A stretch of DNA of 64,000 nucleotides from Cetobacterium sp. ZOR0034. Its GTDB lineage: Bacteria; Fusobacteriota; Fusobacteriia; Fusobacteriales; Fusobacteriaceae. The stretch spans positions 1-64,000 of the forward strand of contig NZ_JTLI01000049.1 of NCBI RefSeq assembly GCF_000799075.1, read 5' to 3'. Positions 1 to 64,000 of this stretch are shown here, in pieces (positions within the stretch are counted from its first letter, which is position 1; each line of letters begins with the position of its first letter). Below the pieces are notes generated by a model, which was not told the origin of the DNA, did not search any database, and saw only the letters and a program-made list of their open reading frames with translations. The translations under genes were made by a program, and so were the position numbers.

Positions 1-75
1 GTCGGAATAGCAAGATTCGAACTTGCGGCCCCCTGCTCCCAAGGCAGGTGCGCTACCGGACTGCGCTATATTCCG
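1..75 (-). tRNA. tRNA-Pro (anticodon TGG)
   Basis: On the minus strand this folds as a full cloverleaf: acceptor stem CGGAATA/TATTCCG, D-stem GCGC, anticodon stem CCTGC/GCAGG with loop CTTGGGA (anticodon TGG, proline), T-stem GCAAG/CTTGC with loop TTCGAAT. The discriminator A is at position 2 and position 1 is the first C of what may be an encoded CCA; the rest lies outside the window. Confidence 0.96.
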
Positions 76-117
76 ACTATTTAATTTTCGCAACTCGCTT
101 TCGCTCGCTACATAATT

Positions 118-146
118 ATAGTATCACAAATTATAATTTCTGTCAA
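118..146 (-). promoter_or_regulatory. Promoter of tRNA-Pro
   Basis: Minus strand: TTGACA (141-146), 17-bp spacer ending in TGA, TACTAT (118-123). This is a near-consensus sigma-70 promoter with a short leader before the tRNA 5' end at 75. Confidence 0.85.
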
Positions 147-227
147 CAAACTTTTTTTATTTTTTTTATTTTTTTTTAACACTAAGAAAAAGAAGGATTA
201 ATTTTATTTAAAAAGAATAATATTTTA

Positions 228-256
228 TATACAATTGGAAAAATATTTTCTATAAT
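228..256 (+). promoter_or_regulatory. Probable promoter of the OmpA-like gene
   Basis: TATACA (228-233), 17-bp spacer, perfect TATAAT (251-256). The -35 is weak. A strong ribosome binding site AAGGAGG (279-285) precedes the ATG at 292. Confidence 0.5.
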
Positions 257-291
257 ATCTATAACTATTTTTAGTTTTAAGGAGGTTTATT

Positions 292-939
292 ATGAAAAAT
301 ACAAAACTTATCTGTTCTGTTCTTTTAGCTGGTTCACTTTTTGGTGCTTGTACTTCTACTAATGGTGGTTATAACAACCTAAATAGTAAAACTACTGGAA
401 CTGCTGGTGGAGCTGCTATAGGTGCTCTTATCGGGCAAGCAATCGGACAAGATACTAAAGGAACTCTTATCGGAGCTGGTATTGGAGCTCTTGCTGGTCT
501 AGGATGGGGAGCATACAAAGATCAACAAACAAAAGAGTTACAAGCTAGATTACAAAACACTTCAGTTAAGGTAACTGATGAAGGAAATTACATTAATCTT
601 AATCTTCCTGGCGGAGTTACATTCCCAACTAACGGATCTGTTATTGGAAATGGATTCTACGCTCCTCTTAATGATATAGCTTCTGTTTTAAATCAATACC
701 CTGAAACAAGAATAGTTATATCTGGACACACAGATAACACTGGTGCTTACTCTTACAATATGGATCTATCAGTTAAAAGAGCAAGAAGTGTTGCTGATTA
801 TGTAGTTAGAAGAGGAGTAAATCCTAATAGAATAACTATAAACGGATTTGGTCCAGATAGACCAATCGCAAGTAACGGAACTACTACAGGTAGAGCTCAA
901 AATAGAAGGGTTGAAATCCAAATTTTCCCTGCTTACTAA
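292..939 (+). CDS. OmpA-family outer-membrane lipoprotein with glycine-zipper segment (YiaD-like)
   Basis: 215 aa. The N-terminus is a lipoprotein signal with Cys20 as the likely lipidated residue (preceded by LFGA). Residues about 36-73 are a glycine-zipper (alternating G/A every four residues), likely embedded in the outer membrane. Residues about 110-213 are a typical OmpA C-terminal peptidoglycan-binding domain, with the SGHTDNTG stretch and the RARSVADYV...NRI...GFGPDRPIA pattern. The order lipobox, glycine zipper, OmpA domain is that of the YiaD family, which tethers the outer membrane to peptidoglycan. It is a single gene with its own promoter and a terminator behind it. Family assignment is firm; the physiological role is inferred. 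Confidence 0.93.
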   Translation: MKNTKLICSVLLAGSLFGACTSTNGGYNNLNSKTTGTAGGAAIGALIGQAIGQDTKGTLIGAGIGALAGLGWGAYKDQQTKELQARLQNTSVKVTDEGNYINLNLPGGVTFPTNGSVIGNGFYAPLNDIASVLNQYPETRIVISGHTDNTGAYSYNMDLSVKRARSVADYVVRRGVNPNRITINGFGPDRPIASNGTTTGRAQNRRVEIQIFPAY

Positions 940-969
940 TATCTGCTAAAACAAAACATAATAAATAGA

Positions 970-995
970 AAGAGGGTTCTTATCGAACCCTCTTC
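970..995. terminator. Bidirectional terminator
   Basis: 10-bp stem (aagagggttc / gaaccctctt) with a 5-nt loop and T-rich flanks on both sides. It lies between the convergent OmpA-like gene and the FMN-binding gene and probably serves both. Confidence 0.8.
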
Positions 996-1004
996 TCTTT
1001 TAAA

Positions 1005-1364
1005 TTATTTACCAATTTTTTCAATTGCATTTTTTACAGCTTCTTGTACACCCTCAGATGTATATGTTGCTCCTGCAACAACATCTAAATCCGCATTCTG
1101 ATTTCTTAAAACTTGATTTTTTAAAGTTTCTATAGCTGGATCTGCAATTGGTGGTGTATCTGTATGCGTTACATTCAAACCTATAATTTTAAATTCTTTT
1201 CCTTTTGGCTTAACTTGTAACTCTACAGACAGCTCTCCATTATAACCTGTTCCGCTTCCTTTTACTAACATTGGTCCCGGCTTATTAGCATCATATATTC
1301 CTAACAGCAATCCCAATCCTATAAAGGCCATTACAGATATTTTCCTTAAACCCTCTTTTGTCAT
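1005..1364 (-). CDS. Membrane-anchored FMN-binding domain protein
   Basis: 119 aa. One N-terminal membrane segment (about residues 9-24) is followed by a compact FMN_bind domain (PF04205 type). It ends with the flavinylation-like signature DVVAGATYTS (residues 94-103); in NqrC/RnfG-type proteins the Thr of the GAT triplet carries FMN through a phosphoester bond made by ApbE. The expected role is an extracytosolic electron carrier. It starts 12 bases after the 5'-nucleotidase lipoprotein gene and is probably co-transcribed with it. No Rnf/Nqr subunit or apbE is in the window, so the electron partner is unknown. Confidence 0.85.
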   Translation of the reverse strand: MTKEGLRKISVMAFIGLGLLLGIYDANKPGPMLVKGSGTGYNGELSVELQVKPKGKEFKIIGLNVTHTDTPPIADPAIETLKNQVLRNQNADLDVVAGATYTSEGVQEAVKNAIEKIGK

Positions 1365-1376
1365 TCCTAACCCCTT

Positions 1377-2930
1377 CTATTTCTTTGGTATTAATCTTGG
1401 AACTACTTTATCTCTTCCTTCTAATCCTACTTTTTGAATATATTCAATTAATACTTCATCAAGTCCTGGATAATGTCCAATCTCTTTTCCACCAGCTAAA
1501 GATGTATATCCATCTCCACCTGCTGCCATAAAGTCATTTGTTGCTACAACATATGTCTTGTTAGGATCTAATTTCTTATCTCCTACTTTTATTTCTAAAA
1601 CTCTTCTATGTGCTGGATTTTTCACATTAAATTTAACAGTCATTCCAGAAACTTGAGCCATTGCTCCTAATGATTCTGGATATGATTTTAATCCGTTTTC
1701 AACAGCTTTTTGTAAATCAGATCCTTTTACTTCTTTTGTTATAACATAATTTCCAAATGGTAATACACTAATAATATCTCCAACTGTTACTTCTCCTGGA
1801 TTTATAGAAGCTCTTATTCCTCCACCATTTGTTATTGCTACGTCAGCTCCTGTTTTCCAAACCATTGCATCCGTTATTAATTGAGCCAAGTTTGTTTCTC
1901 CAGTTCTTACAAAAGCTCTATCTCCTTGTAATAAAATTGGATTTTCTCCAACTTTTACACTTGTTATCATCTCTTGTTTCTTAGATATTTCATCTATTGT
2001 TGCTTTTACCTTCTCATCTTCAGGTACTGGATTATCTCCATTCATTATTATATCTTTAGTATATAAAGTATAGTCAATTGCTGCATTTCTATCTTTTAAT
2101 TTATCGAAATCAACTTTTACAACACCAACATTTTTTGTATACTCACCTGTTTGTACTATTGTTACACCATTTACAACCTTCTTCTCTTTCAATTCTGTAT
2201 GACTGTGACCATCAATAATTAAATCTATTTCTGGAACAGCTTCTGCCACTCCTATACTTTGTAAATGCTTAGCCGTACTTTCGTCGTCTCCTAAGTGTGA
2301 AATCACTACTATAAATTTCACTCCCTCTTTTTTCATTTGTGCCACTACTGTTTTAGCCGTTGCAATTGGATCAGCAATTGTAATATTTTTTACATTGTTT
2401 GGATTTGTTTTGAAATATGTTTCTGGAGTTGCTAATCCAAAGAATCCAACCTTTACTCCATCTATTCTTCTAATATCATAAGTTCCTGCAACTGGTTTTC
2501 CAGTATTTTTATCTATAACATTCGCCGCTAAAGTTTTATATTTTTGCATAGAAAGTAACTCTTCTAATCTCTCTTGTCCATAGTTGAAGTCATGATTTCC
2601 TAAAGTTGCATAATCTAAACCTACTGCATTTAATGTCTCAACCATCGACTCACCTTTAGTTAAAGTCGCAAATGTTGTTCCATGCATAGTGTCTCCTGCA
2701 TCTATCAATAAAACTTTACCATTATTTCTATCCTGCTCTAATGCTTTAGCTATAGTCTTTACTCTCGCTAACCCCACACCATCATTTTTGCTTTCTACTG
2801 CTCTTCCGTGAACATCGTTTACATGAACTAGAGTTAGTTCGTATTCTCCATCTTTCGGTGGTAACACCTTACAAGCAGAAAGAGCTAAAACCAGTCCCAT
2901 TAAACCAAAAACTTTTAAATTTTTATTCAT
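1377..2930 (-). CDS. 5'-nucleotidase/metallophosphatase lipoprotein (UshA/YfkN family)
   Basis: 517 aa. Signal peptide with lipobox LSAC (Cys20). The N-terminal metallophosphatase domain shows all metal-ligand blocks: HVNDVHG (D39, H41), DAGDTMHG (D80), GNHDF (N112, H113), ISHLGDD and DGHSH. The C-terminal 5'-nucleotidase domain carries NGGGIR and the late AAGGDGY substrate-binding stretch. It should hydrolyse extracellular or periplasmic nucleotides (possibly also FAD/NAD-type dinucleotides, as UshA does) at the outer membrane. A good promoter lies upstream and the FMN-binding gene follows at once, so scavenging of flavin nucleotides is a possible shared theme (inference). Confidence 0.92.
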   Translation of the reverse strand: MNKNLKVFGLMGLVLALSACKVLPPKDGEYELTLVHVNDVHGRAVESKNDGVGLARVKTIAKALEQDRNNGKVLLIDAGDTMHGTTFATLTKGESMVETLNAVGLDYATLGNHDFNYGQERLEELLSMQKYKTLAANVIDKNTGKPVAGTYDIRRIDGVKVGFFGLATPETYFKTNPNNVKNITIADPIATAKTVVAQMKKEGVKFIVVISHLGDDESTAKHLQSIGVAEAVPEIDLIIDGHSHTELKEKKVVNGVTIVQTGEYTKNVGVVKVDFDKLKDRNAAIDYTLYTKDIIMNGDNPVPEDEKVKATIDEISKKQEMITSVKVGENPILLQGDRAFVRTGETNLAQLITDAMVWKTGADVAITNGGGIRASINPGEVTVGDIISVLPFGNYVITKEVKGSDLQKAVENGLKSYPESLGAMAQVSGMTVKFNVKNPAHRRVLEIKVGDKKLDPNKTYVVATNDFMAAGGDGYTSLAGGKEIGHYPGLDEVLIEYIQKVGLEGRDKVVPRLIPKK

Positions 2931-2975
2931 TTTTTCCTCCCTGATAAACCCTAGTATTCAATTAAATTCGAACAT

Positions 2976-3004
2976 ATTTTATCATATTTAGACAAGATTG
3001 TAAA
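2976..3004 (-). promoter_or_regulatory. Promoter of the nucleotidase/FMN-binding operon
   Basis: Minus strand: TTTACA (2999-3004), 17-bp spacer ending in TGA, TAAAAT (2976-2981). Confidence 0.75.
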
Positions 3005-3008
3005 AGAA

Positions 3009-3032
3009 AAAACTGCATACAAATGCAGTTTT
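3009..3032 (-). terminator. Terminator of the asr-yeiH operon
   Basis: 10-bp stem (aaaactgcat/atgcagtttt) with a 4-nt loop. On the minus strand it runs into TTTTTTCTTTTA, 22 bases after the last gene of the operon. The T-tract overlaps the -35 of the next promoter. Confidence 0.85.
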
Positions 3033-3054
3033 CACCTTTATTTTACAACCATTA

Positions 3055-3528
3055 TTATATAAGTATATTCAAAAGTTTTTGACTAGTCTCTAAAGCATCT
3101 CCATTCAGCTTTAAAATTTCAATTGTTCTCTTTAAAGTTTCTATCTCTTTTGAACGCATAAACATCTCATCTCTCTCTCCAGTCAGATATTTTTTTATTG
3201 CAATCCCTTCATCTATTTGACATCGATAAAGTTCACTATACTTACTATCTTTGACTATTATGCTCTCTATTCTCTCCTCTAACTCTGTATCTGAAAGTTC
3301 TTTTTCTTTCAAAAGTTCACATATAGTTTTTTTTAAAAATAGGTACTCTTTTAAAAAAAACTCTCTCTTATAACGATAAATTCTTAAGTCTTGGATAAAA
3401 TTAATCAATAAAAAAGGAAATATAACCACCATCATCGATATTTTTGGCTTTTCTATCAACTTTGTCGCAACTTTCAAAGCTAAAGCTGTTTCCCTCTCCA
3501 AAAAGTCCTCAGTCTTTATCTTTTTCAT
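3055..3528 (-). CDS. Small membrane protein of the asr operon, unknown function
   Basis: 157 aa from the chosen ATG at 3528. That ATG is preceded by AGGAGT with a short spacer; an upstream ATG at 3552 has no such site. The start lies inside the end of the preceding gene (20-base overlap), so translation is probably coupled. One hydrophobic segment (about residues 30-46, rich in I/V/F) follows a basic N-terminus; the rest is charged, helical and probably cytoplasmic. I recognise no family. As the last gene of the sulfite reductase/YeiH operon it may be an accessory of that transporter (inference). Confidence 0.75.
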   Translation of the reverse strand: MKKIKTEDFLERETALALKVATKLIEKPKISMMVVIFPFLLINFIQDLRIYRYKREFFLKEYLFLKKTICELLKEKELSDTELEERIESIIVKDSKYSELYRCQIDEGIAIKKYLTGERDEMFMRSKEIETLKRTIEILKLNGDALETSQKLLNILI

Positions 3529-3754
3529 CTTCACTCCTATTCGAATACGCAAGAGTATGTCTTACGTTTTCTGAACTTGGCTCCACCTTTTTAACAAAAA
3601 TATAATACCAAGCTCCCGACTCGATATCCTCTTCTGCTAATTTTTGATGCGCTTCCTTAAAACCCAAAACCTCATCTAAAAAAGGTAAAACTGAGAAACA
3701 TAAAAAATATATACATAAAAAGCCACTAAATAACCCTATCCATTTTTTTATCAT
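3509..3754 (-). CDS. Short single-span membrane protein of the asr operon, unknown function
   Basis: 81 aa. The N-terminal transmembrane or uncleaved signal segment spans residues 5-26, followed by an acidic, basic-tailed remainder ending SEDEKDKD. A clean GGAGG lies ahead of the ATG. It starts 29 bases after yeiH and overlaps the next gene. I do not recognise the family. Its tight placement argues that it is real and works with its neighbours. Confidence 0.72.
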   Translation of the reverse strand: MIKKWIGLFSGFLCIYFLCFSVLPFLDEVLGFKEAHQKLAEEDIESGAWYYIFVKKVEPSSENVRHTLAYSNRSEDEKDKD

Positions 3755-3783
3755 ATTTCCTCCAAAATTACTTTAGCTGTACT

Positions 3784-5541
3784 TTATAAACTCATAAGCG
3801 ATTTTGTTATCTCTGGGAACACAATGTGGAACATTAAATATGCTGCTCCAAATGTAACACTTAAATTTATTATTTTCCCAACTATATAAAGTGTTATTGG
3901 TTTTCCACCTTTAAACAACTTACTTAATTCACCAAAATTAGTAGATAATCCAATACTTGTAAATGCCAAACAGAATAACCAACCTTGTAATGGAGATATC
4001 AATCCACTAACCATTCCTTTATCTATTATTATTTTAGATCCATCTATCCCTAACATTGCATATATTCCAGAAAATAATAAAGAAGCTCCAATAAATCCTA
4101 AAATAAATTTAGGGAATCTATTCCATATTTCAAGCATTGACCCTTTAAACGAGAAATCCTTTTCTGCGGCCATAGATGTATCTACCTTCAATGACCAATA
4201 TGCTGCAACTCCTAATGCCATTACACCAATTATTATATTTTGAATCATCTTAATTGTTGCGGCAACATCTCTTGCTACAGGTCCTAAGTATTCTCCTGCT
4301 GCAACTACAGCTCCTGTCGAATCTACAGTTCCACCAATCCAAGCTCCCCCTAAAACAGGATCCATATTTAAAGCTTTTATAAACATTGGCATAGCTATCA
4401 TCATAAAAGCAGTAAACATTATAGAAATACTAACTGATAATGTAAGCTCTTCCTTCTTTGCTTTACAAGCTGCTGCCGCTGCTATCGCTGCTGATACTCC
4501 ACTCACTGACATGTCAGCAGACATTACCATATTTAAACTCTTTGACTCCATTTTTAAAACTTTATCACCAAATAGGAATGTTAAAACTAAAACCACAGGA
4601 GTTACAAACCATGTTACAAATATCCCTGGTATTCCTATTAATAAAACTTTATTTACTAATACAGTCGATCCTAAAAGTATCAATCCAGTTTTTATAAAAT
4701 ACTCTGTTTGAGCAGCTGCTAAAAGTTTCTTAGGTGTTCCAACAGTATTACTTACAATTAGTCCTAAAACTAATCCCCAAAATACATATCCTAATCCCCA
4801 AGCCTTTAAAGTTTCTTGCTCTCCTAAAAGATAGGCACTCATTGCCAATAAAAATACAAATGGAAACCCTTGTAAGAATCCCTCTCTATCTCTTCCCATC
4901 TTTTTCATTCCTAAACTAAAATATATACCAATAGATGCCAACAAAATAAGTAAATTAGGAATTAAGTTATAAGGCTTAACTACAGCTTTGGCCTTTAACT
5001 TATTCTCTTTATCTCTACTTATCAGCCATTCATCTACAGACGCTGTAGCTGCTCTATTTAACTCTTCATCCGAAAACATGCTTCCCTCTGCTAAAGTTGT
5101 TGCTTCTAAAGCTTTCTCTCTCGCTAAAGCTGTTATTTGTCTAGACTCTTCATACTCCTTAATAAATGGAGCTCCCTTTTCTAAAGCTGTCGCCTCACTT
5201 AAATATAAAGATTCCATAGGATTTGTCGTCCATTTTTTAGGTTTTCCTAAAATATTTTTTACTGTTTCAGAAACCGATGTTTTTATTGCTAAAGCATTCT
5301 TATCAAACTGCGCTTCATGCCATTGAACCGTTTTAAAAGATGCTCTTTCTCCCTCACTTTTCATTATATCATTATATACTTCGGCTTTTCCCAACACGCC
5401 ATTCGAGTTAGATCCCATATACATAAAAATACAAAATATTAATAAAATTGTCGCTAGTAATATCGCCCAGTAATCCTCAAATTTAAATAAATCTAGTATT
5501 GTTTCCTTAAAACTTTTTTTGTTCTCTTTTACAGCTTCCAT
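3784..5541 (-). CDS. YeiH-family putative sulfur-oxyanion transporter
   Basis: 585 aa. From about residue 195 on it is a multi-helix membrane protein of the UPF0324/YeiH family (PF03601), with the small-residue-rich helices DMSVSGVSAAIAAAAACKAK and GGTVDSTGAVVAAGEYLG. An extra N-terminal part has one membrane helix (about 26-43) and a roughly 150-residue soluble stretch that the usual 340-aa YeiH proteins lack. The family is annotated as a putative sulfate exporter. Its position behind asrABC supports handling of sulfite, sulfate or a related sulfur compound. The RBS is AGGGGG before the ATG. Substrate and direction are inference. Confidence 0.85.
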   Translation of the reverse strand: MEAVKENKKSFKETILDLFKFEDYWAILLATILLIFCIFMYMGSNSNGVLGKAEVYNDIMKSEGERASFKTVQWHEAQFDKNALAIKTSVSETVKNILGKPKKWTTNPMESLYLSEATALEKGAPFIKEYEESRQITALAREKALEATTLAEGSMFSDEELNRAATASVDEWLISRDKENKLKAKAVVKPYNLIPNLLILLASIGIYFSLGMKKMGRDREGFLQGFPFVFLLAMSAYLLGEQETLKAWGLGYVFWGLVLGLIVSNTVGTPKKLLAAAQTEYFIKTGLILLGSTVLVNKVLLIGIPGIFVTWFVTPVVLVLTFLFGDKVLKMESKSLNMVMSADMSVSGVSAAIAAAAACKAKKEELTLSVSISIMFTAFMMIAMPMFIKALNMDPVLGGAWIGGTVDSTGAVVAAGEYLGPVARDVAATIKMIQNIIIGVMALGVAAYWSLKVDTSMAAEKDFSFKGSMLEIWNRFPKFILGFIGASLLFSGIYAMLGIDGSKIIIDKGMVSGLISPLQGWLFCLAFTSIGLSTNFGELSKLFKGGKPITLYIVGKIINLSVTFGAAYLMFHIVFPEITKSLMSL

Positions 5542-5602
5542 TTTTACCCCCTAGGTTTTGTATCAAGCTTTTTGAACCTTAATTCAAAGTTCTAAACATA
5601 AC

Positions 5603-5631
5603 TAATGGGAACCCTTTAGGGGTTCCCATTA
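5603..5631. other. Perfect 12-bp intercistronic hairpin between asrC and yeiH
   Basis: taatgggaaccc / gggttcccatta around a 5-nt loop. On the minus strand no T-run follows, so it is not a standard intrinsic terminator. It may set the relative level of yeiH by mRNA processing or stabilisation, or act as an operator. Confidence 0.6.
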
Positions 5632-5666
5632 ACTTAGAATATATTTTTTGGATTAGAAACTAATTT

Positions 5667-6737
5667 CTAGTGTCCTCCACCATAATTAAACGGCTTTTCT
5701 AATGTGTAAGCTTCTCCAGGACTTGGATGTTGAGATATAGGTTTAACATTTATATTAGCTCTATACTCTGTCTCTGCCCAAAGAATTCTTTGTGCTACTT
5801 GTGCTTCTGGATTCAATTCAACTCCATCTAGCATCATCTCTTTAAACTTTTGATATCCAGCTCTATCAATCAAATGACCTCCATGGATATACATAGGTTT
5901 ATGATGTAAAACGTTAGCTGAGAACTTTTGCCAGTTTCCAATAACCTTCATAATTACATCCTCAGTTACCCAGTTTAAGAACATCTTACCCATTCTTGGG
6001 TATTGCTTTCCTGTTCTTCCCCCAATGATAACTCTAAATAATTTTTGTTCTGGTCTTACCCAAGCTGATGATGGACATGCTTCAACACACTCTCCACAAC
6101 CAACACAGCAGCAAGAATCTTTAACAATTCTATGATTTTCTAGTTTTAAAACTCTTGTAGCAGCGTGATCACAAACCTTCACACATCTTCCACAACCAAT
6201 ACATCTATCTTTTACATAGATTGGTTTTGTTACTCCGATTATTCCAAAATCATTAAAATGACCTTTAGCACAGTCATTTGGACATCCTGCTATCGCCATT
6301 TTAATATGATAGTGGCTTGGGAAGATTTGCTTTTCAAGCTTTCTTGCTAACTCCCAAGTATTTATGTTTGCTTTTACACAGTGTGAGTTACCTATACAAG
6401 CCATTATATTTCTAGCTCCTATAGTTGGATAACCAGCTTTATTAACCTCCATGTCAACTCCACACATCTCAACATCTACTTCTTTTATATACTCTTCTAA
6501 ATAAGCATTTACAGCTTCTACATTTTCAAATTTAATACCAGGGGCATTTAGAGTTTGTCTCATACCCATGTGGAAAGTTCCATCTCCCCATCTCTCTGCT
6601 ATATCTTGTATTACCTTTAAATATTTAGCTTCAATTAACCCTCCTGGAACACGAAGTTGGATCATGAACTCCCCAGGAACTTTTGATTGACGGAAGCAAT
6701 TCAGTTTCATTTTAGTTATATTAATATCGTGATTCAC
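5667..6737 (-). CDS. asrC: Anaerobic sulfite reductase subunit C (siroheme/4Fe-4S catalytic subunit)
   Basis: 356 aa, close to the roughly 337 aa of the Salmonella protein. The siroheme/4Fe-4S cysteines are seen as C114-x5-C120 and C152-x3-C156 (AGCPNDCA). Two ferredoxin-type 4Fe-4S motifs follow: CIGCGRCVKVC (C179, 182, 185, 189) and CVGCGECVEAC (C211, 214, 217, 221). It reduces sulfite to sulfide using electrons from AsrA/AsrB. It lies 13 bases downstream of asrB and is the third gene of the operon. Confidence 0.95.
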   Translation of the reverse strand: MNHDINITKMKLNCFRQSKVPGEFMIQLRVPGGLIEAKYLKVIQDIAERWGDGTFHMGMRQTLNAPGIKFENVEAVNAYLEEYIKEVDVEMCGVDMEVNKAGYPTIGARNIMACIGNSHCVKANINTWELARKLEKQIFPSHYHIKMAIAGCPNDCAKGHFNDFGIIGVTKPIYVKDRCIGCGRCVKVCDHAATRVLKLENHRIVKDSCCCVGCGECVEACPSSAWVRPEQKLFRVIIGGRTGKQYPRMGKMFLNWVTEDVIMKVIGNWQKFSANVLHHKPMYIHGGHLIDRAGYQKFKEMMLDGVELNPEAQVAQRILWAETEYRANINVKPISQHPSPGEAYTLEKPFNYGGGH

Positions 6738-6750
6738 TCTTTATACCCCC

Positions 6751-7560
6751 TTAGTCGATTAGATATTTAGCTTGAGAATAATTAAATACAGGTCCTTCTA
6801 GACAAACATAAACTTCATCTATTCTACAATGACCACATTTCCCGATTGCACACGACATCTTTCTTTCGAAAGATACCCAAATTTTATCAGTAGGAACTCC
6901 TAATTTTTCAAACTCTATAGCTGTATATTTCATCATATTAGGTGGTCCAACAATCACAACTTCTAAATCATGAAACTCATTTGATAACATTTTTAAATGA
7001 GGTACATATTCTGTAACAAGTCCTACGCACTCCCCATCTAATCCGCACCCTTTATCTACTGTTAGTACCATTGGATGCTTTTTTCTCCACTCTAAAATCT
7101 CATCTCTAAATAGTATTGAGTTGTCATCTTTAAATCCAAATAGTAGCTCCATTGATTGAACTTCAGCTGGATTTTTATGTATATGATTGATTAACGATCT
7201 AACCGGAGCTAGTCCTGATCCTCCTGTTACGATAATCACTTTTTTATTTTTTATATCAATTGCATCAAACCCTTTTCCATAAGGTCCTCTCATTGGAAGT
7301 AAGTCCCCTGCATGAAGATTAAATATCTCGTCTGTTACTACTCCTACTTTTCTGATTAAAAACTCTGCCCATCCCTCTTCAGCTGAGAAATCAGTAACTG
7401 ATATTGGACACTCCCCTACTTTAGGAAGAGATAGTTGCATAAATTGTCCAAACTTTATATCTCCAGCTGCTGGATATTCAACTCTAAATAAAAATTCAAT
7501 ATCAGTAACTTGCTTAACATCTAATAATCTGTATGGCGTTGGCATTATTAAATTTTGCAT
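6751..7560 (-). CDS. asrB: Anaerobic sulfite reductase subunit B (FAD/NAD(P)H and 2Fe-2S)
   Basis: 269 aa. It has a ferredoxin-reductase fold: the flavin part includes CPISVTDFS (51-59), the nucleotide-binding loop is GGSGLAPVRS (113-122), and the C-terminal 2Fe-2S cluster ligands are C237, C242, C245 and C253 in the PyrK/AsrB spacing. It passes electrons from NAD(P)H towards AsrA and AsrC. Its ATG shares one base with the asrA stop codon (TAATG), so translation is coupled. Confidence 0.94.
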   Translation of the reverse strand: MQNLIMPTPYRLLDVKQVTDIEFLFRVEYPAAGDIKFGQFMQLSLPKVGECPISVTDFSAEEGWAEFLIRKVGVVTDEIFNLHAGDLLPMRGPYGKGFDAIDIKNKKVIIVTGGSGLAPVRSLINHIHKNPAEVQSMELLFGFKDDNSILFRDEILEWRKKHPMVLTVDKGCGLDGECVGLVTEYVPHLKMLSNEFHDLEVVIVGPPNMMKYTAIEFEKLGVPTDKIWVSFERKMSCAIGKCGHCRIDEVYVCLEGPVFNYSQAKYLID

Positions 7561-8597
7561 TATTTAGCACCTCCATTTAGTTTATCAACTTCTGCTGCTA
7601 ATTTATTTACAGTAGTTGCAAACGATATAAATACTGGACACTTATCATCACATCTTCCACATCCAACACACATATGGTGTTCTTTAAATCTCTTTTTATG
7701 GTCGTGAATCTTATGCATAACTTTAAATCTCATTCTCTCTCCACCAGCTTTTCTAAACGAGTGGTTTCCAGCCATATCAGTATATCCATCTACATGGCAA
7801 GAAGCATTTATTCTTCTTCTTTCCCCTGCATTTGAATCCGATGTGTAGTTCATATCATATGTTGTAAAACAAGTACAAGTTGAGCAAGATACAGTACAAC
7901 TTCCACACATTAAACATCTTTTATCAAACTCTTTCCACATCTCTAAACTTTTAACTGCGATTTGAGTTTCTTTATCATTTATCTCTGGTATTCTAACTGT
8001 TCTCACATTTTCAGTAACAGGAGTCACTTTAAACTCTAACTCTTCATTTCCTGCAAAGTAAGTGTTAAATTCAGAGTCTTTAGTTTCTATTAAAACCTCT
8101 CCATCTAAGAATTTAACTCCAAAAGCATACTCGTCTGCCGATCCAGTTCCCATCGAAGCGCAGAAGCAAGTATCCCATCCATTTTTAGGGCATTCAATTA
8201 AAACAAACTTTGTTTTTTCTCTCATTCTTTTGTAGTACGAATCTTCAAACCCACCATTTTTTAAGAATATATCATCATATCTTTTAATCGAATGTATATC
8301 GCAAGCTCTTGCAAATACAAGCATTGGTCTCTCATCAACAACTTTTGATTCTCTGTAATCTGCATCAGTAAAATATAAAACTGTTTCTGTTATTGGGCTA
8401 AGAGCTTCTTTAGCTGCGTAATCAGATTTCTCTTCATGCACAATCTCATTTGCCGAATAAACTCTATCATATCTTACAATATCCGTATCCGAATATCTTC
8501 CTTGCTTAGGAAATCTCTTTGGAGCATATACTTTATACTCTTTGCTAAGATTTTTTAACAAGCTATCAAAATTTTCTGCTGTTATTTTGTATCCCAT
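7560..8597 (-). CDS. asrA: Anaerobic sulfite reductase subunit A (4Fe-4S electron transfer)
   Basis: 345 aa. It carries two 4Fe-4S ferredoxin-like motifs, C228/231/234/238 (followed by the extra pair CTC at 241-243) and C310/313/316/320, typical of AsrA. It mediates electron transfer between AsrB and the catalytic AsrC. It is first in the operon. The RBS GGGGAGG is about 10 bases from the ATG, slightly long. The family assignment is secure because all three subunits occur in standard order. Confidence 0.94.
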   Translation of the reverse strand: MGYKITAENFDSLLKNLSKEYKVYAPKRFPKQGRYSDTDIVRYDRVYSANEIVHEEKSDYAAKEALSPITETVLYFTDADYRESKVVDERPMLVFARACDIHSIKRYDDIFLKNGGFEDSYYKRMREKTKFVLIECPKNGWDTCFCASMGTGSADEYAFGVKFLDGEVLIETKDSEFNTYFAGNEELEFKVTPVTENVRTVRIPEINDKETQIAVKSLEMWKEFDKRCLMCGSCTVSCSTCTCFTTYDMNYTSDSNAGERRRINASCHVDGYTDMAGNHSFRKAGGERMRFKVMHKIHDHKKRFKEHHMCVGCGRCDDKCPVFISFATTVNKLAAEVDKLNGGAK

Positions 8598-8619
8598 TCT
8601 TACTTTGCCTCCCCATTAT

Positions 8620-8726
8620 TTGAATTTTTAGTCAACCATTCATGTGTTTATATTACAACCTTTATGTTTTTTTGTAAACCATTATTTACGAACTTTTTAT
8701 ATTTGGTTAAAATTGAATTTTTAGTC
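8620..8726. repeat. Pair of identical 14-bp direct repeats flanking the asr promoter
   Basis: ttgaatttttagtc occurs at 8620-8633 (just downstream of the predicted start) and at 8713-8726 (about 35 bp upstream of the -35). The copies are 93 bp apart, close to nine helical turns. They are candidate operators for a looping regulator of asr; no regulator gene lies next to them. Confidence 0.55.
8650..8678 (-). promoter_or_regulatory. Promoter of the asr operon
   Basis: Minus strand: TTTACA (8673-8678), 17-bp spacer, TAATAT (8650-8655). The expected transcript start is near 8643, about 45 bases before asrA. Confidence 0.75.
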
Positions 8727-8812
8727 GAAAGTTAAATGGTCATAGTTTTATTTCCTTATTTTTTTGATAAAGTTTTTAATTTTGAAACACCTTTCTCTTT
8801 CTAATTTTATAC

Positions 8813-8840
8813 AACACTAGTATACTTATACACTAGTGTT
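8813..8840. repeat. Inverted repeat in the asrA/rluA divergent intergenic region
   Basis: aacactagt and actagtgtt are perfect 9-bp arms with a 10-bp AT spacer. It lies between the divergent promoters, about 40 bp upstream of the rluA-type -35. It is a possible operator; no terminator-like T-run follows. Confidence 0.45.
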
Positions 8841-8877
8841 AAAACGATCACTTTTTTATCACTTTAAAATCAAAAGA

Positions 8878-8906
8878 TTGTTTTTTTCTCAATTTCATTA
8901 TAAAAT
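8878..8906 (+). promoter_or_regulatory. Promoter of the pseudouridine synthase gene
   Basis: TTGTTT (8878-8883), 17-bp spacer, TAAAAT (8901-8906). AAGGTGG (8928-8934) precedes the ATG at 8940. Confidence 0.7.
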
Positions 8907-8939
8907 ATTAAAAAATAATATTATTTAAAAGGTGGACAT

Positions 8940-9815
8940 ATGAAAAAATTTACTGTCGAAGCTGAATTTCACAATATGAAAATATCTCAATACCTAAAAG
9001 AAAAAGGATATTCTGGAAGAGGTATCAGAAATGTAGAAGTTTACTTAAATGGAAAAAGAGTTAAAACAACCAAACAAGTTAAAAAAAATGCTAGACTTTT
9101 AGTTAAGGAGAAAGAAAAAGAAGTTGGAATCAAACCTATTCAAATGGATTTAAAAATTATGTTCGAAGATAAGAACCTAATTATTATCAATAAAGATCCT
9201 TATCTTGTTGTTCATCCAACAACAAAAAAAACAGACTTAACTTTAGCTAACGGAGTAATCCACTATCTTCAAGAACAAACAGGAAAAATTCAACCACCTA
9301 GATTTTTCAATCGTCTAGATATGAACACTTCTGGACTTATTGTTGTAGCTAAAAACGCTTATACTCAAGCTTTTTTACAAAGTGATAAAGAGAAGGTTTC
9401 TAAATTCTATCAAGCTATTGTTAAGGGTATTGTCAAAGAAGATGAAATGATGATCGAAATTCCTATAGGAAAAGAGGGAGACGAACTTAGAAGAAAAGAG
9501 ATGTCTCCTGAAGAGGGTGGACAAACAGCTAAAACAAGTATGAAAGTTTTAGAGCGTTTCCCTGAGGATAATTTAACTCTTATTGAACTAGAGTTATTTA
9601 CAGGTAGAACTCATCAAATACGTGCCCATATGTCTTTAGTTGGTCATCCTATTCTTGGTGATGAATTATATGGTGGCGAAGATATTCGAGCCAAAAGACA
9701 GCTTTTACACGCCTTCAAACTTATCTTTACAGATGTAGAAACTAATGAAAAAATCAAAGTTGAAGCACCGCTTCCTGATGACTTCAAAGAGATTTTACAC
9801 AAAGTAAATAGCTAA
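8940..9815 (+). CDS. RluA-family 23S rRNA/tRNA pseudouridine synthase
   Basis: 291 aa. A short S4-like N-terminal part (about 15-60) contains the VYLNGKRV type turn. The catalytic domain has the signature NRLDMNTSGLIVVAK, with Asp127 as the catalytic aspartate. The later RTHQIRAHMSLVGHPILGD block is also typical of the RluA family. It isomerises uridine to pseudouridine in structural RNA. The exact target position (RluC-, RluD- or YjbO-like) cannot be told from sequence alone. It is monocistronic, with promoter and terminator. Confidence 0.94.
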   Translation: MKKFTVEAEFHNMKISQYLKEKGYSGRGIRNVEVYLNGKRVKTTKQVKKNARLLVKEKEKEVGIKPIQMDLKIMFEDKNLIIINKDPYLVVHPTTKKTDLTLANGVIHYLQEQTGKIQPPRFFNRLDMNTSGLIVVAKNAYTQAFLQSDKEKVSKFYQAIVKGIVKEDEMMIEIPIGKEGDELRRKEMSPEEGGQTAKTSMKVLERFPEDNLTLIELELFTGRTHQIRAHMSLVGHPILGDELYGGEDIRAKRQLLHAFKLIFTDVETNEKIKVEAPLPDDFKEILHKVNS

Positions 9816-9850
9816 ACTCTACTATATATTTATATAGTAGAAAATAAATA

Positions 9851-9884
9851 AAAAATGCCTTCCTAAAATAGTGAAGGCATTTTT
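9851..9884. terminator. Bidirectional terminator
   Basis: 12-bp stem aaaaatgccttc / gaaggcattttt with a 10-nt loop; T-runs on both strands. It lies between the convergent rluA-type and symporter genes. A separate AT palindrome (9819-9840, 10-bp arms) precedes it. Confidence 0.85.
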
Positions 9885-9895
9885 CATTTTAGCAT

Positions 9896-11167
9896 TTAAG
9901 CTAATTTATTGCTTTTAATTGATGTGGCATCCTCTTCTCTAACCATTTCCCCCTCGGTTTTAGCCACAATCAACGTGCAAACTGCATCTCCTGTTATATT
10001 AACAACAGTTCTAAACATATCTACGAATCTATCTATTCCCATAACAAGCGCCATTCCTTCTAAAGGTAATCCAACTTGTTGCAATACCATTCCTAACATG
10101 ATTACTCCAACTCCTGGAACACCCGCAGTTCCTATTGATGCTAATGTCGCTGTTATAATTACCGTTACAAAATCTCCCATCGTCAATGAAACACCGTATA
10201 TCTGAGCTATAAATATTGTCGCAACTCCCTGCATTATAGCTGTTCCATCCATATTTATAGTACTTCCTAAAGGTAGTGTAAATGATGAAATACTTTTTGA
10301 AACTCCAAACTCCTCTTGTAAAGTTTCCATTGAAGCAGGTAGTGTTGCACTACTCGATGATGTTGAAAATGCTACTATCATCGGACCTGAAAATTTCTTT
10401 AAAAATGTCAAAGGATTATACTTTGCTATTAAAATAAGTAAACTCTGATAAGTTATTAAATAGTGTAAAAACAGAACCACTACAACACCTATAAAATACT
10501 TTAACAATGGTAGCATAGCTGCATATCCCAAAGTTGCAAAAGTTTTTCCGATCAATCCATAAACTCCAAATGGAGCTATGTGCATTACAATCTCTACCAT
10601 TTTTAAAACTAAACTGTTTAACTCCTCCATACCTTTTCTAACTGTCGAAACTCTATCTCCTAATAAAGCCATTGCCACTCCGCAAACTATTGAGAAAACT
10701 ATTATTTGAAGCATATCTCCTTTAGCCAAAGCTTCTACTGGATTTACAGGAATCATCCCTAACAAAATATCTACAAACGGCTTAGATTCAGAAACACTTA
10801 CAGTTGTTGACGATATCTGAGATAACACAACACCTTTTCCAGGATTTATTAACGACCCAACCCCTAATGCTAAAGTGATTGCCACAGCTGTCGTTCCTAA
10901 ATAAAATGTCAACGTTTTTATTCCAACTCTACCTAATTTTTTTATATCTTCAACTCCTGCAGCACCCATCGTTAAAGAACAAAATACTAAAGGTACTACT
11001 ATCATTCTAATCGCCCTTGTGAATCCAGTTCCTAAAAAATTAAAGAAGAAATCTATAACATATTTTTTAACCAAAACATTCTCTTTAAAAGGATACAATA
11101 TCAATCCACTGATAACACCTAAAATCAATGCCATAAAAATCTTATTTGTTAAACTTAATTTTTTCAC
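9896..11167 (-). CDS. Dicarboxylate/amino-acid:cation symporter (DAACS family)
   Basis: 423 aa from a GTG at 11167. The next upstream GTG (11176) overlaps the AGGAG site itself, while the GTG at 11167 stands 8 bases from it. The protein shows the SDF (PF00375) fold: several hydrophobic helices, the serine-rich hairpin FSTSSSSATLP, the NMDGTA motif and the GVPGVGVIMLG re-entrant region. It takes up glutamate, aspartate or C4-dicarboxylates with Na+ or H+. The substrate is not determined by the sequence visible here. It is a single gene with a strong promoter. Confidence 0.93.
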   Translation of the reverse strand: MKKLSLTNKIFMALILGVISGLILYPFKENVLVKKYVIDFFFNFLGTGFTRAIRMIVVPLVFCSLTMGAAGVEDIKKLGRVGIKTLTFYLGTTAVAITLALGVGSLINPGKGVVLSQISSTTVSVSESKPFVDILLGMIPVNPVEALAKGDMLQIIVFSIVCGVAMALLGDRVSTVRKGMEELNSLVLKMVEIVMHIAPFGVYGLIGKTFATLGYAAMLPLLKYFIGVVVVLFLHYLITYQSLLILIAKYNPLTFLKKFSGPMIVAFSTSSSSATLPASMETLQEEFGVSKSISSFTLPLGSTINMDGTAIMQGVATIFIAQIYGVSLTMGDFVTVIITATLASIGTAGVPGVGVIMLGMVLQQVGLPLEGMALVMGIDRFVDMFRTVVNITGDAVCTLIVAKTEGEMVREEDATSIKSNKLA

Positions 11168-11205
11168 CAAACTCACTCCTCATCTTTCTTTTTTTCACAA
11201 GATGA

Positions 11206-11234
11206 ATTATATATTTAAAATTCAAAAAAATCAA
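11206..11234 (-). promoter_or_regulatory. Promoter of the symporter gene
   Basis: Minus strand: TTGATT (11229-11234), 17-bp spacer, perfect TATAAT (11206-11211). Confidence 0.8.
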
Positions 11235-11267
11235 GAAAAAAATAAATTATTTTTCCTTTAATTTTTA

Positions 11268-11289
11268 ATTTGAAAATATATTTTCAAAT
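11268..11289. repeat. Perfect 22-bp palindrome upstream of the symporter promoter
   Basis: The arms atttgaaaata / tatattttcaaat form an uninterrupted palindrome centred about 45 bp upstream of the -35. It is a candidate regulator site. Confidence 0.5.
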
Positions 11290-11315
11290 ATAAAGATATT
11301 TAAGATAATAAAAAA

Positions 11316-11337
11316 GAGTGATTTTCTCAAATCACTC
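11316..11337 (-). terminator. Terminator of the HD-GYP gene
   Basis: gagtgattt/aaatcactc, loop tctc; on the minus strand followed by TTTTTTATTA. Confidence 0.85.
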
Positions 11338-11350
11338 AACTCTTTTATAT

Positions 11351-13429
11351 CTAATTATTACTATTAAATAATCTTTCAAACTTTAATTCGTTTTCTAAAA
11401 ATAGTCTTACAAGTTCTGGATCGAAACTTTCTCCACTTTCTTTTTTGATTATCTCAATCGATTTCTCATGGCTAAATCCCTCTTTATAAACTCGCTTTTG
11501 CCTCAAGGCATCATACACATCAACTATAGATACTATTCTAGCTTCTAAAGGAATATCTTCTCCTTTTAATCCTTTTGGATATCCTTTTCCATTCCATTTT
11601 TCATGGTGATATCTTGCTATATTTTCAGCCATCACGCTGACACCAGATTTTTTTATTATTTCATACCCTATCTCAGGATGTGCTTTTATTACCTCAAACT
11701 CCTCTTCTGTAAGTTTCCCTGGTTTTTTCAAAACACTTCTATCTATTCCAATCTTTCCAACATCATGTAATGATGCAACACTTCCAATCTCTTCACAAAA
11801 CTTTTTACTACATCCTAATTTGTTAGCTAATAGTTCAGAGTACATATTTAATCTTTTTATATGATTCCCTGTTTCAAAGTCATTAAATTGATTTACAGCT
11901 TCTAATGATGAAACCAACGACATCATCAACTCTTGATATTTTTTCTTCTCCAACAATCCTTTTTTTGCTCTATACATAAGAATTAAACTTATTAAAAATA
12001 ATCCCAAAGAAACTGCCACTAGTCTTTTATAATCAGTAACTTCATAATTATTTTTCAACCAGTATATATTTTTAGTCATATTTTCATTTAAGAAACTCGC
12101 CGAAATCTCTTTTAAAGCCTCAAATAGCTCCTCTTCATCTTTTCGAATAACCATAGCTAGATTGTATTTCTTGTCTAAAATACCCGCAATTTTTAACTCT
12201 TGATCATAACCACTATTATAAAGTTTATTTATCAAAGTTTTGTAATCAGCAATACTATAATCAGCTTCATTTTTTCTAATCTTCTCAATTGCTTCATCCA
12301 TATCTTTCACATATACAAAATTTTCTTCTTTCAAATTTTTTCTTAAATAATCCATATAATAACTATTATCAACTACTGCAAATCTTTCTTTTCTAGCCTC
12401 TATTAAGTTTGTTATAAACCCATCCTCTTTTCTATTAAACACTACCGGTGTCAATGTATAATAAGGGTTTGTATAATTATCACCTTTTTCAACACTTGTC
12501 TCAATTGTTGCTGCAGCAGTTATATGATTATCTTCCCAATCTTTACTTTCTGCATAAACTATTCTATTTAATTTCAATCCTAATATATCTGCCACATCAG
12601 ATAGATATTCTGCTGTTATCCCTTTTTCCTCTCCATCTTCTGAATAATACAACGGATAATTACTTTTTTCTCCTGGAAAAACAACATTAATTTCTCGATT
12701 TTTTAAAGATTCGTACTTATTCTTAAATTTATCTTTATAAAATTCTCTTCTAGATTCACTAATCATATCTTTCAAACTATTTGGTGAGATATTCTCAAAA
12801 TACTTTTTCAAATCTTCATATAGCTTTTTTTCACTTTTAGGAACAGCCAAAGTTGTCACCATTGTAGGGATTCTATTCAACTCTATCTTACTCAAAGTAT
12901 CAATAAACCCATATTGGTTATCAGCTACAAAGCCATCGATAGCTCCACTTTTCAACATTTGAATACCTTTTTCTCTTGTTTCAATATCAATAATTTCACT
13001 ATTTAAAAACTCATATTTTTCAGAAAACTCCTTGTCTATGTACGTTCCTTTTATTACTCCTACTCTTTTTTTATAGAAATTTGTCACATCTATATATTCA
13101 GCGTTTAAAAAGTACATATTAGCTTTTAAATAGAAAAACGTTGGAATAAAATAATACTTTTTTCTTCTCTCAACAGTCTCGATTAGATCCATAATTAAAA
13201 TATCTTTACCTTTTTCCATATCCAATATTAAATTAGTATCTAACTCTTTTACTATTAAATTTATATTTCTTCTATTACTTATATCTTGGAATATCTTGGG
13301 ATATAATCCTTTGTACTCTCGCCCCTCCTTATAAAAGAAGAAACTATTTTCATTTTCTAACAATACAGTATGATCTTTCGCTATTAAGCTACAACATAAT
13401 ATGAAAGAAAATAGTAAGATTTTCAGCAT
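11351..13429 (-). CDS. Membrane HD-GYP c-di-GMP phosphodiesterase with two periplasmic solute-binding-type sensors
   Basis: 692 aa. Signal segment 1-17, then two tandem SBP_bac_3-like domains (about 20-240 and 245-455), a transmembrane helix (about 470-487) and an HD-GYP domain (about 505-680). The catalytic set is complete: HDVGK (H555, D556), KAHPEIGYE, YHHEKWNGKGYP (H608, H609; GYP 616-618) and DVYDAL (D637). It should hydrolyse c-di-GMP to GMP in response to a periplasmic ligand, perhaps an amino acid. It is a single gene with its own promoter and terminator. It is the counterpart of the GGDEF protein at 16-18 kb, which has the same sensor layout. Confidence 0.93.
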   Translation of the reverse strand: MLKILLFSFILCCSLIAKDHTVLLENENSFFFYKEGREYKGLYPKIFQDISNRRNINLIVKELDTNLILDMEKGKDILIMDLIETVERRKKYYFIPTFFYLKANMYFLNAEYIDVTNFYKKRVGVIKGTYIDKEFSEKYEFLNSEIIDIETREKGIQMLKSGAIDGFVADNQYGFIDTLSKIELNRIPTMVTTLAVPKSEKKLYEDLKKYFENISPNSLKDMISESRREFYKDKFKNKYESLKNREINVVFPGEKSNYPLYYSEDGEEKGITAEYLSDVADILGLKLNRIVYAESKDWEDNHITAAATIETSVEKGDNYTNPYYTLTPVVFNRKEDGFITNLIEARKERFAVVDNSYYMDYLRKNLKEENFVYVKDMDEAIEKIRKNEADYSIADYKTLINKLYNSGYDQELKIAGILDKKYNLAMVIRKDEEELFEALKEISASFLNENMTKNIYWLKNNYEVTDYKRLVAVSLGLFLISLILMYRAKKGLLEKKKYQELMMSLVSSLEAVNQFNDFETGNHIKRLNMYSELLANKLGCSKKFCEEIGSVASLHDVGKIGIDRSVLKKPGKLTEEEFEVIKAHPEIGYEIIKKSGVSVMAENIARYHHEKWNGKGYPKGLKGEDIPLEARIVSIVDVYDALRQKRVYKEGFSHEKSIEIIKKESGESFDPELVRLFLENELKFERLFNSNN

Positions 13430-13460
13430 GTTTCTTTTCTCCCTTACTTTTATTTTTTTT

Positions 13461-13489
13461 ATTATACTATAATTTTAATGAAAAAGTAA
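13461..13489 (-). promoter_or_regulatory. Promoter of the HD-GYP gene
   Basis: Minus strand: TTACTT (13484-13489), 17-bp spacer, TATAAT (13461-13466). Confidence 0.65.
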
Positions 13490-13524
13490 TCATAAAAAGA
13501 TTAATTTTAGTTCCCACGAATAAA

Positions 13525-13553
13525 TTGACAAATTCTAAAAGATAATATATCAT
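13525..13553 (+). promoter_or_regulatory. Promoter of gap
   Basis: Consensus TTGACA (13525-13530), 17-bp spacer, TATCAT (13548-13553). AGGAGG (13637-13642) gives a strong RBS, after a leader of about 90 bases. Confidence 0.75.
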
Positions 13554-13649
13554 TAAGACATAACGAAAGAAAGCATTACAAAAAGAAAAAGAAAAATACT
13601 TTATTACGAACTTAAATTAAACAAATATAAATTATTAGGAGGTTTCCAA

Positions 13650-14657
13650 ATGGCAGTTAAAGTAGCGATTAATGGATTCGGAAGAATTGGAAGATTAGCA
13701 TTAAGATTAATGATCAACAACCCAGAGTTTGAGGTAGTAGCAATAAACGATTTAACAGACGCAAAAACTCTTGCACACTTATTCAAATATGACTCAGCAC
13801 AAGGTAGATTCAACGGAACTATCGAGGTTATCGAAGGAGGATTCTCAGTAAACGGAAGAGAAATCAAAGTTTTAGCTGATAGAGATCCTAAAAACTTACC
13901 ATGGGGAGAATTAAACGTAGACGTTGTTCTTGAGTGTACTGGATTCTTCACTTCTCAAGAGAAAGCTGGACTTCACTTAGAAGCTGGAGCTAAAAAAGTA
14001 GTTATCTCTGCACCTGCAACAGGAGATATCAAAACTGTAGTTTACAACACTAACCACAACATCTTAGATGGTACAGAAACAGTAATTTCTGGAGCTTCTT
14101 GTACTACTAACTGTTTAGCACCAATGGCTAAAGTATTAAACGACAACTTCGGAATCGTAGAAGGTTTAATGACTACAATCCATGCTTACACTAATGACCA
14201 AAACACATTAGATGGACCACACGGAAAAGGAGATTTAAGAAGAGCTAGAGCTGCTGCTGCTAACATCGTTCCTAACACAACTGGAGCTGCAAAAGCAATC
14301 GGATTAGTAATTCCTGAATTAGCTGGAAAATTAGATGGAGCTGCTCAAAGAGTACCAGTAATCACTGGATCATTAACTGAGTTAGTAACTGTATTAGAGA
14401 AGCCAGTAACTGTAGCTGAAATCAACGCTGCAATGAAAGCTGCTGCTAACGAATCATTCGGATACACTGAAGAAGAATTAGTATCTTCTGATATCATCGG
14501 AATCGAGTTTGGATCTTTATTCGATGCAACTCAAACAAGAGTTATGACAGTTGGAGATAAGCAATTAGTTAAGACAGTTTCTTGGTACGATAACGAAATG
14601 TCTTACACTGCTCAATTAATCAGAACTTTAAAATTATTCGTAGAAATCTCTAAGTAA
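13650..14657 (+). CDS. gap: Glyceraldehyde-3-phosphate dehydrogenase
   Basis: 335 aa, the usual length. The NAD-binding N-terminus is INGFGRIGR; the catalytic motif [12 protein letters not shown] has Cys151 as nucleophile and His178 (TTIHAYT) as base; the C-terminus keeps the WYDNEMSYT block. It converts glyceraldehyde-3-phosphate to 1,3-bisphosphoglycerate in glycolysis. Codon use is strongly biased (TTA, GGA, AAC), as expected for a highly expressed gene. pgk follows after an intrinsic terminator, so the two can be expressed at different levels. Confidence 0.98.
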
Positions 14658-14692
14658 TTAGAACATCTAGGAAAAACAGAATAAACAGAATA

Positions 14693-14720
14693 GCGGGACT
14701 ATCTAGTTCCGCTTTTTTTT
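14693..14720 (+). terminator. Intrinsic terminator between gap and pgk
   Basis: 8-bp stem gcgggact/agttccgc (one G-T pair), loop atct, eight Ts. It would end most gap transcripts and give reduced read-through into pgk. Confidence 0.85.
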
Positions 14721-14766
14721 AAGAAAATATAAATAAATTTTAAAATTTTTGGGAGGTTCATACAAA

Positions 14767-15966
14767 ATGGCAAAGAAAATTGTAACTGATTTACAAGTAG
14801 CTGGAAAGAAAGTTTTAATGAGAGTTGATTTCAACGTTCCTATGAAGGATGGAAAAATAACTGACGAAAACAGAATCGTAGCTGCTTTACCAACTATAAA
14901 ATACGTTTTAGAAAATGGTGGAAAAGTAATCGCTTTCTCTCACTTAGGAAAAGTAAAAGAAGCTGCTGATTTAGAAAAGAGAAACATCGAGCCTGTTGCT
15001 AAGAGATTAGCTGAGCTTTTAGGACAACCAGTAACTTTCATCAACGCTACTAGAGGAGAAGAGTTAGAAACTGCAGTTGCTAACTTAAAAGATGGAGAAA
15101 TCTTAATGTTCCAAAACACTAGATTCGAAGATTTAGAAGGTAAAAAAGAGTCTAAAAACGATCCTGAATTAGGAAAGTACTGGGCTTCTTTAGGAGATTT
15201 ATTCGTTAACGATGCATTCGGAACTGCTCACAGAGCTCACGCATCTAACGTTGGAATCGCTGCTAACATCGGAGAAGGAAACACTGCTGCTGGATTCTTA
15301 ATGGAAAAAGAGATCAAGTTCATCGGTGGAGCTGTTGATGCACCTGAGAGACCATTAGTTGCTATCTTAGGAGGAGCTAAAGTTTCTGACAAAATCGGAG
15401 TTATTGAAAACTTATTAGTTAAAGCTGATAAAATATTAATCGGTGGAGCTATGATGTTCACATTCTTCAAAGCTTTAGGAAAAGATACAGGAAAATCTCT
15501 TGTTGAAGAGGATAAAGTAGAATTAGCAAAATCATTATTAGAAAAAGCAGAAGGAAAAATCATTTTACCTATCGATACAGTAATCTGTAAAGAGTTCTCT
15601 AACGATGCTCCTCATTCAGTTGTATCTGTAGATGCTATTCCTGCTGATGAGATGGGATTAGACGTAGGACCTGCTACTGTTGCATTATTCACTGAGCAAT
15701 TAGTTGGAGCTAAGACAGTTGTATGGAATGGACCAATGGGTGTATTCGAAATGTCTAACTACGCTAAAGGAACTATCGGAGTTTGTGAAGCTATCGCTAA
15801 CTTAGAAAACTCTACAACTATCATCGGTGGAGGAGACTCTGCTGCTGCTGCTATCTCTTTAGGATTCGCTGACAAGTTCTCTCACATCTCTACTGGTGGA
15901 GGAGCTTCTCTTGAGTATTTAGAAGGTAAAAAATTACCAGGTGTAGAATCTATATCTGATAGATAA
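14767..15966 (+). CDS. pgk: Phosphoglycerate kinase
   Basis: 399 aa from the ATG at 14767. An in-frame TTG at 14749 precedes GGGAGG (14751-14756), which is clearly the ribosome binding site of the ATG. The protein shows RVDFNVP at the N-terminus, the ALLGGAK-like LGGAKVSDK hinge and the C-terminal GGGDSAAA nucleotide loop. It transfers phosphate from 1,3-bisphosphoglycerate to ADP. Codon bias resembles gap. Confidence 0.98.
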
Positions 15967-15976
15967 TATTAAAATT

Positions 15977-16005
15977 AAAAGGACACTTTAACGGTGTCCT
16001 TTTTT
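15977..16005. terminator. Terminator of pgk overlapping the convergent gene end
   Basis: aaaaggacac/gtgtcctttt, 7-nt loop, T-run on the plus strand. The stop codon of the convergent GGDEF gene (15988) lies inside it. Confidence 0.85.
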
Positions 16006-18303
16006 ACTTTTAATATTTAAATCTTTCATAATAAAATCAATCTTTAAGAGTTTCAGTTGAAATAAATTATCAAATACCTCATTTAAAGCAATTTCATTTT
16101 TACTTTCTAAAAGATTTAAATTGATTTTGATTCGAATTATATTACAACGGTCTAATATCTCTTCAATTTTTTCCCATATATTTTTAACCGACAATGTCTT
16201 TAAGTGCATATCAACAACTACACGCACATCCCTATTCCGCTTATAAACCTCTATTCCTTTTAAAACCAATTCTAAAATTTCTAACTCTATTTTTTCTAAC
16301 ATCTCTAACTCTTCAGCTACTAAAATAAAAGTTTTATATTCTACTTCACCTAATATCTGTGTTTCTAATATCACCTCAGGAATAATACTCACAATATCTT
16401 CATCTAGATATCTGTTTTTAATTCTTTTTAGTTTCAATGTGTAGCTATTTTTCTGCATAAGTTTTTTTAAAATCATCGATTCCTTATCTTTAAAAAAGTT
16501 AGATTCCTCCACTAAGAAAAATGTGTGTCCCTTTTCTTTTTTAGCTCTATACATTGCAACATCTGCATACATAAAGGCTTCTTTCATAGAATCCTTTTCT
16601 CTTTTCTGATAAATTCCAATACTAGACCCTACTTCGCACCTTTTCAAAAGATCACTTCTTTTCAAACATCTTATCAACTCATCTATTATGATTATATAGT
16701 TATTCTTCTCTATAAAACAGTAAAACTCATCTCCAGATATTCTAAACAGATTCTGCTCTCCAAACTCACTTCTAAAAACTTTCTTTATTATTTGAGAGTA
16801 CTCTTTTAAAACCTCATCACCCACATGGTGTCCAAACTTATCGTTTGCAGCTTTAAAATTATCTAAATCAATAAGTATTGCAACCCCTTTTTCATATTTT
16901 TCATTTTTACAAAACTTATCAAATGTATTTCTTCCAAACAATCCTGTTAAAGCATCAAAAGTTACTTGTTTTTCTATTTTAATGCTTCGACTCCAATTAA
17001 AAAGTAAGGTTATAAACATGAAAAATAAAAGAGTGACACCACTTTTCAATAAAAACAGATGATTTTTAGTTTCTAAATTTTTTGTTATTAAAATCTCATT
17101 TCTATCTTTTTCAATCTTCTCATTTAACTCTTCAAAATCTATATAGTGTTCAAAAATTTTATCTAAAATTGATTTCTCTAAACTATATTTAGATTTTAAA
17201 ACTAGATGAATCCCCATAACATTTACGATTCTTGCTCTAGTGTTTTTTTGACTTACCCTATTTATATCTAAAACTATCATACTTTTTAGTTTATTGTTAG
17301 CAAATGCTTTTAACATTTCATTCTGTGATGAAAAAAATATTAAATCTTGAGGTAAATAGATAGAGTTTACTCTCATCCCTTCAATTGATTTTTTTACAAC
17401 CCCTATCTTATTTTCACTCACATTCAAAACATTCTCATTGTAGACTCTATATATTGGTATTTTAAAAAGTTCTCGAGTAAACGACAATTCACTTTTAGTT
17501 GAGCAATCTTTATCACTACAGATTCCCATCGAAATTATATCTGTATAATTTTTATCAAAAAGATTATATACCTCAGAGAACTCTCCTGTCCTTGTTTTTA
17601 CCTCCTCTATTCTAAAGTCCAACTCTTTCTCTAATACATTTATTATTTCTGGTAAAATCCCCACATAACCTTTTTTGTATGTAGAATAATAAGCTAATGT
17701 ATTCGCTTCTATATAGGCAATTTTAAATTCTTTTGTATTAATTTTTTTAAAATATTCCAACTCTTCTTCTGTTAAACTTTTTAAAAAAATATTTTTTCTT
17801 AACTCTCTATTTTTTTTTATCAAAAACTCATCAATTCTTTTTTGATATCCATACCGAAGAGCATTATTTATTACATCTAACGAACTACTATCCGAAACTC
17901 TTACTCCGAAACTTAAAGGAGCTGTTCCACTTCGATCTAGTTTTTTATATTTACTCTCCACTACTTCATCTGTATAAATTATCCCCTCTTCGTTTCCAAA
18001 TCTTTTTGGTATCAATGCTGCTATAGATACACTCTTATTTTTTAAAAGATGCTTTATCTCTTCCTCACTTCCAATTTGATACTCTACATCTAAATCCAAG
18101 TAGTTTTCTAAAAAATCTTTAATATAAACTATCAAACTCTCATTCTGAAATTCCTCTTTTAAAAATTGATTTTCAACTAATCCGACCTTTACTTTTTCTC
18201 TTTTTAATTTTATATAATTCAATTTATCTTGAGATGTTTTTGGTATATACTCAAAAGAAAATATTTTTATATGAATCAATAACAAAAGTAATAAAACTTT
18301 CAC
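15988..18303 (-). CDS. Membrane GGDEF protein with double periplasmic sensor and EAL-like remnant
   Basis: 771 aa, GTG start behind GGGGGGAG. Signal segment, two solute-binding-like domains (about 35-180 and 190-400), a transmembrane helix (416-436), then a GGDEF domain (about 445-595). The domain keeps LIDLDNFKAAND and GHHVGDEVL; its signature is RISGDEF (521-527), a variant often found in active diguanylate cyclases. Residues about 610-765 look like a shrunken EAL domain: LVAEELEMLEKI, VVVDMHLKTLS and a final LKLLKIDFIMKDL resemble EAL landmarks. The EAL triad and DDFG metal-binding stretch are absent, so this part cannot be catalytic. It probably makes c-di-GMP. The EAL reading is my inference. 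Confidence 0.88.
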   Translation of the reverse strand: MKVLLLLLLIHIKIFSFEYIPKTSQDKLNYIKLKREKVKVGLVENQFLKEEFQNESLIVYIKDFLENYLDLDVEYQIGSEEEIKHLLKNKSVSIAALIPKRFGNEEGIIYTDEVVESKYKKLDRSGTAPLSFGVRVSDSSSLDVINNALRYGYQKRIDEFLIKKNRELRKNIFLKSLTEEELEYFKKINTKEFKIAYIEANTLAYYSTYKKGYVGILPEIINVLEKELDFRIEEVKTRTGEFSEVYNLFDKNYTDIISMGICSDKDCSTKSELSFTRELFKIPIYRVYNENVLNVSENKIGVVKKSIEGMRVNSIYLPQDLIFFSSQNEMLKAFANNKLKSMIVLDINRVSQKNTRARIVNVMGIHLVLKSKYSLEKSILDKIFEHYIDFEELNEKIEKDRNEILITKNLETKNHLFLLKSGVTLLFFMFITLLFNWSRSIKIEKQVTFDALTGLFGRNTFDKFCKNEKYEKGVAILIDLDNFKAANDKFGHHVGDEVLKEYSQIIKKVFRSEFGEQNLFRISGDEFYCFIEKNNYIIIIDELIRCLKRSDLLKRCEVGSSIGIYQKREKDSMKEAFMYADVAMYRAKKEKGHTFFLVEESNFFKDKESMILKKLMQKNSYTLKLKRIKNRYLDEDIVSIIPEVILETQILGEVEYKTFILVAEELEMLEKIELEILELVLKGIEVYKRNRDVRVVVDMHLKTLSVKNIWEKIEEILDRCNIIRIKINLNLLESKNEIALNEVFDNLFQLKLLKIDFIMKDLNIKSKKGHR

Positions 18304-18344
18304 TCTACTCCCCCCTTAAAACTTCAGCTGAAATTTCCTACCAA

Positions 18345-18373
18345 AGTTTATCACAAGTTATACAAATTTTCAA
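18345..18373 (-). promoter_or_regulatory. Promoter of the GGDEF gene
   Basis: Minus strand: TTGAAA (18368-18373), 17-bp spacer ending in TGTGA, TAAACT (18345-18350). Confidence 0.65.
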
Positions 18374-18383
18374 AAAATAAAAA

Positions 18384-18409
18384 AAGAACTCCGGGGGGGT
18401 GGAGTTCTT
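18384..18409 (-). terminator. Terminator of the manA-regulator operon
   Basis: 9-bp stem aagaactcc/ggagttctt with an 8-nt loop of seven Gs plus T; on the minus strand followed by TTTTTATTTTTTG. It lies about 130 bases after the regulator stop. The G7 tract is striking in such AT-rich DNA but lies outside any gene. Confidence 0.8.
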
Positions 18410-18541
18410 CTGGAATTTACTTTCTCAAATATATATTAGGGGGAATATATTAGAGAAAAGGATTTGTATAACTAGAATACCATTTTTAATGTTAACTGTA
18501 TATATACTTTTTTTTTATTTTTTTACATCAAAAAAAACATA

Positions 18542-19951
18542 TTATAAAAGTCCCGCTTTTTTAAACCTTTTATCTAAAACAAATTCTATAAAACATCTTT
18601 GAATTTCTCGTACACTAAGTGCATTCACTTTTCTTAAATTCTTTATCGAATAGCTTTCTGTATCTGAAATTATTAAATCAAACTCTTTAATTTCATCTTC
18701 AGTATTAAATCTAAACTCTAAAAAAGATTGATAATAAAATTCAATATCTGGATACAGTTCTTTCATACATGCTACTACTCTCTCGTTGTATTCTTCATCC
18801 AAATTTCTAGATACACTCAGAATCTTAAACCCTTCTATATACTCCTCTTCCATAAAAAATCTAGATATAGCACCAGCTAACCTCAATATGTCTGAATACA
18901 TCATCTCAAGATTAAGTTCATTCAGTATATTCTCGATAATCTCTCCTAGCTTTCGACACTTTACCGAATAAGGGTTCTTTCTAACCCAAAGAACCCCATA
19001 CTTTTTATCTAAATAGCCTATCGCAAAATAACTTAAAATATAATTCTCCAATCTTTTTGTTTCATCGTTATTCATTCCAAATACCTCTTGAAGTCTATTT
19101 GAAAATCTACTAAAATGCTTCTCAATAGGATAATCTGAGGACATATAGTATTTACCTTTCAACAGAACACTTCCTATTGCATTTTTCAAGTTTTCAGATA
19201 TATCTACTGAATTATTTAAGTTATTAAGTCTTTCCATTATCTCTTCAGTTTTTTCTTTTGTGTCTATATTTGGGCTATCATAACACAAAACACCTTTATG
19301 TTTTTCTATAAGAGCCATTGAGTATATTGCATAAAATGTAAATATTGACTTTCTTATTTTAAAGACATCTGTAATCTCCTTATAGATTTTAACAAAGCTT
19401 TTTTCATCAAGTATATTGATCTCTTCTAAAAGTTCTCTTCTCTTTTTAGAAAGAAAATCTCGCTCTGCAAACAATCTCATCAATTTATCACATAATATTT
19501 CAGTTATCCTTGTATTATTAGATTCTTTTAAGAAAATCCCCTTAGAGTTTCTCGATTCTATAAAAATTTTATTCGTTTCTAAAAGTTCTCTAACTCTCTT
19601 AAAATTTTTTATCGCCGTTGTTCTTGAAACCCCCATTTGCTGTCTTTCTTTTTCTAAATTAATATAACCTTTCAATAAAAATCTTATACAATAAATATCT
19701 ATTCTTTCATCAGAAGTCAAAACATCTAATTTTGAAAAAAAATCTGCAAACCCATCATTTTTATTTTCTAAACTATAAATATTATTAATTTTTTTTACTA
19801 CATTCATATCGTTTGCTTTTAAATATTCATTTAACGTCTGCATATTTCTTTCTATAGTGTTCGTATCCAAATTTATATATTTCCCAATCTCATCTATATG
19901 CATATCCCCGTGCAATAAAATCTTCAGCAGTGTTATTGCCGTTGTTGACAT
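18542..19951 (-). CDS. MtlR/Mga-like transcriptional regulator with PTS IIB-like tail
   Basis: 469 aa. The N-terminal winged helix-turn-helix (about 1-60) is followed by a second helix-turn-helix (about 95-150, containing GVSRTTAIKNFKRV), a long helical middle that may correspond to PRD-like domains, and a C-terminal part with a IIB-like core (EFDLIISDTES). The layout is that of transcription activators of sugar operons whose activity is tuned by PTS phosphorylation. It starts 18 bases after manA, behind GGGGGGA, so it is probably co-transcribed with the mannose-6-phosphate isomerase and may control sugar genes. The conserved phosphorylatable histidines are not certain. Confidence 0.78.
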   Translation of the reverse strand: MSTTAITLLKILLHGDMHIDEIGKYINLDTNTIERNMQTLNEYLKANDMNVVKKINNIYSLENKNDGFADFFSKLDVLTSDERIDIYCIRFLLKGYINLEKERQQMGVSRTTAIKNFKRVRELLETNKIFIESRNSKGIFLKESNNTRITEILCDKLMRLFAERDFLSKKRRELLEEINILDEKSFVKIYKEITDVFKIRKSIFTFYAIYSMALIEKHKGVLCYDSPNIDTKEKTEEIMERLNNLNNSVDISENLKNAIGSVLLKGKYYMSSDYPIEKHFSRFSNRLQEVFGMNNDETKRLENYILSYFAIGYLDKKYGVLWVRKNPYSVKCRKLGEIIENILNELNLEMMYSDILRLAGAISRFFMEEEYIEGFKILSVSRNLDEEYNERVVACMKELYPDIEFYYQSFLEFRFNTEDEIKEFDLIISDTESYSIKNLRKVNALSVREIQRCFIEFVLDKRFKKAGLL

Positions 19952-19969
19952 AAAATCCCCCCTTTGCTT

Positions 19970-20938
19970 CTAAATGTAACTTTTCATTACCTCAAGTTTT
20001 CCTTCTATTACTACTTCTTTATTTGCTGGAATAAAGTAAGTATCCCCTTTTTTGACATTATATTTTTTATCCTCTGCTACTAAGAATCCCTCTCCATCTA
20101 ACATTGAATATATTTTAAAGTTTTTATACTTCTCATCTGTAAACTTTCCATCTACTAACAATCTATCAATTGAGAAATACTCTCCTCTTATTAACTCTTC
20201 TATCGTTGCATCTTGCTCTTTTATCTTTTCTCTTGATAATTCAGAGCTAACTTCAACCTCTTCTCCAAATTTTATAACATCCATAGCCTTGTCTAAATGT
20301 AACTCTCTTTTTACTCCATTTACTTCTCTATCAAAATCATATATTCTATATGTTGTATCTGAATTTTGTTGAATTTCACATATTAAAATAGAACCTTCTA
20401 ATGTACCATGAACTACTCCTGGTTTAACGTCTATAAAATCACCTTTTTTTACACTAACTTCATTAAATAGGTTTGTAAAATCTTTTTTATCTACTTTTTC
20501 TTTATATATTTCTGGGGTAATCTCTGGTTTCAACCCTAAGATTAATTTAGCATCTTCGCTAGCTTCCATAACATACCAAACTTCACTTTTTCCAAACTCT
20601 TTTTCTACTCTTAAAGCATACTCATCACTTGGATGAACCTGTACTGATAACTTATCATTTATATCTAGATATTTTATTAAAAGAGGAAACTTTTCTCCAT
20701 ACTTATCTATTATTTCATTTCCTACAAGCTCTTTTCCAAATTTTTGGAATAACGTTTCTAAAGATTGCCCCTCTAACTCTCCATTTTCAACATAAGACAT
20801 TCCTGAAGGATGGCAACTAACTTCCCAAGACTCTCCATACAACTCTTCAGTCGGTAAATCAAAGCCTAAAGTTTTTTCAAACCCTCTTCCACCCCATACT
20901 TTTTCAACTAAGTTTTTCTTAAATTTTAATAGATACAT
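19970..20938 (-). CDS. manA: Class I mannose-6-phosphate isomerase
   Basis: 322 aa from the ATG at 20938; the GGGAGG site sits between this ATG and an in-frame upstream ATG at 20950, which rules out the latter. Zn-site signatures of the type I cupin isomerases are seen: SVQVHPSDEYA (Gln-x-His), KSEVWYVM (Glu) and the GVVHGT stretch. It interconverts mannose-6-phosphate and fructose-6-phosphate. The short length is typical of the Firmicutes-type enzyme. It is first of two genes with the PTS-type regulator. Confidence 0.93.
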   Translation of the reverse strand: MYLLKFKKNLVEKVWGGRGFEKTLGFDLPTEELYGESWEVSCHPSGMSYVENGELEGQSLETLFQKFGKELVGNEIIDKYGEKFPLLIKYLDINDKLSVQVHPSDEYALRVEKEFGKSEVWYVMEASEDAKLILGLKPEITPEIYKEKVDKKDFTNLFNEVSVKKGDFIDVKPGVVHGTLEGSILICEIQQNSDTTYRIYDFDREVNGVKRELHLDKAMDVIKFGEEVEVSSELSREKIKEQDATIEELIRGEYFSIDRLLVDGKFTDEKYKNFKIYSMLDGEGFLVAEDKKYNVKKGDTYFIPANKEVVIEGKLEVMKSYI

Positions 20939-20987
20939 TTTGCCTCCCATAGTTTATATAAATACCGTTTTATTTAATACATAATTC

Positions 20988-21008
20988 TTACAATCCCTTT
21001 TATTGTAA
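20988..21008. repeat. 7-7-7 inverted repeat upstream of manA
   Basis: ttacaat - 7 bp - attgtaa, perfect arms, about 50 bp upstream of the manA start. It is a candidate operator, perhaps for the regulator encoded behind manA. Confidence 0.45.
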
Positions 21009-21033
21009 CTCTATTTATCATAAAAGTAAATAA

Positions 21034-21063
21034 AAAAAAGAGGAAAAACATCTCCTCTTTTTT
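21034..21063 (-). terminator. Terminator of the yibE/F-nucleotidase operon
   Basis: Stem aaaaaagagga/tcctctttttt with an 8-nt loop, T-rich on the minus strand. Confidence 0.8.
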
Positions 21064-21076
21064 ACTTTTGTTTCTA

Positions 21077-22942
21077 TTATAGACTATTAATGTTTACTGA
21101 TTGAACATTAAGAGTTCTTCCATCTTCAGACATAGGAATTTTTATCTCTCCTGTTCTGATTTTTTCAATTATCTCCGCTCTTCCTGGAACGTTTTCATCA
21201 AATCCAACTATTGACCAGTTGTTATCAACTTTTGGAGTTAACTCTCCATTTAAATTCTCTTGAACATATCTAACAATTAAGTCTCTAATTCTTCCACCAT
21301 CTTGTAACTCTTCATAAGAGTCATAATACTTGTCCTCAGTTGTCACAAGTCCTAAGTTTAAAAGAGTTCCAAATCTATAGTTGTTTACAGCTACCTTGTA
21401 TACTTTAGCAGGATCGATCGCCTCTCCTTTTATTGTAGCGTCAACTATTCTCTCTCCAGCTGGTTTTGAAATATCAACTTTATAGTTTACTCCATCAAAC
21501 ATATCGTAGTTATATCCTCTAACTTTTGGATTGAACGATATAGTTACATCTCCTGGCTCTGTTGTATTGTAGTAATCCATTGACCACTCCATATACTTTA
21601 ATAAGTTAGCTCCAGTCATATTTACACCCATAAGTGTGTTTGTATATTTGTAGATGAACGCAACATCTTTCTTTTTGAAATCTCCTGCATTTAAGTTTGA
21701 ATCAAAGTTAAACACTGCTGCTGCAGATACATCTGACTTAGCATAGTGGTTTTGAACTTCATTGATTAACTCAATGATTGCATTATCTTCTAATTGAGAT
21801 GTTGGCATAGTTGTAACTTTATCTTCACCTGTTATGTAATCAGTTTTTTCAATAAACTTAGCGTTTACTTTTCCTACTACTTTGTTTGCATCTGCTCTTG
21901 ATTCATCATGAACATTTTTAAATTGATCTAACATAGCTGCATCAGCATCTACATCTTTAGTTTCAATGTTTTTAGCAACTATATTTTGTACTTGCCACTT
22001 TCCATCTTTCTTAGCTACTTTAATCTCTCCGTTTGAAACTCCCCATCCGTAAGCTCCTGGCTCAAGAACTGTCGTTCCATTTACATCTGTAACATATCTA
22101 GCATGCTCATGTCCTGCAAAGATTAAATCAAATTGAGGATAAGCTTCTGCTAAATCAAATACTCCAGTTTTTCCGTACTCATCTTTTCTTCCTAAGTGGA
22201 ACGCTCCTACAAGTACATCATACTTTCCTTCTAGTTCATCTAAAGTTTCCTTTACAGCTGTCATAGGGTCTTCAAAAGTAAGTCCTTTGAAGTGCTCTGG
22301 TGCTGATGCTTCCCACATAGGAACGTGAGGTGGTATTCCTCCCATTAAAGCAACTCTTACTCCCTCTATCTCATAGATTTGGTAAGGTAATACAAACTTA
22401 GAACCATCATCTTCATTCTCTATATTTACAGAGATTACAGATCCTTTAAAGTTTTTAACATTTCTTAATAAGAAATCTTTTTCAAAGTTGAACTCGTGGT
22501 TTCCTAAAATCCAAGCATCATAGTTCATTGTGTTCATAGCTTCTACCATTGGATGTGTTTCTAAGTTATTGAATAACTCAGCACTGTTATCCTGAACAGT
22601 ATCTCCAATATCCATTAATATTAAATTTGGATTTTGCTCTCTTAAAGATTTTACAATTGTATAAGTTTTAGCAAATCCTGCACTTTTATCCTCAGAGTCG
22701 ATACCATACTCATATGGATAGATTCTTCCGTGAACGTCAGATGTCGCTGCAAACGATAGTATTACCTCTTCTGCTCCCGCCTCTCCTTTTGTTATAACTT
22801 TTTTCTCTAAGTTAAGCTTATTCTCAGAATACTCCTTAACCTCTGTGTTTGTTGCTGTTTTAGGTGCTTCTTCTTTTTTCCCGCAACCAACTAAAGCTAA
22901 CGATAAAAGTGCTCCTAAAACAAAGAACTTAGTACTTCTCAC
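21077..22942 (-). CDS. Bifunctional 5'-nucleotidase / cyclic-nucleotide phosphodiesterase-type lipoprotein
   Basis: 621 aa, GTG start overlapping the stop of the previous gene (TAGTG). Lipobox LVGC with Cys20. Metallophosphatase motifs: TSDVHGR, DIGDTVQD, GNHEFN, FHLGRKDE and AGHEHARY; the C-terminal nucleotidase domain follows. It is longer than the lipoprotein at 1.4-2.9 kb and differs in having GNHE in place of GNHD, as in CpdB/YfkN-like enzymes. It probably releases nucleosides and phosphate from nucleotides at the cell surface or periplasm. Its translation is coupled to yibE/F upstream. Confidence 0.9.
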   Translation of the reverse strand: MRSTKFFVLGALLSLALVGCGKKEEAPKTATNTEVKEYSENKLNLEKKVITKGEAGAEEVILSFAATSDVHGRIYPYEYGIDSEDKSAGFAKTYTIVKSLREQNPNLILMDIGDTVQDNSAELFNNLETHPMVEAMNTMNYDAWILGNHEFNFEKDFLLRNVKNFKGSVISVNIENEDDGSKFVLPYQIYEIEGVRVALMGGIPPHVPMWEASAPEHFKGLTFEDPMTAVKETLDELEGKYDVLVGAFHLGRKDEYGKTGVFDLAEAYPQFDLIFAGHEHARYVTDVNGTTVLEPGAYGWGVSNGEIKVAKKDGKWQVQNIVAKNIETKDVDADAAMLDQFKNVHDESRADANKVVGKVNAKFIEKTDYITGEDKVTTMPTSQLEDNAIIELINEVQNHYAKSDVSAAAVFNFDSNLNAGDFKKKDVAFIYKYTNTLMGVNMTGANLLKYMEWSMDYYNTTEPGDVTISFNPKVRGYNYDMFDGVNYKVDISKPAGERIVDATIKGEAIDPAKVYKVAVNNYRFGTLLNLGLVTTEDKYYDSYEELQDGGRIRDLIVRYVQENLNGELTPKVDNNWSIVGFDENVPGRAEIIEKIRTGEIKIPMSEDGRTLNVQSVNINSL

Positions 22943-24069
22943 TAATATTCCTCCCCTTTTCTTTTTATTAATAATATTGATACAACTGCTGTTACAGGTA
23001 CAGTTGCTATTATTCCTATACTTCCTGCTAATGCGTTGACAATCTCTATAGCTATTGCTGGTATATTAATAAACTGTTGATATACCATTCCATAACCCCA
23101 TATCATCATCATCAGTGGCAACGATCCACCCGCAAAAGCTAAAATTAAAGTGTTAATCATAGTCCCAACAATATCTTTTCCTATTTCCATTGCAGAGTGG
23201 AATAACTCCTTTGACGTTAGACTCTTTTTATGTTGATAGATTTCATTAACCGAAGATGAAATAGACATAGCCACGTCCATAACAGCCCCTAATGATGCTA
23301 TCAGTATTGAAACAAACAGTAATCCCTCTATTTGCAATCTGAAATCTCTTGTTATATATAACAGCTGCTGCCCCTCTGATAAATTCAAGCCACTCAATCT
23401 CATAATTTTACCAAAACCAAAAGATATTAATCCTGCTATTGTAATTCCAGATATCGTCCCTATTATAGCAGAATATGTTTTCCTATCATAGCCCCCTATC
23501 AATAAAAAACTCACAACAATTATTATTGATGAAAGTAGTATTGACGTCGAAATAGGGTCAACTCCTTTAAATAAAAGCGGTAACAAAATATATATTATTA
23601 CAGACCCTGTAAAAGCTAGTGCTAATAATGATTTCACACCTTTCATTCTACCTAATAGAATTACGGCTCCTATAAAAATAGCTCCTAAAACATATATCGA
23701 TCTATCTCTTTTAAGATTATACAACCAAACCGTTGGTTTAGTTCCTTCCTCTTTCACAGTGAATATTGCCTTCAAGCCCTGATCAGCATACACATTATGT
23801 AGTGCACTTAAAGAGTTATAAACTACGAATTCCTGATTTTTGTACTTTCCTTCGAGTATTTTAACCTCTAGAGTTTGGCTTCCTCTAAATTTACCTTTTA
23901 CAACTGGATCCTTCATCAAATCCTCTTTTATAACCTTTACAACCTCTCCCTGTACAAACTCTTGTGGGAATCTAGCTTTCCCTTTCAAGCCTTGACTCAA
24001 TTTTGGTGAATAAACCGCCATCATAAAAATAGAGATTATAACTAACACTGGTAATAATATCTTCTTCAT
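22942..24069 (-). CDS. YibE/F-like multi-span membrane protein
   Basis: 375 aa. One N-terminal helix (4-21), a soluble domain of about 100 residues, then about eight membrane helices from residue 125 to the end, closing in a basic tail KRKGEEY. It matches the YibE/F family (PF07907), whose role is not established. The family is often found near phosphoesterase genes, as here. Its stop overlaps the start of the nucleotidase lipoprotein, which suggests a linked function. Confidence 0.85.
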   Translation of the reverse strand: MKKILLPVLVIISIFMMAVYSPKLSQGLKGKARFPQEFVQGEVVKVIKEDLMKDPVVKGKFRGSQTLEVKILEGKYKNQEFVVYNSLSALHNVYADQGLKAIFTVKEEGTKPTVWLYNLKRDRSIYVLGAIFIGAVILLGRMKGVKSLLALAFTGSVIIYILLPLLFKGVDPISTSILLSSIIIVVSFLLIGGYDRKTYSAIIGTISGITIAGLISFGFGKIMRLSGLNLSEGQQLLYITRDFRLQIEGLLFVSILIASLGAVMDVAMSISSSVNEIYQHKKSLTSKELFHSAMEIGKDIVGTMINTLILAFAGGSLPLMMMIWGYGMVYQQFINIPAIAIEIVNALAGSIGIIATVPVTAVVSILLIKRKGEEY

Positions 24070-24109
24070 CTCAACCCTCTTGTTCTATTAAAAGTTATTT
24101 TGCTTAAAA

Positions 24110-24118
24110 ATTATAACA
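24110..24118 (-). promoter_or_regulatory. Extended -10 promoter of yibE/F
   Basis: Minus strand TGTTATAAT (perfect -10 with TGn extension); no good -35 hexamer at 17 bp. Confidence 0.55.
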
Positions 24119-24146
24119 TTTTTTTAAAAAAAAATCTCTTTTTTGT

Positions 24147-24175
24147 TTGACTATTCGGTAAAATTTTTGTATTAT
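24147..24175 (+). promoter_or_regulatory. Promoter of the 49-aa gene
   Basis: TTGACT (24147-24152), 17-bp spacer, TATTAT (24170-24175). The -35 continues as TTGACTATTCGG, a motif shared with the promoter at 24412. Confidence 0.75.
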
Positions 24176-24217
24176 TATAGTGTAATTAAAAACTTTTTTA
24201 GTGAGGTGTAAAATATA

Positions 24218-24367
24218 ATGCCAGAGGAAAATATAAAAGAACTGCTAAAGGGTAAAACAATTGACGAATTACTAGATTTAATAATTTTAGGATTAGAAGC
24301 TACTGATATAAATAATAGTGTTATCCAGACTTTCAAAGATGGAAACACGCTGGTTGAAACAGCATAA
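24218..24367 (+). CDS. Small protein of 49 aa, unknown function
   Basis: ATG at 24218 behind GAGGTG (24203-24208), 49 codons, TAA at 24365-24367. The product starts MPEENIKELLKGKTIDELLD and continues with a hydrophobic LIILGLEA stretch, so one amphipathic helix and an acidic character are expected. It has a near-consensus promoter and an intrinsic terminator of its own, so this is a complete transcription unit. It is too short for domain recognition. I know no family for it; a regulatory or peptide-like role is possible. Confidence 0.7.
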   Translation: MPEENIKELLKGKTIDELLDLIILGLEATDINNSVIQTFKDGNTLVETA

Positions 24368-24393
24368 CTCTCTTTAATTTAGAGAGTTTTTTT
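24366..24393 (+). terminator. Terminator of the 49-aa gene
   Basis: aactctct/agagagtt with a 7-nt loop and a seven-T run; its first bases overlap the stop codon. Confidence 0.85.
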
Positions 24394-24411
24394 ATTTTTC
24401 TAAATTTACTC

Positions 24412-24440
24412 TTGATTATTCGGAGTTTATGAGCTATATA
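24412..24440 (+). promoter_or_regulatory. Promoter of the HutD-family gene
   Basis: TTGATT (24412-24417), 17-bp spacer, TATATA (24435-24440). It begins TTGATTATTCGG, matching 11 of 12 bases of the upstream small-gene promoter. Confidence 0.7.
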
Positions 24441-24479
24441 AAAGTAGTAAGATAACTTCAAGATATGGAGGAGAATACT

Positions 24480-25040
24480 ATGGATTATAAAATTATTAGA
24501 AAAGAAAATCAAAAAGAATCTTCATGGGCTGGAGGAGTTTCAAAAGAACTTTATATTTTTCCTGATGGTTCAACTTTAAATAGCCCATTTAACTTTAGAG
24601 TTTCTACAGCTACAATTAATAAGGGAGCATACACTTTCACACATTTTAATAATTATAAAAGACTTCTTATTCTTTTAAAAGGACACATAAAATTAGAGAT
24701 AGATAGCAATGAATATCTTTTAAATCCTATGTCTCATATATTCTTTTCAGGAGATAGTAACACTAAAAGTGTTGCAGAAGAAGATAGTGAAGATTTCAAC
24801 CTTATCTTTAAGGAGGATGTAGAGCTTCTAACTTTTCATATTACTGATAAAAATCTTTCTGGTGAAATATTATCTAATAAAGCTATCAATATCTTTTATA
24901 ATTTAGAAAATACTAAACATATATATATAAATAACAACGAGTATCTTTTAGAATCTGGTGATACTGCTATTGTTTGTGGAAATAATTTTAAGGTTGAAGG
25001 TGAAGGAAAAGGAATTGTTTTATCACTGAATATAAAATAA
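24480..25040 (+). CDS. HutD/Ves-family cupin protein
   Basis: 186 aa from the ATG at 24480. GGAGGAG (24467-24473) lies between it and the upstream in-frame ATG at 24465, so the later ATG is the start. The sequence follows the HutD family (PF05962): WAGGVSKELYIFP near the N-terminus, FRVSTATINKGAYTFTHF, YKRLLILLKG and the HIFFSGD turn. HutD is linked to histidine utilisation in some bacteria and Ves to cold response in E. coli; its biochemical role is not settled. No hut genes are nearby. Confidence 0.85.
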   Translation: MDYKIIRKENQKESSWAGGVSKELYIFPDGSTLNSPFNFRVSTATINKGAYTFTHFNNYKRLLILLKGHIKLEIDSNEYLLNPMSHIFFSGDSNTKSVAEEDSEDFNLIFKEDVELLTFHITDKNLSGEILSNKAINIFYNLENTKHIYINNNEYLLESGDTAIVCGNNFKVEGEGKGIVLSLNIK

Positions 25041-25068
25041 AAAAAACCCCACTTAAATGTGGGATTTT
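25041..25068. terminator. Bidirectional terminator
   Basis: A GC core cccac/gtggg with flanking A5/T5 pairs (one mismatch) and a 6-nt loop; T-run on plus, A-run giving Ts on minus. It separates the convergent HutD and pilin-like genes. Confidence 0.75.
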
Positions 25069-25070
25069 TT

Positions 25071-25373
25071 TTATATTTCTACTTTTACTTCAATTATTTT
25101 ACTATTTTTATCTTTTAATTTATAATAACGCGATCCATCTTTTCCTTCTGTCATGTTATTTGAATTTTTTACTACGGCATTTTTCAAGTTGTTTCCTTTT
25201 ATTTGTATAGTATCTCCACTCACCTTAGCAACTTCGACTACTTTAATCGGTTCAACAATCTCCGCTCTCACCTTTACAGGAATAGAAGCCTTATTATTTC
25301 CTTCTTTCGAATAGGCTTTCATACAAATTAAAGTGGCCAAAATAAACATAGTAATTGTGATTCTTTCTTCCAA
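25071..25373 (-). CDS. Small secreted pilin-like protein
   Basis: 100 aa from a TTG at 25373, which has AGGAGG 10 bases ahead. An ATG at 25403 is rejected because the promoter TATAAT ends only four bases before it, so transcription would begin at or after it. Hydrophobic signal segment, then the mature part with KASIPVKVRAEIVEP. This closely matches ASVPVKVLAEITAP at the mature N-terminus of the pilin at 53.9-54.5 kb. It is likely a surface-fibre subunit or an accessory of the giant repeat protein locus. It could be a degenerate pilin copy. Confidence 0.72.
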   Translation of the reverse strand: MEERITITMFILATLICMKAYSKEGNNKASIPVKVRAEIVEPIKVVEVAKVSGDTIQIKGNNLKNAVVKNSNNMTEGKDGSRYYKLKDKNSKIIEVKVEI

Positions 25374-25406
25374 CTTACAAACTCCTCCTAATTTTTTTAT
25401 CATAAC

Positions 25407-25435
25407 ATTATATCACCCTCTTCAAATATTTTCAA
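25407..25435 (-). promoter_or_regulatory. Promoter of the small pilin-like gene
   Basis: Minus strand: TTGAAA (25430-25435), 17-bp spacer ending TGA, TATAAT (25407-25412), an extended -10 promoter. Confidence 0.75.
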
Positions 25436-25464
25436 ATTTTTGATAATTTTTTACTATTTTTTTA

Positions 25465-28400
25465 CTAGAACTTTCCAATTATATTTATGAACCATCCCTG
25501 TGTTTCATAATCTAAGTCTTTTCCACCATTTTTATAACGTAAATCTTTCAAATCATCACTAAATTTACTAAAGTTATAACCTACTCCAACTTGCATATTT
25601 TCATTTATATCTCTATAAATACCTAAGATAGCGCCTTGCTTTATTTCATCTGTTTTTCTGCTTTCTAACCAATGATATTCTGCAAAGATATCCCATCTAT
25701 ATATAATCTCATAAGTTAATCTCACTGAATATAAATTAAGTGTATTACTATACCAATCTCCACCTGAAAGTAATCTAACTTGATCCTCTCTTATGGCGTA
25801 CTTAGCCGCTATATTCATTCTTTGATTTAAATCGTAAATCCCTTCAAATGAAAACAGATGAGCTTTAAAATTATAATCTGTAGATGATCCAATCATACCT
25901 GTTCCACTCGTATCATAAATATAATTCCATCTTGAAATCAAATTTAATCTATCATTGAATACCGGTCTATATCCAAAACCTATCCCCAACTCATAGAATT
26001 TATCGTTTCCATCAAAAGTTCGAGTTATATATTCCTTCGGATCTCTTTTAAACGTATATGTATCACCATCTACTGAAACATAGTTAGCCTCACCAAATAG
26101 TGTATACTCAGGTGTTGGCTTCCATTTTGCATTATTTATGAATCCCCAACTAGATGAATTTCTTGCTCCAGAATCTCTTCCATATTCAAGTCGGTGTTTT
26201 GAGTAAAATTTTTCGTCTTCATATCTTAAACTTGTGCTTACATTATTTCTTGTTACTTTTCCATCTAAGATATCAACATCTCCACGTTCATACATAACTC
26301 CCACAAAGAGATTTTTACGATATTCGTAATCTACTCCATAGCCTTGTAACAACCCTTTTTCAGAGTAGTTTTTCATTATGCTATTCTCTTGGAAAAGAGT
26401 CACTCGATCACTGTATTGAAACTTTTGTCCAATCGTTAAATCTCTCGTCAAATCATCTTCATTTTCAAAAGTATAACCTGCATATATCTCATAATCTGGA
26501 CTATATTTATATCCTATTGTAAGCTCTGCAGCCTCTCCTCTGTTACCTGTACTTACAGCTCCTCCTAACTCTACTTTCTCTGTAGGTGTGTATTTCCCAC
26601 CTACAGTTGCCATATTATTCGCTCCATAGCCCTTATCTCTCCAGACAGAAGATTGTAACTTTAGATATCCTTCTAACTCTTCACTAAATTTATATCCAAC
26701 TCTTGTAGCTAATAAAACAGCCTCTCCATTGTCTAAGTCTTCATTATTAAATGTTATCAACTCAGACTCATCCTCTAAATTTTTAATATACTGTGTTTCT
26801 ACTCCTATATCTAATCTCTCTGTAAATTCTCTAGTTACTCCTAACGAAACAGTATTTTGTTCTTGGAATCCCTCTCCTTTTCCTAAATCATCAAAATCGC
26901 TTTCCTTATATCTTGATAATTCACTAAAAGCTAATGTCTTATCGTCTATATTGTATTCAGCTCTAACTCCTATCTCCTCTTTCTCTATCCCGCTAGCTTC
27001 AGATGCTGTTGAAAAATTTCGATCCTTTCTAGAGTACCAAAATAAAAGATTATCATCAGGGTTAAATGTTTCACTATAATCATTTGGTGAGAAACTTCCT
27101 TCGATATAATAGGCCTCTCCTTTTCCATTAACCTTTATAATCGGTTGTTGTATAAAATCATAACCTCCGTTATAAGAAAACCAATTTGAATTTTTTGTTA
27201 ACTGATTCCCTTCTGATTCTGAATATTCAGCTTTTATGTATGTCCCATTACTTTTCTTTAAAGTTACATCGGCACTTTTCAATTCATAATCAGTTTCACT
27301 TCCTTTTCTATTTTCCTTAACATAAGTTCCACCGATTCCAAGGTTATCTGTTATCCAACTTTTTCCTCTTCCTCCTGCAGTCATATTTGAGATATCATCT
27401 GCGGTTGAATAAAACTCATAATCAGCTATTAAAAAAACATTTTTTTCTCCACTTGGAGAGTTTTTTACTATATCTGTAAATTTCTCTGTAAAATATGTTT
27501 GATTTAGTGGATTTGATAAAATTACTCTTCCTGAAAGTTCATTAATTGTATAATCAGACCCCTCTGTCATAGTTCCCCTACCAAGTATTCTTCCTGTCTT
27601 CTTATCTCTTATTTCTAATGTTAACTTCGCACTTCCTACAACTATATCTCTCTCACTAAGTGTATATATACTTCCACCTGTTCCTAGAAATGTATCTCTT
27701 TTGTAACTCGTATCTGGATTTGCCGCAAATACCTCTATATGATTTTTTGAATCTCCAAAACTATTCACATCTAAACTATTATACTCAGCTCTAGCTCCAT
27801 ACAAACTTCTGTTGTAATCATTAAAATATCCTGTATCTAAACCAGTTTCATAATTCCCCCATAAGACTTGAGAATTATCCCAATCAACCCTTAAATACGC
27901 CTTCCCTTCACTCTCTACATCATAATAACGCTCTGATTCGTCACCGTAGTCAAATGGTAAATATTGTCTATCCAATTTTCTAAAAATTGCACTGTTATCC
28001 CTTTTATGAAAATCTGAAAACATATTTTTTATCTCATTTTCCCAAGTATCAGCTTGAGCAGTTATCTTATATTTATCTTTTACTCCTTTATAGTAAAAAG
28101 CTAGCCTTCCAGTATCATAATAACTTGGTTTAAAACTAGGATCATTTTTTAAAATAGCATCACTTCCCGTGATTTTATTTTTTCCATATGTAAAATCTGC
28201 CAACGCTACTAAGTATTCATAATTTTTAACAGTTTCAACCTCTATTGGGTAAAGTTCTTGCTTGCCATCCTTTTCAACCTCCACAGAGTACACTTTCAAC
28301 TCCTCATCTGAGATTGTTTCATAAATAAAGTCACCACTTGGATCTAACTCTATCAATTGCCCATCTACTTTAATAATAGCATCTGGATCTATATCTCTTC

Positions 28401-29181
28401 CATAAAATCTTATCTTCGATCCTACAATTGGGATATTTTTAATTGCTAGATCATTAGTTCCATAAACCTTTTCTTTTATTTTTTGATTATCTTCATTAAA
28501 TCTCCTCATATCTATGTCATCTAAGCTTATAGCTTTGACATCTGTTTCATCATAGACACCTTTCGAGTCATAAACTCTAAACACATAGTAAACCTTTTTG
28601 ACATCCTCTAAGCTATCCTCTTTTTCAAGAGTTCCATCCCATACAATAGGGGTGTTGCTATCAAATTTATCCCCTTTTAGAATAGCTACTGGATCTCTTC
28701 TTAAAAAATCGCTCTCCTTATATATTCGAACCTCATAGTTTTTTATACTTTTCTCATAATTTGAATAAACATAAAAATGAACTGATTCTTTAAGTTTTCC
28801 TACTCCATCAACTAAAGCATATGAATCTGTTAGTATATTTAATTTTGCATCCACAGCTATTGGATCTACAATACTGTAAACCATTCCACCTCTATCCTGA
28901 AGAGAAACTCTTCCTTTATAGATTGTTTTTTCTGCTTCGGATACCCCTTGCTCCTCTAAGAGAGGTGAGTCAAGTCCCAAATTTTGGAACTCAACCCCCC
29001 TTACATTCTCTATAGAGTCACTCCAACTTTTCTCTTCTAAATTTTGAGTAGTGAAACTTTCGATTACCTCATATTCATCATAACTATTTGGAGGTTCAAT
29101 CGTTTGAGCATCTGCTTTGATTACTATAAGATTCAATAAAATCAAGCATAAACTCCATCTATTTTGTAAGTTCTTTCTCAT
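25465..29181 (-). CDS. Large outer-membrane beta-barrel protein, partner of the giant repeat protein
   Basis: 1238 aa. Signal peptide ending near ADAQ (residues 23-26). The N-terminal third has beta-sandwich regions, including a FlgD-Ig-like stretch (WDGTLEKE ... YVFRVYDSKG, about 181-208). Residues about 500-560 hold DIVVGSAKLTLEIRDKKTG and EGSDYTINELSGRVILSNPL, a pattern I associate with outer-membrane proteins encoded beside DUF11 proteins and with SprA-type proteins (from memory). The rest alternates aromatic and polar residues as in a barrel and ends in WFINIIGKF with terminal Phe, the classic outer-membrane insertion signal. Its ATG follows the giant gene's TAA directly. It is likely the anchor or export partner of the giant protein (inference). 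Confidence 0.8.
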   Translation of the reverse strand: MRKNLQNRWSLCLILLNLIVIKADAQTIEPPNSYDEYEVIESFTTQNLEEKSWSDSIENVRGVEFQNLGLDSPLLEEQGVSEAEKTIYKGRVSLQDRGGMVYSIVDPIAVDAKLNILTDSYALVDGVGKLKESVHFYVYSNYEKSIKNYEVRIYKESDFLRRDPVAILKGDKFDSNTPIVWDGTLEKEDSLEDVKKVYYVFRVYDSKGVYDETDVKAISLDDIDMRRFNEDNQKIKEKVYGTNDLAIKNIPIVGSKIRFYGRDIDPDAIIKVDGQLIELDPSGDFIYETISDEELKVYSVEVEKDGKQELYPIEVETVKNYEYLVALADFTYGKNKITGSDAILKNDPSFKPSYYDTGRLAFYYKGVKDKYKITAQADTWENEIKNMFSDFHKRDNSAIFRKLDRQYLPFDYGDESERYYDVESEGKAYLRVDWDNSQVLWGNYETGLDTGYFNDYNRSLYGARAEYNSLDVNSFGDSKNHIEVFAANPDTSYKRDTFLGTGGSIYTLSERDIVVGSAKLTLEIRDKKTGRILGRGTMTEGSDYTINELSGRVILSNPLNQTYFTEKFTDIVKNSPSGEKNVFLIADYEFYSTADDISNMTAGGRGKSWITDNLGIGGTYVKENRKGSETDYELKSADVTLKKSNGTYIKAEYSESEGNQLTKNSNWFSYNGGYDFIQQPIIKVNGKGEAYYIEGSFSPNDYSETFNPDDNLLFWYSRKDRNFSTASEASGIEKEEIGVRAEYNIDDKTLAFSELSRYKESDFDDLGKGEGFQEQNTVSLGVTREFTERLDIGVETQYIKNLEDESELITFNNEDLDNGEAVLLATRVGYKFSEELEGYLKLQSSVWRDKGYGANNMATVGGKYTPTEKVELGGAVSTGNRGEAAELTIGYKYSPDYEIYAGYTFENEDDLTRDLTIGQKFQYSDRVTLFQENSIMKNYSEKGLLQGYGVDYEYRKNLFVGVMYERGDVDILDGKVTRNNVSTSLRYEDEKFYSKHRLEYGRDSGARNSSSWGFINNAKWKPTPEYTLFGEANYVSVDGDTYTFKRDPKEYITRTFDGNDKFYELGIGFGYRPVFNDRLNLISRWNYIYDTSGTGMIGSSTDYNFKAHLFSFEGIYDLNQRMNIAAKYAIREDQVRLLSGGDWYSNTLNLYSVRLTYEIIYRWDIFAEYHWLESRKTDEIKQGAILGIYRDINENMQVGVGYNFSKFSDDLKDLRYKNGGKDLDYETQGWFINIIGKF

Positions 29182-32100
29182 TTATCTCCCCTCCTTTTTA
29201 GTTTGAACTAATTCTACATTCACCTTTTCCTTTTTTAGATATTCCTCTAAAGATTTTACCAATGCTGCTTTTCTCTTTTCATCTAACTTTTCATCTCCAC
29301 TTCTATTAAGTTCAACTAATAAGTGATCTTTAGATTTTATTTTACCTAGGATTGCTTCAAAAAGATTTTTATAAACAACTGGTTTTATCTCATCTGAATT
29401 ATCATAGAAAATAACTCCTGGATAAACTCTTACTTTTAAAAGTCTAGTTCCATCTTTTTTCGTTTCGAATGTTGTTCTTGGTAAAACTACTCCGAAATTA
29501 TATTTAATCATCGTCGTTCCTAGTCTTTGAACTTTTGGATTTTCTGTTGTAAAAATAGTTCCTGTAGGAAGAGTTGCTTCATCAACTTTCAAGATATAAT
29601 TTTTACCTTTTTTAGATGAAACTTCTGGTATATGGAATCTTCCATATTGATCAGTAATTATTACCAATCCTTCTACATTTGCTATTCTAACACCTGGAAT
29701 TCCTTCTTCAATTACTCCTGTATTTATAATAGTTATCTTCTGATAATAGTTGATTTTATTATCTGGATTTTTGTTTGTACTTCTCTTTAAAATCTCTCTT
29801 CTAATAACTATATTCTGAGAAACCATTCCTTTTGCTTTCAAGCCTTTATGATTAGTTATAACTCTATTATCTTTTGTTAAAGTTACATCTGTCCCTTCAT
29901 TCGTTACAACTTTTATATCTCCTAAGCTGCTTAAATCTTTTAGTCCGACGAATATCTCAACTTTACTCTTTTCTAGCTCGTCTTTTTCACTATCTCTTCC
30001 ATATAATGTCTCTTTGAATTTAACACCTTTAACCAGAGGTACACTTCTATCCGGAATAGCTTTTCTAATTCCATTGATTACATAGTAAGTACTATTTGGA
30101 ATATATGAGCTATCATTTATATTTTGAGTCACTACTAAGCCTGTTGCTCTACTATCATCTTGAGTTCCATCTCCGTCTCTATCATGGAAAACTTTCCCTA
30201 TAACAGTTGTCGTTTCAAATAAAGGATCTTCTACTACATCTACTTCTGCACTATCTTCATTTGAAACTGGTTTTCCTGAACCATTTGTTACAACTGCAAC
30301 GTTTTTATAAACTCCTTTGACTACACCAACAGAAACTCTCGTTATATAAACAACCTCTATCTGTTCTCGAGCTTCTAAGTTAAATGGTCCAATAACTATT
30401 GTATCACCTGAGTATGTTGTTGGTATTGTTCCTATTTTCTCTCCATTTTTAACTATCTGCAACGAATCTTCTACATATTCAAATCCAGCTGGCGGAGTAT
30501 CTCTAATGTAAAGATTTTTTATTATTTGGCTTTCATTATTTGTTACTAATAGACTATACGGTACAAATTTTCCAACCGATGTCTCTCGTACTCCAGCTTC
30601 TTTGTCTATTGAAACTAAAGGTTTTTTAACTTTAATCTCATCTTCTGCTTTTTTATCTGGTAGTCCTGGTATAGTTATCTTGACAGTATTTTTAACCTCT
30701 TTTGCATTTAAATCAAGAGATGTTTTAGCTTTAATTATATAGGTCAAAGTATCTCCAGGAGCTATCTCTGCATCTTTTATATTTATATCTGTATTTGGTG
30801 CTGGAAGTGTTCCTAACTTCGAATTCGGTCCTGTTGTTCCAGTTACTGTCCATTCTGTATAAGCCGGTATTTTTACACCTGAGTTTGACAACTCTGTCAT
30901 CTCAGATATATTGTCAACGATTACAAAGTTTGTAGCTTTTGCTACTCCTGTATTCTTTACCTTGATAGTATACTCTACCTCTTCACCTAATAAGATTTCA
31001 TCTTGTGTTGCTACTTTTGTTAACTCTAATTCTGGTGCTCTCGCTACTACATCTGCACTATCTTTTATTGGAGCTTCTAAATCGAAAACATTGTCATTTT
31101 CTTGGTCGTAGTTCGCTCTTGCCACATTATCAATCGCTTCTCCACTTCTTAAAGTTATATCGTCTTTAACTATCGCCTTTATAACTATAAGTGCCTCACT
31201 ATTTATTCTAGAAATTCTTATTTCAGAACTACTTCCATTTATATCTCCAGTATAAGGTACATTCACACCATTTTCTTGAACTGAAATTAAATTGATTGAA
31301 TCTGGTTTAAATATATTTTCTCCAGCTTCATTTTTCAGTTCTACAACTTCATCAATAAGTTGAACATTGAATACAGATCTATTCGTTGTCAGCTTTATAG
31401 TATATGTTACTTCCTCTCCATTTATTATTCCATTATCCGCTTCAATCGCCGTAATAACTGTCTTTTCTATTCCTAACGTTGGTCTCAATGGATTTGAAGC
31501 AACTGTACTTACTAACTCAGTCGGCTCTTCTGATCCTTGCTTAGGTACTTTTGCTTTAACTGTATTTTCAATATTTCCAACAATCGAATCTTTTACTTTT
31601 AATTCAATTGTATAAGTTATTTTAGATTTAGCTTTCATATCTAAGTTATCAGTTAAATTTCCTTCTGCACTAACCTGTGGTGTTACCTTCACTGAATCAG
31701 CAGGTTCAATCACTCTTGTTATAGTTCCTCCAGCTTCAAACGGATATACTAACTCTCCAAGATTATTCATAGCTCTAATATCTTGAATGATATCTCTTCC
31801 TTCTATTCCAACTACATTTGTATCACCTATATTTTCTAAAACAATTGTATAGATAATATTTTGTGAAAGTTCAAACGTCTGAACATCAACTGTTTTCTTT
31901 AAAGTTATCTGTGGCAGTTTAGGAAACACCTTAGCTTTAGCTTCAATCAATTCCTCTCCCTCTCCAACTTTCACACTTAACTTTGCTATATTTTCTATCA
32001 TTTGAACTGCCTCAGGTAATACTTTAATTTTCGCAATAAATGTTATCGAACTTCCATTCTTTATATCAATATCCGCTATCAAATTTGGATTAGACTCAAT

Positions 32101-35100
32101 CAAAGTAACCGAATTTTCATTTTCTGTTGTTGTATAAGTCACAGATAAGCTACTACTATCAAAAGCCAATCCTTCAATTCCAGGATAAACTATTGTTTTA
32201 ATCTCACTGAACATATCCCTTAAAGTTGCATTTCTAACCCATCCCTCTCCTGAATTCGAAACTACAATAGTATACTGTACCTCCTGACCTGGTGTATAAA
32301 GAATAGGTTCTACTGTTTTTGTCAACTGTAGCACTCCAACTTTTCCATTTGATATCGCCTCTGAAGTCAATGTTTCTTCTTTTGGCTGACCATTTTCTAC
32401 TGTTGGATATTTTCCAATAGCTATATTTTTCAGCTCACCAAAAACATTAGTTTTTGTTATTGCTGATAACTTTACCACAACTTCATCTTCTGGTCCTAAA
32501 TCAATTTTTAAACTGTATGTATCTCCATCTAATGAACTTTTAATCGCCTCTTCTAATACAGACGTTGAATCTGGTACAGATAAACTAACTCTTTCCCAAG
32601 ACACAAAAGCTAATCCTGTAGACGTACTCGCTCCTGATAATTCACCAATAACTTTCCCGATTTCATCTGTCAATACAAAGTTTGGTATTGCTGATTTACC
32701 TGTATTTTTTATAGTTATTGTATATTCTAACTGCTCTCCTGAATTATATTGAACTTTATCTACTTGTTTTGATAACTCCGCTTTTGATGGAGTATTTTTT
32801 ATAACAGCATCATCTTTCCCCGTTTGTTGCCCCTCTGGATAATCAAATGAAACTGTATTTAAAATATCTCCATAAATATCATCTGCTGCATATCCTTTTA
32901 TATCTATTGTCACTTTAGTTTTCTTTCCTAAATCTATAACGAGATTATCAATATCTTCACCCACATCTAAACTTGTTAAGCTATTTATATCTGAATTCGA
33001 TATATCTCCACTTAAAGTAGCTGTAATAACCCAATCTGGTTTAAAGGCACCTGTTGTCCCTCCACCTATTTTGTTGGCCACAATACTGCTTACAATATCT
33101 TTTATTACTATATTGTTTGCGACACTAATTTCAGATGTGTTCTCCAAGATTATTCTAAATCCAATTTCACCACCTGGAACATATTCTGTAACTATAGGTT
33201 CTTTTTCTACTTTAACCTCTGCAGGTGTATTAAAAGATATAACTTTCTCTTCTAGTCTTACCACTCCATCTGGACCTATATAATCAACATACCCTATATT
33301 TTCTATCTCTCCAACGACGTTTTCATTTACAATTGCTGTAACTGTATAAACAACAGTATCATTTGGAGATAAATCAATCTGAGTATCTATATCAGTCGTA
33401 ACCAAACTTTCTCCTTGAGTATATTGTGTTCCTGTATTATTATCAGTTCTTGTTACCGTCCAAGACAGGAAAGCTGGTACTAAACTTTCGTTTAATCCCT
33501 TCGCTTCTATCAGAGAAATTTCATCTCTAAAGTTAACATCATTTATATACGTTGCACTTTTATTTATAATTCTTAGTTCATATTTTATAGTTCCACCTTG
33601 AGTATAATTTTGTCCTTCTAGTATCTTTTTCTTAAATGATAACTCACCTTTTTCAGGATCAATCTCTGGTGTATCTTTTTTTACATTCTGAACTGTTACA
33701 ATATTTTTAGGTATAACGCCTACAGCCTTTGAATTTATCTTTGCTGTAATTGTTATAACAATTTTACCATTAACATCAATATCTGCATTTAAAGCGATAT
33801 CTGATTTTGGATCAAGTGTTGCCGGAGTTATAAGAGTTGTGGCTTTATCTTTAAATATATCAATTGTCCACGTCTCAAAAGCTGGTCCAACTATTCCACC
33901 TGCTAATTCTGTTGTCATAGAAGAGATTATATCATCTATAGCAACATCACTTGCCATTCCAGCCCCAGTATTTTCAATTGTTATTTCATATACAACCTCA
34001 TCCCCAGATTTATATTTTTGTCCTGTAAAATCTGCTCCTGCTAATGACACAATTTTTTTATCTATAATTATTTTTGGATCTCCTGGTAAAATCTGAACAG
34101 TATCAAATATTTCTGATTCAAGATAAGTTACTGTAACCTTGTTTTCTAGAGGTCCTACCGGCACTCCCTTCTCTTCTGTTCCTGCGGAAACATCTGCTTC
34201 TATTGTTAACGTTATTGTTTCCCCTGGCTTTATATTTGTTTTCACCTCTAAATCTTGAATTCCCGGAGCTGCTCCTGGTTCTGGTATTGCTGAAGTATAA
34301 AGTGTTCCTGCACTTCCTGAAATACTCAACAATCTCCATGTAGTAAATGGATCTATCGCTTGCCCTAAGTTTGTAGTTACATCTAACCCATTTAAAGAAT
34401 CTTTTATAAGAACATCTCTAGCTAAAATATTCGCACTATTTTTTACTTCGATGACATAAGTTAGCTTTTCTCCTGGAGTATACTTAGCTTCTAAAACACT
34501 TTTTATGACTGAAATATTTCCAGTTAATGGATTTGCAACTACCTCTTCGCTTGGCTTTTCAGGTCCATCTGGTTTTTCTTTCATTATAGCTGTATTTTTT
34601 ATTGTTGAACTCACATTTGGTGCTAGCTTAGCTGTAATTGTAAACTTAACCTGACTCAATGGAGCTATATCTACTAAAACATCTAAATTTGTAGTCGGTG
34701 CTATCGGATTTGGTGAAACTGATGATAGTGGAGACGACGATTGAATCTCTATCGTCCAAGATTCAAATGCTTGCCCTACTAAATCATCTTTTATTTCTGT
34801 TATCTTATCCTGAACTATAACATCATTCCCCCATCCTAATCCTCCATTTTGAAGTAAAACAGTAAATATCAATGTATCTCCATCTTCATATATGTTTTTA
34901 TCTATCTGTTTTCTTATAAATAGTTGAGGAGCCTTTCCTTTTGTAATTGCATTAGCTGTCAATGCTATCTCTTCATTTTTACCATTTCTATAGCTTCCCG
35001 AAGCTATATTCTTAATCTCTCCATAAGCTTTAGGATTTAAAGTTCCTTTTAAGGTTATTATAACTTTATCTCCTGGAGCTATATTTAAGGTTGCAGAATA

Positions 35101-38100
35101 TGCATCAGCTGTTATTGTTTCTGAAGTTATTACCGATGTATTTGGAACTGATGTCAGTTCTCTTTCCCAAGAGCTAAAGGCTTTTCCAGTTGTTGGCGTT
35201 CCTGTTAAATCGGTTGTGATTAAACCTATTTCATCTAAAAGCTTTACTCCTATAGCTGGTCCTGTTCCTATATTTTCTAGTTCAACTGTATAAAGAATCA
35301 AATCTGTAGGTCCATACGTTGGAACATTTACAGTTTTTCTCAATACAACCTCTGGATCTCTTGGTTTTATTGTAGCTGTTGCTGAATTATTAGGATTATT
35401 ATCTGGATAAGTATATGTTGCTGTATTTAATATATTTCCATAAATTCCATCTTCAGCCACACCTCTTATTCTAATTATTATCTTAGTTGATTTCCCTATA
35501 TCTAGATTAATATTATTTATATCTCCAGTTGAAGGAATTTCAGTCGTATTTGTATTTACTGTGTCACCTATCACTTGATAACTAATTGTCCAATTAGGCT
35601 TAAATGCCGCTACTGGATTAGCTTCTCCTATCTTTGAGGCTGTAATTCCACTAATTAAATCTGTAAGTTTCAAATCGTTTATCAAGTTTGTTGATGATGT
35701 ATTCTCTATTGTAATATCATATCCTATTGATCCTCCTGGGATATAAAACTCTTCAAATGGAACTTTCGTTATCTTAGCAACCCCTGGATTTGTTGTTGAA
35801 GTAACCGTTGTTTCTGGAAGTGGTTTAACCTCTTTTTTAAATATATAACTTCCAGAAGCTTTATTGACTATATCTCCAACTATGTTGTCATTTACTATTC
35901 CTGTGATTGTAAATGTAACAACATCTGTTGGTGCTAAGTCCATCGTTTCGTTTAAATCAACATTTGATTTTGGATAAGTATTAGTAAATAAAGTTCCTTT
36001 TCCTAAATCAACTTTTCCTATTGTCCAGTTTGATTTAAATGCCGGAACTAAATTTCCATTTAAATCATAAGCCTTTATGCTACTTATAGAATCTAGTACA
36101 TTGACATCATTTAACCATAACTTTTCATTTGGATTAGTTACCTTTACCTCATAAATAATTGTTCCACCTGGAGTAAAAACACTTCCTTGTTTAATTGTTT
36201 TTATTAACGTTGGAGTTGTTGGTGTTTTCGGCGGAATTGGTGGCGTTGGATCATCCTCACCGTTTACAATCCCTATATTTGGAGATATCGTTCCTATTGC
36301 ATTAGAGGCAACAGTTGCACTTATAATAAAGTTTACATATTTATCTGGTCCTAAATCTGCTAGTGCATCTATATTAGTGTTCGAAGCAAATGATTCTGGA
36401 GTTATCTTTGCAGCTGGTGATTTGTCAACTGTTATTGTCCAACTCGAAAATGCTGGTCCTACTACTCCTCCTACAAGCTCTGTCACTACAGATGAAATGT
36501 TATCCTTTATTATTACATCATCTGCTACTCCTCCTGATATATTTTTTATACTCAACGTATAAACAACTATATCCCCCGGTTCATATGTCATACCTGCTGT
36601 ATATGGAACTCCATTTATACTCGTTATTACCTTATCTCTTTCTAAAACTGGTGGATAAGGTGTAAATACAACCTCATTTGAATTTTGAACTACATTACTT
36701 CCACTCACTAATGTTTCTAATGATGCCGTATTTTTTATAACAGCTTGTGGGAAGTTTGCATTCGCTACATCTCCTGCTGTTATTTTAGCCTTTATTATTA
36801 TTGTCATTGTTTGATTCGAACCTAAGTTTGTTGTTACCGAAATATTTGAAGCTGTTGTTGTAGATCCTACAGCTGGTATTGATGATATCGGTGATGTTAT
36901 CCCCGCTCCAGAATAGTTTATACTCTGAATACTCCATTCTGAAAATGCAGGTATATTACTTCCACCGCTTCCGAATACAAGAACATCTTTTAAATTATCT
37001 CTTATTGTAACATTATCTACCGCTGAAGCTCCTGATGTAACTTGAATTCTATAATATACTATATCACTCAACCAATACTTTATTGGCCCAATCTCATAGT
37101 TAGAAGCTGATGGTATTGCTGTCGCATCTCCTAACTGCTCTCTTGGATTACTTTGAGACTTCGTTATTTGTAATGGTATAACTTGAGGCTTTGTCACAAC
37201 TTCATTACTACTTACAGGTATTGTTCCTGGGTTAGTAGGATTTGTTGGGTCATATTGATATTTTGCTATATTTTTTATATCTCCCGTTGTATTGTCAACT
37301 AATTTAGCTACTATTGTAAATTCAACTCCAGATTGTGGAGCTAAAGAAACTCTCGCATTTAAGTTTTGTGTTGTCAGAGGGAATGTCTGTTCTGATACAA
37401 TTACCTGCCCACTTCCTGCTGATGGAGCATAAGATATTGTCCACGATTCAAAAGCAGGAACGTCACTTCCACCTACTTTAGATATAATTGAACTTATCTC
37501 ATCAGTAACTTTGATTCCGTTTGCCCATCCTGTTCCTATATTTCCTACAATAATTTTATAAGTCAAAGTATCTCCTGATACATATGTAGTTTTATCAACA
37601 GTTTTTAATATCTTTAAATTTGCTGGTAAAGGTGACACCGTTTTTGTATCTGTATCCAATATTGCTCCTGTTGAATCTTTAACATTTGCAACATTTATAA
37701 TAGTTCCAGCAGCTAATGGATTTACAGTTGCTTCTAGTACAATTGTCACAGTATCTCCTGGATAAATATCTCCTGTCGCCTTATATCCATCTGTATAACT
37801 TAAATCTCTTGCTATCGTAGTTGCTGCATTTAATTTCGAGAACGTAACCTGCGTTATAGCTGTTATAGCCGGACCTTTAGTTCCATTGGCTAAATCTGTC
37901 TCTATTTTTAATAGATCATCAACTATAGAAACATCATTTAAATACCCAGCACCAGTATTTTTTACAACTATTGTATATAATATTTTTCCACCTGGAGTAT
38001 ATTCAACTTTATTAACTGATTTTGTTAAATCTGCAATCCCAGCTTTCGGTGTTAAAGTTACTGTCTTAGGACCTAAATTTGTTCCATTATAGCTTGCATC

Positions 38101-41100
38101 AGCTGTGTTCACTATATTTCCAACCGCCAAGTTATTGGCTTTTCCTTTTATTCTTACAACTAAAATCTCTTTTGGTGCTAACGTTATCTTTCCAGCTGTT
38201 ATATCTCCTCCAGATCCTATTCCAGTTGTAGAATACTTTGTTGTATCTCCACTTACACTGACTATTTCAAAAATCCATCCCGGTTGGAATGCAGCAACTG
38301 TTCCTCCTGTTGCTGATTGAACTTGAATCCCACTTACAATATCACTGATGTTGATATCTTTTGCTATTGCATTTTCACTTGTATTGGTTATAAACAATCT
38401 AAATCCAATATCTCCATTTGGAACATACGTTGTTTCCCCACTTACCAATGGTAGTTTGTTAAAATCAACTGTTGCTATTCTTGGATTTATAGGATCGCTA
38501 GATTTATCTTCATTATTTAGTTTTGCTGTATTTATTATCTCTCCAGCTGCTAAGCTTGAAGTCGTAGCCTTTATAGTAATCTCTAATTTTCCTGTTGGGG
38601 CTATATCTACTTCTGTATCTATATTGTTATTATCTACAAACGCATTCTGAACTATCGTCTTTCCATTATAAGCTGAATCTGTATGAGATATCACACTTGT
38701 TATAGTCCAGTTAACAAAAGCTTGACCTTGAGTCCCATTTAATAATGTTGTTTTTATATCACTTATTTTATCAACTATTTTTATATCATTTCCATATCCT
38801 TCACCAGTATTTTCAATAGTCAACTTATACTCTACAACCTCATTTGGTCCATAGATTTTGTCTGCTGGCGCAATTAACTCCTTCTTTGTTGTTATAATTG
38901 GAGATTTAGGATTTATCTGTGCTGAAGGATAATTCGTTCCAGCTACAGTTAATATATTCGCAGGAATAACACCTATAGCAGATTTCACTATATTTCCTGT
39001 TATCTTATAAACAATCTTATCTTTAGGTGCAAAATCTACCTCAGCTTGTAGATTTGTCGATGTATTTCCTGCCGCTGCTTTGATATCTGTCAGCACAGGT
39101 TTAGAAACTGTATTTGTAACAACAGGTGCTGAAATAACAACATTTTCTAAAGCTTTTCCTGTTGCATCTCCAGTTAAACTAGTTACTATTGCATCTACAT
39201 TATCCCCTATCGATAAATTGTTATAAAAACTTCTACCAGTATTTTCAATCTCTATTGTATATTCTACAAAATCTCCTGGAGTATAAGTCATTCCTGCTAC
39301 GAAATCCGCTGTTCCTAATTTTGTTAGTGTTTTATTAACTGTAATTGTCGTTGGAAGAGGTGTTAACTCTTTTGTCTTCGTATTCGTATCATACGTTGAT
39401 GTATTTGTAAACTTTCCAATTATTGTATCTTTTAGTTTTCCTGTAATCACAAACTCTATCCAACCACCCGGAGCTATTGTCACACTACCTTGTAAATCAA
39501 TTGTTGTGTTGAATGTTCCGACCGTTGTTACATTCCCACCAGAAGTTGTGTATGTTGCCGTATAACTTGCAAAAACATTTGATGTTGGAATAGCTACCGA
39601 TCCAGTAGTTTCTGCTATCTCTCCCACTATATTTCCAACTATATCTCTATAAGTTTTTGAGGCACTTGTTCCTAAACCAGTGTTTTCAACTCTAATTTTA
39701 TAGACTACATCATCTCCTGGATAGAATGTATTTTTTACCGTTGTTCCATCCAATTCATATGCTTGTTTTGTATGATTTATTGTTGCTGTTTGCATAGTTG
39801 AAGTAATCGAAGACTTCAGTCCATTCAAACTTCCAACATTAGTTATATTACCTATCGCATTCTCATTTATTTTTGCCTTAATTACATAGACAATCTCTCC
39901 ACCCGGATGAATGTCCATCAATCCTTCTATTTTGGGTTTCGCAGCGGTATTTGGAATCAAAGTAGCTAAAGGAATCGTATTATTTATATCAGCAACTGTC
40001 GAAACTCCTGTTTGACTAAGTTTTGTAACTGTCCAACTATCAAATGCTGGTCCTGTAACACCTGTTGTTGCATAACTTGTTGTTATTGCTCCAATCTCAT
40101 CAGTAAATACTGCATTGTTCAAAATTCCTGTTCCTGTATTTTTCAGTGTTACCTTATACTCTATATAACCACCTGGCATATATCTATTTGTAATAGCTGT
40201 TGTTCCATCTGGTTTATAGAATTTTAAAACCTCTTTCTTTATCTCTGGTTTATCTGTTGATGGTCCAACTTGATTTGAAACCGCATCTCCATCTACAACA
40301 GCTGTATTTGTAATAAAACCTACAGCTTTGTCATCTACTTTCGCTTTAATTTTATATGTTATTACTCCTCCTATTGGAATATCAGGAGTAGCGTTTAAAA
40401 CTCCGTTAGTTATAGTTGGATTTCCTAAGTTGGCTTTATAACCTACAGCACTACTATTAACTAAATCTACTGTTATATCTGTCAACGCTGGTGTTATTAC
40501 CGTTCCTGTAGAATCTAAAACAGTTATAGTACTGAAATTGTCTACAACAGGTATATCTTTTGCATTTCCATTACTATTATTTCTCAAAATAATTGTGTAT
40601 GTTATATATTGACCCGGTTGATATTTGCTTGGAGTTACACTTTTAGTATTTTGTAAGTTATGTCTGAAAGGTTCTGTTATAAGTCCACTATTATTTATAG
40701 TTCCTATAGCATCCTTTCTTACTAATCCCTCTATCACATATTGAAGCTTCTCTCCAGGTTTTATATCTACAGTTCCCACTAAATTTTGATTATCTGCAAT
40801 TCCTACTGTAAATACCTGCTCAGTTCCATCTGTTTCATCTGTTACTATTTTTTTTACAGTAAAATTATATGCACCTGTCACGGGATCTTTAAACGGATTA
40901 TCTGAAGTTCCATCTATTAAAGGTACTGTTAAATCCCTAATAAGTTCACTTATACTAAGATTATTTTGATACCCTGGTCCTGTTGATGCTGCTGTTATTG
41001 TATATTTTATTTTATCCACACCTGGAATATATGTCGCCTTATCTACCTCTCTAGTTATACCTCCTCCTGGTGGAACAATATTATGCTGAATTGAACTTGT

Positions 41101-44100
41101 TCCTATTTGATTAGCACCTTCTAAAAGAGTTGCAACATTTGTTAGCTGTTGTGTCACAACTCTATCATTTACAACAGCAACAATCTTATATGTCATAGTT
41201 GAATTAGCAGAAATTGTTACTGTATCATTTAAATCTGTCGATGGACTTCCAAAAGTAGTACTTGGATTACTATTATTTTCCCCTTTATATATAATCCAAC
41301 TTGTAAACGCATTTTGATTTAATAAATCTGTCACATTTTCTTGACTTAAATCATTTGCATAAGTTGCTTTTATATTAGAAATCAAATCTTTTACCGTAAC
41401 CTCTCTTGGGACTCCTAATTTATTTTTGATATCTATAAAATATGTTATTGTTCCTCCTGGTTCAAAAGTAGTTGAATCACTTCTTTTTATAAAATCAATT
41501 AAACTTCCAGCACCATTAACTTTTGTTATTGTTGCCGATGTTGTTGTTGTTAAATTATTTTGTGTATCCGTTACTTCCACTGTATTTGATACAGTATTTC
41601 CAGTATGAGAAGGTTTCACTGTTGCCACAACGGTATATTCAACCTTTCCGCCTGGAGCTATATCCACAGTTGCATTTAAATTTGTATTTATCGAACCTGA
41701 AATCCCTGTAGTTGTTCCTAATCCTACTGCAGTTCCTGTTATTATAATATTTTCAAAATACGTTGAATTTATAATATCCTTAATTATTGCATCATTTGCA
41801 TATCCATCTCCATTATTTGTCACTGTAATTTTAAACGACACCGGTGAACCAGGAACAAATGTATTCACAAGGGCTGTTTTCGTTGTAGATAAACTCGGAA
41901 GCTTTGGTGTTGTTGTTGCTGAAGCCGTCAAAGTATCTGCCTTTGCTGTATTCGTTATTGTACCATATAAAATCTCTGTGGCAGTTGGAGATTTTAAAGT
42001 TGCTGTAATAACATATTTAACCGATCCTCCTGGAGATATATCTACTGTATCATTCAAATCTACATTATTTAAACTCGATGTTATTGTTGATTTTGTCTCT
42101 GAACCATTTAAAACAGGAGTTGCTATTGTCCAACTTGAAAAAGCATTTGATAAAGCTCCACTTCCTAAAAGCACTCCTTGAATTGCTGAAATTTTGTCCT
42201 CTACTTTTACTCCTAATGCTACTCCTGCTGTTCCAGAGTTACTAACAACTACTTCATATTGAATAGTTGCCGTTCCTCCTGCTGCATACGTCACTGTTGG
42301 TGTGCTCTTTGCTATATTAACTTTTGATTCTCTCGTTAATGATCCTTTATCGGAATATACAGCGCCATTTACAGTTGCTAAGTTTTTTATACTTCCTTTC
42401 GCCTTTGGATTCAATACTGCTGTAACTGTATATGTTATTCTTCTATTTGGCCCTAAGATTGCATTAGTTATATTCAAATCCGATGTAGGAGAATATGTTC
42501 CCGCATTTGAAGGCTCACTTGAACTTGTAACCAAAACTGGTGAACCACTGCTGATATCATAAATTGCAGATGTTATATTCCATGATTGGTATGCTGGTCC
42601 TGTCGTTCCATCAATAAGTAAAGCAGTTATTGTGCTCAATTTATCCTCTACTTTTACTCCTGTTGCATATCCATCTCCAGGATTATCTACATCTATTGTA
42701 TAAACTAATGTTCCTCCTGGAACATACTCAGTACTATTTACATTTTTAGCAACTTCTAATATTGGTGATGACATCTTTACTCCTGGTCCTGTTTCTGGAA
42801 CATTATCTCCACCAGTTGTAACTGTATCTTGAATCAAACCTATTGTAGACAACTTAGTTTTTGCTTTTATCTCGTAAACAATACTTCCATTAGCTCCAAT
42901 ATCAGCCGTTATAAGTAAATCTCCTGTATTGTTTGTCGTATTAGGTGTTCCCGGAACTGTCCCTACTCCAGTTGTGCTTATAACAGAAAGATCCCAGCTA
43001 TCAAAAGCAGGAGCTGAAGTCCCATTTACTTGCTCAGCTAATATAGAAGTAATTGCATCTTTTATAGATAGATTATTCATAAAGTTGTTATTTGGATTAG
43101 TCACTGTAATTGTATAAGTTATTATATCTCCTGGTTTATACTCTATCTGATTTGGAACTTTTGTTATAACCGCTGTCGAATTCGTTGCTAAAGCTACTGG
43201 TGTTGCAGTTACCGTCGCTGTTTTTTCTGTGACTGCATTTTTTTTCAAGTTTGCGGTATTCACTATATTACTAATTGCTGAATCTTTTGCTACTGCAGTT
43301 ATTGTATATACTATTTTCTCTCCTGGAAAAACAGTTACAACATCTAATAGATTTGTATTAGTTGTCGTTCCTCCACTTGAAACTATTGTTGATATTGATT
43401 TAGTTGACCCTGCTCCTAAAGCCGCATTCACAGTCCAACTTTTTAATAATCCTGAAGTTAAATCTGTTGCAGATGTTATCCCTGTATTTCCTATATTTCC
43501 AGAAATTCCTGCCAATAAATCTTCTACAACATAGTTTGAAGCTATTCCTGTTCCAGTATTCTCAACTGTAACTGTGTATATTATTGTTTCTCCCGGTCTA
43601 TATGTTGTTTTATTTTGAGTTTTAGTTAAATTCATTGTTGGAAGAACAGATGTCGTATTTAAAGCTGTTGTTTTTTCAACTCCATTTCTATCTGTAGCTT
43701 TCACTGTGTTAGAAATTTGTCCTACTATATCTGAATTAACCTTTCCTATTATTGTGTATTCTACATACGAACTCGGAGATATGCTGACATTTGTAGCTGT
43801 TAAATCTCCTGTTGGATTGAATGTTCCAGCGTTACTTCCTCCTGTTCCAGTGGCTGTAACCGTTATTGTCCCCGGAGCAAATACGGCTTTTGTTGAACCA
43901 TCTGCTGCTGTAGCCGTCAATGTCGATAAGATGTCTTCAACTTTCATTTTTGTTATTCCTACTGTTGAAGAGTTATTTTGAACTCTTACTTTATATGTTA
44001 AATTTTCATTTGGTGTGTAGTTTGTTGGTGTCGATGTTTTTTGAATACTGAAATCATATGTTGCTAAGTTTAAAGTGACTGTATTTGAGCTTTCTGTTTG

Positions 44101-44949
44101 AGCTCTTACAGTTGATGTTGCTGTATTTTGAATTGGTCCTATTACTCCTGGTTTTACATTTGCTGTTATCGTATACTCAACCTTACTTCCCGGTGTTATC
44201 GTTATTCCAGTTGCAATTAAATCTCCAGAAGGAGAAAAGCTTCCGGCACTACTTCCTCCAGTACTTGTAGCAGTTATGGTAGCTCCTGTAAGATCTGTAG
44301 ATAAAATATCATCCACTCTAAAATCTTTTATTGTTGTGCTCGTACTTGTATTTGTTACAGTTATCTTATAGCTAACTGTTCCATCTTTTTCATAGTAAGT
44401 ATTCGTCGATGTTTTTCCAATTGTATAAGTATATGGAACTCTTGTCAAAGTAACGCTTCCTGTCCCTAAAATACTGTTTGAAGATGTATTTGTGACCGTA
44501 ACAACTGGTGTCAAAGGATCTTTTACATAGGAATTTACTGTTCCCCTTACAAAATACTCTACATATCCCCCTGCTGGAATATCAACCCCATTTACAGAGA
44601 AATCTCCATTGATTGGAATCGATCCTGGATTAGCTCCCGGACTAGAACTACTGATTTGATTTACAAAAGTAGAAAAAGCCGCTCCAGTTCCTCCAGTATC
44701 CAAAGCTGAAGTTATTCCACTAAGCGGCGCTTCTATTTTTATATTTTTCAACTCATCTGTTGTTGAAGAGTTAGTTATTCGTACTTTGAATCTTATTGTT
44801 TCTCCTGTATCATAATTGGGTAGTTGTTGAACTCCTGATAAATTTACTTTTGTTATCTCTATTACTGGTGCTGATAATAAGAAAATTGAATTTAATAAAA
44901 ATATTAAAAATAGTAAATACCGATGCTTTTGTGTCCCCGTCGTCCCCAT
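29182..44949 (-). CDS. Giant DUF11-repeat surface protein (5255 aa)
   Basis: 5255 aa, an open frame of 15.8 kb without interruption. A signal peptide (about 10-26, cut near LLSA) is followed by about 34 repeats of roughly 130-150 residues. Each starts with a Y-x-PG-x-x-[IV]-x-Y-x-[IV]-x-[IV] strand and N-T-G turn, continues with a D-x-[IV]-S-x-I helix, an AF-x-SW stretch and ends with I-x-N-T-A. These are DUF11/conserved-repeat beta-sandwich domains that make long stalks. The C-terminal 550 residues differ: VFHDRDGDGTQDD, then GIPGVRIANVEGLVIITDQY and GRFHIPEV (SdrD_B/Cna_B-like), and an OmpA-like tail. There is no sortase motif or own barrel. It is a probable adhesin held by the barrel protein encoded next. 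Confidence 0.88.
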   Translation of the reverse strand: MGTTGTQKHRYLLFLIFLLNSIFLLSAPVIEITKVNLSGVQQLPNYDTGETIRFKVRITNSSTTDELKNIKIEAPLSGITSALDTGGTGAAFSTFVNQISSSSPGANPGSIPINGDFSVNGVDIPAGGYVEYFVRGTVNSYVKDPLTPVVTVTNTSSNSILGTGSVTLTRVPYTYTIGKTSTNTYYEKDGTVSYKITVTNTSTSTTIKDFRVDDILSTDLTGATITATSTGGSSAGSFSPSGDLIATGITITPGSKVEYTITANVKPGVIGPIQNTATSTVRAQTESSNTVTLNLATYDFSIQKTSTPTNYTPNENLTYKVRVQNNSSTVGITKMKVEDILSTLTATAADGSTKAVFAPGTITVTATGTGGSNAGTFNPTGDLTATNVSISPSSYVEYTIIGKVNSDIVGQISNTVKATDRNGVEKTTALNTTSVLPTMNLTKTQNKTTYRPGETIIYTVTVENTGTGIASNYVVEDLLAGISGNIGNTGITSATDLTSGLLKSWTVNAALGAGSTKSISTIVSSGGTTTNTNLLDVVTVFPGEKIVYTITAVAKDSAISNIVNTANLKKNAVTEKTATVTATPVALATNSTAVITKVPNQIEYKPGDIITYTITVTNPNNNFMNNLSIKDAITSILAEQVNGTSAPAFDSWDLSVISTTGVGTVPGTPNTTNNTGDLLITADIGANGSIVYEIKAKTKLSTIGLIQDTVTTGGDNVPETGPGVKMSSPILEVAKNVNSTEYVPGGTLVYTIDVDNPGDGYATGVKVEDKLSTITALLIDGTTGPAYQSWNITSAIYDISSGSPVLVTSSSEPSNAGTYSPTSDLNITNAILGPNRRITYTVTAVLNPKAKGSIKNLATVNGAVYSDKGSLTRESKVNIAKSTPTVTYAAGGTATIQYEVVVSNSGTAGVALGVKVEDKISAIQGVLLGSGALSNAFSSWTIATPVLNGSETKSTITSSLNNVDLNDTVDISPGGSVKYVITATLKSPTATEILYGTITNTAKADTLTASATTTPKLPSLSTTKTALVNTFVPGSPVSFKITVTNNGDGYANDAIIKDIINSTYFENIIITGTAVGLGTTTGISGSINTNLNATVDIAPGGKVEYTVVATVKPSHTGNTVSNTVEVTDTQNNLTTTTSATITKVNGAGSLIDFIKRSDSTTFEPGGTITYFIDIKNKLGVPREVTVKDLISNIKATYANDLSQENVTDLLNQNAFTSWIIYKGENNSNPSTTFGSPSTDLNDTVTISANSTMTYKIVAVVNDRVVTQQLTNVATLLEGANQIGTSSIQHNIVPPGGGITREVDKATYIPGVDKIKYTITAASTGPGYQNNLSISELIRDLTVPLIDGTSDNPFKDPVTGAYNFTVKKIVTDETDGTEQVFTVGIADNQNLVGTVDIKPGEKLQYVIEGLVRKDAIGTINNSGLITEPFRHNLQNTKSVTPSKYQPGQYITYTIILRNNSNGNAKDIPVVDNFSTITVLDSTGTVITPALTDITVDLVNSSAVGYKANLGNPTITNGVLNATPDIPIGGVITYKIKAKVDDKAVGFITNTAVVDGDAVSNQVGPSTDKPEIKKEVLKFYKPDGTTAITNRYMPGGYIEYKVTLKNTGTGILNNAVFTDEIGAITTSYATTGVTGPAFDSWTVTKLSQTGVSTVADINNTIPLATLIPNTAAKPKIEGLMDIHPGGEIVYVIKAKINENAIGNITNVGSLNGLKSSITSTMQTATINHTKQAYELDGTTVKNTFYPGDDVVYKIRVENTGLGTSASKTYRDIVGNIVGEIAETTGSVAIPTSNVFASYTATYTTSGGNVTTVGTFNTTIDLQGSVTIAPGGWIEFVITGKLKDTIIGKFTNTSTYDTNTKTKELTPLPTTITVNKTLTKLGTADFVAGMTYTPGDFVEYTIEIENTGRSFYNNLSIGDNVDAIVTSLTGDATGKALENVVISAPVVTNTVSKPVLTDIKAAAGNTSTNLQAEVDFAPKDKIVYKITGNIVKSAIGVIPANILTVAGTNYPSAQINPKSPIITTKKELIAPADKIYGPNEVVEYKLTIENTGEGYGNDIKIVDKISDIKTTLLNGTQGQAFVNWTITSVISHTDSAYNGKTIVQNAFVDNNNIDTEVDIAPTGKLEITIKATTSSLAAGEIINTAKLNNEDKSSDPINPRIATVDFNKLPLVSGETTYVPNGDIGFRLFITNTSENAIAKDINISDIVSGIQVQSATGGTVAAFQPGWIFEIVSVSGDTTKYSTTGIGSGGDITAGKITLAPKEILVVRIKGKANNLAVGNIVNTADASYNGTNLGPKTVTLTPKAGIADLTKSVNKVEYTPGGKILYTIVVKNTGAGYLNDVSIVDDLLKIETDLANGTKGPAITAITQVTFSKLNAATTIARDLSYTDGYKATGDIYPGDTVTIVLEATVNPLAAGTIINVANVKDSTGAILDTDTKTVSPLPANLKILKTVDKTTYVSGDTLTYKIIVGNIGTGWANGIKVTDEISSIISKVGGSDVPAFESWTISYAPSAGSGQVIVSEQTFPLTTQNLNARVSLAPQSGVEFTIVAKLVDNTTGDIKNIAKYQYDPTNPTNPGTIPVSSNEVVTKPQVIPLQITKSQSNPREQLGDATAIPSASNYEIGPIKYWLSDIVYYRIQVTSGASAVDNVTIRDNLKDVLVFGSGGSNIPAFSEWSIQSINYSGAGITSPISSIPAVGSTTTASNISVTTNLGSNQTMTIIIKAKITAGDVANANFPQAVIKNTASLETLVSGSNVVQNSNEVVFTPYPPVLERDKVITSINGVPYTAGMTYEPGDIVVYTLSIKNISGGVADDVIIKDNISSVVTELVGGVVGPAFSSWTITVDKSPAAKITPESFASNTNIDALADLGPDKYVNFIISATVASNAIGTISPNIGIVNGEDDPTPPIPPKTPTTPTLIKTIKQGSVFTPGGTIIYEVKVTNPNEKLWLNDVNVLDSISSIKAYDLNGNLVPAFKSNWTIGKVDLGKGTLFTNTYPKSNVDLNETMDLAPTDVVTFTITGIVNDNIVGDIVNKASGSYIFKKEVKPLPETTVTSTTNPGVAKITKVPFEEFYIPGGSIGYDITIENTSSTNLINDLKLTDLISGITASKIGEANPVAAFKPNWTISYQVIGDTVNTNTTEIPSTGDINNINLDIGKSTKIIIRIRGVAEDGIYGNILNTATYTYPDNNPNNSATATIKPRDPEVVLRKTVNVPTYGPTDLILYTVELENIGTGPAIGVKLLDEIGLITTDLTGTPTTGKAFSSWERELTSVPNTSVITSETITADAYSATLNIAPGDKVIITLKGTLNPKAYGEIKNIASGSYRNGKNEEIALTANAITKGKAPQLFIRKQIDKNIYEDGDTLIFTVLLQNGGLGWGNDVIVQDKITEIKDDLVGQAFESWTIEIQSSSPLSSVSPNPIAPTTNLDVLVDIAPLSQVKFTITAKLAPNVSSTIKNTAIMKEKPDGPEKPSEEVVANPLTGNISVIKSVLEAKYTPGEKLTYVIEVKNSANILARDVLIKDSLNGLDVTTNLGQAIDPFTTWRLLSISGSAGTLYTSAIPEPGAAPGIQDLEVKTNIKPGETITLTIEADVSAGTEEKGVPVGPLENKVTVTYLESEIFDTVQILPGDPKIIIDKKIVSLAGADFTGQKYKSGDEVVYEITIENTGAGMASDVAIDDIISSMTTELAGGIVGPAFETWTIDIFKDKATTLITPATLDPKSDIALNADIDVNGKIVITITAKINSKAVGVIPKNIVTVQNVKKDTPEIDPEKGELSFKKKILEGQNYTQGGTIKYELRIINKSATYINDVNFRDEISLIEAKGLNESLVPAFLSWTVTRTDNNTGTQYTQGESLVTTDIDTQIDLSPNDTVVYTVTAIVNENVVGEIENIGYVDYIGPDGVVRLEEKVISFNTPAEVKVEKEPIVTEYVPGGEIGFRIILENTSEISVANNIVIKDIVSSIVANKIGGGTTGAFKPDWVITATLSGDISNSDINSLTSLDVGEDIDNLVIDLGKKTKVTIDIKGYAADDIYGDILNTVSFDYPEGQQTGKDDAVIKNTPSKAELSKQVDKVQYNSGEQLEYTITIKNTGKSAIPNFVLTDEIGKVIGELSGASTSTGLAFVSWERVSLSVPDSTSVLEEAIKSSLDGDTYSLKIDLGPEDEVVVKLSAITKTNVFGELKNIAIGKYPTVENGQPKEETLTSEAISNGKVGVLQLTKTVEPILYTPGQEVQYTIVVSNSGEGWVRNATLRDMFSEIKTIVYPGIEGLAFDSSSLSVTYTTTENENSVTLIESNPNLIADIDIKNGSSITFIAKIKVLPEAVQMIENIAKLSVKVGEGEELIEAKAKVFPKLPQITLKKTVDVQTFELSQNIIYTIVLENIGDTNVVGIEGRDIIQDIRAMNNLGELVYPFEAGGTITRVIEPADSVKVTPQVSAEGNLTDNLDMKAKSKITYTIELKVKDSIVGNIENTVKAKVPKQGSEEPTELVSTVASNPLRPTLGIEKTVITAIEADNGIINGEEVTYTIKLTTNRSVFNVQLIDEVVELKNEAGENIFKPDSINLISVQENGVNVPYTGDINGSSSEIRISRINSEALIVIKAIVKDDITLRSGEAIDNVARANYDQENDNVFDLEAPIKDSADVVARAPELELTKVATQDEILLGEEVEYTIKVKNTGVAKATNFVIVDNISEMTELSNSGVKIPAYTEWTVTGTTGPNSKLGTLPAPNTDINIKDAEIAPGDTLTYIIKAKTSLDLNAKEVKNTVKITIPGLPDKKAEDEIKVKKPLVSIDKEAGVRETSVGKFVPYSLLVTNNESQIIKNLYIRDTPPAGFEYVEDSLQIVKNGEKIGTIPTTYSGDTIVIGPFNLEAREQIEVVYITRVSVGVVKGVYKNVAVVTNGSGKPVSNEDSAEVDVVEDPLFETTTVIGKVFHDRDGDGTQDDSRATGLVVTQNINDSSYIPNSTYYVINGIRKAIPDRSVPLVKGVKFKETLYGRDSEKDELEKSKVEIFVGLKDLSSLGDIKVVTNEGTDVTLTKDNRVITNHKGLKAKGMVSQNIVIRREILKRSTNKNPDNKINYYQKITIINTGVIEEGIPGVRIANVEGLVIITDQYGRFHIPEVSSKKGKNYILKVDEATLPTGTIFTTENPKVQRLGTTMIKYNFGVVLPRTTFETKKDGTRLLKVRVYPGVIFYDNSDEIKPVVYKNLFEAILGKIKSKDHLLVELNRSGDEKLDEKRKAALVKSLEEYLKKEKVNVELVQTKKEGR

Positions 44950-45011
44950 AGCTCCTCCTTATATATTCGTGCTTTTCAATTTTTATTCTCTTTGTTTTCT
45001 TTCGTTCCTTT

Positions 45012-45041
45012 TTTATATTTCATTATTTTTGAAAAATTTAA
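45012..45041 (-). promoter_or_regulatory. Possible promoter of the giant gene
   Basis: Minus strand: TTAAAT (45036-45041), 18-bp spacer, TATAAA (45012-45017). Weak -35. AGGAGGAGCT lies just before the ATG. Confidence 0.35.
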
Positions 45042-45053
45042 CAAAATAAAAAA

Positions 45054-45077
45054 AACAGCAATCCTTTGATTGCTGTT
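45054..45077 (-). terminator. Terminator of the pilus operon
   Basis: aacagcaatc/gattgctgtt, 4-nt loop; the minus strand continues with TTTTTTTATTTTG. It separates the pilus operon from the giant-protein operon. Confidence 0.88.
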
Positions 45078-45092
45078 AAAAATTATCATTTT

Positions 45093-48000
45093 TTATTTCA
45101 AGTGTATCAATATCTCTATAGTTTTTTGATATTTTCCCAACTCTACATTACTTACCTCTGGTATCCTTCCTTCTAAATAAAGTGTTCTTTTTCTATTTTC
45201 ATTCGTATCTATTATTTCTGGTCCCAACTTTAAGTCTTTCACGACTAAGGTTTTTTCATCATTTAAGTAAAGTGTATTTGGTTCAGAAGCTGCTCCTCCT
45301 ACATCTATACTATACTCTGCTTTTATAGTTCCTGAGTTATACCAAAGCTCAATATTCGTTCCTTTTTTTATATCTCTATGATTTTTAGGTATTTTTCCAA
45401 AATCCAACTCACCTATAGCTGCAACAAAAAATTCTGGAGATTTTATATTTATCACATATTCACCTAATTTTTTCCCACTCTTATCTCTATAGATTATTGT
45501 CAACCTATCTACCTTATTATTTGTCCAGAAAAGAGGTTTTAACTCCATATCCCCATTTTCAAGCCTCAATATTTTTACTATTGTTCCATTTGCTAAGGTA
45601 ATTCTATTCCCCACTAATCCTTCGATTGCATTTTCATTTATAAATACATTTTCACTCAACTTTTCTGGATAATCTCCTGATAAAAGTTTGATGTCTAAAG
45701 TTTCTTTTGGATACCTAATCTCTAAATTTCCAATTACTACAGAGGAGGATTGGGCAGGATTGTATCTAGAGCTAATAATCAAATCCATCTCTCCTTTTTT
45801 TATGCTTTCTATATTTTTCTTCGTTTCTAATTTTACATTATAAGTTCTTCTTGCATCTCCTGAAGGATCTAAATGCTCTATTGAAATATTATAACTTTCA
45901 TTTCCATTTATATTTGTTAACCACATCTCAGTTTTTTCAGAACTATAATTTAGATTTACTTCTGTTGAGTTTTGATTTTTCTCAATTTTTAAATTTTCAA
46001 TTTTTAGTGCTCCTATATTGTCAGTTTCCCTAACTACACTCTCACCATTTGGTAATGTTATTCTAATTTTATGTTTATATTTCAATCCAAGTAGTGCCCT
46101 ATCTTCAAATATATTTTTCTCTACACCTGTAGGTATAATTGTATTTGAATTTGTAGCAACTATCTTCTCATTTTTATATTCACCATTAAATAACAAATCT
46201 ACATTTTTTATCAAAGCATCTTTTGTTATAACTATTTTTGGAAGATCCATATATTTCACTCTTGTTGCTGTTGCTGGAATACTCGAATCCAATGGCAGAT
46301 ACACTCTAAAATCTCGACTACTTTCATTTCTTCCAATTATAAAAGCAACCTTATTATTATTTCCAGGTTTTGGTTTAAACTCAACTCTTGCTCCTGAAAT
46401 CTCTCTCGCTTCTTTTTGTAAATTTTCTAATATCTCTGTCGAAATATCTATATTCAATCCAGTTGTAACTCTCTCCCAAGCTGATTGATTTGGAGCTAAC
46501 GTATATGAAGCCACTGTTACCAATTTGTTATCTGTCGTTCTTTGAGAATATAGATACGCTTTTGCACTTGTTCCGCTTTCAACTTTTGGATCAACTAACT
46601 CTGGTTTTACTTGGAAGGTTTCCCTTCTTCTCGGTGATTCATATTCCGCTACATAGGATGATCTCCACGTTTCTGTTTGATGTGTACCTCTATTAACCGA
46701 CCATCTACTTTCGTCACCTAAACCTATAGCAGGGATAATATTTGCGACTCTGTCAAACGTTCCATATTGCATCAAACTAAATATTCCTGAAAGATTTGGA
46801 ACTTTCCCTACATAATTATCCGTTATTTCCAAATCTTTAATTGTTGATGTATAAGCCATTACATTTAAATCTCCACCTGCTAAATCTGTCCATTTTAATT
46901 TTAATCTATTGACAATAATCTCCTCTTTTACTCCTGTTGTAGGAGTAGCTTTTATTGATATTTTTACATTTTCAAAAGTATAAACTGTACCCTCTTTAAT
47001 CTCGCCACTGTTTGTCGAAAGAACAAATCTAAGACTTTCAATCTCTTTTGGATTTATTAGAGTACTTTTGTCTCCTGAGAATAAAAGTTTTCCCCTGATA
47101 TTCCCGGTAGTTGAAATCAACTCTGAAGAAGTCACCTCTATTCTGACTCCTACATTATCTCCATATGTTTTAGTAATCTCTTTATCATAATTTTCAAGCC
47201 CTAAAGTTCCCAAATAAACTGTAGTTTCATTAATTTTTCCAGCTACATTTAAAGTTTTTGTTCCACTCTCTATTTGAGGAATCAATGTCGATTCATCTTC
47301 ATTTAGATATGTTCTAGGAGTAAATTCAGCAACTTCAACATTGTATCTATCTACACTCAGAATCTTTCCATATGAGTTTAAATGCTCTAGTTCGATTCTA
47401 TCACTAGCTTTTCGAAGTCCCCACTTTCTCAATCCTACTGCCAATGCAGAGCTTTTTCCTTTCATTAAAACATATGTATTTTCACCTGAATTTATTTCAA
47501 TCTCCTCTTTTAAATGACCATTTAAATCTGTTCTAATCTCTTTATAAAAAACTCCATTTAAATAGGTTTTTATTGTATGAACACTCTTTACGTCGCTATA
47601 TCCGTTCCATCCATCAATTATCCCTGTAACATTTAAAGAGTTAGGGTGCGCTAAGTTAATAGCCATATTATTTGGAGCCACATCTCCATTTTTGAATATA
47701 TCAAAAGTTCCTGTTAAATTTCCCGAAGCTTTTGGAACAGGATTATTAAATTTTATATTTAAAGATTTTTTATCTGCATATGTGTCCTTTACCACGTATA
47801 CATTTGGAAACTCTAATCTTTCTAACTCATTTTTTGCAGAAATCACAAATCTATTTCCTGAGCTTTTTTGTTCCCCCTTTAGCAAATAGATTTTATTATC
47901 AAGTGATTCCTCCCAAGGAATTTTAACTTTACTCTCAGTTTTAGTTGAAGCATATTTCAATATTGTTGAAATTATATCACTTGTAAAATTTACTACAAAG

Positions 48001-49463
48001 TCTCCTCTGACTCGATTAGAACTAGCATCCTCACCTAAAGAGGTGAATCCACCTATACCTAAATTTTCTGTTGTTGATGCACCTCTATTATATATAAAAA
48101 ACTTCTGCTTACTTTGATATGGTGTCTCTCTAATTGTAATTGGTACTTTTAAAGATGTTCCATTCAAATTAAAACTTCCCATTGGTTTTACATCTATAGG
48201 TATTAAAGGCTGATTACTCTCTAAACTCCATTTATCAGCTTTATTTATTGTTATAACTGGAAAAAATTCTGGTGCTATTGATTTCTGATTGATTTCAATC
48301 CAAGAGTTATAAACTTCTACGCTACCATCTTCTCTAATTATTATATCCCCTAAATCTAAACTCTTTGAGTATTCAAACTCTGGAATACTCTCCGATTCCC
48401 CATTACTATTTATAATTAATGTATGTTTTTTTCTATTACCTGTTTCTGTCTCGATATGTTCTATATCTATCACATAACTCTTTCTTCCTGTTGATTTAAT
48501 CTTACTAAAGAAAAAAACGAAATTTCCATCATTTAAATACTTAATTCCTAACTCATCATTATCGTGAGTCGTTGAGTATTGAAATCTTGCTTCATCACTG
48601 ACCTGATCCCCTTTCCATACCTCTCTACTCATTCCCGAAGATTTTAAAGAGATATTTACATTTTTTTTAAAAGAGTTTATAAATCCATCGCTATTTGAAA
48701 CAAACCCAGATTTTTTTATAATTTGAACCTTACTTATATCTACATTTTCAGTTCTATCTCCTGATGATCCCGTCCACATCTCCGTTAGCTCTCCATTTAA
48801 AGTAAACACAAATTTTGAATCTTGCCAGTTTTCTATTCCACCCTCTAAATTAACTATAACACTCTTTTCCTCTATTAGACTTCCTGTAACTGTCGTTGTT
48901 TTAGCTAGTTTTATATCCAAACTATAAATCTTTAATATCTCAGTGTTTGCTTCATTCATAACTGTAATATATAAATTTTCCGGTTCATTTTCATATGGGA
49001 TTTTCAACACTTCTTTTCCACCATATTGAGCTATCTCATAATTTATTGAATTAGAATTATTGCTTCTGGCTTTTCTTGCAGCTCCTTTCACTACCTCCCC
49101 ATAACTTTGAATTTTTGGACTCACATATATATTATATTTTTTTTCTACCTCATCAACTGCTCTTGCTTTCAATCTTGAGTTTTCTATTTTTTTTGAAAAA
49201 TCAACATATATATTTTTATTTTTTTTATCTATGTATACCTCATTCAAAGATTCACTTTTTATCTTTGTTATCTCTATGTTCAACTCTGCTTTAGGCTTTC
49301 TTCCTAATGATTCAATTTTTTCTAGTTCAGGTGCAATCTTCTCTCCAACTTCCCCCTCATCAAGAGCACCTGCAAAAGATGTTACAGATAATACCGAATA
49401 AAAAATTACTATTATAATAAAAAAGAGCCTTTGAAAGCTCTTAATCTTTTGTAGTAGCATCAT
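45093..49463 (-). CDS. Large secreted protein, probable tip adhesin of the pilus
   Basis: 1456 aa. Long signal peptide (hydrophobic 13-31, cut near SFAGA). Beta-rich, no cysteine anywhere. I recognise no family for the first 1330 residues. The last 110 residues look like a pilin domain: GELDFGKIPKNHRDI, then a final GRIPEVSNVELGKYQKTIEI strand of the kind that ends fimbrial subunits. A big unknown domain plus C-terminal pilin domain is the layout of two-domain tip adhesins. Its start overlaps the preceding gene by 23 bases; GGGGAGGG stands just ahead of two consecutive ATGs. It is last in the operon before a strong terminator. Role inferred from layout. Confidence 0.72.
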   Translation of the reverse strand: MMLLQKIKSFQRLFFIIIVIFYSVLSVTSFAGALDEGEVGEKIAPELEKIESLGRKPKAELNIEITKIKSESLNEVYIDKKNKNIYVDFSKKIENSRLKARAVDEVEKKYNIYVSPKIQSYGEVVKGAARKARSNNSNSINYEIAQYGGKEVLKIPYENEPENLYITVMNEANTEILKIYSLDIKLAKTTTVTGSLIEEKSVIVNLEGGIENWQDSKFVFTLNGELTEMWTGSSGDRTENVDISKVQIIKKSGFVSNSDGFINSFKKNVNISLKSSGMSREVWKGDQVSDEARFQYSTTHDNDELGIKYLNDGNFVFFFSKIKSTGRKSYVIDIEHIETETGNRKKHTLIINSNGESESIPEFEYSKSLDLGDIIIREDGSVEVYNSWIEINQKSIAPEFFPVITINKADKWSLESNQPLIPIDVKPMGSFNLNGTSLKVPITIRETPYQSKQKFFIYNRGASTTENLGIGGFTSLGEDASSNRVRGDFVVNFTSDIISTILKYASTKTESKVKIPWEESLDNKIYLLKGEQKSSGNRFVISAKNELERLEFPNVYVVKDTYADKKSLNIKFNNPVPKASGNLTGTFDIFKNGDVAPNNMAINLAHPNSLNVTGIIDGWNGYSDVKSVHTIKTYLNGVFYKEIRTDLNGHLKEEIEINSGENTYVLMKGKSSALAVGLRKWGLRKASDRIELEHLNSYGKILSVDRYNVEVAEFTPRTYLNEDESTLIPQIESGTKTLNVAGKINETTVYLGTLGLENYDKEITKTYGDNVGVRIEVTSSELISTTGNIRGKLLFSGDKSTLINPKEIESLRFVLSTNSGEIKEGTVYTFENVKISIKATPTTGVKEEIIVNRLKLKWTDLAGGDLNVMAYTSTIKDLEITDNYVGKVPNLSGIFSLMQYGTFDRVANIIPAIGLGDESRWSVNRGTHQTETWRSSYVAEYESPRRRETFQVKPELVDPKVESGTSAKAYLYSQRTTDNKLVTVASYTLAPNQSAWERVTTGLNIDISTEILENLQKEAREISGARVEFKPKPGNNNKVAFIIGRNESSRDFRVYLPLDSSIPATATRVKYMDLPKIVITKDALIKNVDLLFNGEYKNEKIVATNSNTIIPTGVEKNIFEDRALLGLKYKHKIRITLPNGESVVRETDNIGALKIENLKIEKNQNSTEVNLNYSSEKTEMWLTNINGNESYNISIEHLDPSGDARRTYNVKLETKKNIESIKKGEMDLIISSRYNPAQSSSVVIGNLEIRYPKETLDIKLLSGDYPEKLSENVFINENAIEGLVGNRITLANGTIVKILRLENGDMELKPLFWTNNKVDRLTIIYRDKSGKKLGEYVINIKSPEFFVAAIGELDFGKIPKNHRDIKKGTNIELWYNSGTIKAEYSIDVGGAASEPNTLYLNDEKTLVVKDLKLGPEIIDTNENRKRTLYLEGRIPEVSNVELGKYQKTIEILIHLK

Positions 49464-49926
49464 GGCCCTCCCCTTTCTCTAACTCTACTCTATTCAAAGA
49501 TTTAGTATACACTCCCATAACAATCGGAAGTTGTCCGACATATTCTCCCTCTATAATCTCTATTTCCTCACCTTTATCTAGCTCACGTCTATCTAATATA
49601 GCGTAAAATTTGACAAGCTCACGTTCTCTTTCTAGAACAATAAAATTTTCTTTTCTATCCATTCCAACCTTTTCAACCTTTATCCATTTTCTTCTATTTG
49701 TCATATTTATATATGGTGGAAACTTAAAAGATATTCTTTTTCCTAAATCTTCCTCTTTATTAGTCGTATATATCTCAACATGCGAGATAGCTACAACTTG
49801 ATTTTTCCCTAGTTCAGTGTGATTTATATTTCTAAATCTCAAAGGTTCAACTATTTTCATTTTAATCTCAGCATATCCTGAAGAAAAAGTTAAGGTAAAA
49901 AGTAAAATCCATATTATTTTTATCAC
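49441..49926 (-). CDS. Small secreted protein of the pilus operon (minor subunit-like)
   Basis: 161 aa. Clear signal peptide (MIKIIWILLFTLTFSSGYA). The mature start EIKMKIVEPLRFRNINHTEL recalls the ends of fimbrial subunits. The rest is beta-rich and charged. No named family is recognised. It starts three bases after the stop of the previous gene, and its end overlaps the large adhesin start. It probably encodes a minor subunit or adaptor joining the tip adhesin to the fibre. Confidence 0.65.
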   Translation of the reverse strand: MIKIIWILLFTLTFSSGYAEIKMKIVEPLRFRNINHTELGKNQVVAISHVEIYTTNKEEDLGKRISFKFPPYINMTNRRKWIKVEKVGMDRKENFIVLERERELVKFYAILDRRELDKGEEIEIIEGEYVGQLPIVMGVYTKSLNRVELEKGEGHDATTKD

Positions 49927-49929
49927 TTC

Positions 49930-50484
49930 TTACCCCTCCCTCAATTCAACTGTTATATATATTTTCTTCTTATGCACACCCTCATTACTAATATTTTTTC
50001 CATCAATATAAAGGTAGTTATCTGTGATAACCTTTTTATTTATATATTTAGGTGAGTATATAAATGTATCTATCTGCCCATCTCCATCAATATCAATCTC
50101 TTTCTCACTATAGTTTAAAGTATAAAAATTTTGTCTATCAGGTTCTTTATTCATCTCTAGTTGAAATGGTATCGTTAACTCTTGGTTATCTATGACAAGA
50201 GCTTTTATTTCAACATCTGTCAATATCTCTAATGGAACTACAACTTTTACTTTTGTATCTAGATTTATTGTATATGAATTTTCCAAAATCCATTTTACCT
50301 CTTCGCCACTATTTTCAACCACTAACTCTTCTGATGGTAATCCAGGGATTACTGGAATCCCCGGAAGTAAATTTGGATCTTTTTGATAATCCTCAGGTAA
50401 TAAAGGCAAAGTAGCTATGCCATAATCATTTGTAAATACATTACAACTTAGAATCAGTAGTATTAGAACTAATAATTTTTTCAT
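49930..50484 (-). CDS. Small secreted protein with calcium-loop-like motif (minor subunit-like)
   Basis: 184 aa from the ATG at 50484, preceded by GGGAGGAG; an in-frame ATG at 50499 lies ahead of that site and is rejected. Signal segment LLVLILLILSC; the Cys could be a lipobox, though the -2 Leu is unusual. The middle holds DIDGDGQID, like an EF-hand/dockerin calcium loop. The end GVHKKKIYITVEL resembles a terminal pilin strand. The gene overlaps the usher end by 44 bases. Function unknown; most likely a pilus component. Confidence 0.65.
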   Translation of the reverse strand: MKKLLVLILLILSCNVFTNDYGIATLPLLPEDYQKDPNLLPGIPVIPGLPSEELVVENSGEEVKWILENSYTINLDTKVKVVVPLEILTDVEIKALVIDNQELTIPFQLEMNKEPDRQNFYTLNYSEKEIDIDGDGQIDTFIYSPKYINKKVITDNYLYIDGKNISNEGVHKKKIYITVELREG

Positions 50485-53095
50485 ACTCTCCTCCCTCACT
50501 AAAGAATATCTGTTTTAATGTTAATTTTTCTCTATCTAGATGAATTATGAATCTATTTTCTTGGTCATCATAATAACCTAGTTGAACGCTTTCTGCTAAC
50601 TTTTTAACTTTATTATCAATTCCAATATATTCTATTTGTAGAAGATATTTTCTTGTATATAATCCACTAACTTCAAACGTTCCATCACTTTCTGGGTTTA
50701 AATACTCTACAATTTTTCCTGTTTCATCGATAACCTTAATCAAGGTATTCTCGTAAAATAAAGCTATCTCTTTTTCTGATAGATTCAAACTACTGTCTAT
50801 TTTGAACTCTCCAGTGATTGTTACCATAGGTTTTACAGGAATCGGTGCTATCACTGTTCCAACTTGCTGACCTATAACTTTTATTTTTGTATTTCCAATT
50901 GTATAAGATGGTTTTCTAATTGTAGGTTTCAAATCATACATTATTTTATTAGGTACACCATAAAACATAGCCTCTCCATTTTCATCTGTATCCTCTTCTT
51001 GATCACCTATTTTTACAGATACATACTCCACTCTCTCCTCATCTTCATCCATAACTCCATTGTCATTACTATCTAAGAAAGTTATTACTTTAACCCTTGA
51101 GCTATCTATACTTTCTAGTGGTTTTTTTATATTCTTCAAATCTACAACTCTATTGATTCCAGCTGAATATCTTTGTGCTCCACTTTCATCTACATTTATC
51201 TCTCCTGTTAGCCAATTATCGTAGTTCAGAGTAAATCTAAATGTAAACTTTTCTCTATATATCTCTGAATATCCAAATTCTAAAGAGTAATCAAAAATAC
51301 TAAATATATTTTTGTTTGTAAATTTTAAAACTGATTCTAAATCCTTTCCACCATCTAACCAGTAGTTGCTCAGTTGAACATTATATTTTTTAAAACCGTT
51401 ATAATACATATTCAGCTCATAACTATCTTTTTCGTTTAACGATTTATTGTAATCTAGAGTCATTAAAACATCTTTATATCCTTTGCTTAAACTTATGCCA
51501 ATACTCTCGTCTCTCTCTTTTGTTCCATCGTAATACTTTGTTTTAGATGTATCGTAGCTCAGTTGGAAAACTCCTTTTGGATTATATATAAATGAATATT
51601 CTTCATCTGATTTCTCATTAAAATATCTTCCATAGTTTGCTCTTTTAAAAATAAATCTCAAATCTTTAATATCAATTTGATAAGTTCCGTCATAAGAGTA
51701 ACGGTCACTATTGCTTCTACCTTCATTATTCTCAATTGATGTATTTAAAGCTCTTTCTGTTCCCAATACTAAAGTGTAAGGGAATCGATAGATATAGTTA
51801 CTGTAAACTCCCTCTCCTCTTAAATGCTCTAAATACTCTATTCTTCTATCCCCGATATCTTCTGGTTCACGCTTATATCCTAATCCAAAGGTTAAATTTT
51901 CTGTCAATCCATGATATATATTAGCATTTATAGAGTATCTGTCATATGCATCCTCCTCATAAATAGAGAAATCATACTCTGTTTCACCTCTATTTTGTTG
52001 ATAATAGTTTGTCGCTGTATCTATATCGATTGTGTATATACGACCATCTGGAGTATATACTCTCAGAGTATAACGTCTGTTCTCTTGGATTTCAGAGTTA
52101 TTAAATTCTACTGTTCCATCTACGGCATCTTTAACATCTATAGAATATCCTAAATACAAAAGTTCAACCTTACTTCCTATAGGAACATTTTCTCTGATTA
52201 CATAGTTCTTTCCAATTTTATAATAACCTTTTTCCTTTCTAAAAGTCATTCCCCACTCTCTCGCTCCACCACTACCATTATTTTCAATCTCTAAAGAGTG
52301 TTCTTTATAAATTTCAGGATAATATAGACTCAAATTTCCAAGCTCTTCATTTTTCACATCATAAGCTGCTGTAAACTCTCCATACAATAAAGGTCCTTGG
52401 TATTCTAAATTTCCTGTCCAATCTGTTTCAAGTTTTCTATTTTCTGAATCAGTTCCACTCTTATTTGCTATCGCCTGAAAATCAAATCTCATATATCCAA
52501 CATCAAAAGCTCTTTTCTCACTTGTAAAAATTAACTCTCTTGAACCTTGGGTATCTATTAACCCATCTCTTACATTTTGCAAGTATGTCTCTATATCAGA
52601 GGATGTCTCAAAGTTTAATCTCACAGAGATTGTGTCATTCTCTCTATCTATATACATATCTCTAAGAAATATATCTTTAAATTTTTCACTTTCAATAAAA
52701 AAATCACTTTGTTCAATTAAAACTCCAACATCCTTAGGTTTAATTATTACCTTTCTGACATCAGTTCCTAGTGTTGCTGTCAAAATCTCGCTTTGAATTG
52801 AATAGTCTTTATATCCAATCGAATTAAATAAGTTAACAACTGGTAGGTATATCTTATCTCCATCTATAACTACAGGGTAAACATCACTGACCTTAGCTCC
52901 ATTCACTTTTAAACTATAAAAATTCTCCCTCTCTTGTACTCCAGAAAGTTCATTTAAAAGAATTTGATATTCCTCTTCTGTTAACATATTCAGATTTTTT
53001 AATTCATTTAACTCTTGAAGAGTAAAATCAGCAGAATATGTTAATAATGCTATGCATATATATGTCAGTAGATAGAATATCGCTTTTAACTTCAA
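50441..53095 (-). CDS. Usher-like outer-membrane assembly protein 1
   Basis: 884 aa, TTG start six bases from GGGGGTG. Signal peptide to about residue 21. The body reads as an outer-membrane barrel with the usher-type block RENVPIGSKVELLYLGYSID, then DGTVEFNN and RYTLRVYTPDGRIYTIDI, as in alternative (CS1/TcfC-like) ushers. From residue 664 a C-terminal periplasmic section has a calcium-loop-like DSNDNGVMDEDEE (675-687) and beta-sandwich domains. No cysteine is seen in the mature part, unlike classical ushers with a C-terminal disulfide. It should be the pore that receives chaperone-subunit complexes. The superfamily is likely; the exact clade is not determined. Confidence 0.78.
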   Translation of the reverse strand: MKLKAIFYLLTYICIALLTYSADFTLQELNELKNLNMLTEEEYQILLNELSGVQERENFYSLKVNGAKVSDVYPVVIDGDKIYLPVVNLFNSIGYKDYSIQSEILTATLGTDVRKVIIKPKDVGVLIEQSDFFIESEKFKDIFLRDMYIDRENDTISVRLNFETSSDIETYLQNVRDGLIDTQGSRELIFTSEKRAFDVGYMRFDFQAIANKSGTDSENRKLETDWTGNLEYQGPLLYGEFTAAYDVKNEELGNLSLYYPEIYKEHSLEIENNGSGGAREWGMTFRKEKGYYKIGKNYVIRENVPIGSKVELLYLGYSIDVKDAVDGTVEFNNSEIQENRRYTLRVYTPDGRIYTIDIDTATNYYQQNRGETEYDFSIYEEDAYDRYSINANIYHGLTENLTFGLGYKREPEDIGDRRIEYLEHLRGEGVYSNYIYRFPYTLVLGTERALNTSIENNEGRSNSDRYSYDGTYQIDIKDLRFIFKRANYGRYFNEKSDEEYSFIYNPKGVFQLSYDTSKTKYYDGTKERDESIGISLSKGYKDVLMTLDYNKSLNEKDSYELNMYYNGFKKYNVQLSNYWLDGGKDLESVLKFTNKNIFSIFDYSLEFGYSEIYREKFTFRFTLNYDNWLTGEINVDESGAQRYSAGINRVVDLKNIKKPLESIDSSRVKVITFLDSNDNGVMDEDEERVEYVSVKIGDQEEDTDENGEAMFYGVPNKIMYDLKPTIRKPSYTIGNTKIKVIGQQVGTVIAPIPVKPMVTITGEFKIDSSLNLSEKEIALFYENTLIKVIDETGKIVEYLNPESDGTFEVSGLYTRKYLLQIEYIGIDNKVKKLAESVQLGYYDDQENRFIIHLDREKLTLKQIFFSEGGEYEKIISSNTTDSKL

Positions 53096-53116
53096 TGATT
53101 ACACCCCCTTTAATCT

Positions 53117-53821
53117 TCATTTTATTTTTTCTTTATATAAAATTTTTCCGTTTAAAGAATCTTTTACAATTAGCTCTTCAATACTTTTAAAATTTTCTAA
53201 AAACTTTTGATTTAATTTTTCTGCTGCAACTTTTTCTCCTCTAAGTAATCTTAAATTTCCTAAATATATTTGATTTCTACTATTCTTATCTCCTAAAAAA
53301 AACTCTAAAGTTCCTCTTCTTTCTCCAACATTGGCTATATCACCCTTAAATTTTAGCTCTTGATTTTCTACTTTTACATTTAGATCTTTGAAATATACCT
53401 TTGGATTTAGTTCTCCCACATACCCTGCTATATCCATCTTTAAGTGTGTTAAAATCTGAACAGATGCTGTGCTATCTTTTGGATTATTAGGTAATCCCAT
53501 CTCTTTTATCCCAACTGTGACTAGATACTCTCCTGCTGGAACACCTTTTGGTGCTCTTGCTAAAACTTTAAACTTTCCACTTCCGCCAGGTTTTAACGTT
53601 ATTGTAGTCGGATAAAGCTCTATCCAATCCTTCATCGATTTCTCCAATCTGCTATCATCTAAATATATTTGATATCTCAAACTATTTTTTGTAGGGTTAT
53701 AGAGTGTGTACTCTTGAACTTCCCCTCTTCCATCTATTCTTTTATCAAATGTAACTGGATGAACATTTACATATGAAAATAACGATGTTGCTAAAAGAAA
53801 AAATATTAAAACAACTTTCAT
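53117..53821 (-). CDS. Periplasmic pilus chaperone 2 (PapD-like)
   Basis: 234 aa, signal peptide to about residue 16. The first immunoglobulin-like domain starts VHPVTFDKRIDGRGEVQEYT and carries SGKFKVLARAPKGVPAGEYL, the strand that in such chaperones completes the pilin fold. A second beta domain follows. It is clearly related to the other chaperone of the operon (shared FDKRID/FEQRID start). No cysteines. It lies 21 bases before the usher. Two chaperones in one operon suggests that different subunits use different chaperones. Confidence 0.8.
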   Translation of the reverse strand: MKVVLIFFLLATSLFSYVNVHPVTFDKRIDGRGEVQEYTLYNPTKNSLRYQIYLDDSRLEKSMKDWIELYPTTITLKPGGSGKFKVLARAPKGVPAGEYLVTVGIKEMGLPNNPKDSTASVQILTHLKMDIAGYVGELNPKVYFKDLNVKVENQELKFKGDIANVGERRGTLEFFLGDKNSRNQIYLGNLRLLRGEKVAAEKLNQKFLENFKSIEELIVKDSLNGKILYKEKIK

Positions 53822-53833
53822 AGGCCCTCCTTC

Positions 53834-53890
53834 AATAACTTCTTAAAAAAAAGAGAGAAGAGATCTTCTCTCTAATTTTAAGAAGTTATT
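53834..53890 (-). terminator. Nested hairpin behind the pilin gene (attenuating terminator)
   Basis: Inner 9-bp stem agagagaag/cttctctct (53852-53860, 53865-53873) with minus-strand TTTTTTTT after it. It is embedded in an outer perfect 15-bp inverted repeat (53834-53848 with 53876-53890). It covers the pilin 3' end and probably gives much pilin mRNA and little read-through to chaperone 2 and usher. Confidence 0.78.
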
Positions 53891-54474
53891 TAATTTCCTA
53901 CTCCTCCTGTTCCTGTTGGTGTTGGTGTATAAACAACTGTTAAAGTTGGTCTATCTGCTCCGTTGTTGTATATTCCCTCTTCTAATTTTGTCGCATTTAA
54001 TTGATCTCTTGGTATAACTGAGTTAACTCTTCCTGTATGCTCTGTTCCGTTTATTTCAGCTTCGTACCCTCCTGTAGCATTTGTCTTTCCACCCGCCAAA
54101 GAAAGTACCGAATCTAATTTCCCACTATTAGGACCAATTAATTTTGTTGTGTATTTATTTAAATTAACAGTTAGTTTTCCATTCATTTCTACATATTCAT
54201 TGCTTGAATCACCCATCTTTACTTTAAATAATTTAAAAGCTTTAGAGTCGTCTGTCGCTGCTCCTTTTACAATTCTTCCATGGTCAATTAATAGTTCATC
54301 TAAAACTGTCCCCGCTTCATCAGTTATAGTAAGTCCTGCCTGTGGCGCTGTTATTTCTGCTAAAACTTTTACTGGAACTGATGCCGTCCCTTCAGTTGTA
54401 GCTGTTCCCGTCCCTGGATTAGCTGCAAACGTAGCTACTGATAATGCCATGATTCCGAATAATACTCTTTTCAT
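53890..54474 (-). CDS. Major pilin-like subunit
   Basis: 194 aa. Signal peptide MKRVLFGIMALSVATFA, mature N-terminus ANPGTGTATTEGTASVPVKV. The mature part is beta-rich and cysteine-free and ends with EEGIYNNGADRPTLTVVYTP, the G-x-Y plus beta-strand typical of chaperone-usher subunits. Its place between two chaperones and the hairpin after it support the major-subunit role. A strong AGGAGG precedes the ATG. The small protein at 25.1-25.4 kb shares the ASVPVKVLAEI stretch. Confidence 0.78.
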   Translation of the reverse strand: MKRVLFGIMALSVATFAANPGTGTATTEGTASVPVKVLAEITAPQAGLTITDEAGTVLDELLIDHGRIVKGAATDDSKAFKLFKVKMGDSSNEYVEMNGKLTVNLNKYTTKLIGPNSGKLDSVLSLAGGKTNATGGYEAEINGTEHTGRVNSVIPRDQLNATKLEEGIYNNGADRPTLTVVYTPTPTGTGGVGN

Positions 54475-54532
54475 TTTTTCCTCCTCTAATCTAATATGTT
54501 ACTTTATTATCTATATATCAAGTTGTTGATAC

Positions 54533-55255
54533 CTACATTTTCTTCTTAGTTATCTCCTCATAAGTTGAAGATTCTCTAAGCCTTACCCCGACTATATCTT
54601 TTCTTTTCATATCTTTTAAAACCATTTTAAACTCATCACTTTTTCCAACTCCAATACGTCCTCTTTCCATAGATTCATAGTTTTCATTTCCTCTCAAAAC
54701 ATCGACATTGTACCAAACACCTCTTTTATCAGTATTATTTTTTACTTTAAAAGCAAGCTCTGTTTTTCCATCTGAGTTCTCACTTGTTTTTATATCAACT
54801 ATCTCTAGTTTAGGTTTTAAATCCCCAACATAACCTATAATCTCTATACTCACATCCAACCCCATCCGAGCTGCAGCAGCCACAGTCTGACCATCAGATT
54901 TTTCTAACTCAGGAACTGGTACTGATACAAAATTTAAAAATGAGGAATACTCTCCCTCTTCAGTATTCTTGGGTGCTTTTATAAAAACTTTAAGTACAGA
55001 TTTACTTTGAGGTTTTATTGTTATTATTTTAGGGCTATACTCAATCCATTTATCTGAGTCTCCATTATATCTTCCTGTGCCTGGTAAAGCAGTCACTTTG
55101 AATCGTTGAGTTTTTGTACTGTTATTTGTTAAAACAAACTCTTGATACCCACCACTTTTATCTATCCTTTGCTCAAAAAAAGTCGGTGTTATGTGAAAGG
55201 AAAATGTAGTTGTATAAAATAATAACAATAACAAATAAAATCTTAGTAAAAACAT
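54533..55255 (-). CDS. Periplasmic pilus chaperone 1 (PapD-like)
   Basis: 240 aa from the ATG at 55255, five bases from GGAGG; an ATG at 55267 overlaps that site and is rejected. Signal peptide rich in Leu/Tyr. Ig-like domain 1: FHITPTFFEQRIDKSGG, WIEYSPKIITIKPQSKS and LKVFIKAPKNTEEGEYSSFL; domain 2 is beta-rich. It has no cysteine. It is first in the operon, directly behind the c-di-GMP riboswitch. Confidence 0.82.
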   Translation of the reverse strand: MFLLRFYLLLLLFYTTTFSFHITPTFFEQRIDKSGGYQEFVLTNNSTKTQRFKVTALPGTGRYNGDSDKWIEYSPKIITIKPQSKSVLKVFIKAPKNTEEGEYSSFLNFVSVPVPELEKSDGQTVAAAARMGLDVSIEIIGYVGDLKPKLEIVDIKTSENSDGKTELAFKVKNNTDKRGVWYNVDVLRGNENYESMERGRIGVGKSDEFKMVLKDMKRKDIVGVRLRESSTYEEITKKKM

Positions 55256-55298
55256 AAAAACCTCCATATTTTTTTTCTAAACTATTTTTAAAAAAAAA

Positions 55299-55393
55299 TG
55301 CACCTTGAGTACAAATTTGTACTCAACGTGCAACTGGCTACCATTTGATTAGGCCCTATAGCTTTGCGTCCTGCAGTTTCCTGCAGTTTGCGG
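55299..55393 (-). promoter_or_regulatory. Class I c-di-GMP riboswitch (GEMM-I) with terminator, upstream of the pilus operon
   Basis: Minus strand: P1 5' strand GCAAAC, P2 CTGCAG-GAAA-CTGCAG with GNRA loop, conserved GGACGCAAAGC, P3 region TATAGGGCCTAA ... GGTAGCC, and closing GTTGC. This is the GEMM-I consensus order. The aptamer (55330-55393) runs into a terminator hairpin (55299-55332): arms TGCAC-x-TTGAGTACAAA and complement, nine Ts. The P1 3' strand and the terminator foot share three bases, so ligand binding may hinder termination (an on-switch, inferred). The first gene downstream is pilus chaperone 1. Confidence 0.92.
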
Positions 55394-55692
55394 AAATTAT
55401 CTTTTCAAAATTAGTGATTCAATAGTTTATTCTGAAATAGATTTTATTTTCCTGTTTTTTCTCAAAAATAAAATTACAGATACTTATTAAATTTTTATTC
55501 ATATTTTTATTTTCACTAATTTCGAAAAGAAATTATCATTGTTTTTTTATCTCTGCTCATATTAGCATTTTTTTATTTTTTATTCAAGTCGTGATGTTTT
55601 TCTTATTTTCAAAAAAAAGGAAAAATTATTTTGGAACAGTATAATTATAAAAACACTATAATTTTTTATAAATTACAAGGAGGAAAGAGTAT
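55394..55692. other. AT-rich divergent region between riboswitch and regulator A
   Basis: It holds no gene. On the minus strand GATAAT (55396-55401) with TTGAAT (55417-55422, 15-bp spacer) is a tentative riboswitch promoter. On the plus strand TATAAT-like boxes at 55640-55645 and 55657-55662 precede regulator A. No clear operator is seen. Confidence 0.4.
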
Positions 55693-57087
55693 ATGTACAT
55701 AAACAATCGCCATCTTCAGATTTTAAAATTAATTAAAAATAACAATAATTTAACTTCTAAAGAGATAGGAGATCTTTTTTCAATGTCTGCACAACATACA
55801 AAACTTTATCTAGAAGATATCTATTCCAAACTCTATAACTCTGAAGCTTCAGATATTAAAAGTACAACTCTTATAGAAAAAATTTCATCCTCAAAAAATT
55901 CAAGAAATAAATTAAAAAAAACTCAAGAGTTTTCTAAAAATGAAAAAATCTTTTATCTTTTATTTCGATTGATAAAAGATAAATATATAAACTTATCAAA
56001 AATCTCTGATGAACTTGGCATAACTAAAAGAAATTTAAATTACTATTTAACCGAAATCTCTATCATTATGAAAAACTATAATTTAAAATTTAAAGCAACA
56101 AACAAAGGATTACAACTTATAGGAACTAACTTTTCTTTTAAGCACTTAACCTATTTACTGACCTTTAAATTTTGTATAGAAAAAGAATTTTTACCAACAA
56201 AAATAAGAAATGAAGTTATCTCTTTTCTTAAGATTGATAATTTCTGCCTTTTAAAAAAAGATATATATTCTTTTATGTCTTTAATTTCTTCTGAATACAC
56301 TACTCATAAAACTAGTTCTATCTTCTCATTTTATTTTGCATTTAGAGTTCGAGATAATGAAGTGAAAATCGGAGATATGAGTGAAGAATTTATTTATCGA
56401 CATAAACCTGCTCATTTCGAAGATGAGTTTTTTAAAAAAATTGTTTATTTTTTTAAAAATTCATCTTTTAAATATCTCAATACTAATTCTATTAGTGAAC
56501 TAATAACAATAATAGATACTATTTATTACTCACATAGGAAGTTTCAAAAACAAGAATTAAATAAATCTGTCCAACTAAGACCTATTTTTGCTAAATATCT
56601 TGGAGATCAAATATATAAAAATAATAGCTTTTTCACTATTATAAATCCTTGGGTTTATTATACCGCTTTAAGAGCTCGTTTCTCTATCGAAGACTCTGCT
56701 TTTCTAAAGTTGAACTTAGAACATATCTACAACTCCAATGTTTTAAGCCTAACAAAGGAGATTAACTCTATTATCCCGAACTTTACTATATTTGAAACTC
56801 TTTCCGTTTGGTATCAACTTTCCGAATTTGAAGATAATAGTATAAAAAATATTTTTATTTTCAGAGATTTAAATATAAATATTGTTCCTATAATAGTTAA
56901 TGAAATCTATAAAAAACATAATATAAAAATCTCTGAGTATATTAATGTTCGTTCTTTAAGAAAATACCTTAAAGAGAATTCTGTTGATAATATCATAACC
57001 GTTGAAAATATTAAGCTTTATGATAGTAGTTTAAATGTAAAAAATATTTTTTTTCCAATTCCTAACTACAAAAAAATTAATCCTTAA
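55693..57087 (+). CDS. MtlR/Mga-like transcriptional regulator A
   Basis: 464 aa, ATG behind AAGGAGG. Two helix-turn-helix segments are visible: residues about 8-45 (NLTSKEIGDLFSMSAQHTK) and 95-130 (NLSKISDELGITKRNLNYYL). A long helical middle follows, then a C-terminal alpha/beta part (IFIFRDLNINIVPIIVNEIY ... VDNIITVENI) that looks like a PTS IIB-like module. It is divergent from the riboswitch-controlled pilus operon and is the obvious local regulator candidate. It is closely paralogous to regulator B at 59.1-60.6 kb. Confidence 0.78.
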   Translation: MYINNRHLQILKLIKNNNNLTSKEIGDLFSMSAQHTKLYLEDIYSKLYNSEASDIKSTTLIEKISSSKNSRNKLKKTQEFSKNEKIFYLLFRLIKDKYINLSKISDELGITKRNLNYYLTEISIIMKNYNLKFKATNKGLQLIGTNFSFKHLTYLLTFKFCIEKEFLPTKIRNEVISFLKIDNFCLLKKDIYSFMSLISSEYTTHKTSSIFSFYFAFRVRDNEVKIGDMSEEFIYRHKPAHFEDEFFKKIVYFFKNSSFKYLNTNSISELITIIDTIYYSHRKFQKQELNKSVQLRPIFAKYLGDQIYKNNSFFTIINPWVYYTALRARFSIEDSAFLKLNLEHIYNSNVLSLTKEINSIIPNFTIFETLSVWYQLSEFEDNSIKNIFIFRDLNINIVPIIVNEIYKKHNIKISEYINVRSLRKYLKENSVDNIITVENIKLYDSSLNVKNIFFPIPNYKKINP

Positions 57088-57088
57088 T

Positions 57089-57136
57089 AAAATATGTATG
57101 AATTTTCTTTTCTTCTGAAATATTCATACATATTTT
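57089..57136 (+). terminator. Terminator of regulator A
   Basis: 15-bp stem aaaatatgtatgaat/attcatacatatttt with an 18-nt loop, ending in Ts. Confidence 0.75.
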
Positions 57137-57220
57137 TTATTTCAAAAAAAAGGAAACATAACGTATGTTACGTAAAAAAAACGACATTAAAAATACCTTG
57201 CTATTGAGTTAGGAGAAAAT

Positions 57221-57445
57221 ATGAATAAAAATTTAAAAACAACTGAACAGTTTATTAAAGTTTCAGATGATAGAATTATTGAGATGTATCGAGCATTAAA
57301 ACCTTATCAATCAACTAAAGACGAACTTTTAGCTCTAGCTTATGAATTTGAAACTTTATATGGTGCTATAGAAAATGCGAATTTTATTCGTTCTTTAATT
57401 GAACTCTATGAAAGAAAAGGATTTTTTAAAAAGAAGTCTGAATAA
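57221..57445 (+). CDS. Free-standing C-terminal piece of a diol/glycerol dehydratase small subunit
   Basis: 74 aa, ATG behind TTAGGAG. From residue 14 the sequence VSDDRIIEMYRALKPYQSTK, then DELLALAYEFETLYGA and a closing LYERKGFFKK, follows residue by residue the last 60 residues of PduE/DhaB3-type small subunits (VPDDRILEIYNALRPYRSTK in the Salmonella PduE as I remember it). Full subunits have 140-175 aa; here the N-terminal half is missing, yet the gene has its own RBS and a terminator. No large or medium subunit is nearby. It may be a relic or a small protein with a new role. The comparison is from memory. Confidence 0.7.
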   Translation: MNKNLKTTEQFIKVSDDRIIEMYRALKPYQSTKDELLALAYEFETLYGAIENANFIRSLIELYERKGFFKKKSE

Positions 57446-57449
57446 AATA

Positions 57450-57489
57450 AAAGATTCCTAAACTCATATCTTAGAGAATAGGAATCTTT
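57450..57489. terminator. Bidirectional terminator
   Basis: 11-bp stem aaagattccta/taggaatcttt with an 18-nt loop. It serves the 74-aa gene and the convergent regulator C. The same arms recur in the terminator at 60567. Confidence 0.75.
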
Positions 57490-57495
57490 AAATAT

Positions 57496-58833
57496 TTATA
57501 AACATTTTATATTCTTTAAATTTTTTAAAAGAAAAAATTTTAAATCTATAAAATTACTTTCTAATGGAAAACTACTAATTTTATAAACTGGTGTTTCTAA
57601 AGTCTCGTTTATATTTCCACTAGTTATAATTAAATCATACTCATCATCAGCACCAAATATCTCAAATATATGTGATGATATCTTATCTATCTTTTTAAAA
57701 TCAAAGATATTTTTTAATTTTTTTTGAATGAGATCTTTTACAACTTCTAATTCATCACATATAAAAAGTACTTTAAGTTCCTTGAAATTAGAGTATTCCT
57801 TCATAGCAAGTTGATTATATAACAAATAAAAAATACTCTGAATATCCTTATCGATCAAAATATCACTTTTCATTTTTTCTGAAAAATCTTTATAAAAATT
57901 TGTTTCACAAATTTTTTCTGGAATAGGCAAAGTTTCTCTAATATCCCCAAGTTCTTTTAAAAGTTTTTCTAGAAGCACATCATCTGCATCTATCTCTAAA
58001 GTATCTATTATATCTTTTAAAATATCTTTTACTTCTTTCAAACTATCATTTTTATTCACTTTTCTCTCTTTTGAAGACACCTTTAATATAAACTCCTCTC
58101 CTTGAGTTGAAGTTATAAATTCGTTTATCTCCTCTATATTATACCCTGTTTTATTTTGTTCTAATTTATGCCTTGTATTTAAAGCAGCCAATTTACAAAA
58201 CACTTTATTATATTCTACCAAACTATAGTTATTTCCTAAAAGTTCTTTCATTTTTGTTTTTAAAACTGCTGGAGTTATATCTCCAACTATTCTTCCTATT
58301 AAATCTTTTAGAACATTTGGTAAATTTACAAACTGCTTATCAATTACTTTACGAATCTCCTCTTCAAATATATCTACTATATTTTCTGCTTCACCTGTTA
58401 CTGATATTCCTTTCGATGCAAACTCGCGAATAAAAACATCTTTTCTCTGAAACTCATTTTTTATTATCAACATATCTTTCTTCAGAGTTGTTCTTGATAT
58501 ATTTAAGAACTCTGCTTCTTTTGTTAAATTTACCATCTGTTTAGATAAAATTTTTAATTTCAAATAACTTTTTCTATTCTCCGAAAACATTCCTCCAAAA
58601 TCTGAAATAATTTTATTTAAATCATTACTTTTCAAATTAACTTGCAGTGCTCCACCATCAATTTTTTTTATTTCGTCTAGTTTATAACTTTTCAAAATAT
58701 AATTGATGTTATCAATATCATACCTAATCGTTCTTATATGTACGTTAAAGTTTTCAGATAATTTTTTTAATGTAAATCCATTTGTTTCATTTAAAACTGA
58801 TAAAATATTAATACATCGTTCGTTGATAACCAT
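57496..58833 (-). CDS. BglG/MtlR-like transcriptional regulator C, under a c-di-GMP riboswitch
   Basis: 445 aa from the ATG at 58833, eight bases from GGAGG; a GTG at 58848 overlaps the site and is rejected. Two helix-turn-helix domains (about 8-60 with LKKLSENFNVHIRTIRYDID; about 85-130 with AEFLNISRTTLKKDM), a helical middle, and a C-terminal IIB-like domain with LKVLFICDELEVVKDLI and DEYDLIITSG. A class I c-di-GMP riboswitch lies about 150 bases upstream in the same orientation, so its level should depend on c-di-GMP. It is less similar to A and B than they are to each other. Confidence 0.8.
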   Translation of the reverse strand: MVINERCINILSVLNETNGFTLKKLSENFNVHIRTIRYDIDNINYILKSYKLDEIKKIDGGALQVNLKSNDLNKIISDFGGMFSENRKSYLKLKILSKQMVNLTKEAEFLNISRTTLKKDMLIIKNEFQRKDVFIREFASKGISVTGEAENIVDIFEEEIRKVIDKQFVNLPNVLKDLIGRIVGDITPAVLKTKMKELLGNNYSLVEYNKVFCKLAALNTRHKLEQNKTGYNIEEINEFITSTQGEEFILKVSSKERKVNKNDSLKEVKDILKDIIDTLEIDADDVLLEKLLKELGDIRETLPIPEKICETNFYKDFSEKMKSDILIDKDIQSIFYLLYNQLAMKEYSNFKELKVLFICDELEVVKDLIQKKLKNIFDFKKIDKISSHIFEIFGADDEYDLIITSGNINETLETPVYKISSFPLESNFIDLKFFLLKNLKNIKCL

Positions 58834-58984
58834 CTTTTTTACCTCCACTCCATATAATTTATTTTAGTTATCTTCATTATACTATCTTTCATAACATCCG
58901 TCTCTATGAAGGTTTTTTTATTTTTTATAAAATATTTTTCATATAACATTCATTATAAATAAAAAAACTTTCAATTAAAAAAAA

Positions 58985-59080
58985 TACATCTTGAATTTTT
59001 ATAAAATTCAACGTGTAACTGGCTGCCATCTCAATTTAGGCCCTATAGCTTTGCGTCCTTCAGTTTCCTGAAGTTTGCCA
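58985..59080 (-). promoter_or_regulatory. Second class I c-di-GMP riboswitch (GEMM-I) with terminator, upstream of regulator C
   Basis: Minus strand: GGCAAAC, P2 CTTCAG-GAAA-CTGAAG, conserved GGACGCAAAGC, TATAGGGCCTAA, GGCAGCCAGTT, then GTTAC. The core is identical to the first riboswitch, with compensatory changes in P2 (CTGCAG pairs to CTTCAG/CTGAAG). The terminator (58985-59017) has arms TACA-xx-TTGAATTTT and complement, with eight Ts. P1 is weaker here (GCAA against TTAC leaves one mismatch). Confidence 0.9.
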
Positions 59081-59147
59081 TTTTTATATTTAAACACTTC
59101 CCTTACTATATTCTTTATTCTAATCTTACACTATTTTTCCTGCTTTT

Positions 59148-60563
59148 TTGAAGATAAAATTACATTCAAAAAATATATTGTTCTTTTCTTTATTATTCTT
59201 GAAATTAATTAAGATTAATCCTTATTTAACATCAAAAGAAATTGGCAATCTTTTCTCTATGTCTCCACAGCACACAAAACTCTATTTAGAAGATATCTAT
59301 TCTGAACTATATAATTCTGATAGTTTAGAAATAAAAAGTAATACTCTCATCGAAAAAATATTTCTATCAAAAAATGCTAAAATTCGATTGAGATCTGTCC
59401 AAGAACTTTCTAAAAATGAGAAAATTTTTTATTTTCTATTTTGTTTAATTAAAAATAGAGTTGTTAATTTATCCAATCTATCCAATGAGTTAAATATTAC
59501 CAAGCGAAATTTAAATCACTACCTAAACGAATCTTTACCTATACTAAAAACTTATCGCATTAAAATTAAAACAACAAACAAGGGATTACATCTTATTGGA
59601 AATAACTTTGCCATCAAGCGTCTAACATATATTCTTACTTTTAAATTTTGTATTGAAAAAGAATTTCTTCCATTAAAACTTAGAAGTGAAATAGGAACTT
59701 TTCTTAAAATTGATAATTTTGACATTATCAAAAAGGACATCTATTCTTTTGTATCTTTAGTTTGCAAAGAGGATGCCACACGTAAAATGCAATCATTTTT
59801 TTCATTTTATTTTGCTTTTAAAGTTAAAGGAGATGAGAGTAAAATAGGAGATATGGATGAAACATATTTTTATCGTCACAAGCCAGCTCACTTTGAAAAC
59901 ACTTTTTTTAAAAAAATTATATTTTTTTTAAAGTATAGTTCTTTTAAAAATCTTTCTACTAACTCTATAAGTGAACTTATCAGAATTATAGATATAATTT
60001 ATTATTCACACAGAAAATTTGAAAAAAGTGATATTCAAAAAGCAACACTATTAAAACCGATATTTGCAAAGTATATTGGTAATCAAATTTATAAAAATAA
60101 TCGTTTTTATACGCTTATTAACCCATGGATATACTACACAAGTTTAAGAAATCAATTTTCCATAGAAGATTCTTCTTTTTTAAAACTTAATCTTCAGCAT
60201 ATTTATAACTCAAATGTTCTAACTTTAACAAAAGAAATCAATACAATAATTCCTAATTTTACAATTTTTGAAACTTTATCCATCTGGTATCAACTTTCTG
60301 AATTTGAAGATAAAAGTATAAAAAATATTTTTGTTTTTAGAGATTTAAATATCAATATTATCTCAATAATTACAAAAGAAATCTACAAAAAACACAATAT
60401 AAAAATTTCAGAGTCCATCAATATTCGTTCTTTAAATAGATATTTGAAAGAGAATCGAGTTGATAATATCATAACAGTTGAAAATATCAAATTTTATGAT
60501 TCTAATTTGAATATAAAAAATCTATTTTTTCCAATTCCAAACTATAAAAAAATAGAAACATAA
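59148..60563 (+). CDS. MtlR/Mga-like transcriptional regulator B, paralogue of A
   Basis: 471 aa if read from a TTG at 59148; no ATG and no AGGAGG-like site are seen near the expected N-terminus. From residue 19 (LKLIKINPYLTSKEIGNLFS) it aligns without gaps to regulator A to the end (FFPIPNYKKI), with well over half of the residues identical by eye. Domains are the same: two helix-turn-helix segments, helical middle, IIB-like C-terminus. It is either translated from a poor start or has lost its start recently; the body shows no stop or frameshift. It is divergent from riboswitch 2. Confidence 0.7.
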   Translation: MKIKLHSKNILFFSLLFLKLIKINPYLTSKEIGNLFSMSPQHTKLYLEDIYSELYNSDSLEIKSNTLIEKIFLSKNAKIRLRSVQELSKNEKIFYFLFCLIKNRVVNLSNLSNELNITKRNLNHYLNESLPILKTYRIKIKTTNKGLHLIGNNFAIKRLTYILTFKFCIEKEFLPLKLRSEIGTFLKIDNFDIIKKDIYSFVSLVCKEDATRKMQSFFSFYFAFKVKGDESKIGDMDETYFYRHKPAHFENTFFKKIIFFLKYSSFKNLSTNSISELIRIIDIIYYSHRKFEKSDIQKATLLKPIFAKYIGNQIYKNNRFYTLINPWIYYTSLRNQFSIEDSSFLKLNLQHIYNSNVLTLTKEINTIIPNFTIFETLSIWYQLSEFEDKSIKNIFVFRDLNINIISIITKEIYKKHNIKISESINIRSLNRYLKENRVDNIITVENIKFYDSNLNIKNLFFPIPNYKKIET

Positions 60564-60566
60564 TAA

Positions 60567-60608
60567 AAAGATTCCTAATCATTTAAATTCAATGATCTAG
60601 GAATCTTT
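60567..60608. terminator. Bidirectional terminator
   Basis: Stem aaagattccta plus atcatt pairing with aatgat plus taggaatcttt (one bulged C). It serves regulator B and the convergent usher-2 operon. It has the same outer arms as the terminator at 57450. Confidence 0.82.
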
Positions 60609-60628
60609 GCTATTTTTTATCAATAATT

Positions 60629-61144
60629 CTATTTAAAATACTTCATATTTTTATAACCTGATTCAACATTTACATCTTCAAGTATCCCCTGTTCATTTAT
60701 AAAAAATGTTGTTGGTATATTTATAACACCAAACTGTTTATAAAGTTCCATCTCTTCACCATCATAATATGGTTGAAATGTAAAATTATTTTTCTTCATA
60801 TATTCTTTTACTTTTTCTTTATTGTCACTTCTATATGGACCGAAAACTATTAGAAATACAATGTCGTCTCTATCTTTATATTTCTCTTCATACTCTTTAT
60901 TAAATATTAATTTTTCCTCTATGCAATCTGGACACCAAGTTGTTGTAAAATTTAGAAATACTTTCTTACCTTTCAACTCCTCTAAAGTCAAAATTTTATC
61001 TCCCTCTAAAGTTTTTACTTCAAAATTATCCACTTTTTCTCCTAAAAGATATGTTAACTTTTGCTCTCTTGGATCTCTCTCCTCACTAAATGAAAAACTA
61101 AATATAACAGATATTAACACAAGTAATTTAAATAACCTTTTCAT
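60629..61144 (-). CDS. Secreted TlpA-like thioredoxin-fold protein
   Basis: 171 aa. Signal peptide to about residue 19 (FSFSFS). Thioredoxin fold of the TlpA/ResA redoxin type: VFLNFTTTWCPDCIEEKL with active-site C71-P-D-C74, and the cis-proline loop NIPTTFFI (P144). It acts as a periplasmic thiol-disulfide oxidoreductase, usually a reductase. It starts 26 bases after the second usher gene, so it belongs to that operon. This is odd because the pilus proteins here have practically no cysteines in their mature parts. Confidence 0.9.
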   Translation of the reverse strand: MKRLFKLLVLISVIFSFSFSEERDPREQKLTYLLGEKVDNFEVKTLEGDKILTLEELKGKKVFLNFTTTWCPDCIEEKLIFNKEYEEKYKDRDDIVFLIVFGPYRSDNKEKVKEYMKKNNFTFQPYYDGEEMELYKQFGVINIPTTFFINEQGILEDVNVESGYKNMKYFK

Positions 61145-61170
61145 TCTTTAACCCCTCCTCATTAATATAA

Positions 61171-63723
61171 CTAGTCTAAAATTTCATCTTCTATAAGCTC
61201 AATTGATTTTATTGCAAAATTATTATCTTCATAATAATCTCCTTCACGACCACTCTTAACTTTAAGATTAATGACTTTTTTATCAAAAGTTCCTATGTAT
61301 CTTCGGCTATTAGGAACGATTTCAATTATATATTCGCCTGGTAAAACATCTTCAAAGAAATAATATCCATCAATCTCCGGAGTTGTTCGCTCTACTTCCT
61401 CTCCATTCTTTTTTAGAACTATATCTAAGCCTGCTAATACAGAATAATAAACTCTTTCATTTATTAATAAACTATTTTCTACATACCCACTAATCATAGA
61501 TACTGGTACCAAAGGAATATCCACATTTACTCTTGATGAAGTCGCGCCCTTGAACTTTATTACCTCTTTCCCTTGAACTAACATAGGGTCAATCGTTTCT
61601 CTATTCACTTCTATTGTATGTATATTGGTATTGCTTATATCTCCAATTATATAATTACCGTTTTCTCTTGTTAGTCCACTTCCTCCAGAGGTCATTATCT
61701 CTGCTCCCTCATATATCTCTTCATTTTCATCTAAGATACCATTGATATTTTCATCTACAAACACTTTACCTTCTACCCAACCATCTGTAACGCTGTTGTT
61801 GTTCAGTGCTAAGAATGGATTTCCTAAATAAAATGTTTTTTCAACTCTTCCACCAACTTTAGTTTCTCCATCCTCTCTTCTTATATCAGGCAGTTCAATA
61901 TAGATGTTTTTATCAAATATATATGTAAATCTTAACTCAAAAAATGTTCCTTTTTCTTTAGAGTAACCTACTTCAAAAGTTGTATCCACATTTCTAAGTA
62001 ATCCTCTTTCACTTGTTGCTTTGGTTACACCTAACTTTATCTCATCATCTACCATCTCATTGTCCTCATAGTTAACTTTTCCCTCTAATACAGCTAATAT
62101 TCCATTGAAACCAGAATAAGTCATTCTCATCTCTGTTCCAAATCCCTCTAATTTATTAGTTTGACTATCAGAAAAATTTCTAATATAGTATTCATTATTT
62201 AAACTTAATCTCACACTTCTTGCTAGATCATAGTCCAAATTCAAATAATACTCATCATAATTATTAGAATTATATGACTCTTTTAAATATCCAATTGTTC
62301 CACCTAAACGTCTAAAACTTTTACTTAGCTCAACATTATATGACTCTTTTAGGTTTAGTTTTTCAGCAACTCTATCACCATAGTTTTCATATCCAAAATA
62401 AAAATTTATATTACTTGGTAACTTTTGCTCTAATGTGGCTTTATAGTTCAGCTCCCCAGACTCCATCTCATCTAAAATAGTTCCTGAGATTAGAGTTGGG
62501 TACTCATCAAATCCAAATCGATAAGCTAGAGCTCCCTCTAAAACCTCATATTTTTCAGAATCTCTATTCTCTAAGAAAGAGGTTCCTATTGTTGCAGTTA
62601 AATCTTTTGTTACACCATATCTGTACTTAGCTAAATACTGCTCTTTTTTCTGATTATTTCCCTGGCCAGCTTGAATAACAAAATCATTCTCACCTTTTTC
62701 TAAGATAGTTTGATTCCCTAAGATATAAATTGCTTTCGTTTCCTCTCTTCCATCTCTATAGAAAATTTTTATTGTGTACCTATCAGATGATGAGCTGTTT
62801 CTAACTCTAAAACTAAAGCTATCTCCCGTAATCATTTGGAAATCCTCTAATCTATCATTTCTATAAAGTTCAACTAAATTTGCATTATAGGCTAAACCCT
62901 CAATTATAGTTCTGTTATCTATTCTAATTCCATAGTATTCATTTCTTGAGAAACTAACCCCCCTTAATGATCTTTCATTATCAAACATCGAGTCACTCTC
63001 TAAATAGAAATCTCCAAAAGTCAGATAATACTCTCCAAATATCTCTTTATATTGTAATCTTATATAATCTAATTCACTCTCGGGATAAACTCTTTGAGAT
63101 ATTTGAAACTCTCCATATAAAAGCTCTGTTCCATAATCTATATCTATATAATAATCATTCTCTTTAAAATCTTCATTAACATATACAAACTTTAACAGTC
63201 CTGGAGATAATAGTTTCTTTTTATTTTGAATATAATCTCCACTTTCTATCATCTCTTCCTCTCGTTTTGCCAATCCAAGTAAACTTCTTTGAGCATTTAG
63301 CTCTCGAACATACTCATCTTGAGTTTTAAAATCTGGATTTAATTTCAAAACATAACGCTCCTCATCCCAGTCAGAACTTATCATATGAAAATATCTTTTA
63401 AAATCATCTAATTTTATAAATATATCATTATCCATCTCTATAACAGAATTTTTAGGAATTCTAACATCTATTGACAACTCCTCATCTAAATCACCTTTTA
63501 CTCTTAAACGTCTTCTATCTAATTTCAGATTTGGAATTCTTGAAAAATCTATAAAATCACCTATTCCTATATAAAGATCTTGAGTATCCTCATCTAATAA
63601 CACCCTGTAAAAGTCATTTTTATGCCCTCTCATATCTATCTCTATATATGCCTCTTCTGGCAATGAAAAGACGGCTACTCTTAGAAGACAAAACAATGTA
63701 ATAAACCCCTTTATATTTTTCAT
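61171..63723 (-). CDS. Usher-like outer-membrane assembly protein 2
   Basis: 850 aa. Signal peptide to about residue 19 (VAVFS). An N-terminal region of about 150 residues is followed by a barrel-like middle; ANLVELYRNDRLEDFQMITG and RVRNSSSSDRYTIKIFYRDG correspond to the usher block seen in usher 1. A C-terminal section begins near residue 655 with GKVFVDENINGILDENEE (calcium-loop-like, SdrD_B-like), then two beta domains. The mature part has no cysteine. It is divergent from usher 1 over most of its length, so this is a second, distinct assembly line. The upstream partial gene looks like its subunit. Confidence 0.76.
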   Translation of the reverse strand: MKNIKGFITLFCLLRVAVFSLPEEAYIEIDMRGHKNDFYRVLLDEDTQDLYIGIGDFIDFSRIPNLKLDRRRLRVKGDLDEELSIDVRIPKNSVIEMDNDIFIKLDDFKRYFHMISSDWDEERYVLKLNPDFKTQDEYVRELNAQRSLLGLAKREEEMIESGDYIQNKKKLLSPGLLKFVYVNEDFKENDYYIDIDYGTELLYGEFQISQRVYPESELDYIRLQYKEIFGEYYLTFGDFYLESDSMFDNERSLRGVSFSRNEYYGIRIDNRTIIEGLAYNANLVELYRNDRLEDFQMITGDSFSFRVRNSSSSDRYTIKIFYRDGREETKAIYILGNQTILEKGENDFVIQAGQGNNQKKEQYLAKYRYGVTKDLTATIGTSFLENRDSEKYEVLEGALAYRFGFDEYPTLISGTILDEMESGELNYKATLEQKLPSNINFYFGYENYGDRVAEKLNLKESYNVELSKSFRRLGGTIGYLKESYNSNNYDEYYLNLDYDLARSVRLSLNNEYYIRNFSDSQTNKLEGFGTEMRMTYSGFNGILAVLEGKVNYEDNEMVDDEIKLGVTKATSERGLLRNVDTTFEVGYSKEKGTFFELRFTYIFDKNIYIELPDIRREDGETKVGGRVEKTFYLGNPFLALNNNSVTDGWVEGKVFVDENINGILDENEEIYEGAEIMTSGGSGLTRENGNYIIGDISNTNIHTIEVNRETIDPMLVQGKEVIKFKGATSSRVNVDIPLVPVSMISGYVENSLLINERVYYSVLAGLDIVLKKNGEEVERTTPEIDGYYFFEDVLPGEYIIEIVPNSRRYIGTFDKKVINLKVKSGREGDYYEDNNFAIKSIELIEDEILD

Positions 63724-63742
63724 CTTTCCCTCCCTGTTGCAA

Positions 63743-64000
63743 TTATCTTCTAACTATAACTGCTCTATCAGTAGATTTTTTCTCAATTGAATAGTCTAAA
63801 TATTCATAAAAAGCTTTTACTTTTACACTTTCGCTATAACTTCCCGAACTAACTGTAGGAACAGTTGAATGGATAACTCCTTCTAATTTTATTTTTTCTT
63901 TTACTTTTTCTTTAGTTGGAATAAAACTAACTCTTTCAACTTCATTTCCTTTTTCTTTAACTCTCTCAACATAAATGCCTTTATTTAAACTTTCTAGGCT
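63743..64000 (-). CDS. Pilin-like subunit, 3' part only (runs off the window)
   Basis: The last 85 codons of a minus-strand frame that is open to the window edge; TAA at 63743-63745, 19 bases before usher 2. The end of the product, TVPTVSSGSYSESVKVKAFY, resembles the closing strand of spore-coat-U/fimbrial subunits (G-x-Y-x-D/E-x-V-x-V). The N-terminus, signal peptide and start lie outside the window. It is likely the fibre subunit or adhesin of the second usher system. Confidence 0.6.
   Translation of the reverse strand, partial: SLESLNKGIYVERVKEKGNEVERVSFIPTKEKVKEKIKLEGVIHSTVPTVSSGSYSESVKVKAFYEYLDYSIEKKSTDRAVIVRR

Follow-up and report, generated by a model that had tools for sequence, protein, structure and literature searches.

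The pilus operon and its leader

In the window, that is, the whole 64,000-nucleotide stretch of Cetobacterium sp. ZOR0034 DNA that was analysed, seven genes on the minus strand follow one another in the order chaperone, pilin, chaperone, usher and genes for proteins of 189, 161 and 1456 amino acids (aa). In the order of transcription the leader opens with the motif CAGGAAAATAAAATCTATTTCAGAATAAA at 55454-55426, followed by a riboswitch aptamer, a terminator, a GGAGG sequence and the first chaperone gene. As a preliminary description of this DNA had stated, the terminator (stem 55332-55299, nine U) and then pilus chaperone 1 lie behind the aptamer, the open reading frame starting at 55267 or 55255.

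The gene for chaperone 1 (54533-55267, 244 aa) more likely starts at 55255, where an ATG stands behind the GGAGG. The sequence evidence for its product consisted of a PapD_N match (E 0.0018, weak alone), found for 11 of 17 relatives, and a profile match to CsuC (E 3e-4). Its AF2 model (pLDDT 82) matched the folds of CsuC, CfaA, FimC and others, with the best E value of 8.4e-10 for CsuC, as expected for a PapD-like periplasmic chaperone. Chaperone 2 (53117-53821, 234 aa) belongs to the same family. The gene between them (53890-54474, 194 aa) encodes the probable major pilin, judged from its position, a secretion signal and an iterative profile leading to DUF4402-type pilin-like proteins; the protein gave no Pfam match of its own. 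A strong terminator-like hairpin (53852-53873, minus strand) separates the pilin gene from that of chaperone 2 and may set the ratio of pilin to usher.

For the outer-membrane usher (50441-53095, 884 aa), searches by sequence against Pfam, NCBIfam and PDB profiles gave nothing decisive. Its AF2 model has moderate confidence (pLDDT 63), and the top 17 Foldseek matches in the PDB were all FimD/PapC (best E 2.4e-22), consistent with a predicted 24-strand barrel and plug fold. The identity as a chaperone-usher pilus operon, proposed in the preliminary description, is settled by these predicted structures of usher and chaperone. The two secreted proteins that follow, of 189 aa (49930-50499) and 161 aa (49441-49926), are each kept in 8 riboswitch-led operons, and the last gene of the conserved operon (45093-49463) encodes a large surface protein of 1456 aa, the probable tip or adhesin component. 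Behind it lies a terminator with a 10-pair stem and a T run (45077-45054), at which the operon probably ends; given the strength of this terminator, membership of the giant DUF11 gene beyond it is doubtful. That gene (29182-44949, minus strand) encodes a 5255-aa DUF11-repeat-like surface protein, and its homologue in another genome (G010) is led by a GEMM-I element and the 450-aa regulator (see below). A second usher gene (61171-63723, minus strand, 850 aa) had no GEMM-I upstream in the examined stretch.

The leader RNA is a member of the GEMM-I family

The covariance search that the preliminary description had proposed as a check gave a match to RF01051 (c-di-GMP-I, GEMM-I) at 55326-55402 on the minus strand with cmscan, at 53.8 bits (curated cut-off 35 bits) and E 1e-7, covering model positions 1-87 and thus the full length. 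No RF01051 match was found in 14 control genomes. Together with the E value and the recurrence of this arrangement at four orthologous operons of other Cetobacterium genomes, this excludes chance, and the RNA is a GEMM-I family member on the minus strand ahead of the pilus operon, as had been described. The genome holds seven GEMM-I elements in total.

The aptamer has a GAAA-capped P2 (CTGCAG-GAAA-CTGCAG) together with the tetraloop receptor in P3, and the GGACGCAAAGC core, the GGGCCTAA receptor strand and the closing GTTGC are all present. In GEMM-I, the two ligand bases sandwich A47 by stacking, and C92 forms a base pair with Gbeta. Both equivalents are intact: A47 at 55365, invariant in 143/143 elements, and C92 at 55330, the second base of the terminator 5' arm region that is common to aptamer and terminator. 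The earlier statement of a full GEMM-I consensus was therefore correct for P2, core, receptor and GTTGC and failed at one nucleotide, the one before GCAAA (55392), which is C and not G.

A second riboswitch and a common upstream motif

A second and stronger GEMM-I element, absent from the preliminary description, is located at 59011-59089 on the minus strand (cmscan 67.6 bits), with the canonical G20 and its own overlapping terminator. It leads a gene for a Mga/EbpR-like HTH regulator of 450 aa (57496-58848, minus strand; HTH_11 E 6.6e-9, Mga HTH), which scored 37 bits against the AcpB/EbpR/MafR NCBIfam model with its 130-bit cut-off. Within the window the two riboswitches are sister elements, given that their upstream regions align with each other whereas those of the orthologous pilus leaders do not. 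In the alignment a motif, CAGGAAAA..CAGAATAAA at 55426-55454 before the pilus riboswitch, recurs as CAGGAAAA..TTAGAATAAA at 59114-59142 before the second one (both minus strand). Genome-wide, the motif was matched twice on the expected strand, in both cases ahead of the riboswitches of the window, compared with one match for the reversed control, and it is a probable promoter or operator.

Divergent to each riboswitch, on the plus strand, lies a gene for an HTH regulator, encoding a 464-aa protein (55693-57087, HTH_24) at the pilus operon and its 471-aa paralogue (59148-60563, assigned by sequence similarity) at the second riboswitch. The two riboswitches presumably share a promoter, and the messenger would raise the regulator and, if the aptamer with C at 55392 still responds, the pilus. 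The second riboswitch, the 450-aa regulator and the common motif suggest a feed-forward circuit.

GEMM-I elements ahead of usher genes in Fusobacteriaceae

Surveyed across the phylum, GEMM-I was found in Fusobacteriaceae only, with 143 elements in 36 genomes (one sub-threshold match is left out of this set). Among 91 usher genes found with an usher profile, 29 had a GEMM-I element on the same strand no more than 8 kb upstream, compared with an estimate of about 0.5 from element density; these come from five genera and represent at least three types of operon. The other 62 of the 91 ushers have no GEMM-I, so that the wiring is not universal. Four further Cetobacterium genomes (G005, G007, G008 and G009) have the same seven-gene operon behind a GEMM-I element, and four genomes (G002, G006, G007 and G008) a related operon type. 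Many genomes and genera have the third type (HD-GYP phosphodiesterase, SBP, DUF4402, usher, chaperone) behind a GEMM-I as well. Further elements precede solitary genes for DUF4402 pilin-like proteins, and in G051-G054 (L134, L136, L142 and L132) successive pilin-chaperone cassettes of one cluster have a GEMM-I each, some with G20 and some with A20. No usher relatives were found in viral contigs.

The GEMM-I-led type III usher operons, at L060:1034-9752 (G000:C9) and its relatives, open with SBP and an HD-GYP phosphodiesterase gene, so that the enzyme expressed under riboswitch control may degrade the ligand of that same riboswitch, a negative feedback. In most Cetobacterium genomes a recurrent GEMM-I (L059, L064, L070 and others) stands before the gene for a MarR-type regulator of 96-97 aa, next to which lie two HTH regulators of 460 aa. 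The elements of other genera (G014, G071 and G075; e.g. G042:C11:243524) often lack the C92-sharing terminator and have another expression platform, which may represent other modes of regulation.

The terminator and the aptamer share a strand

From the minimum free energy (MFE) fold of the 114-nt leader and a terminator scan, an intrinsic terminator was predicted with its stem at 55299-55332 and its tract of nine U at 55290-55298 (minus strand), the 5' foot of which, UGCAC, overlaps the 3' strand of the aptamer. In the MFE structure P2 and the terminator are formed, and C92 is paired with a G in the 3' foot of the terminator. The hairpin has a free energy of -21.5 kcal/mol with the foot and -12.2 kcal/mol without it, and in the latter case six bases lie between the terminator stem and the U tract. 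C92 was found within the predicted terminator stem in 89 of 142 elements.

Covariation between the shared strand and its partner in the terminator was examined with the alignment anchored at nt 92; to avoid circularity, the register was set from a fold that did not include nt 86-91. The base opposite nt 89 was G in 12 of 13 elements with C at this site and in none of 66 with T (Fisher's exact test, kinship ignored, p = 2.5e-13), and the base opposite nt 91 was U in 8/8 elements with A (Fisher's exact test, kinship ignored, p = 0.0012). The sequences are related and their kinship inflates the p values, though the pattern of bases is plain to see. An earlier ungapped test, in which partners were extrapolated outward from nt 93, had shown no excess over swapped partners, owing to register errors.

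Given that the terminator arm tracks the 3' strand of the aptamer, ligand binding and termination would be mutually exclusive, as in an ON switch. The UGCAC overlap and the covariation thus support an ON-type architecture in which aptamer and terminator exclude each other through a common strand, the sense already guessed in the preliminary description from the bases shared between P1 and the terminator foot, and the direction of control in cells is presumably ON as well. The pilM riboswitch of Geobacter, a proven ON switch, has the same P+A versus T+A+H layout (PMC9262584). In the proposed mechanism, the 3' strand of the aptamer, including C92, would in the ligand-free state be drawn into the terminator foot, and closure of the foot would set the hairpin flush against the U tract so that transcription stops before the chaperone gene. 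In the ligand-bound state the strand would be kept in the aptamer, the foot would stay open and RNA polymerase would read through.

A cytosine at the site of the ligand-contacting G20

The deviating nucleotide directly before GCAAA (55392, minus strand) corresponds to position 20 of Vc2 and model position 11. G20 of GEMM-I contacts Galpha, one guanine of c-di-GMP. With C at this site the pilus aptamer has neither the G of the c-di-GMP-specific subclass nor the A of the cGAMP subclass GEMM-Ib. Across the 143 elements position 20 was G in 125 (87%), A in 14 and C in 4; the four orthologous pilus leaders have G in three cases and A in one. Nucleotides other than G were commoner ahead of chaperone or usher genes (11/41) than elsewhere (7/102; p = 0.0036, kinship ignored). 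C20 was also present in three other genomes, in two elements that are otherwise intact and have good terminators (G004:C191 and G068:C35) and in one (G002:C2:13825) in which C92 of the pocket has also become G and which leads a broken operon. Relative to the sister element at 59011-59089, two neighbouring bases of the pilus aptamer are changed (T19G20 to CC). A deletion between the -10 and the aptamer, considered from the orthologous pilus leaders as the cause of the G20 loss, was ruled out, as the alignment with the sister riboswitch is gapless and contains substitutions only.

Changing G20 in Vc2 lowers c-di-GMP binding about 30,000-fold, and G12U at the equivalent position of Vc1 lowers the output of this ON switch in cells, the U not wholly abolishing binding (PMC4744006). 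Exchange between A20 and G20 swaps the specificity between cGAMP and c-di-GMP (eLife 43959 = PMC6456294). As no published experiment on C20 turned up in the literature, its effect was deduced from the A20 and U20 changes, and in this copy C20 may stand for weakened binding, for decay or for a change of specificity. With the terminator intact we expect the response to ligand to be weakened or altered, and the operon would then be biased to OFF and more dependent on its promoter and regulators.

The genome encodes 15 GGDEF domains; the 13 that were read all have the diguanylate-cyclase Asp and none of them has the Hypr Ser signature. The genome is thus predicted to make c-di-GMP, and cGAMP was rejected as a likely ligand in this genome for want of a Hypr signature in these 13 of 15 domains. 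With G20 so prevalent, the ligand of the family across Fusobacteriaceae is most likely c-di-GMP. The earlier claim that c-di-GMP directly controls the operon accordingly has support at the level of the family, whose wiring is kept across Fusobacteriaceae, and does not stand as worded for the copy at 55326-55402.

Taken together, the leader is probably a GEMM-I riboswitch that attenuates transcription of the seven-gene chaperone-usher operon in the ON sense, the C20 copy having a weakened or altered response. The copy could instead be decaying, with sensing lost, a terminator that merely damps expression and an operon that is near-silent or driven by promoter and regulators; we consider this a real though lesser possibility. 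The double change relative to the sister element and the C20 element with C92 to G before a broken operon point that way, but the seven downstream genes have uninterrupted, full-length reading frames, and the terminator foot remains an exact match to the aptamer strand, which drift would erase. It is somewhat less probable that the copy is a normal c-di-GMP ON riboswitch that tolerates C20, for example through a C+ Hoogsteen contact or a compensating pocket. The rest of the pocket is intact, as are P2, the receptor, the terminator and the operon, C20 recurs in the two otherwise intact elements and the U in Vc1 left some binding, which has to be weighed against the loss of the Galpha contact with its cost in Vc2, the specificity flip caused by an A/G exchange and the rarity of C (4/143). 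An altered specificity, for another cyclic dinucleotide or as a pH-dependent response, seems unlikely: position 20 is the known specificity site, non-G nucleotides are enriched ahead of pilus genes and the orthologous leaders, with this one, carry G, G, G, A and C, but no C20 ligand is known, the enrichment p value ignores kinship and the GGDEF domains that were read have no Hypr signature. We likewise doubt that natural C20 (or A20) elements at Fusobacteriaceae pilus operons sense another signal than their G20 siblings; if they did, one bacterium would tune several pili through several cyclic-dinucleotide inputs on one RNA scaffold. An assembly or sequencing error at 55392 is very improbable even in a draft genome of 121 contigs, given two adjacent changes in the 55391-55393 region and the C20 elements of the other genomes.

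Comparison with known systems

Control of chaperone-usher pili by c-di-GMP is known via proteins. To our knowledge, the known archaic and alternative chaperone-usher pili are protein-regulated and have no riboswitch. Like Csu and CFA/I, which are of this kind, the Cetobacterium operon has PapD-like chaperones nearest to CsuC and CfaA by fold, two in number, an usher nearest to FimD/PapC and DUF4402-like pilins; unlike theirs, its usher and pilin are too divergent for Pfam.

The pilus copy resembles Vc2 and Vc1 of Vibrio cholerae (RF01051) in its aptamer fold, GAAA tetraloop and receptor, A47 and C92, and Vc1, an ON switch for an adhesin, also in the predicted sense of control. It differs from both in C20, in a transcription terminator instead of translational control and in the chaperone-usher target. 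With pilM and the GEMM-Ib cGAMP riboswitches of Geobacter it has in common an aptamer 3' strand shared with the terminator, pilus genes as target and an altered position 20, which is A20 ahead of type IV pili in Geobacter and C20 ahead of a chaperone-usher pilus here, where no Hypr GGDEF signature was found. Cdi-2-4 before pilA1 of Clostridioides difficile is likewise a c-di-GMP riboswitch that turns on a pilus by antitermination, but it is of another aptamer class (class II) and serves another pilus type.

The preliminary description knew of no c-di-GMP riboswitch before a chaperone-usher operon, and none was found in the open literature, but one review (PMC6366702) mentions riboswitches before putative fimbrial genes in Aeromonas. 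These are probably the closest precedent for riboswitch-led fimbriae, although they belong to another phylum and their pilus type is not stated in the review. Novelty thus lies neither in the RNA class nor in the ON layout, both of which are known, but in the well-conserved chaperone-usher target.

As far as we know, c-di-GMP signalling in gut Fusobacteriota is almost unstudied. With G20, A20 and C20 forming a natural series at orthologous pilus operons, the way in which riboswitch specificity evolves can be tested directly. Fusobacteriaceae appear to wire chaperone-usher pili, lone pilin genes and successive pilin-chaperone cassettes to a second messenger directly by RNA, and this gives a model, open to testing, of how gut Fusobacteriota attach to surfaces.
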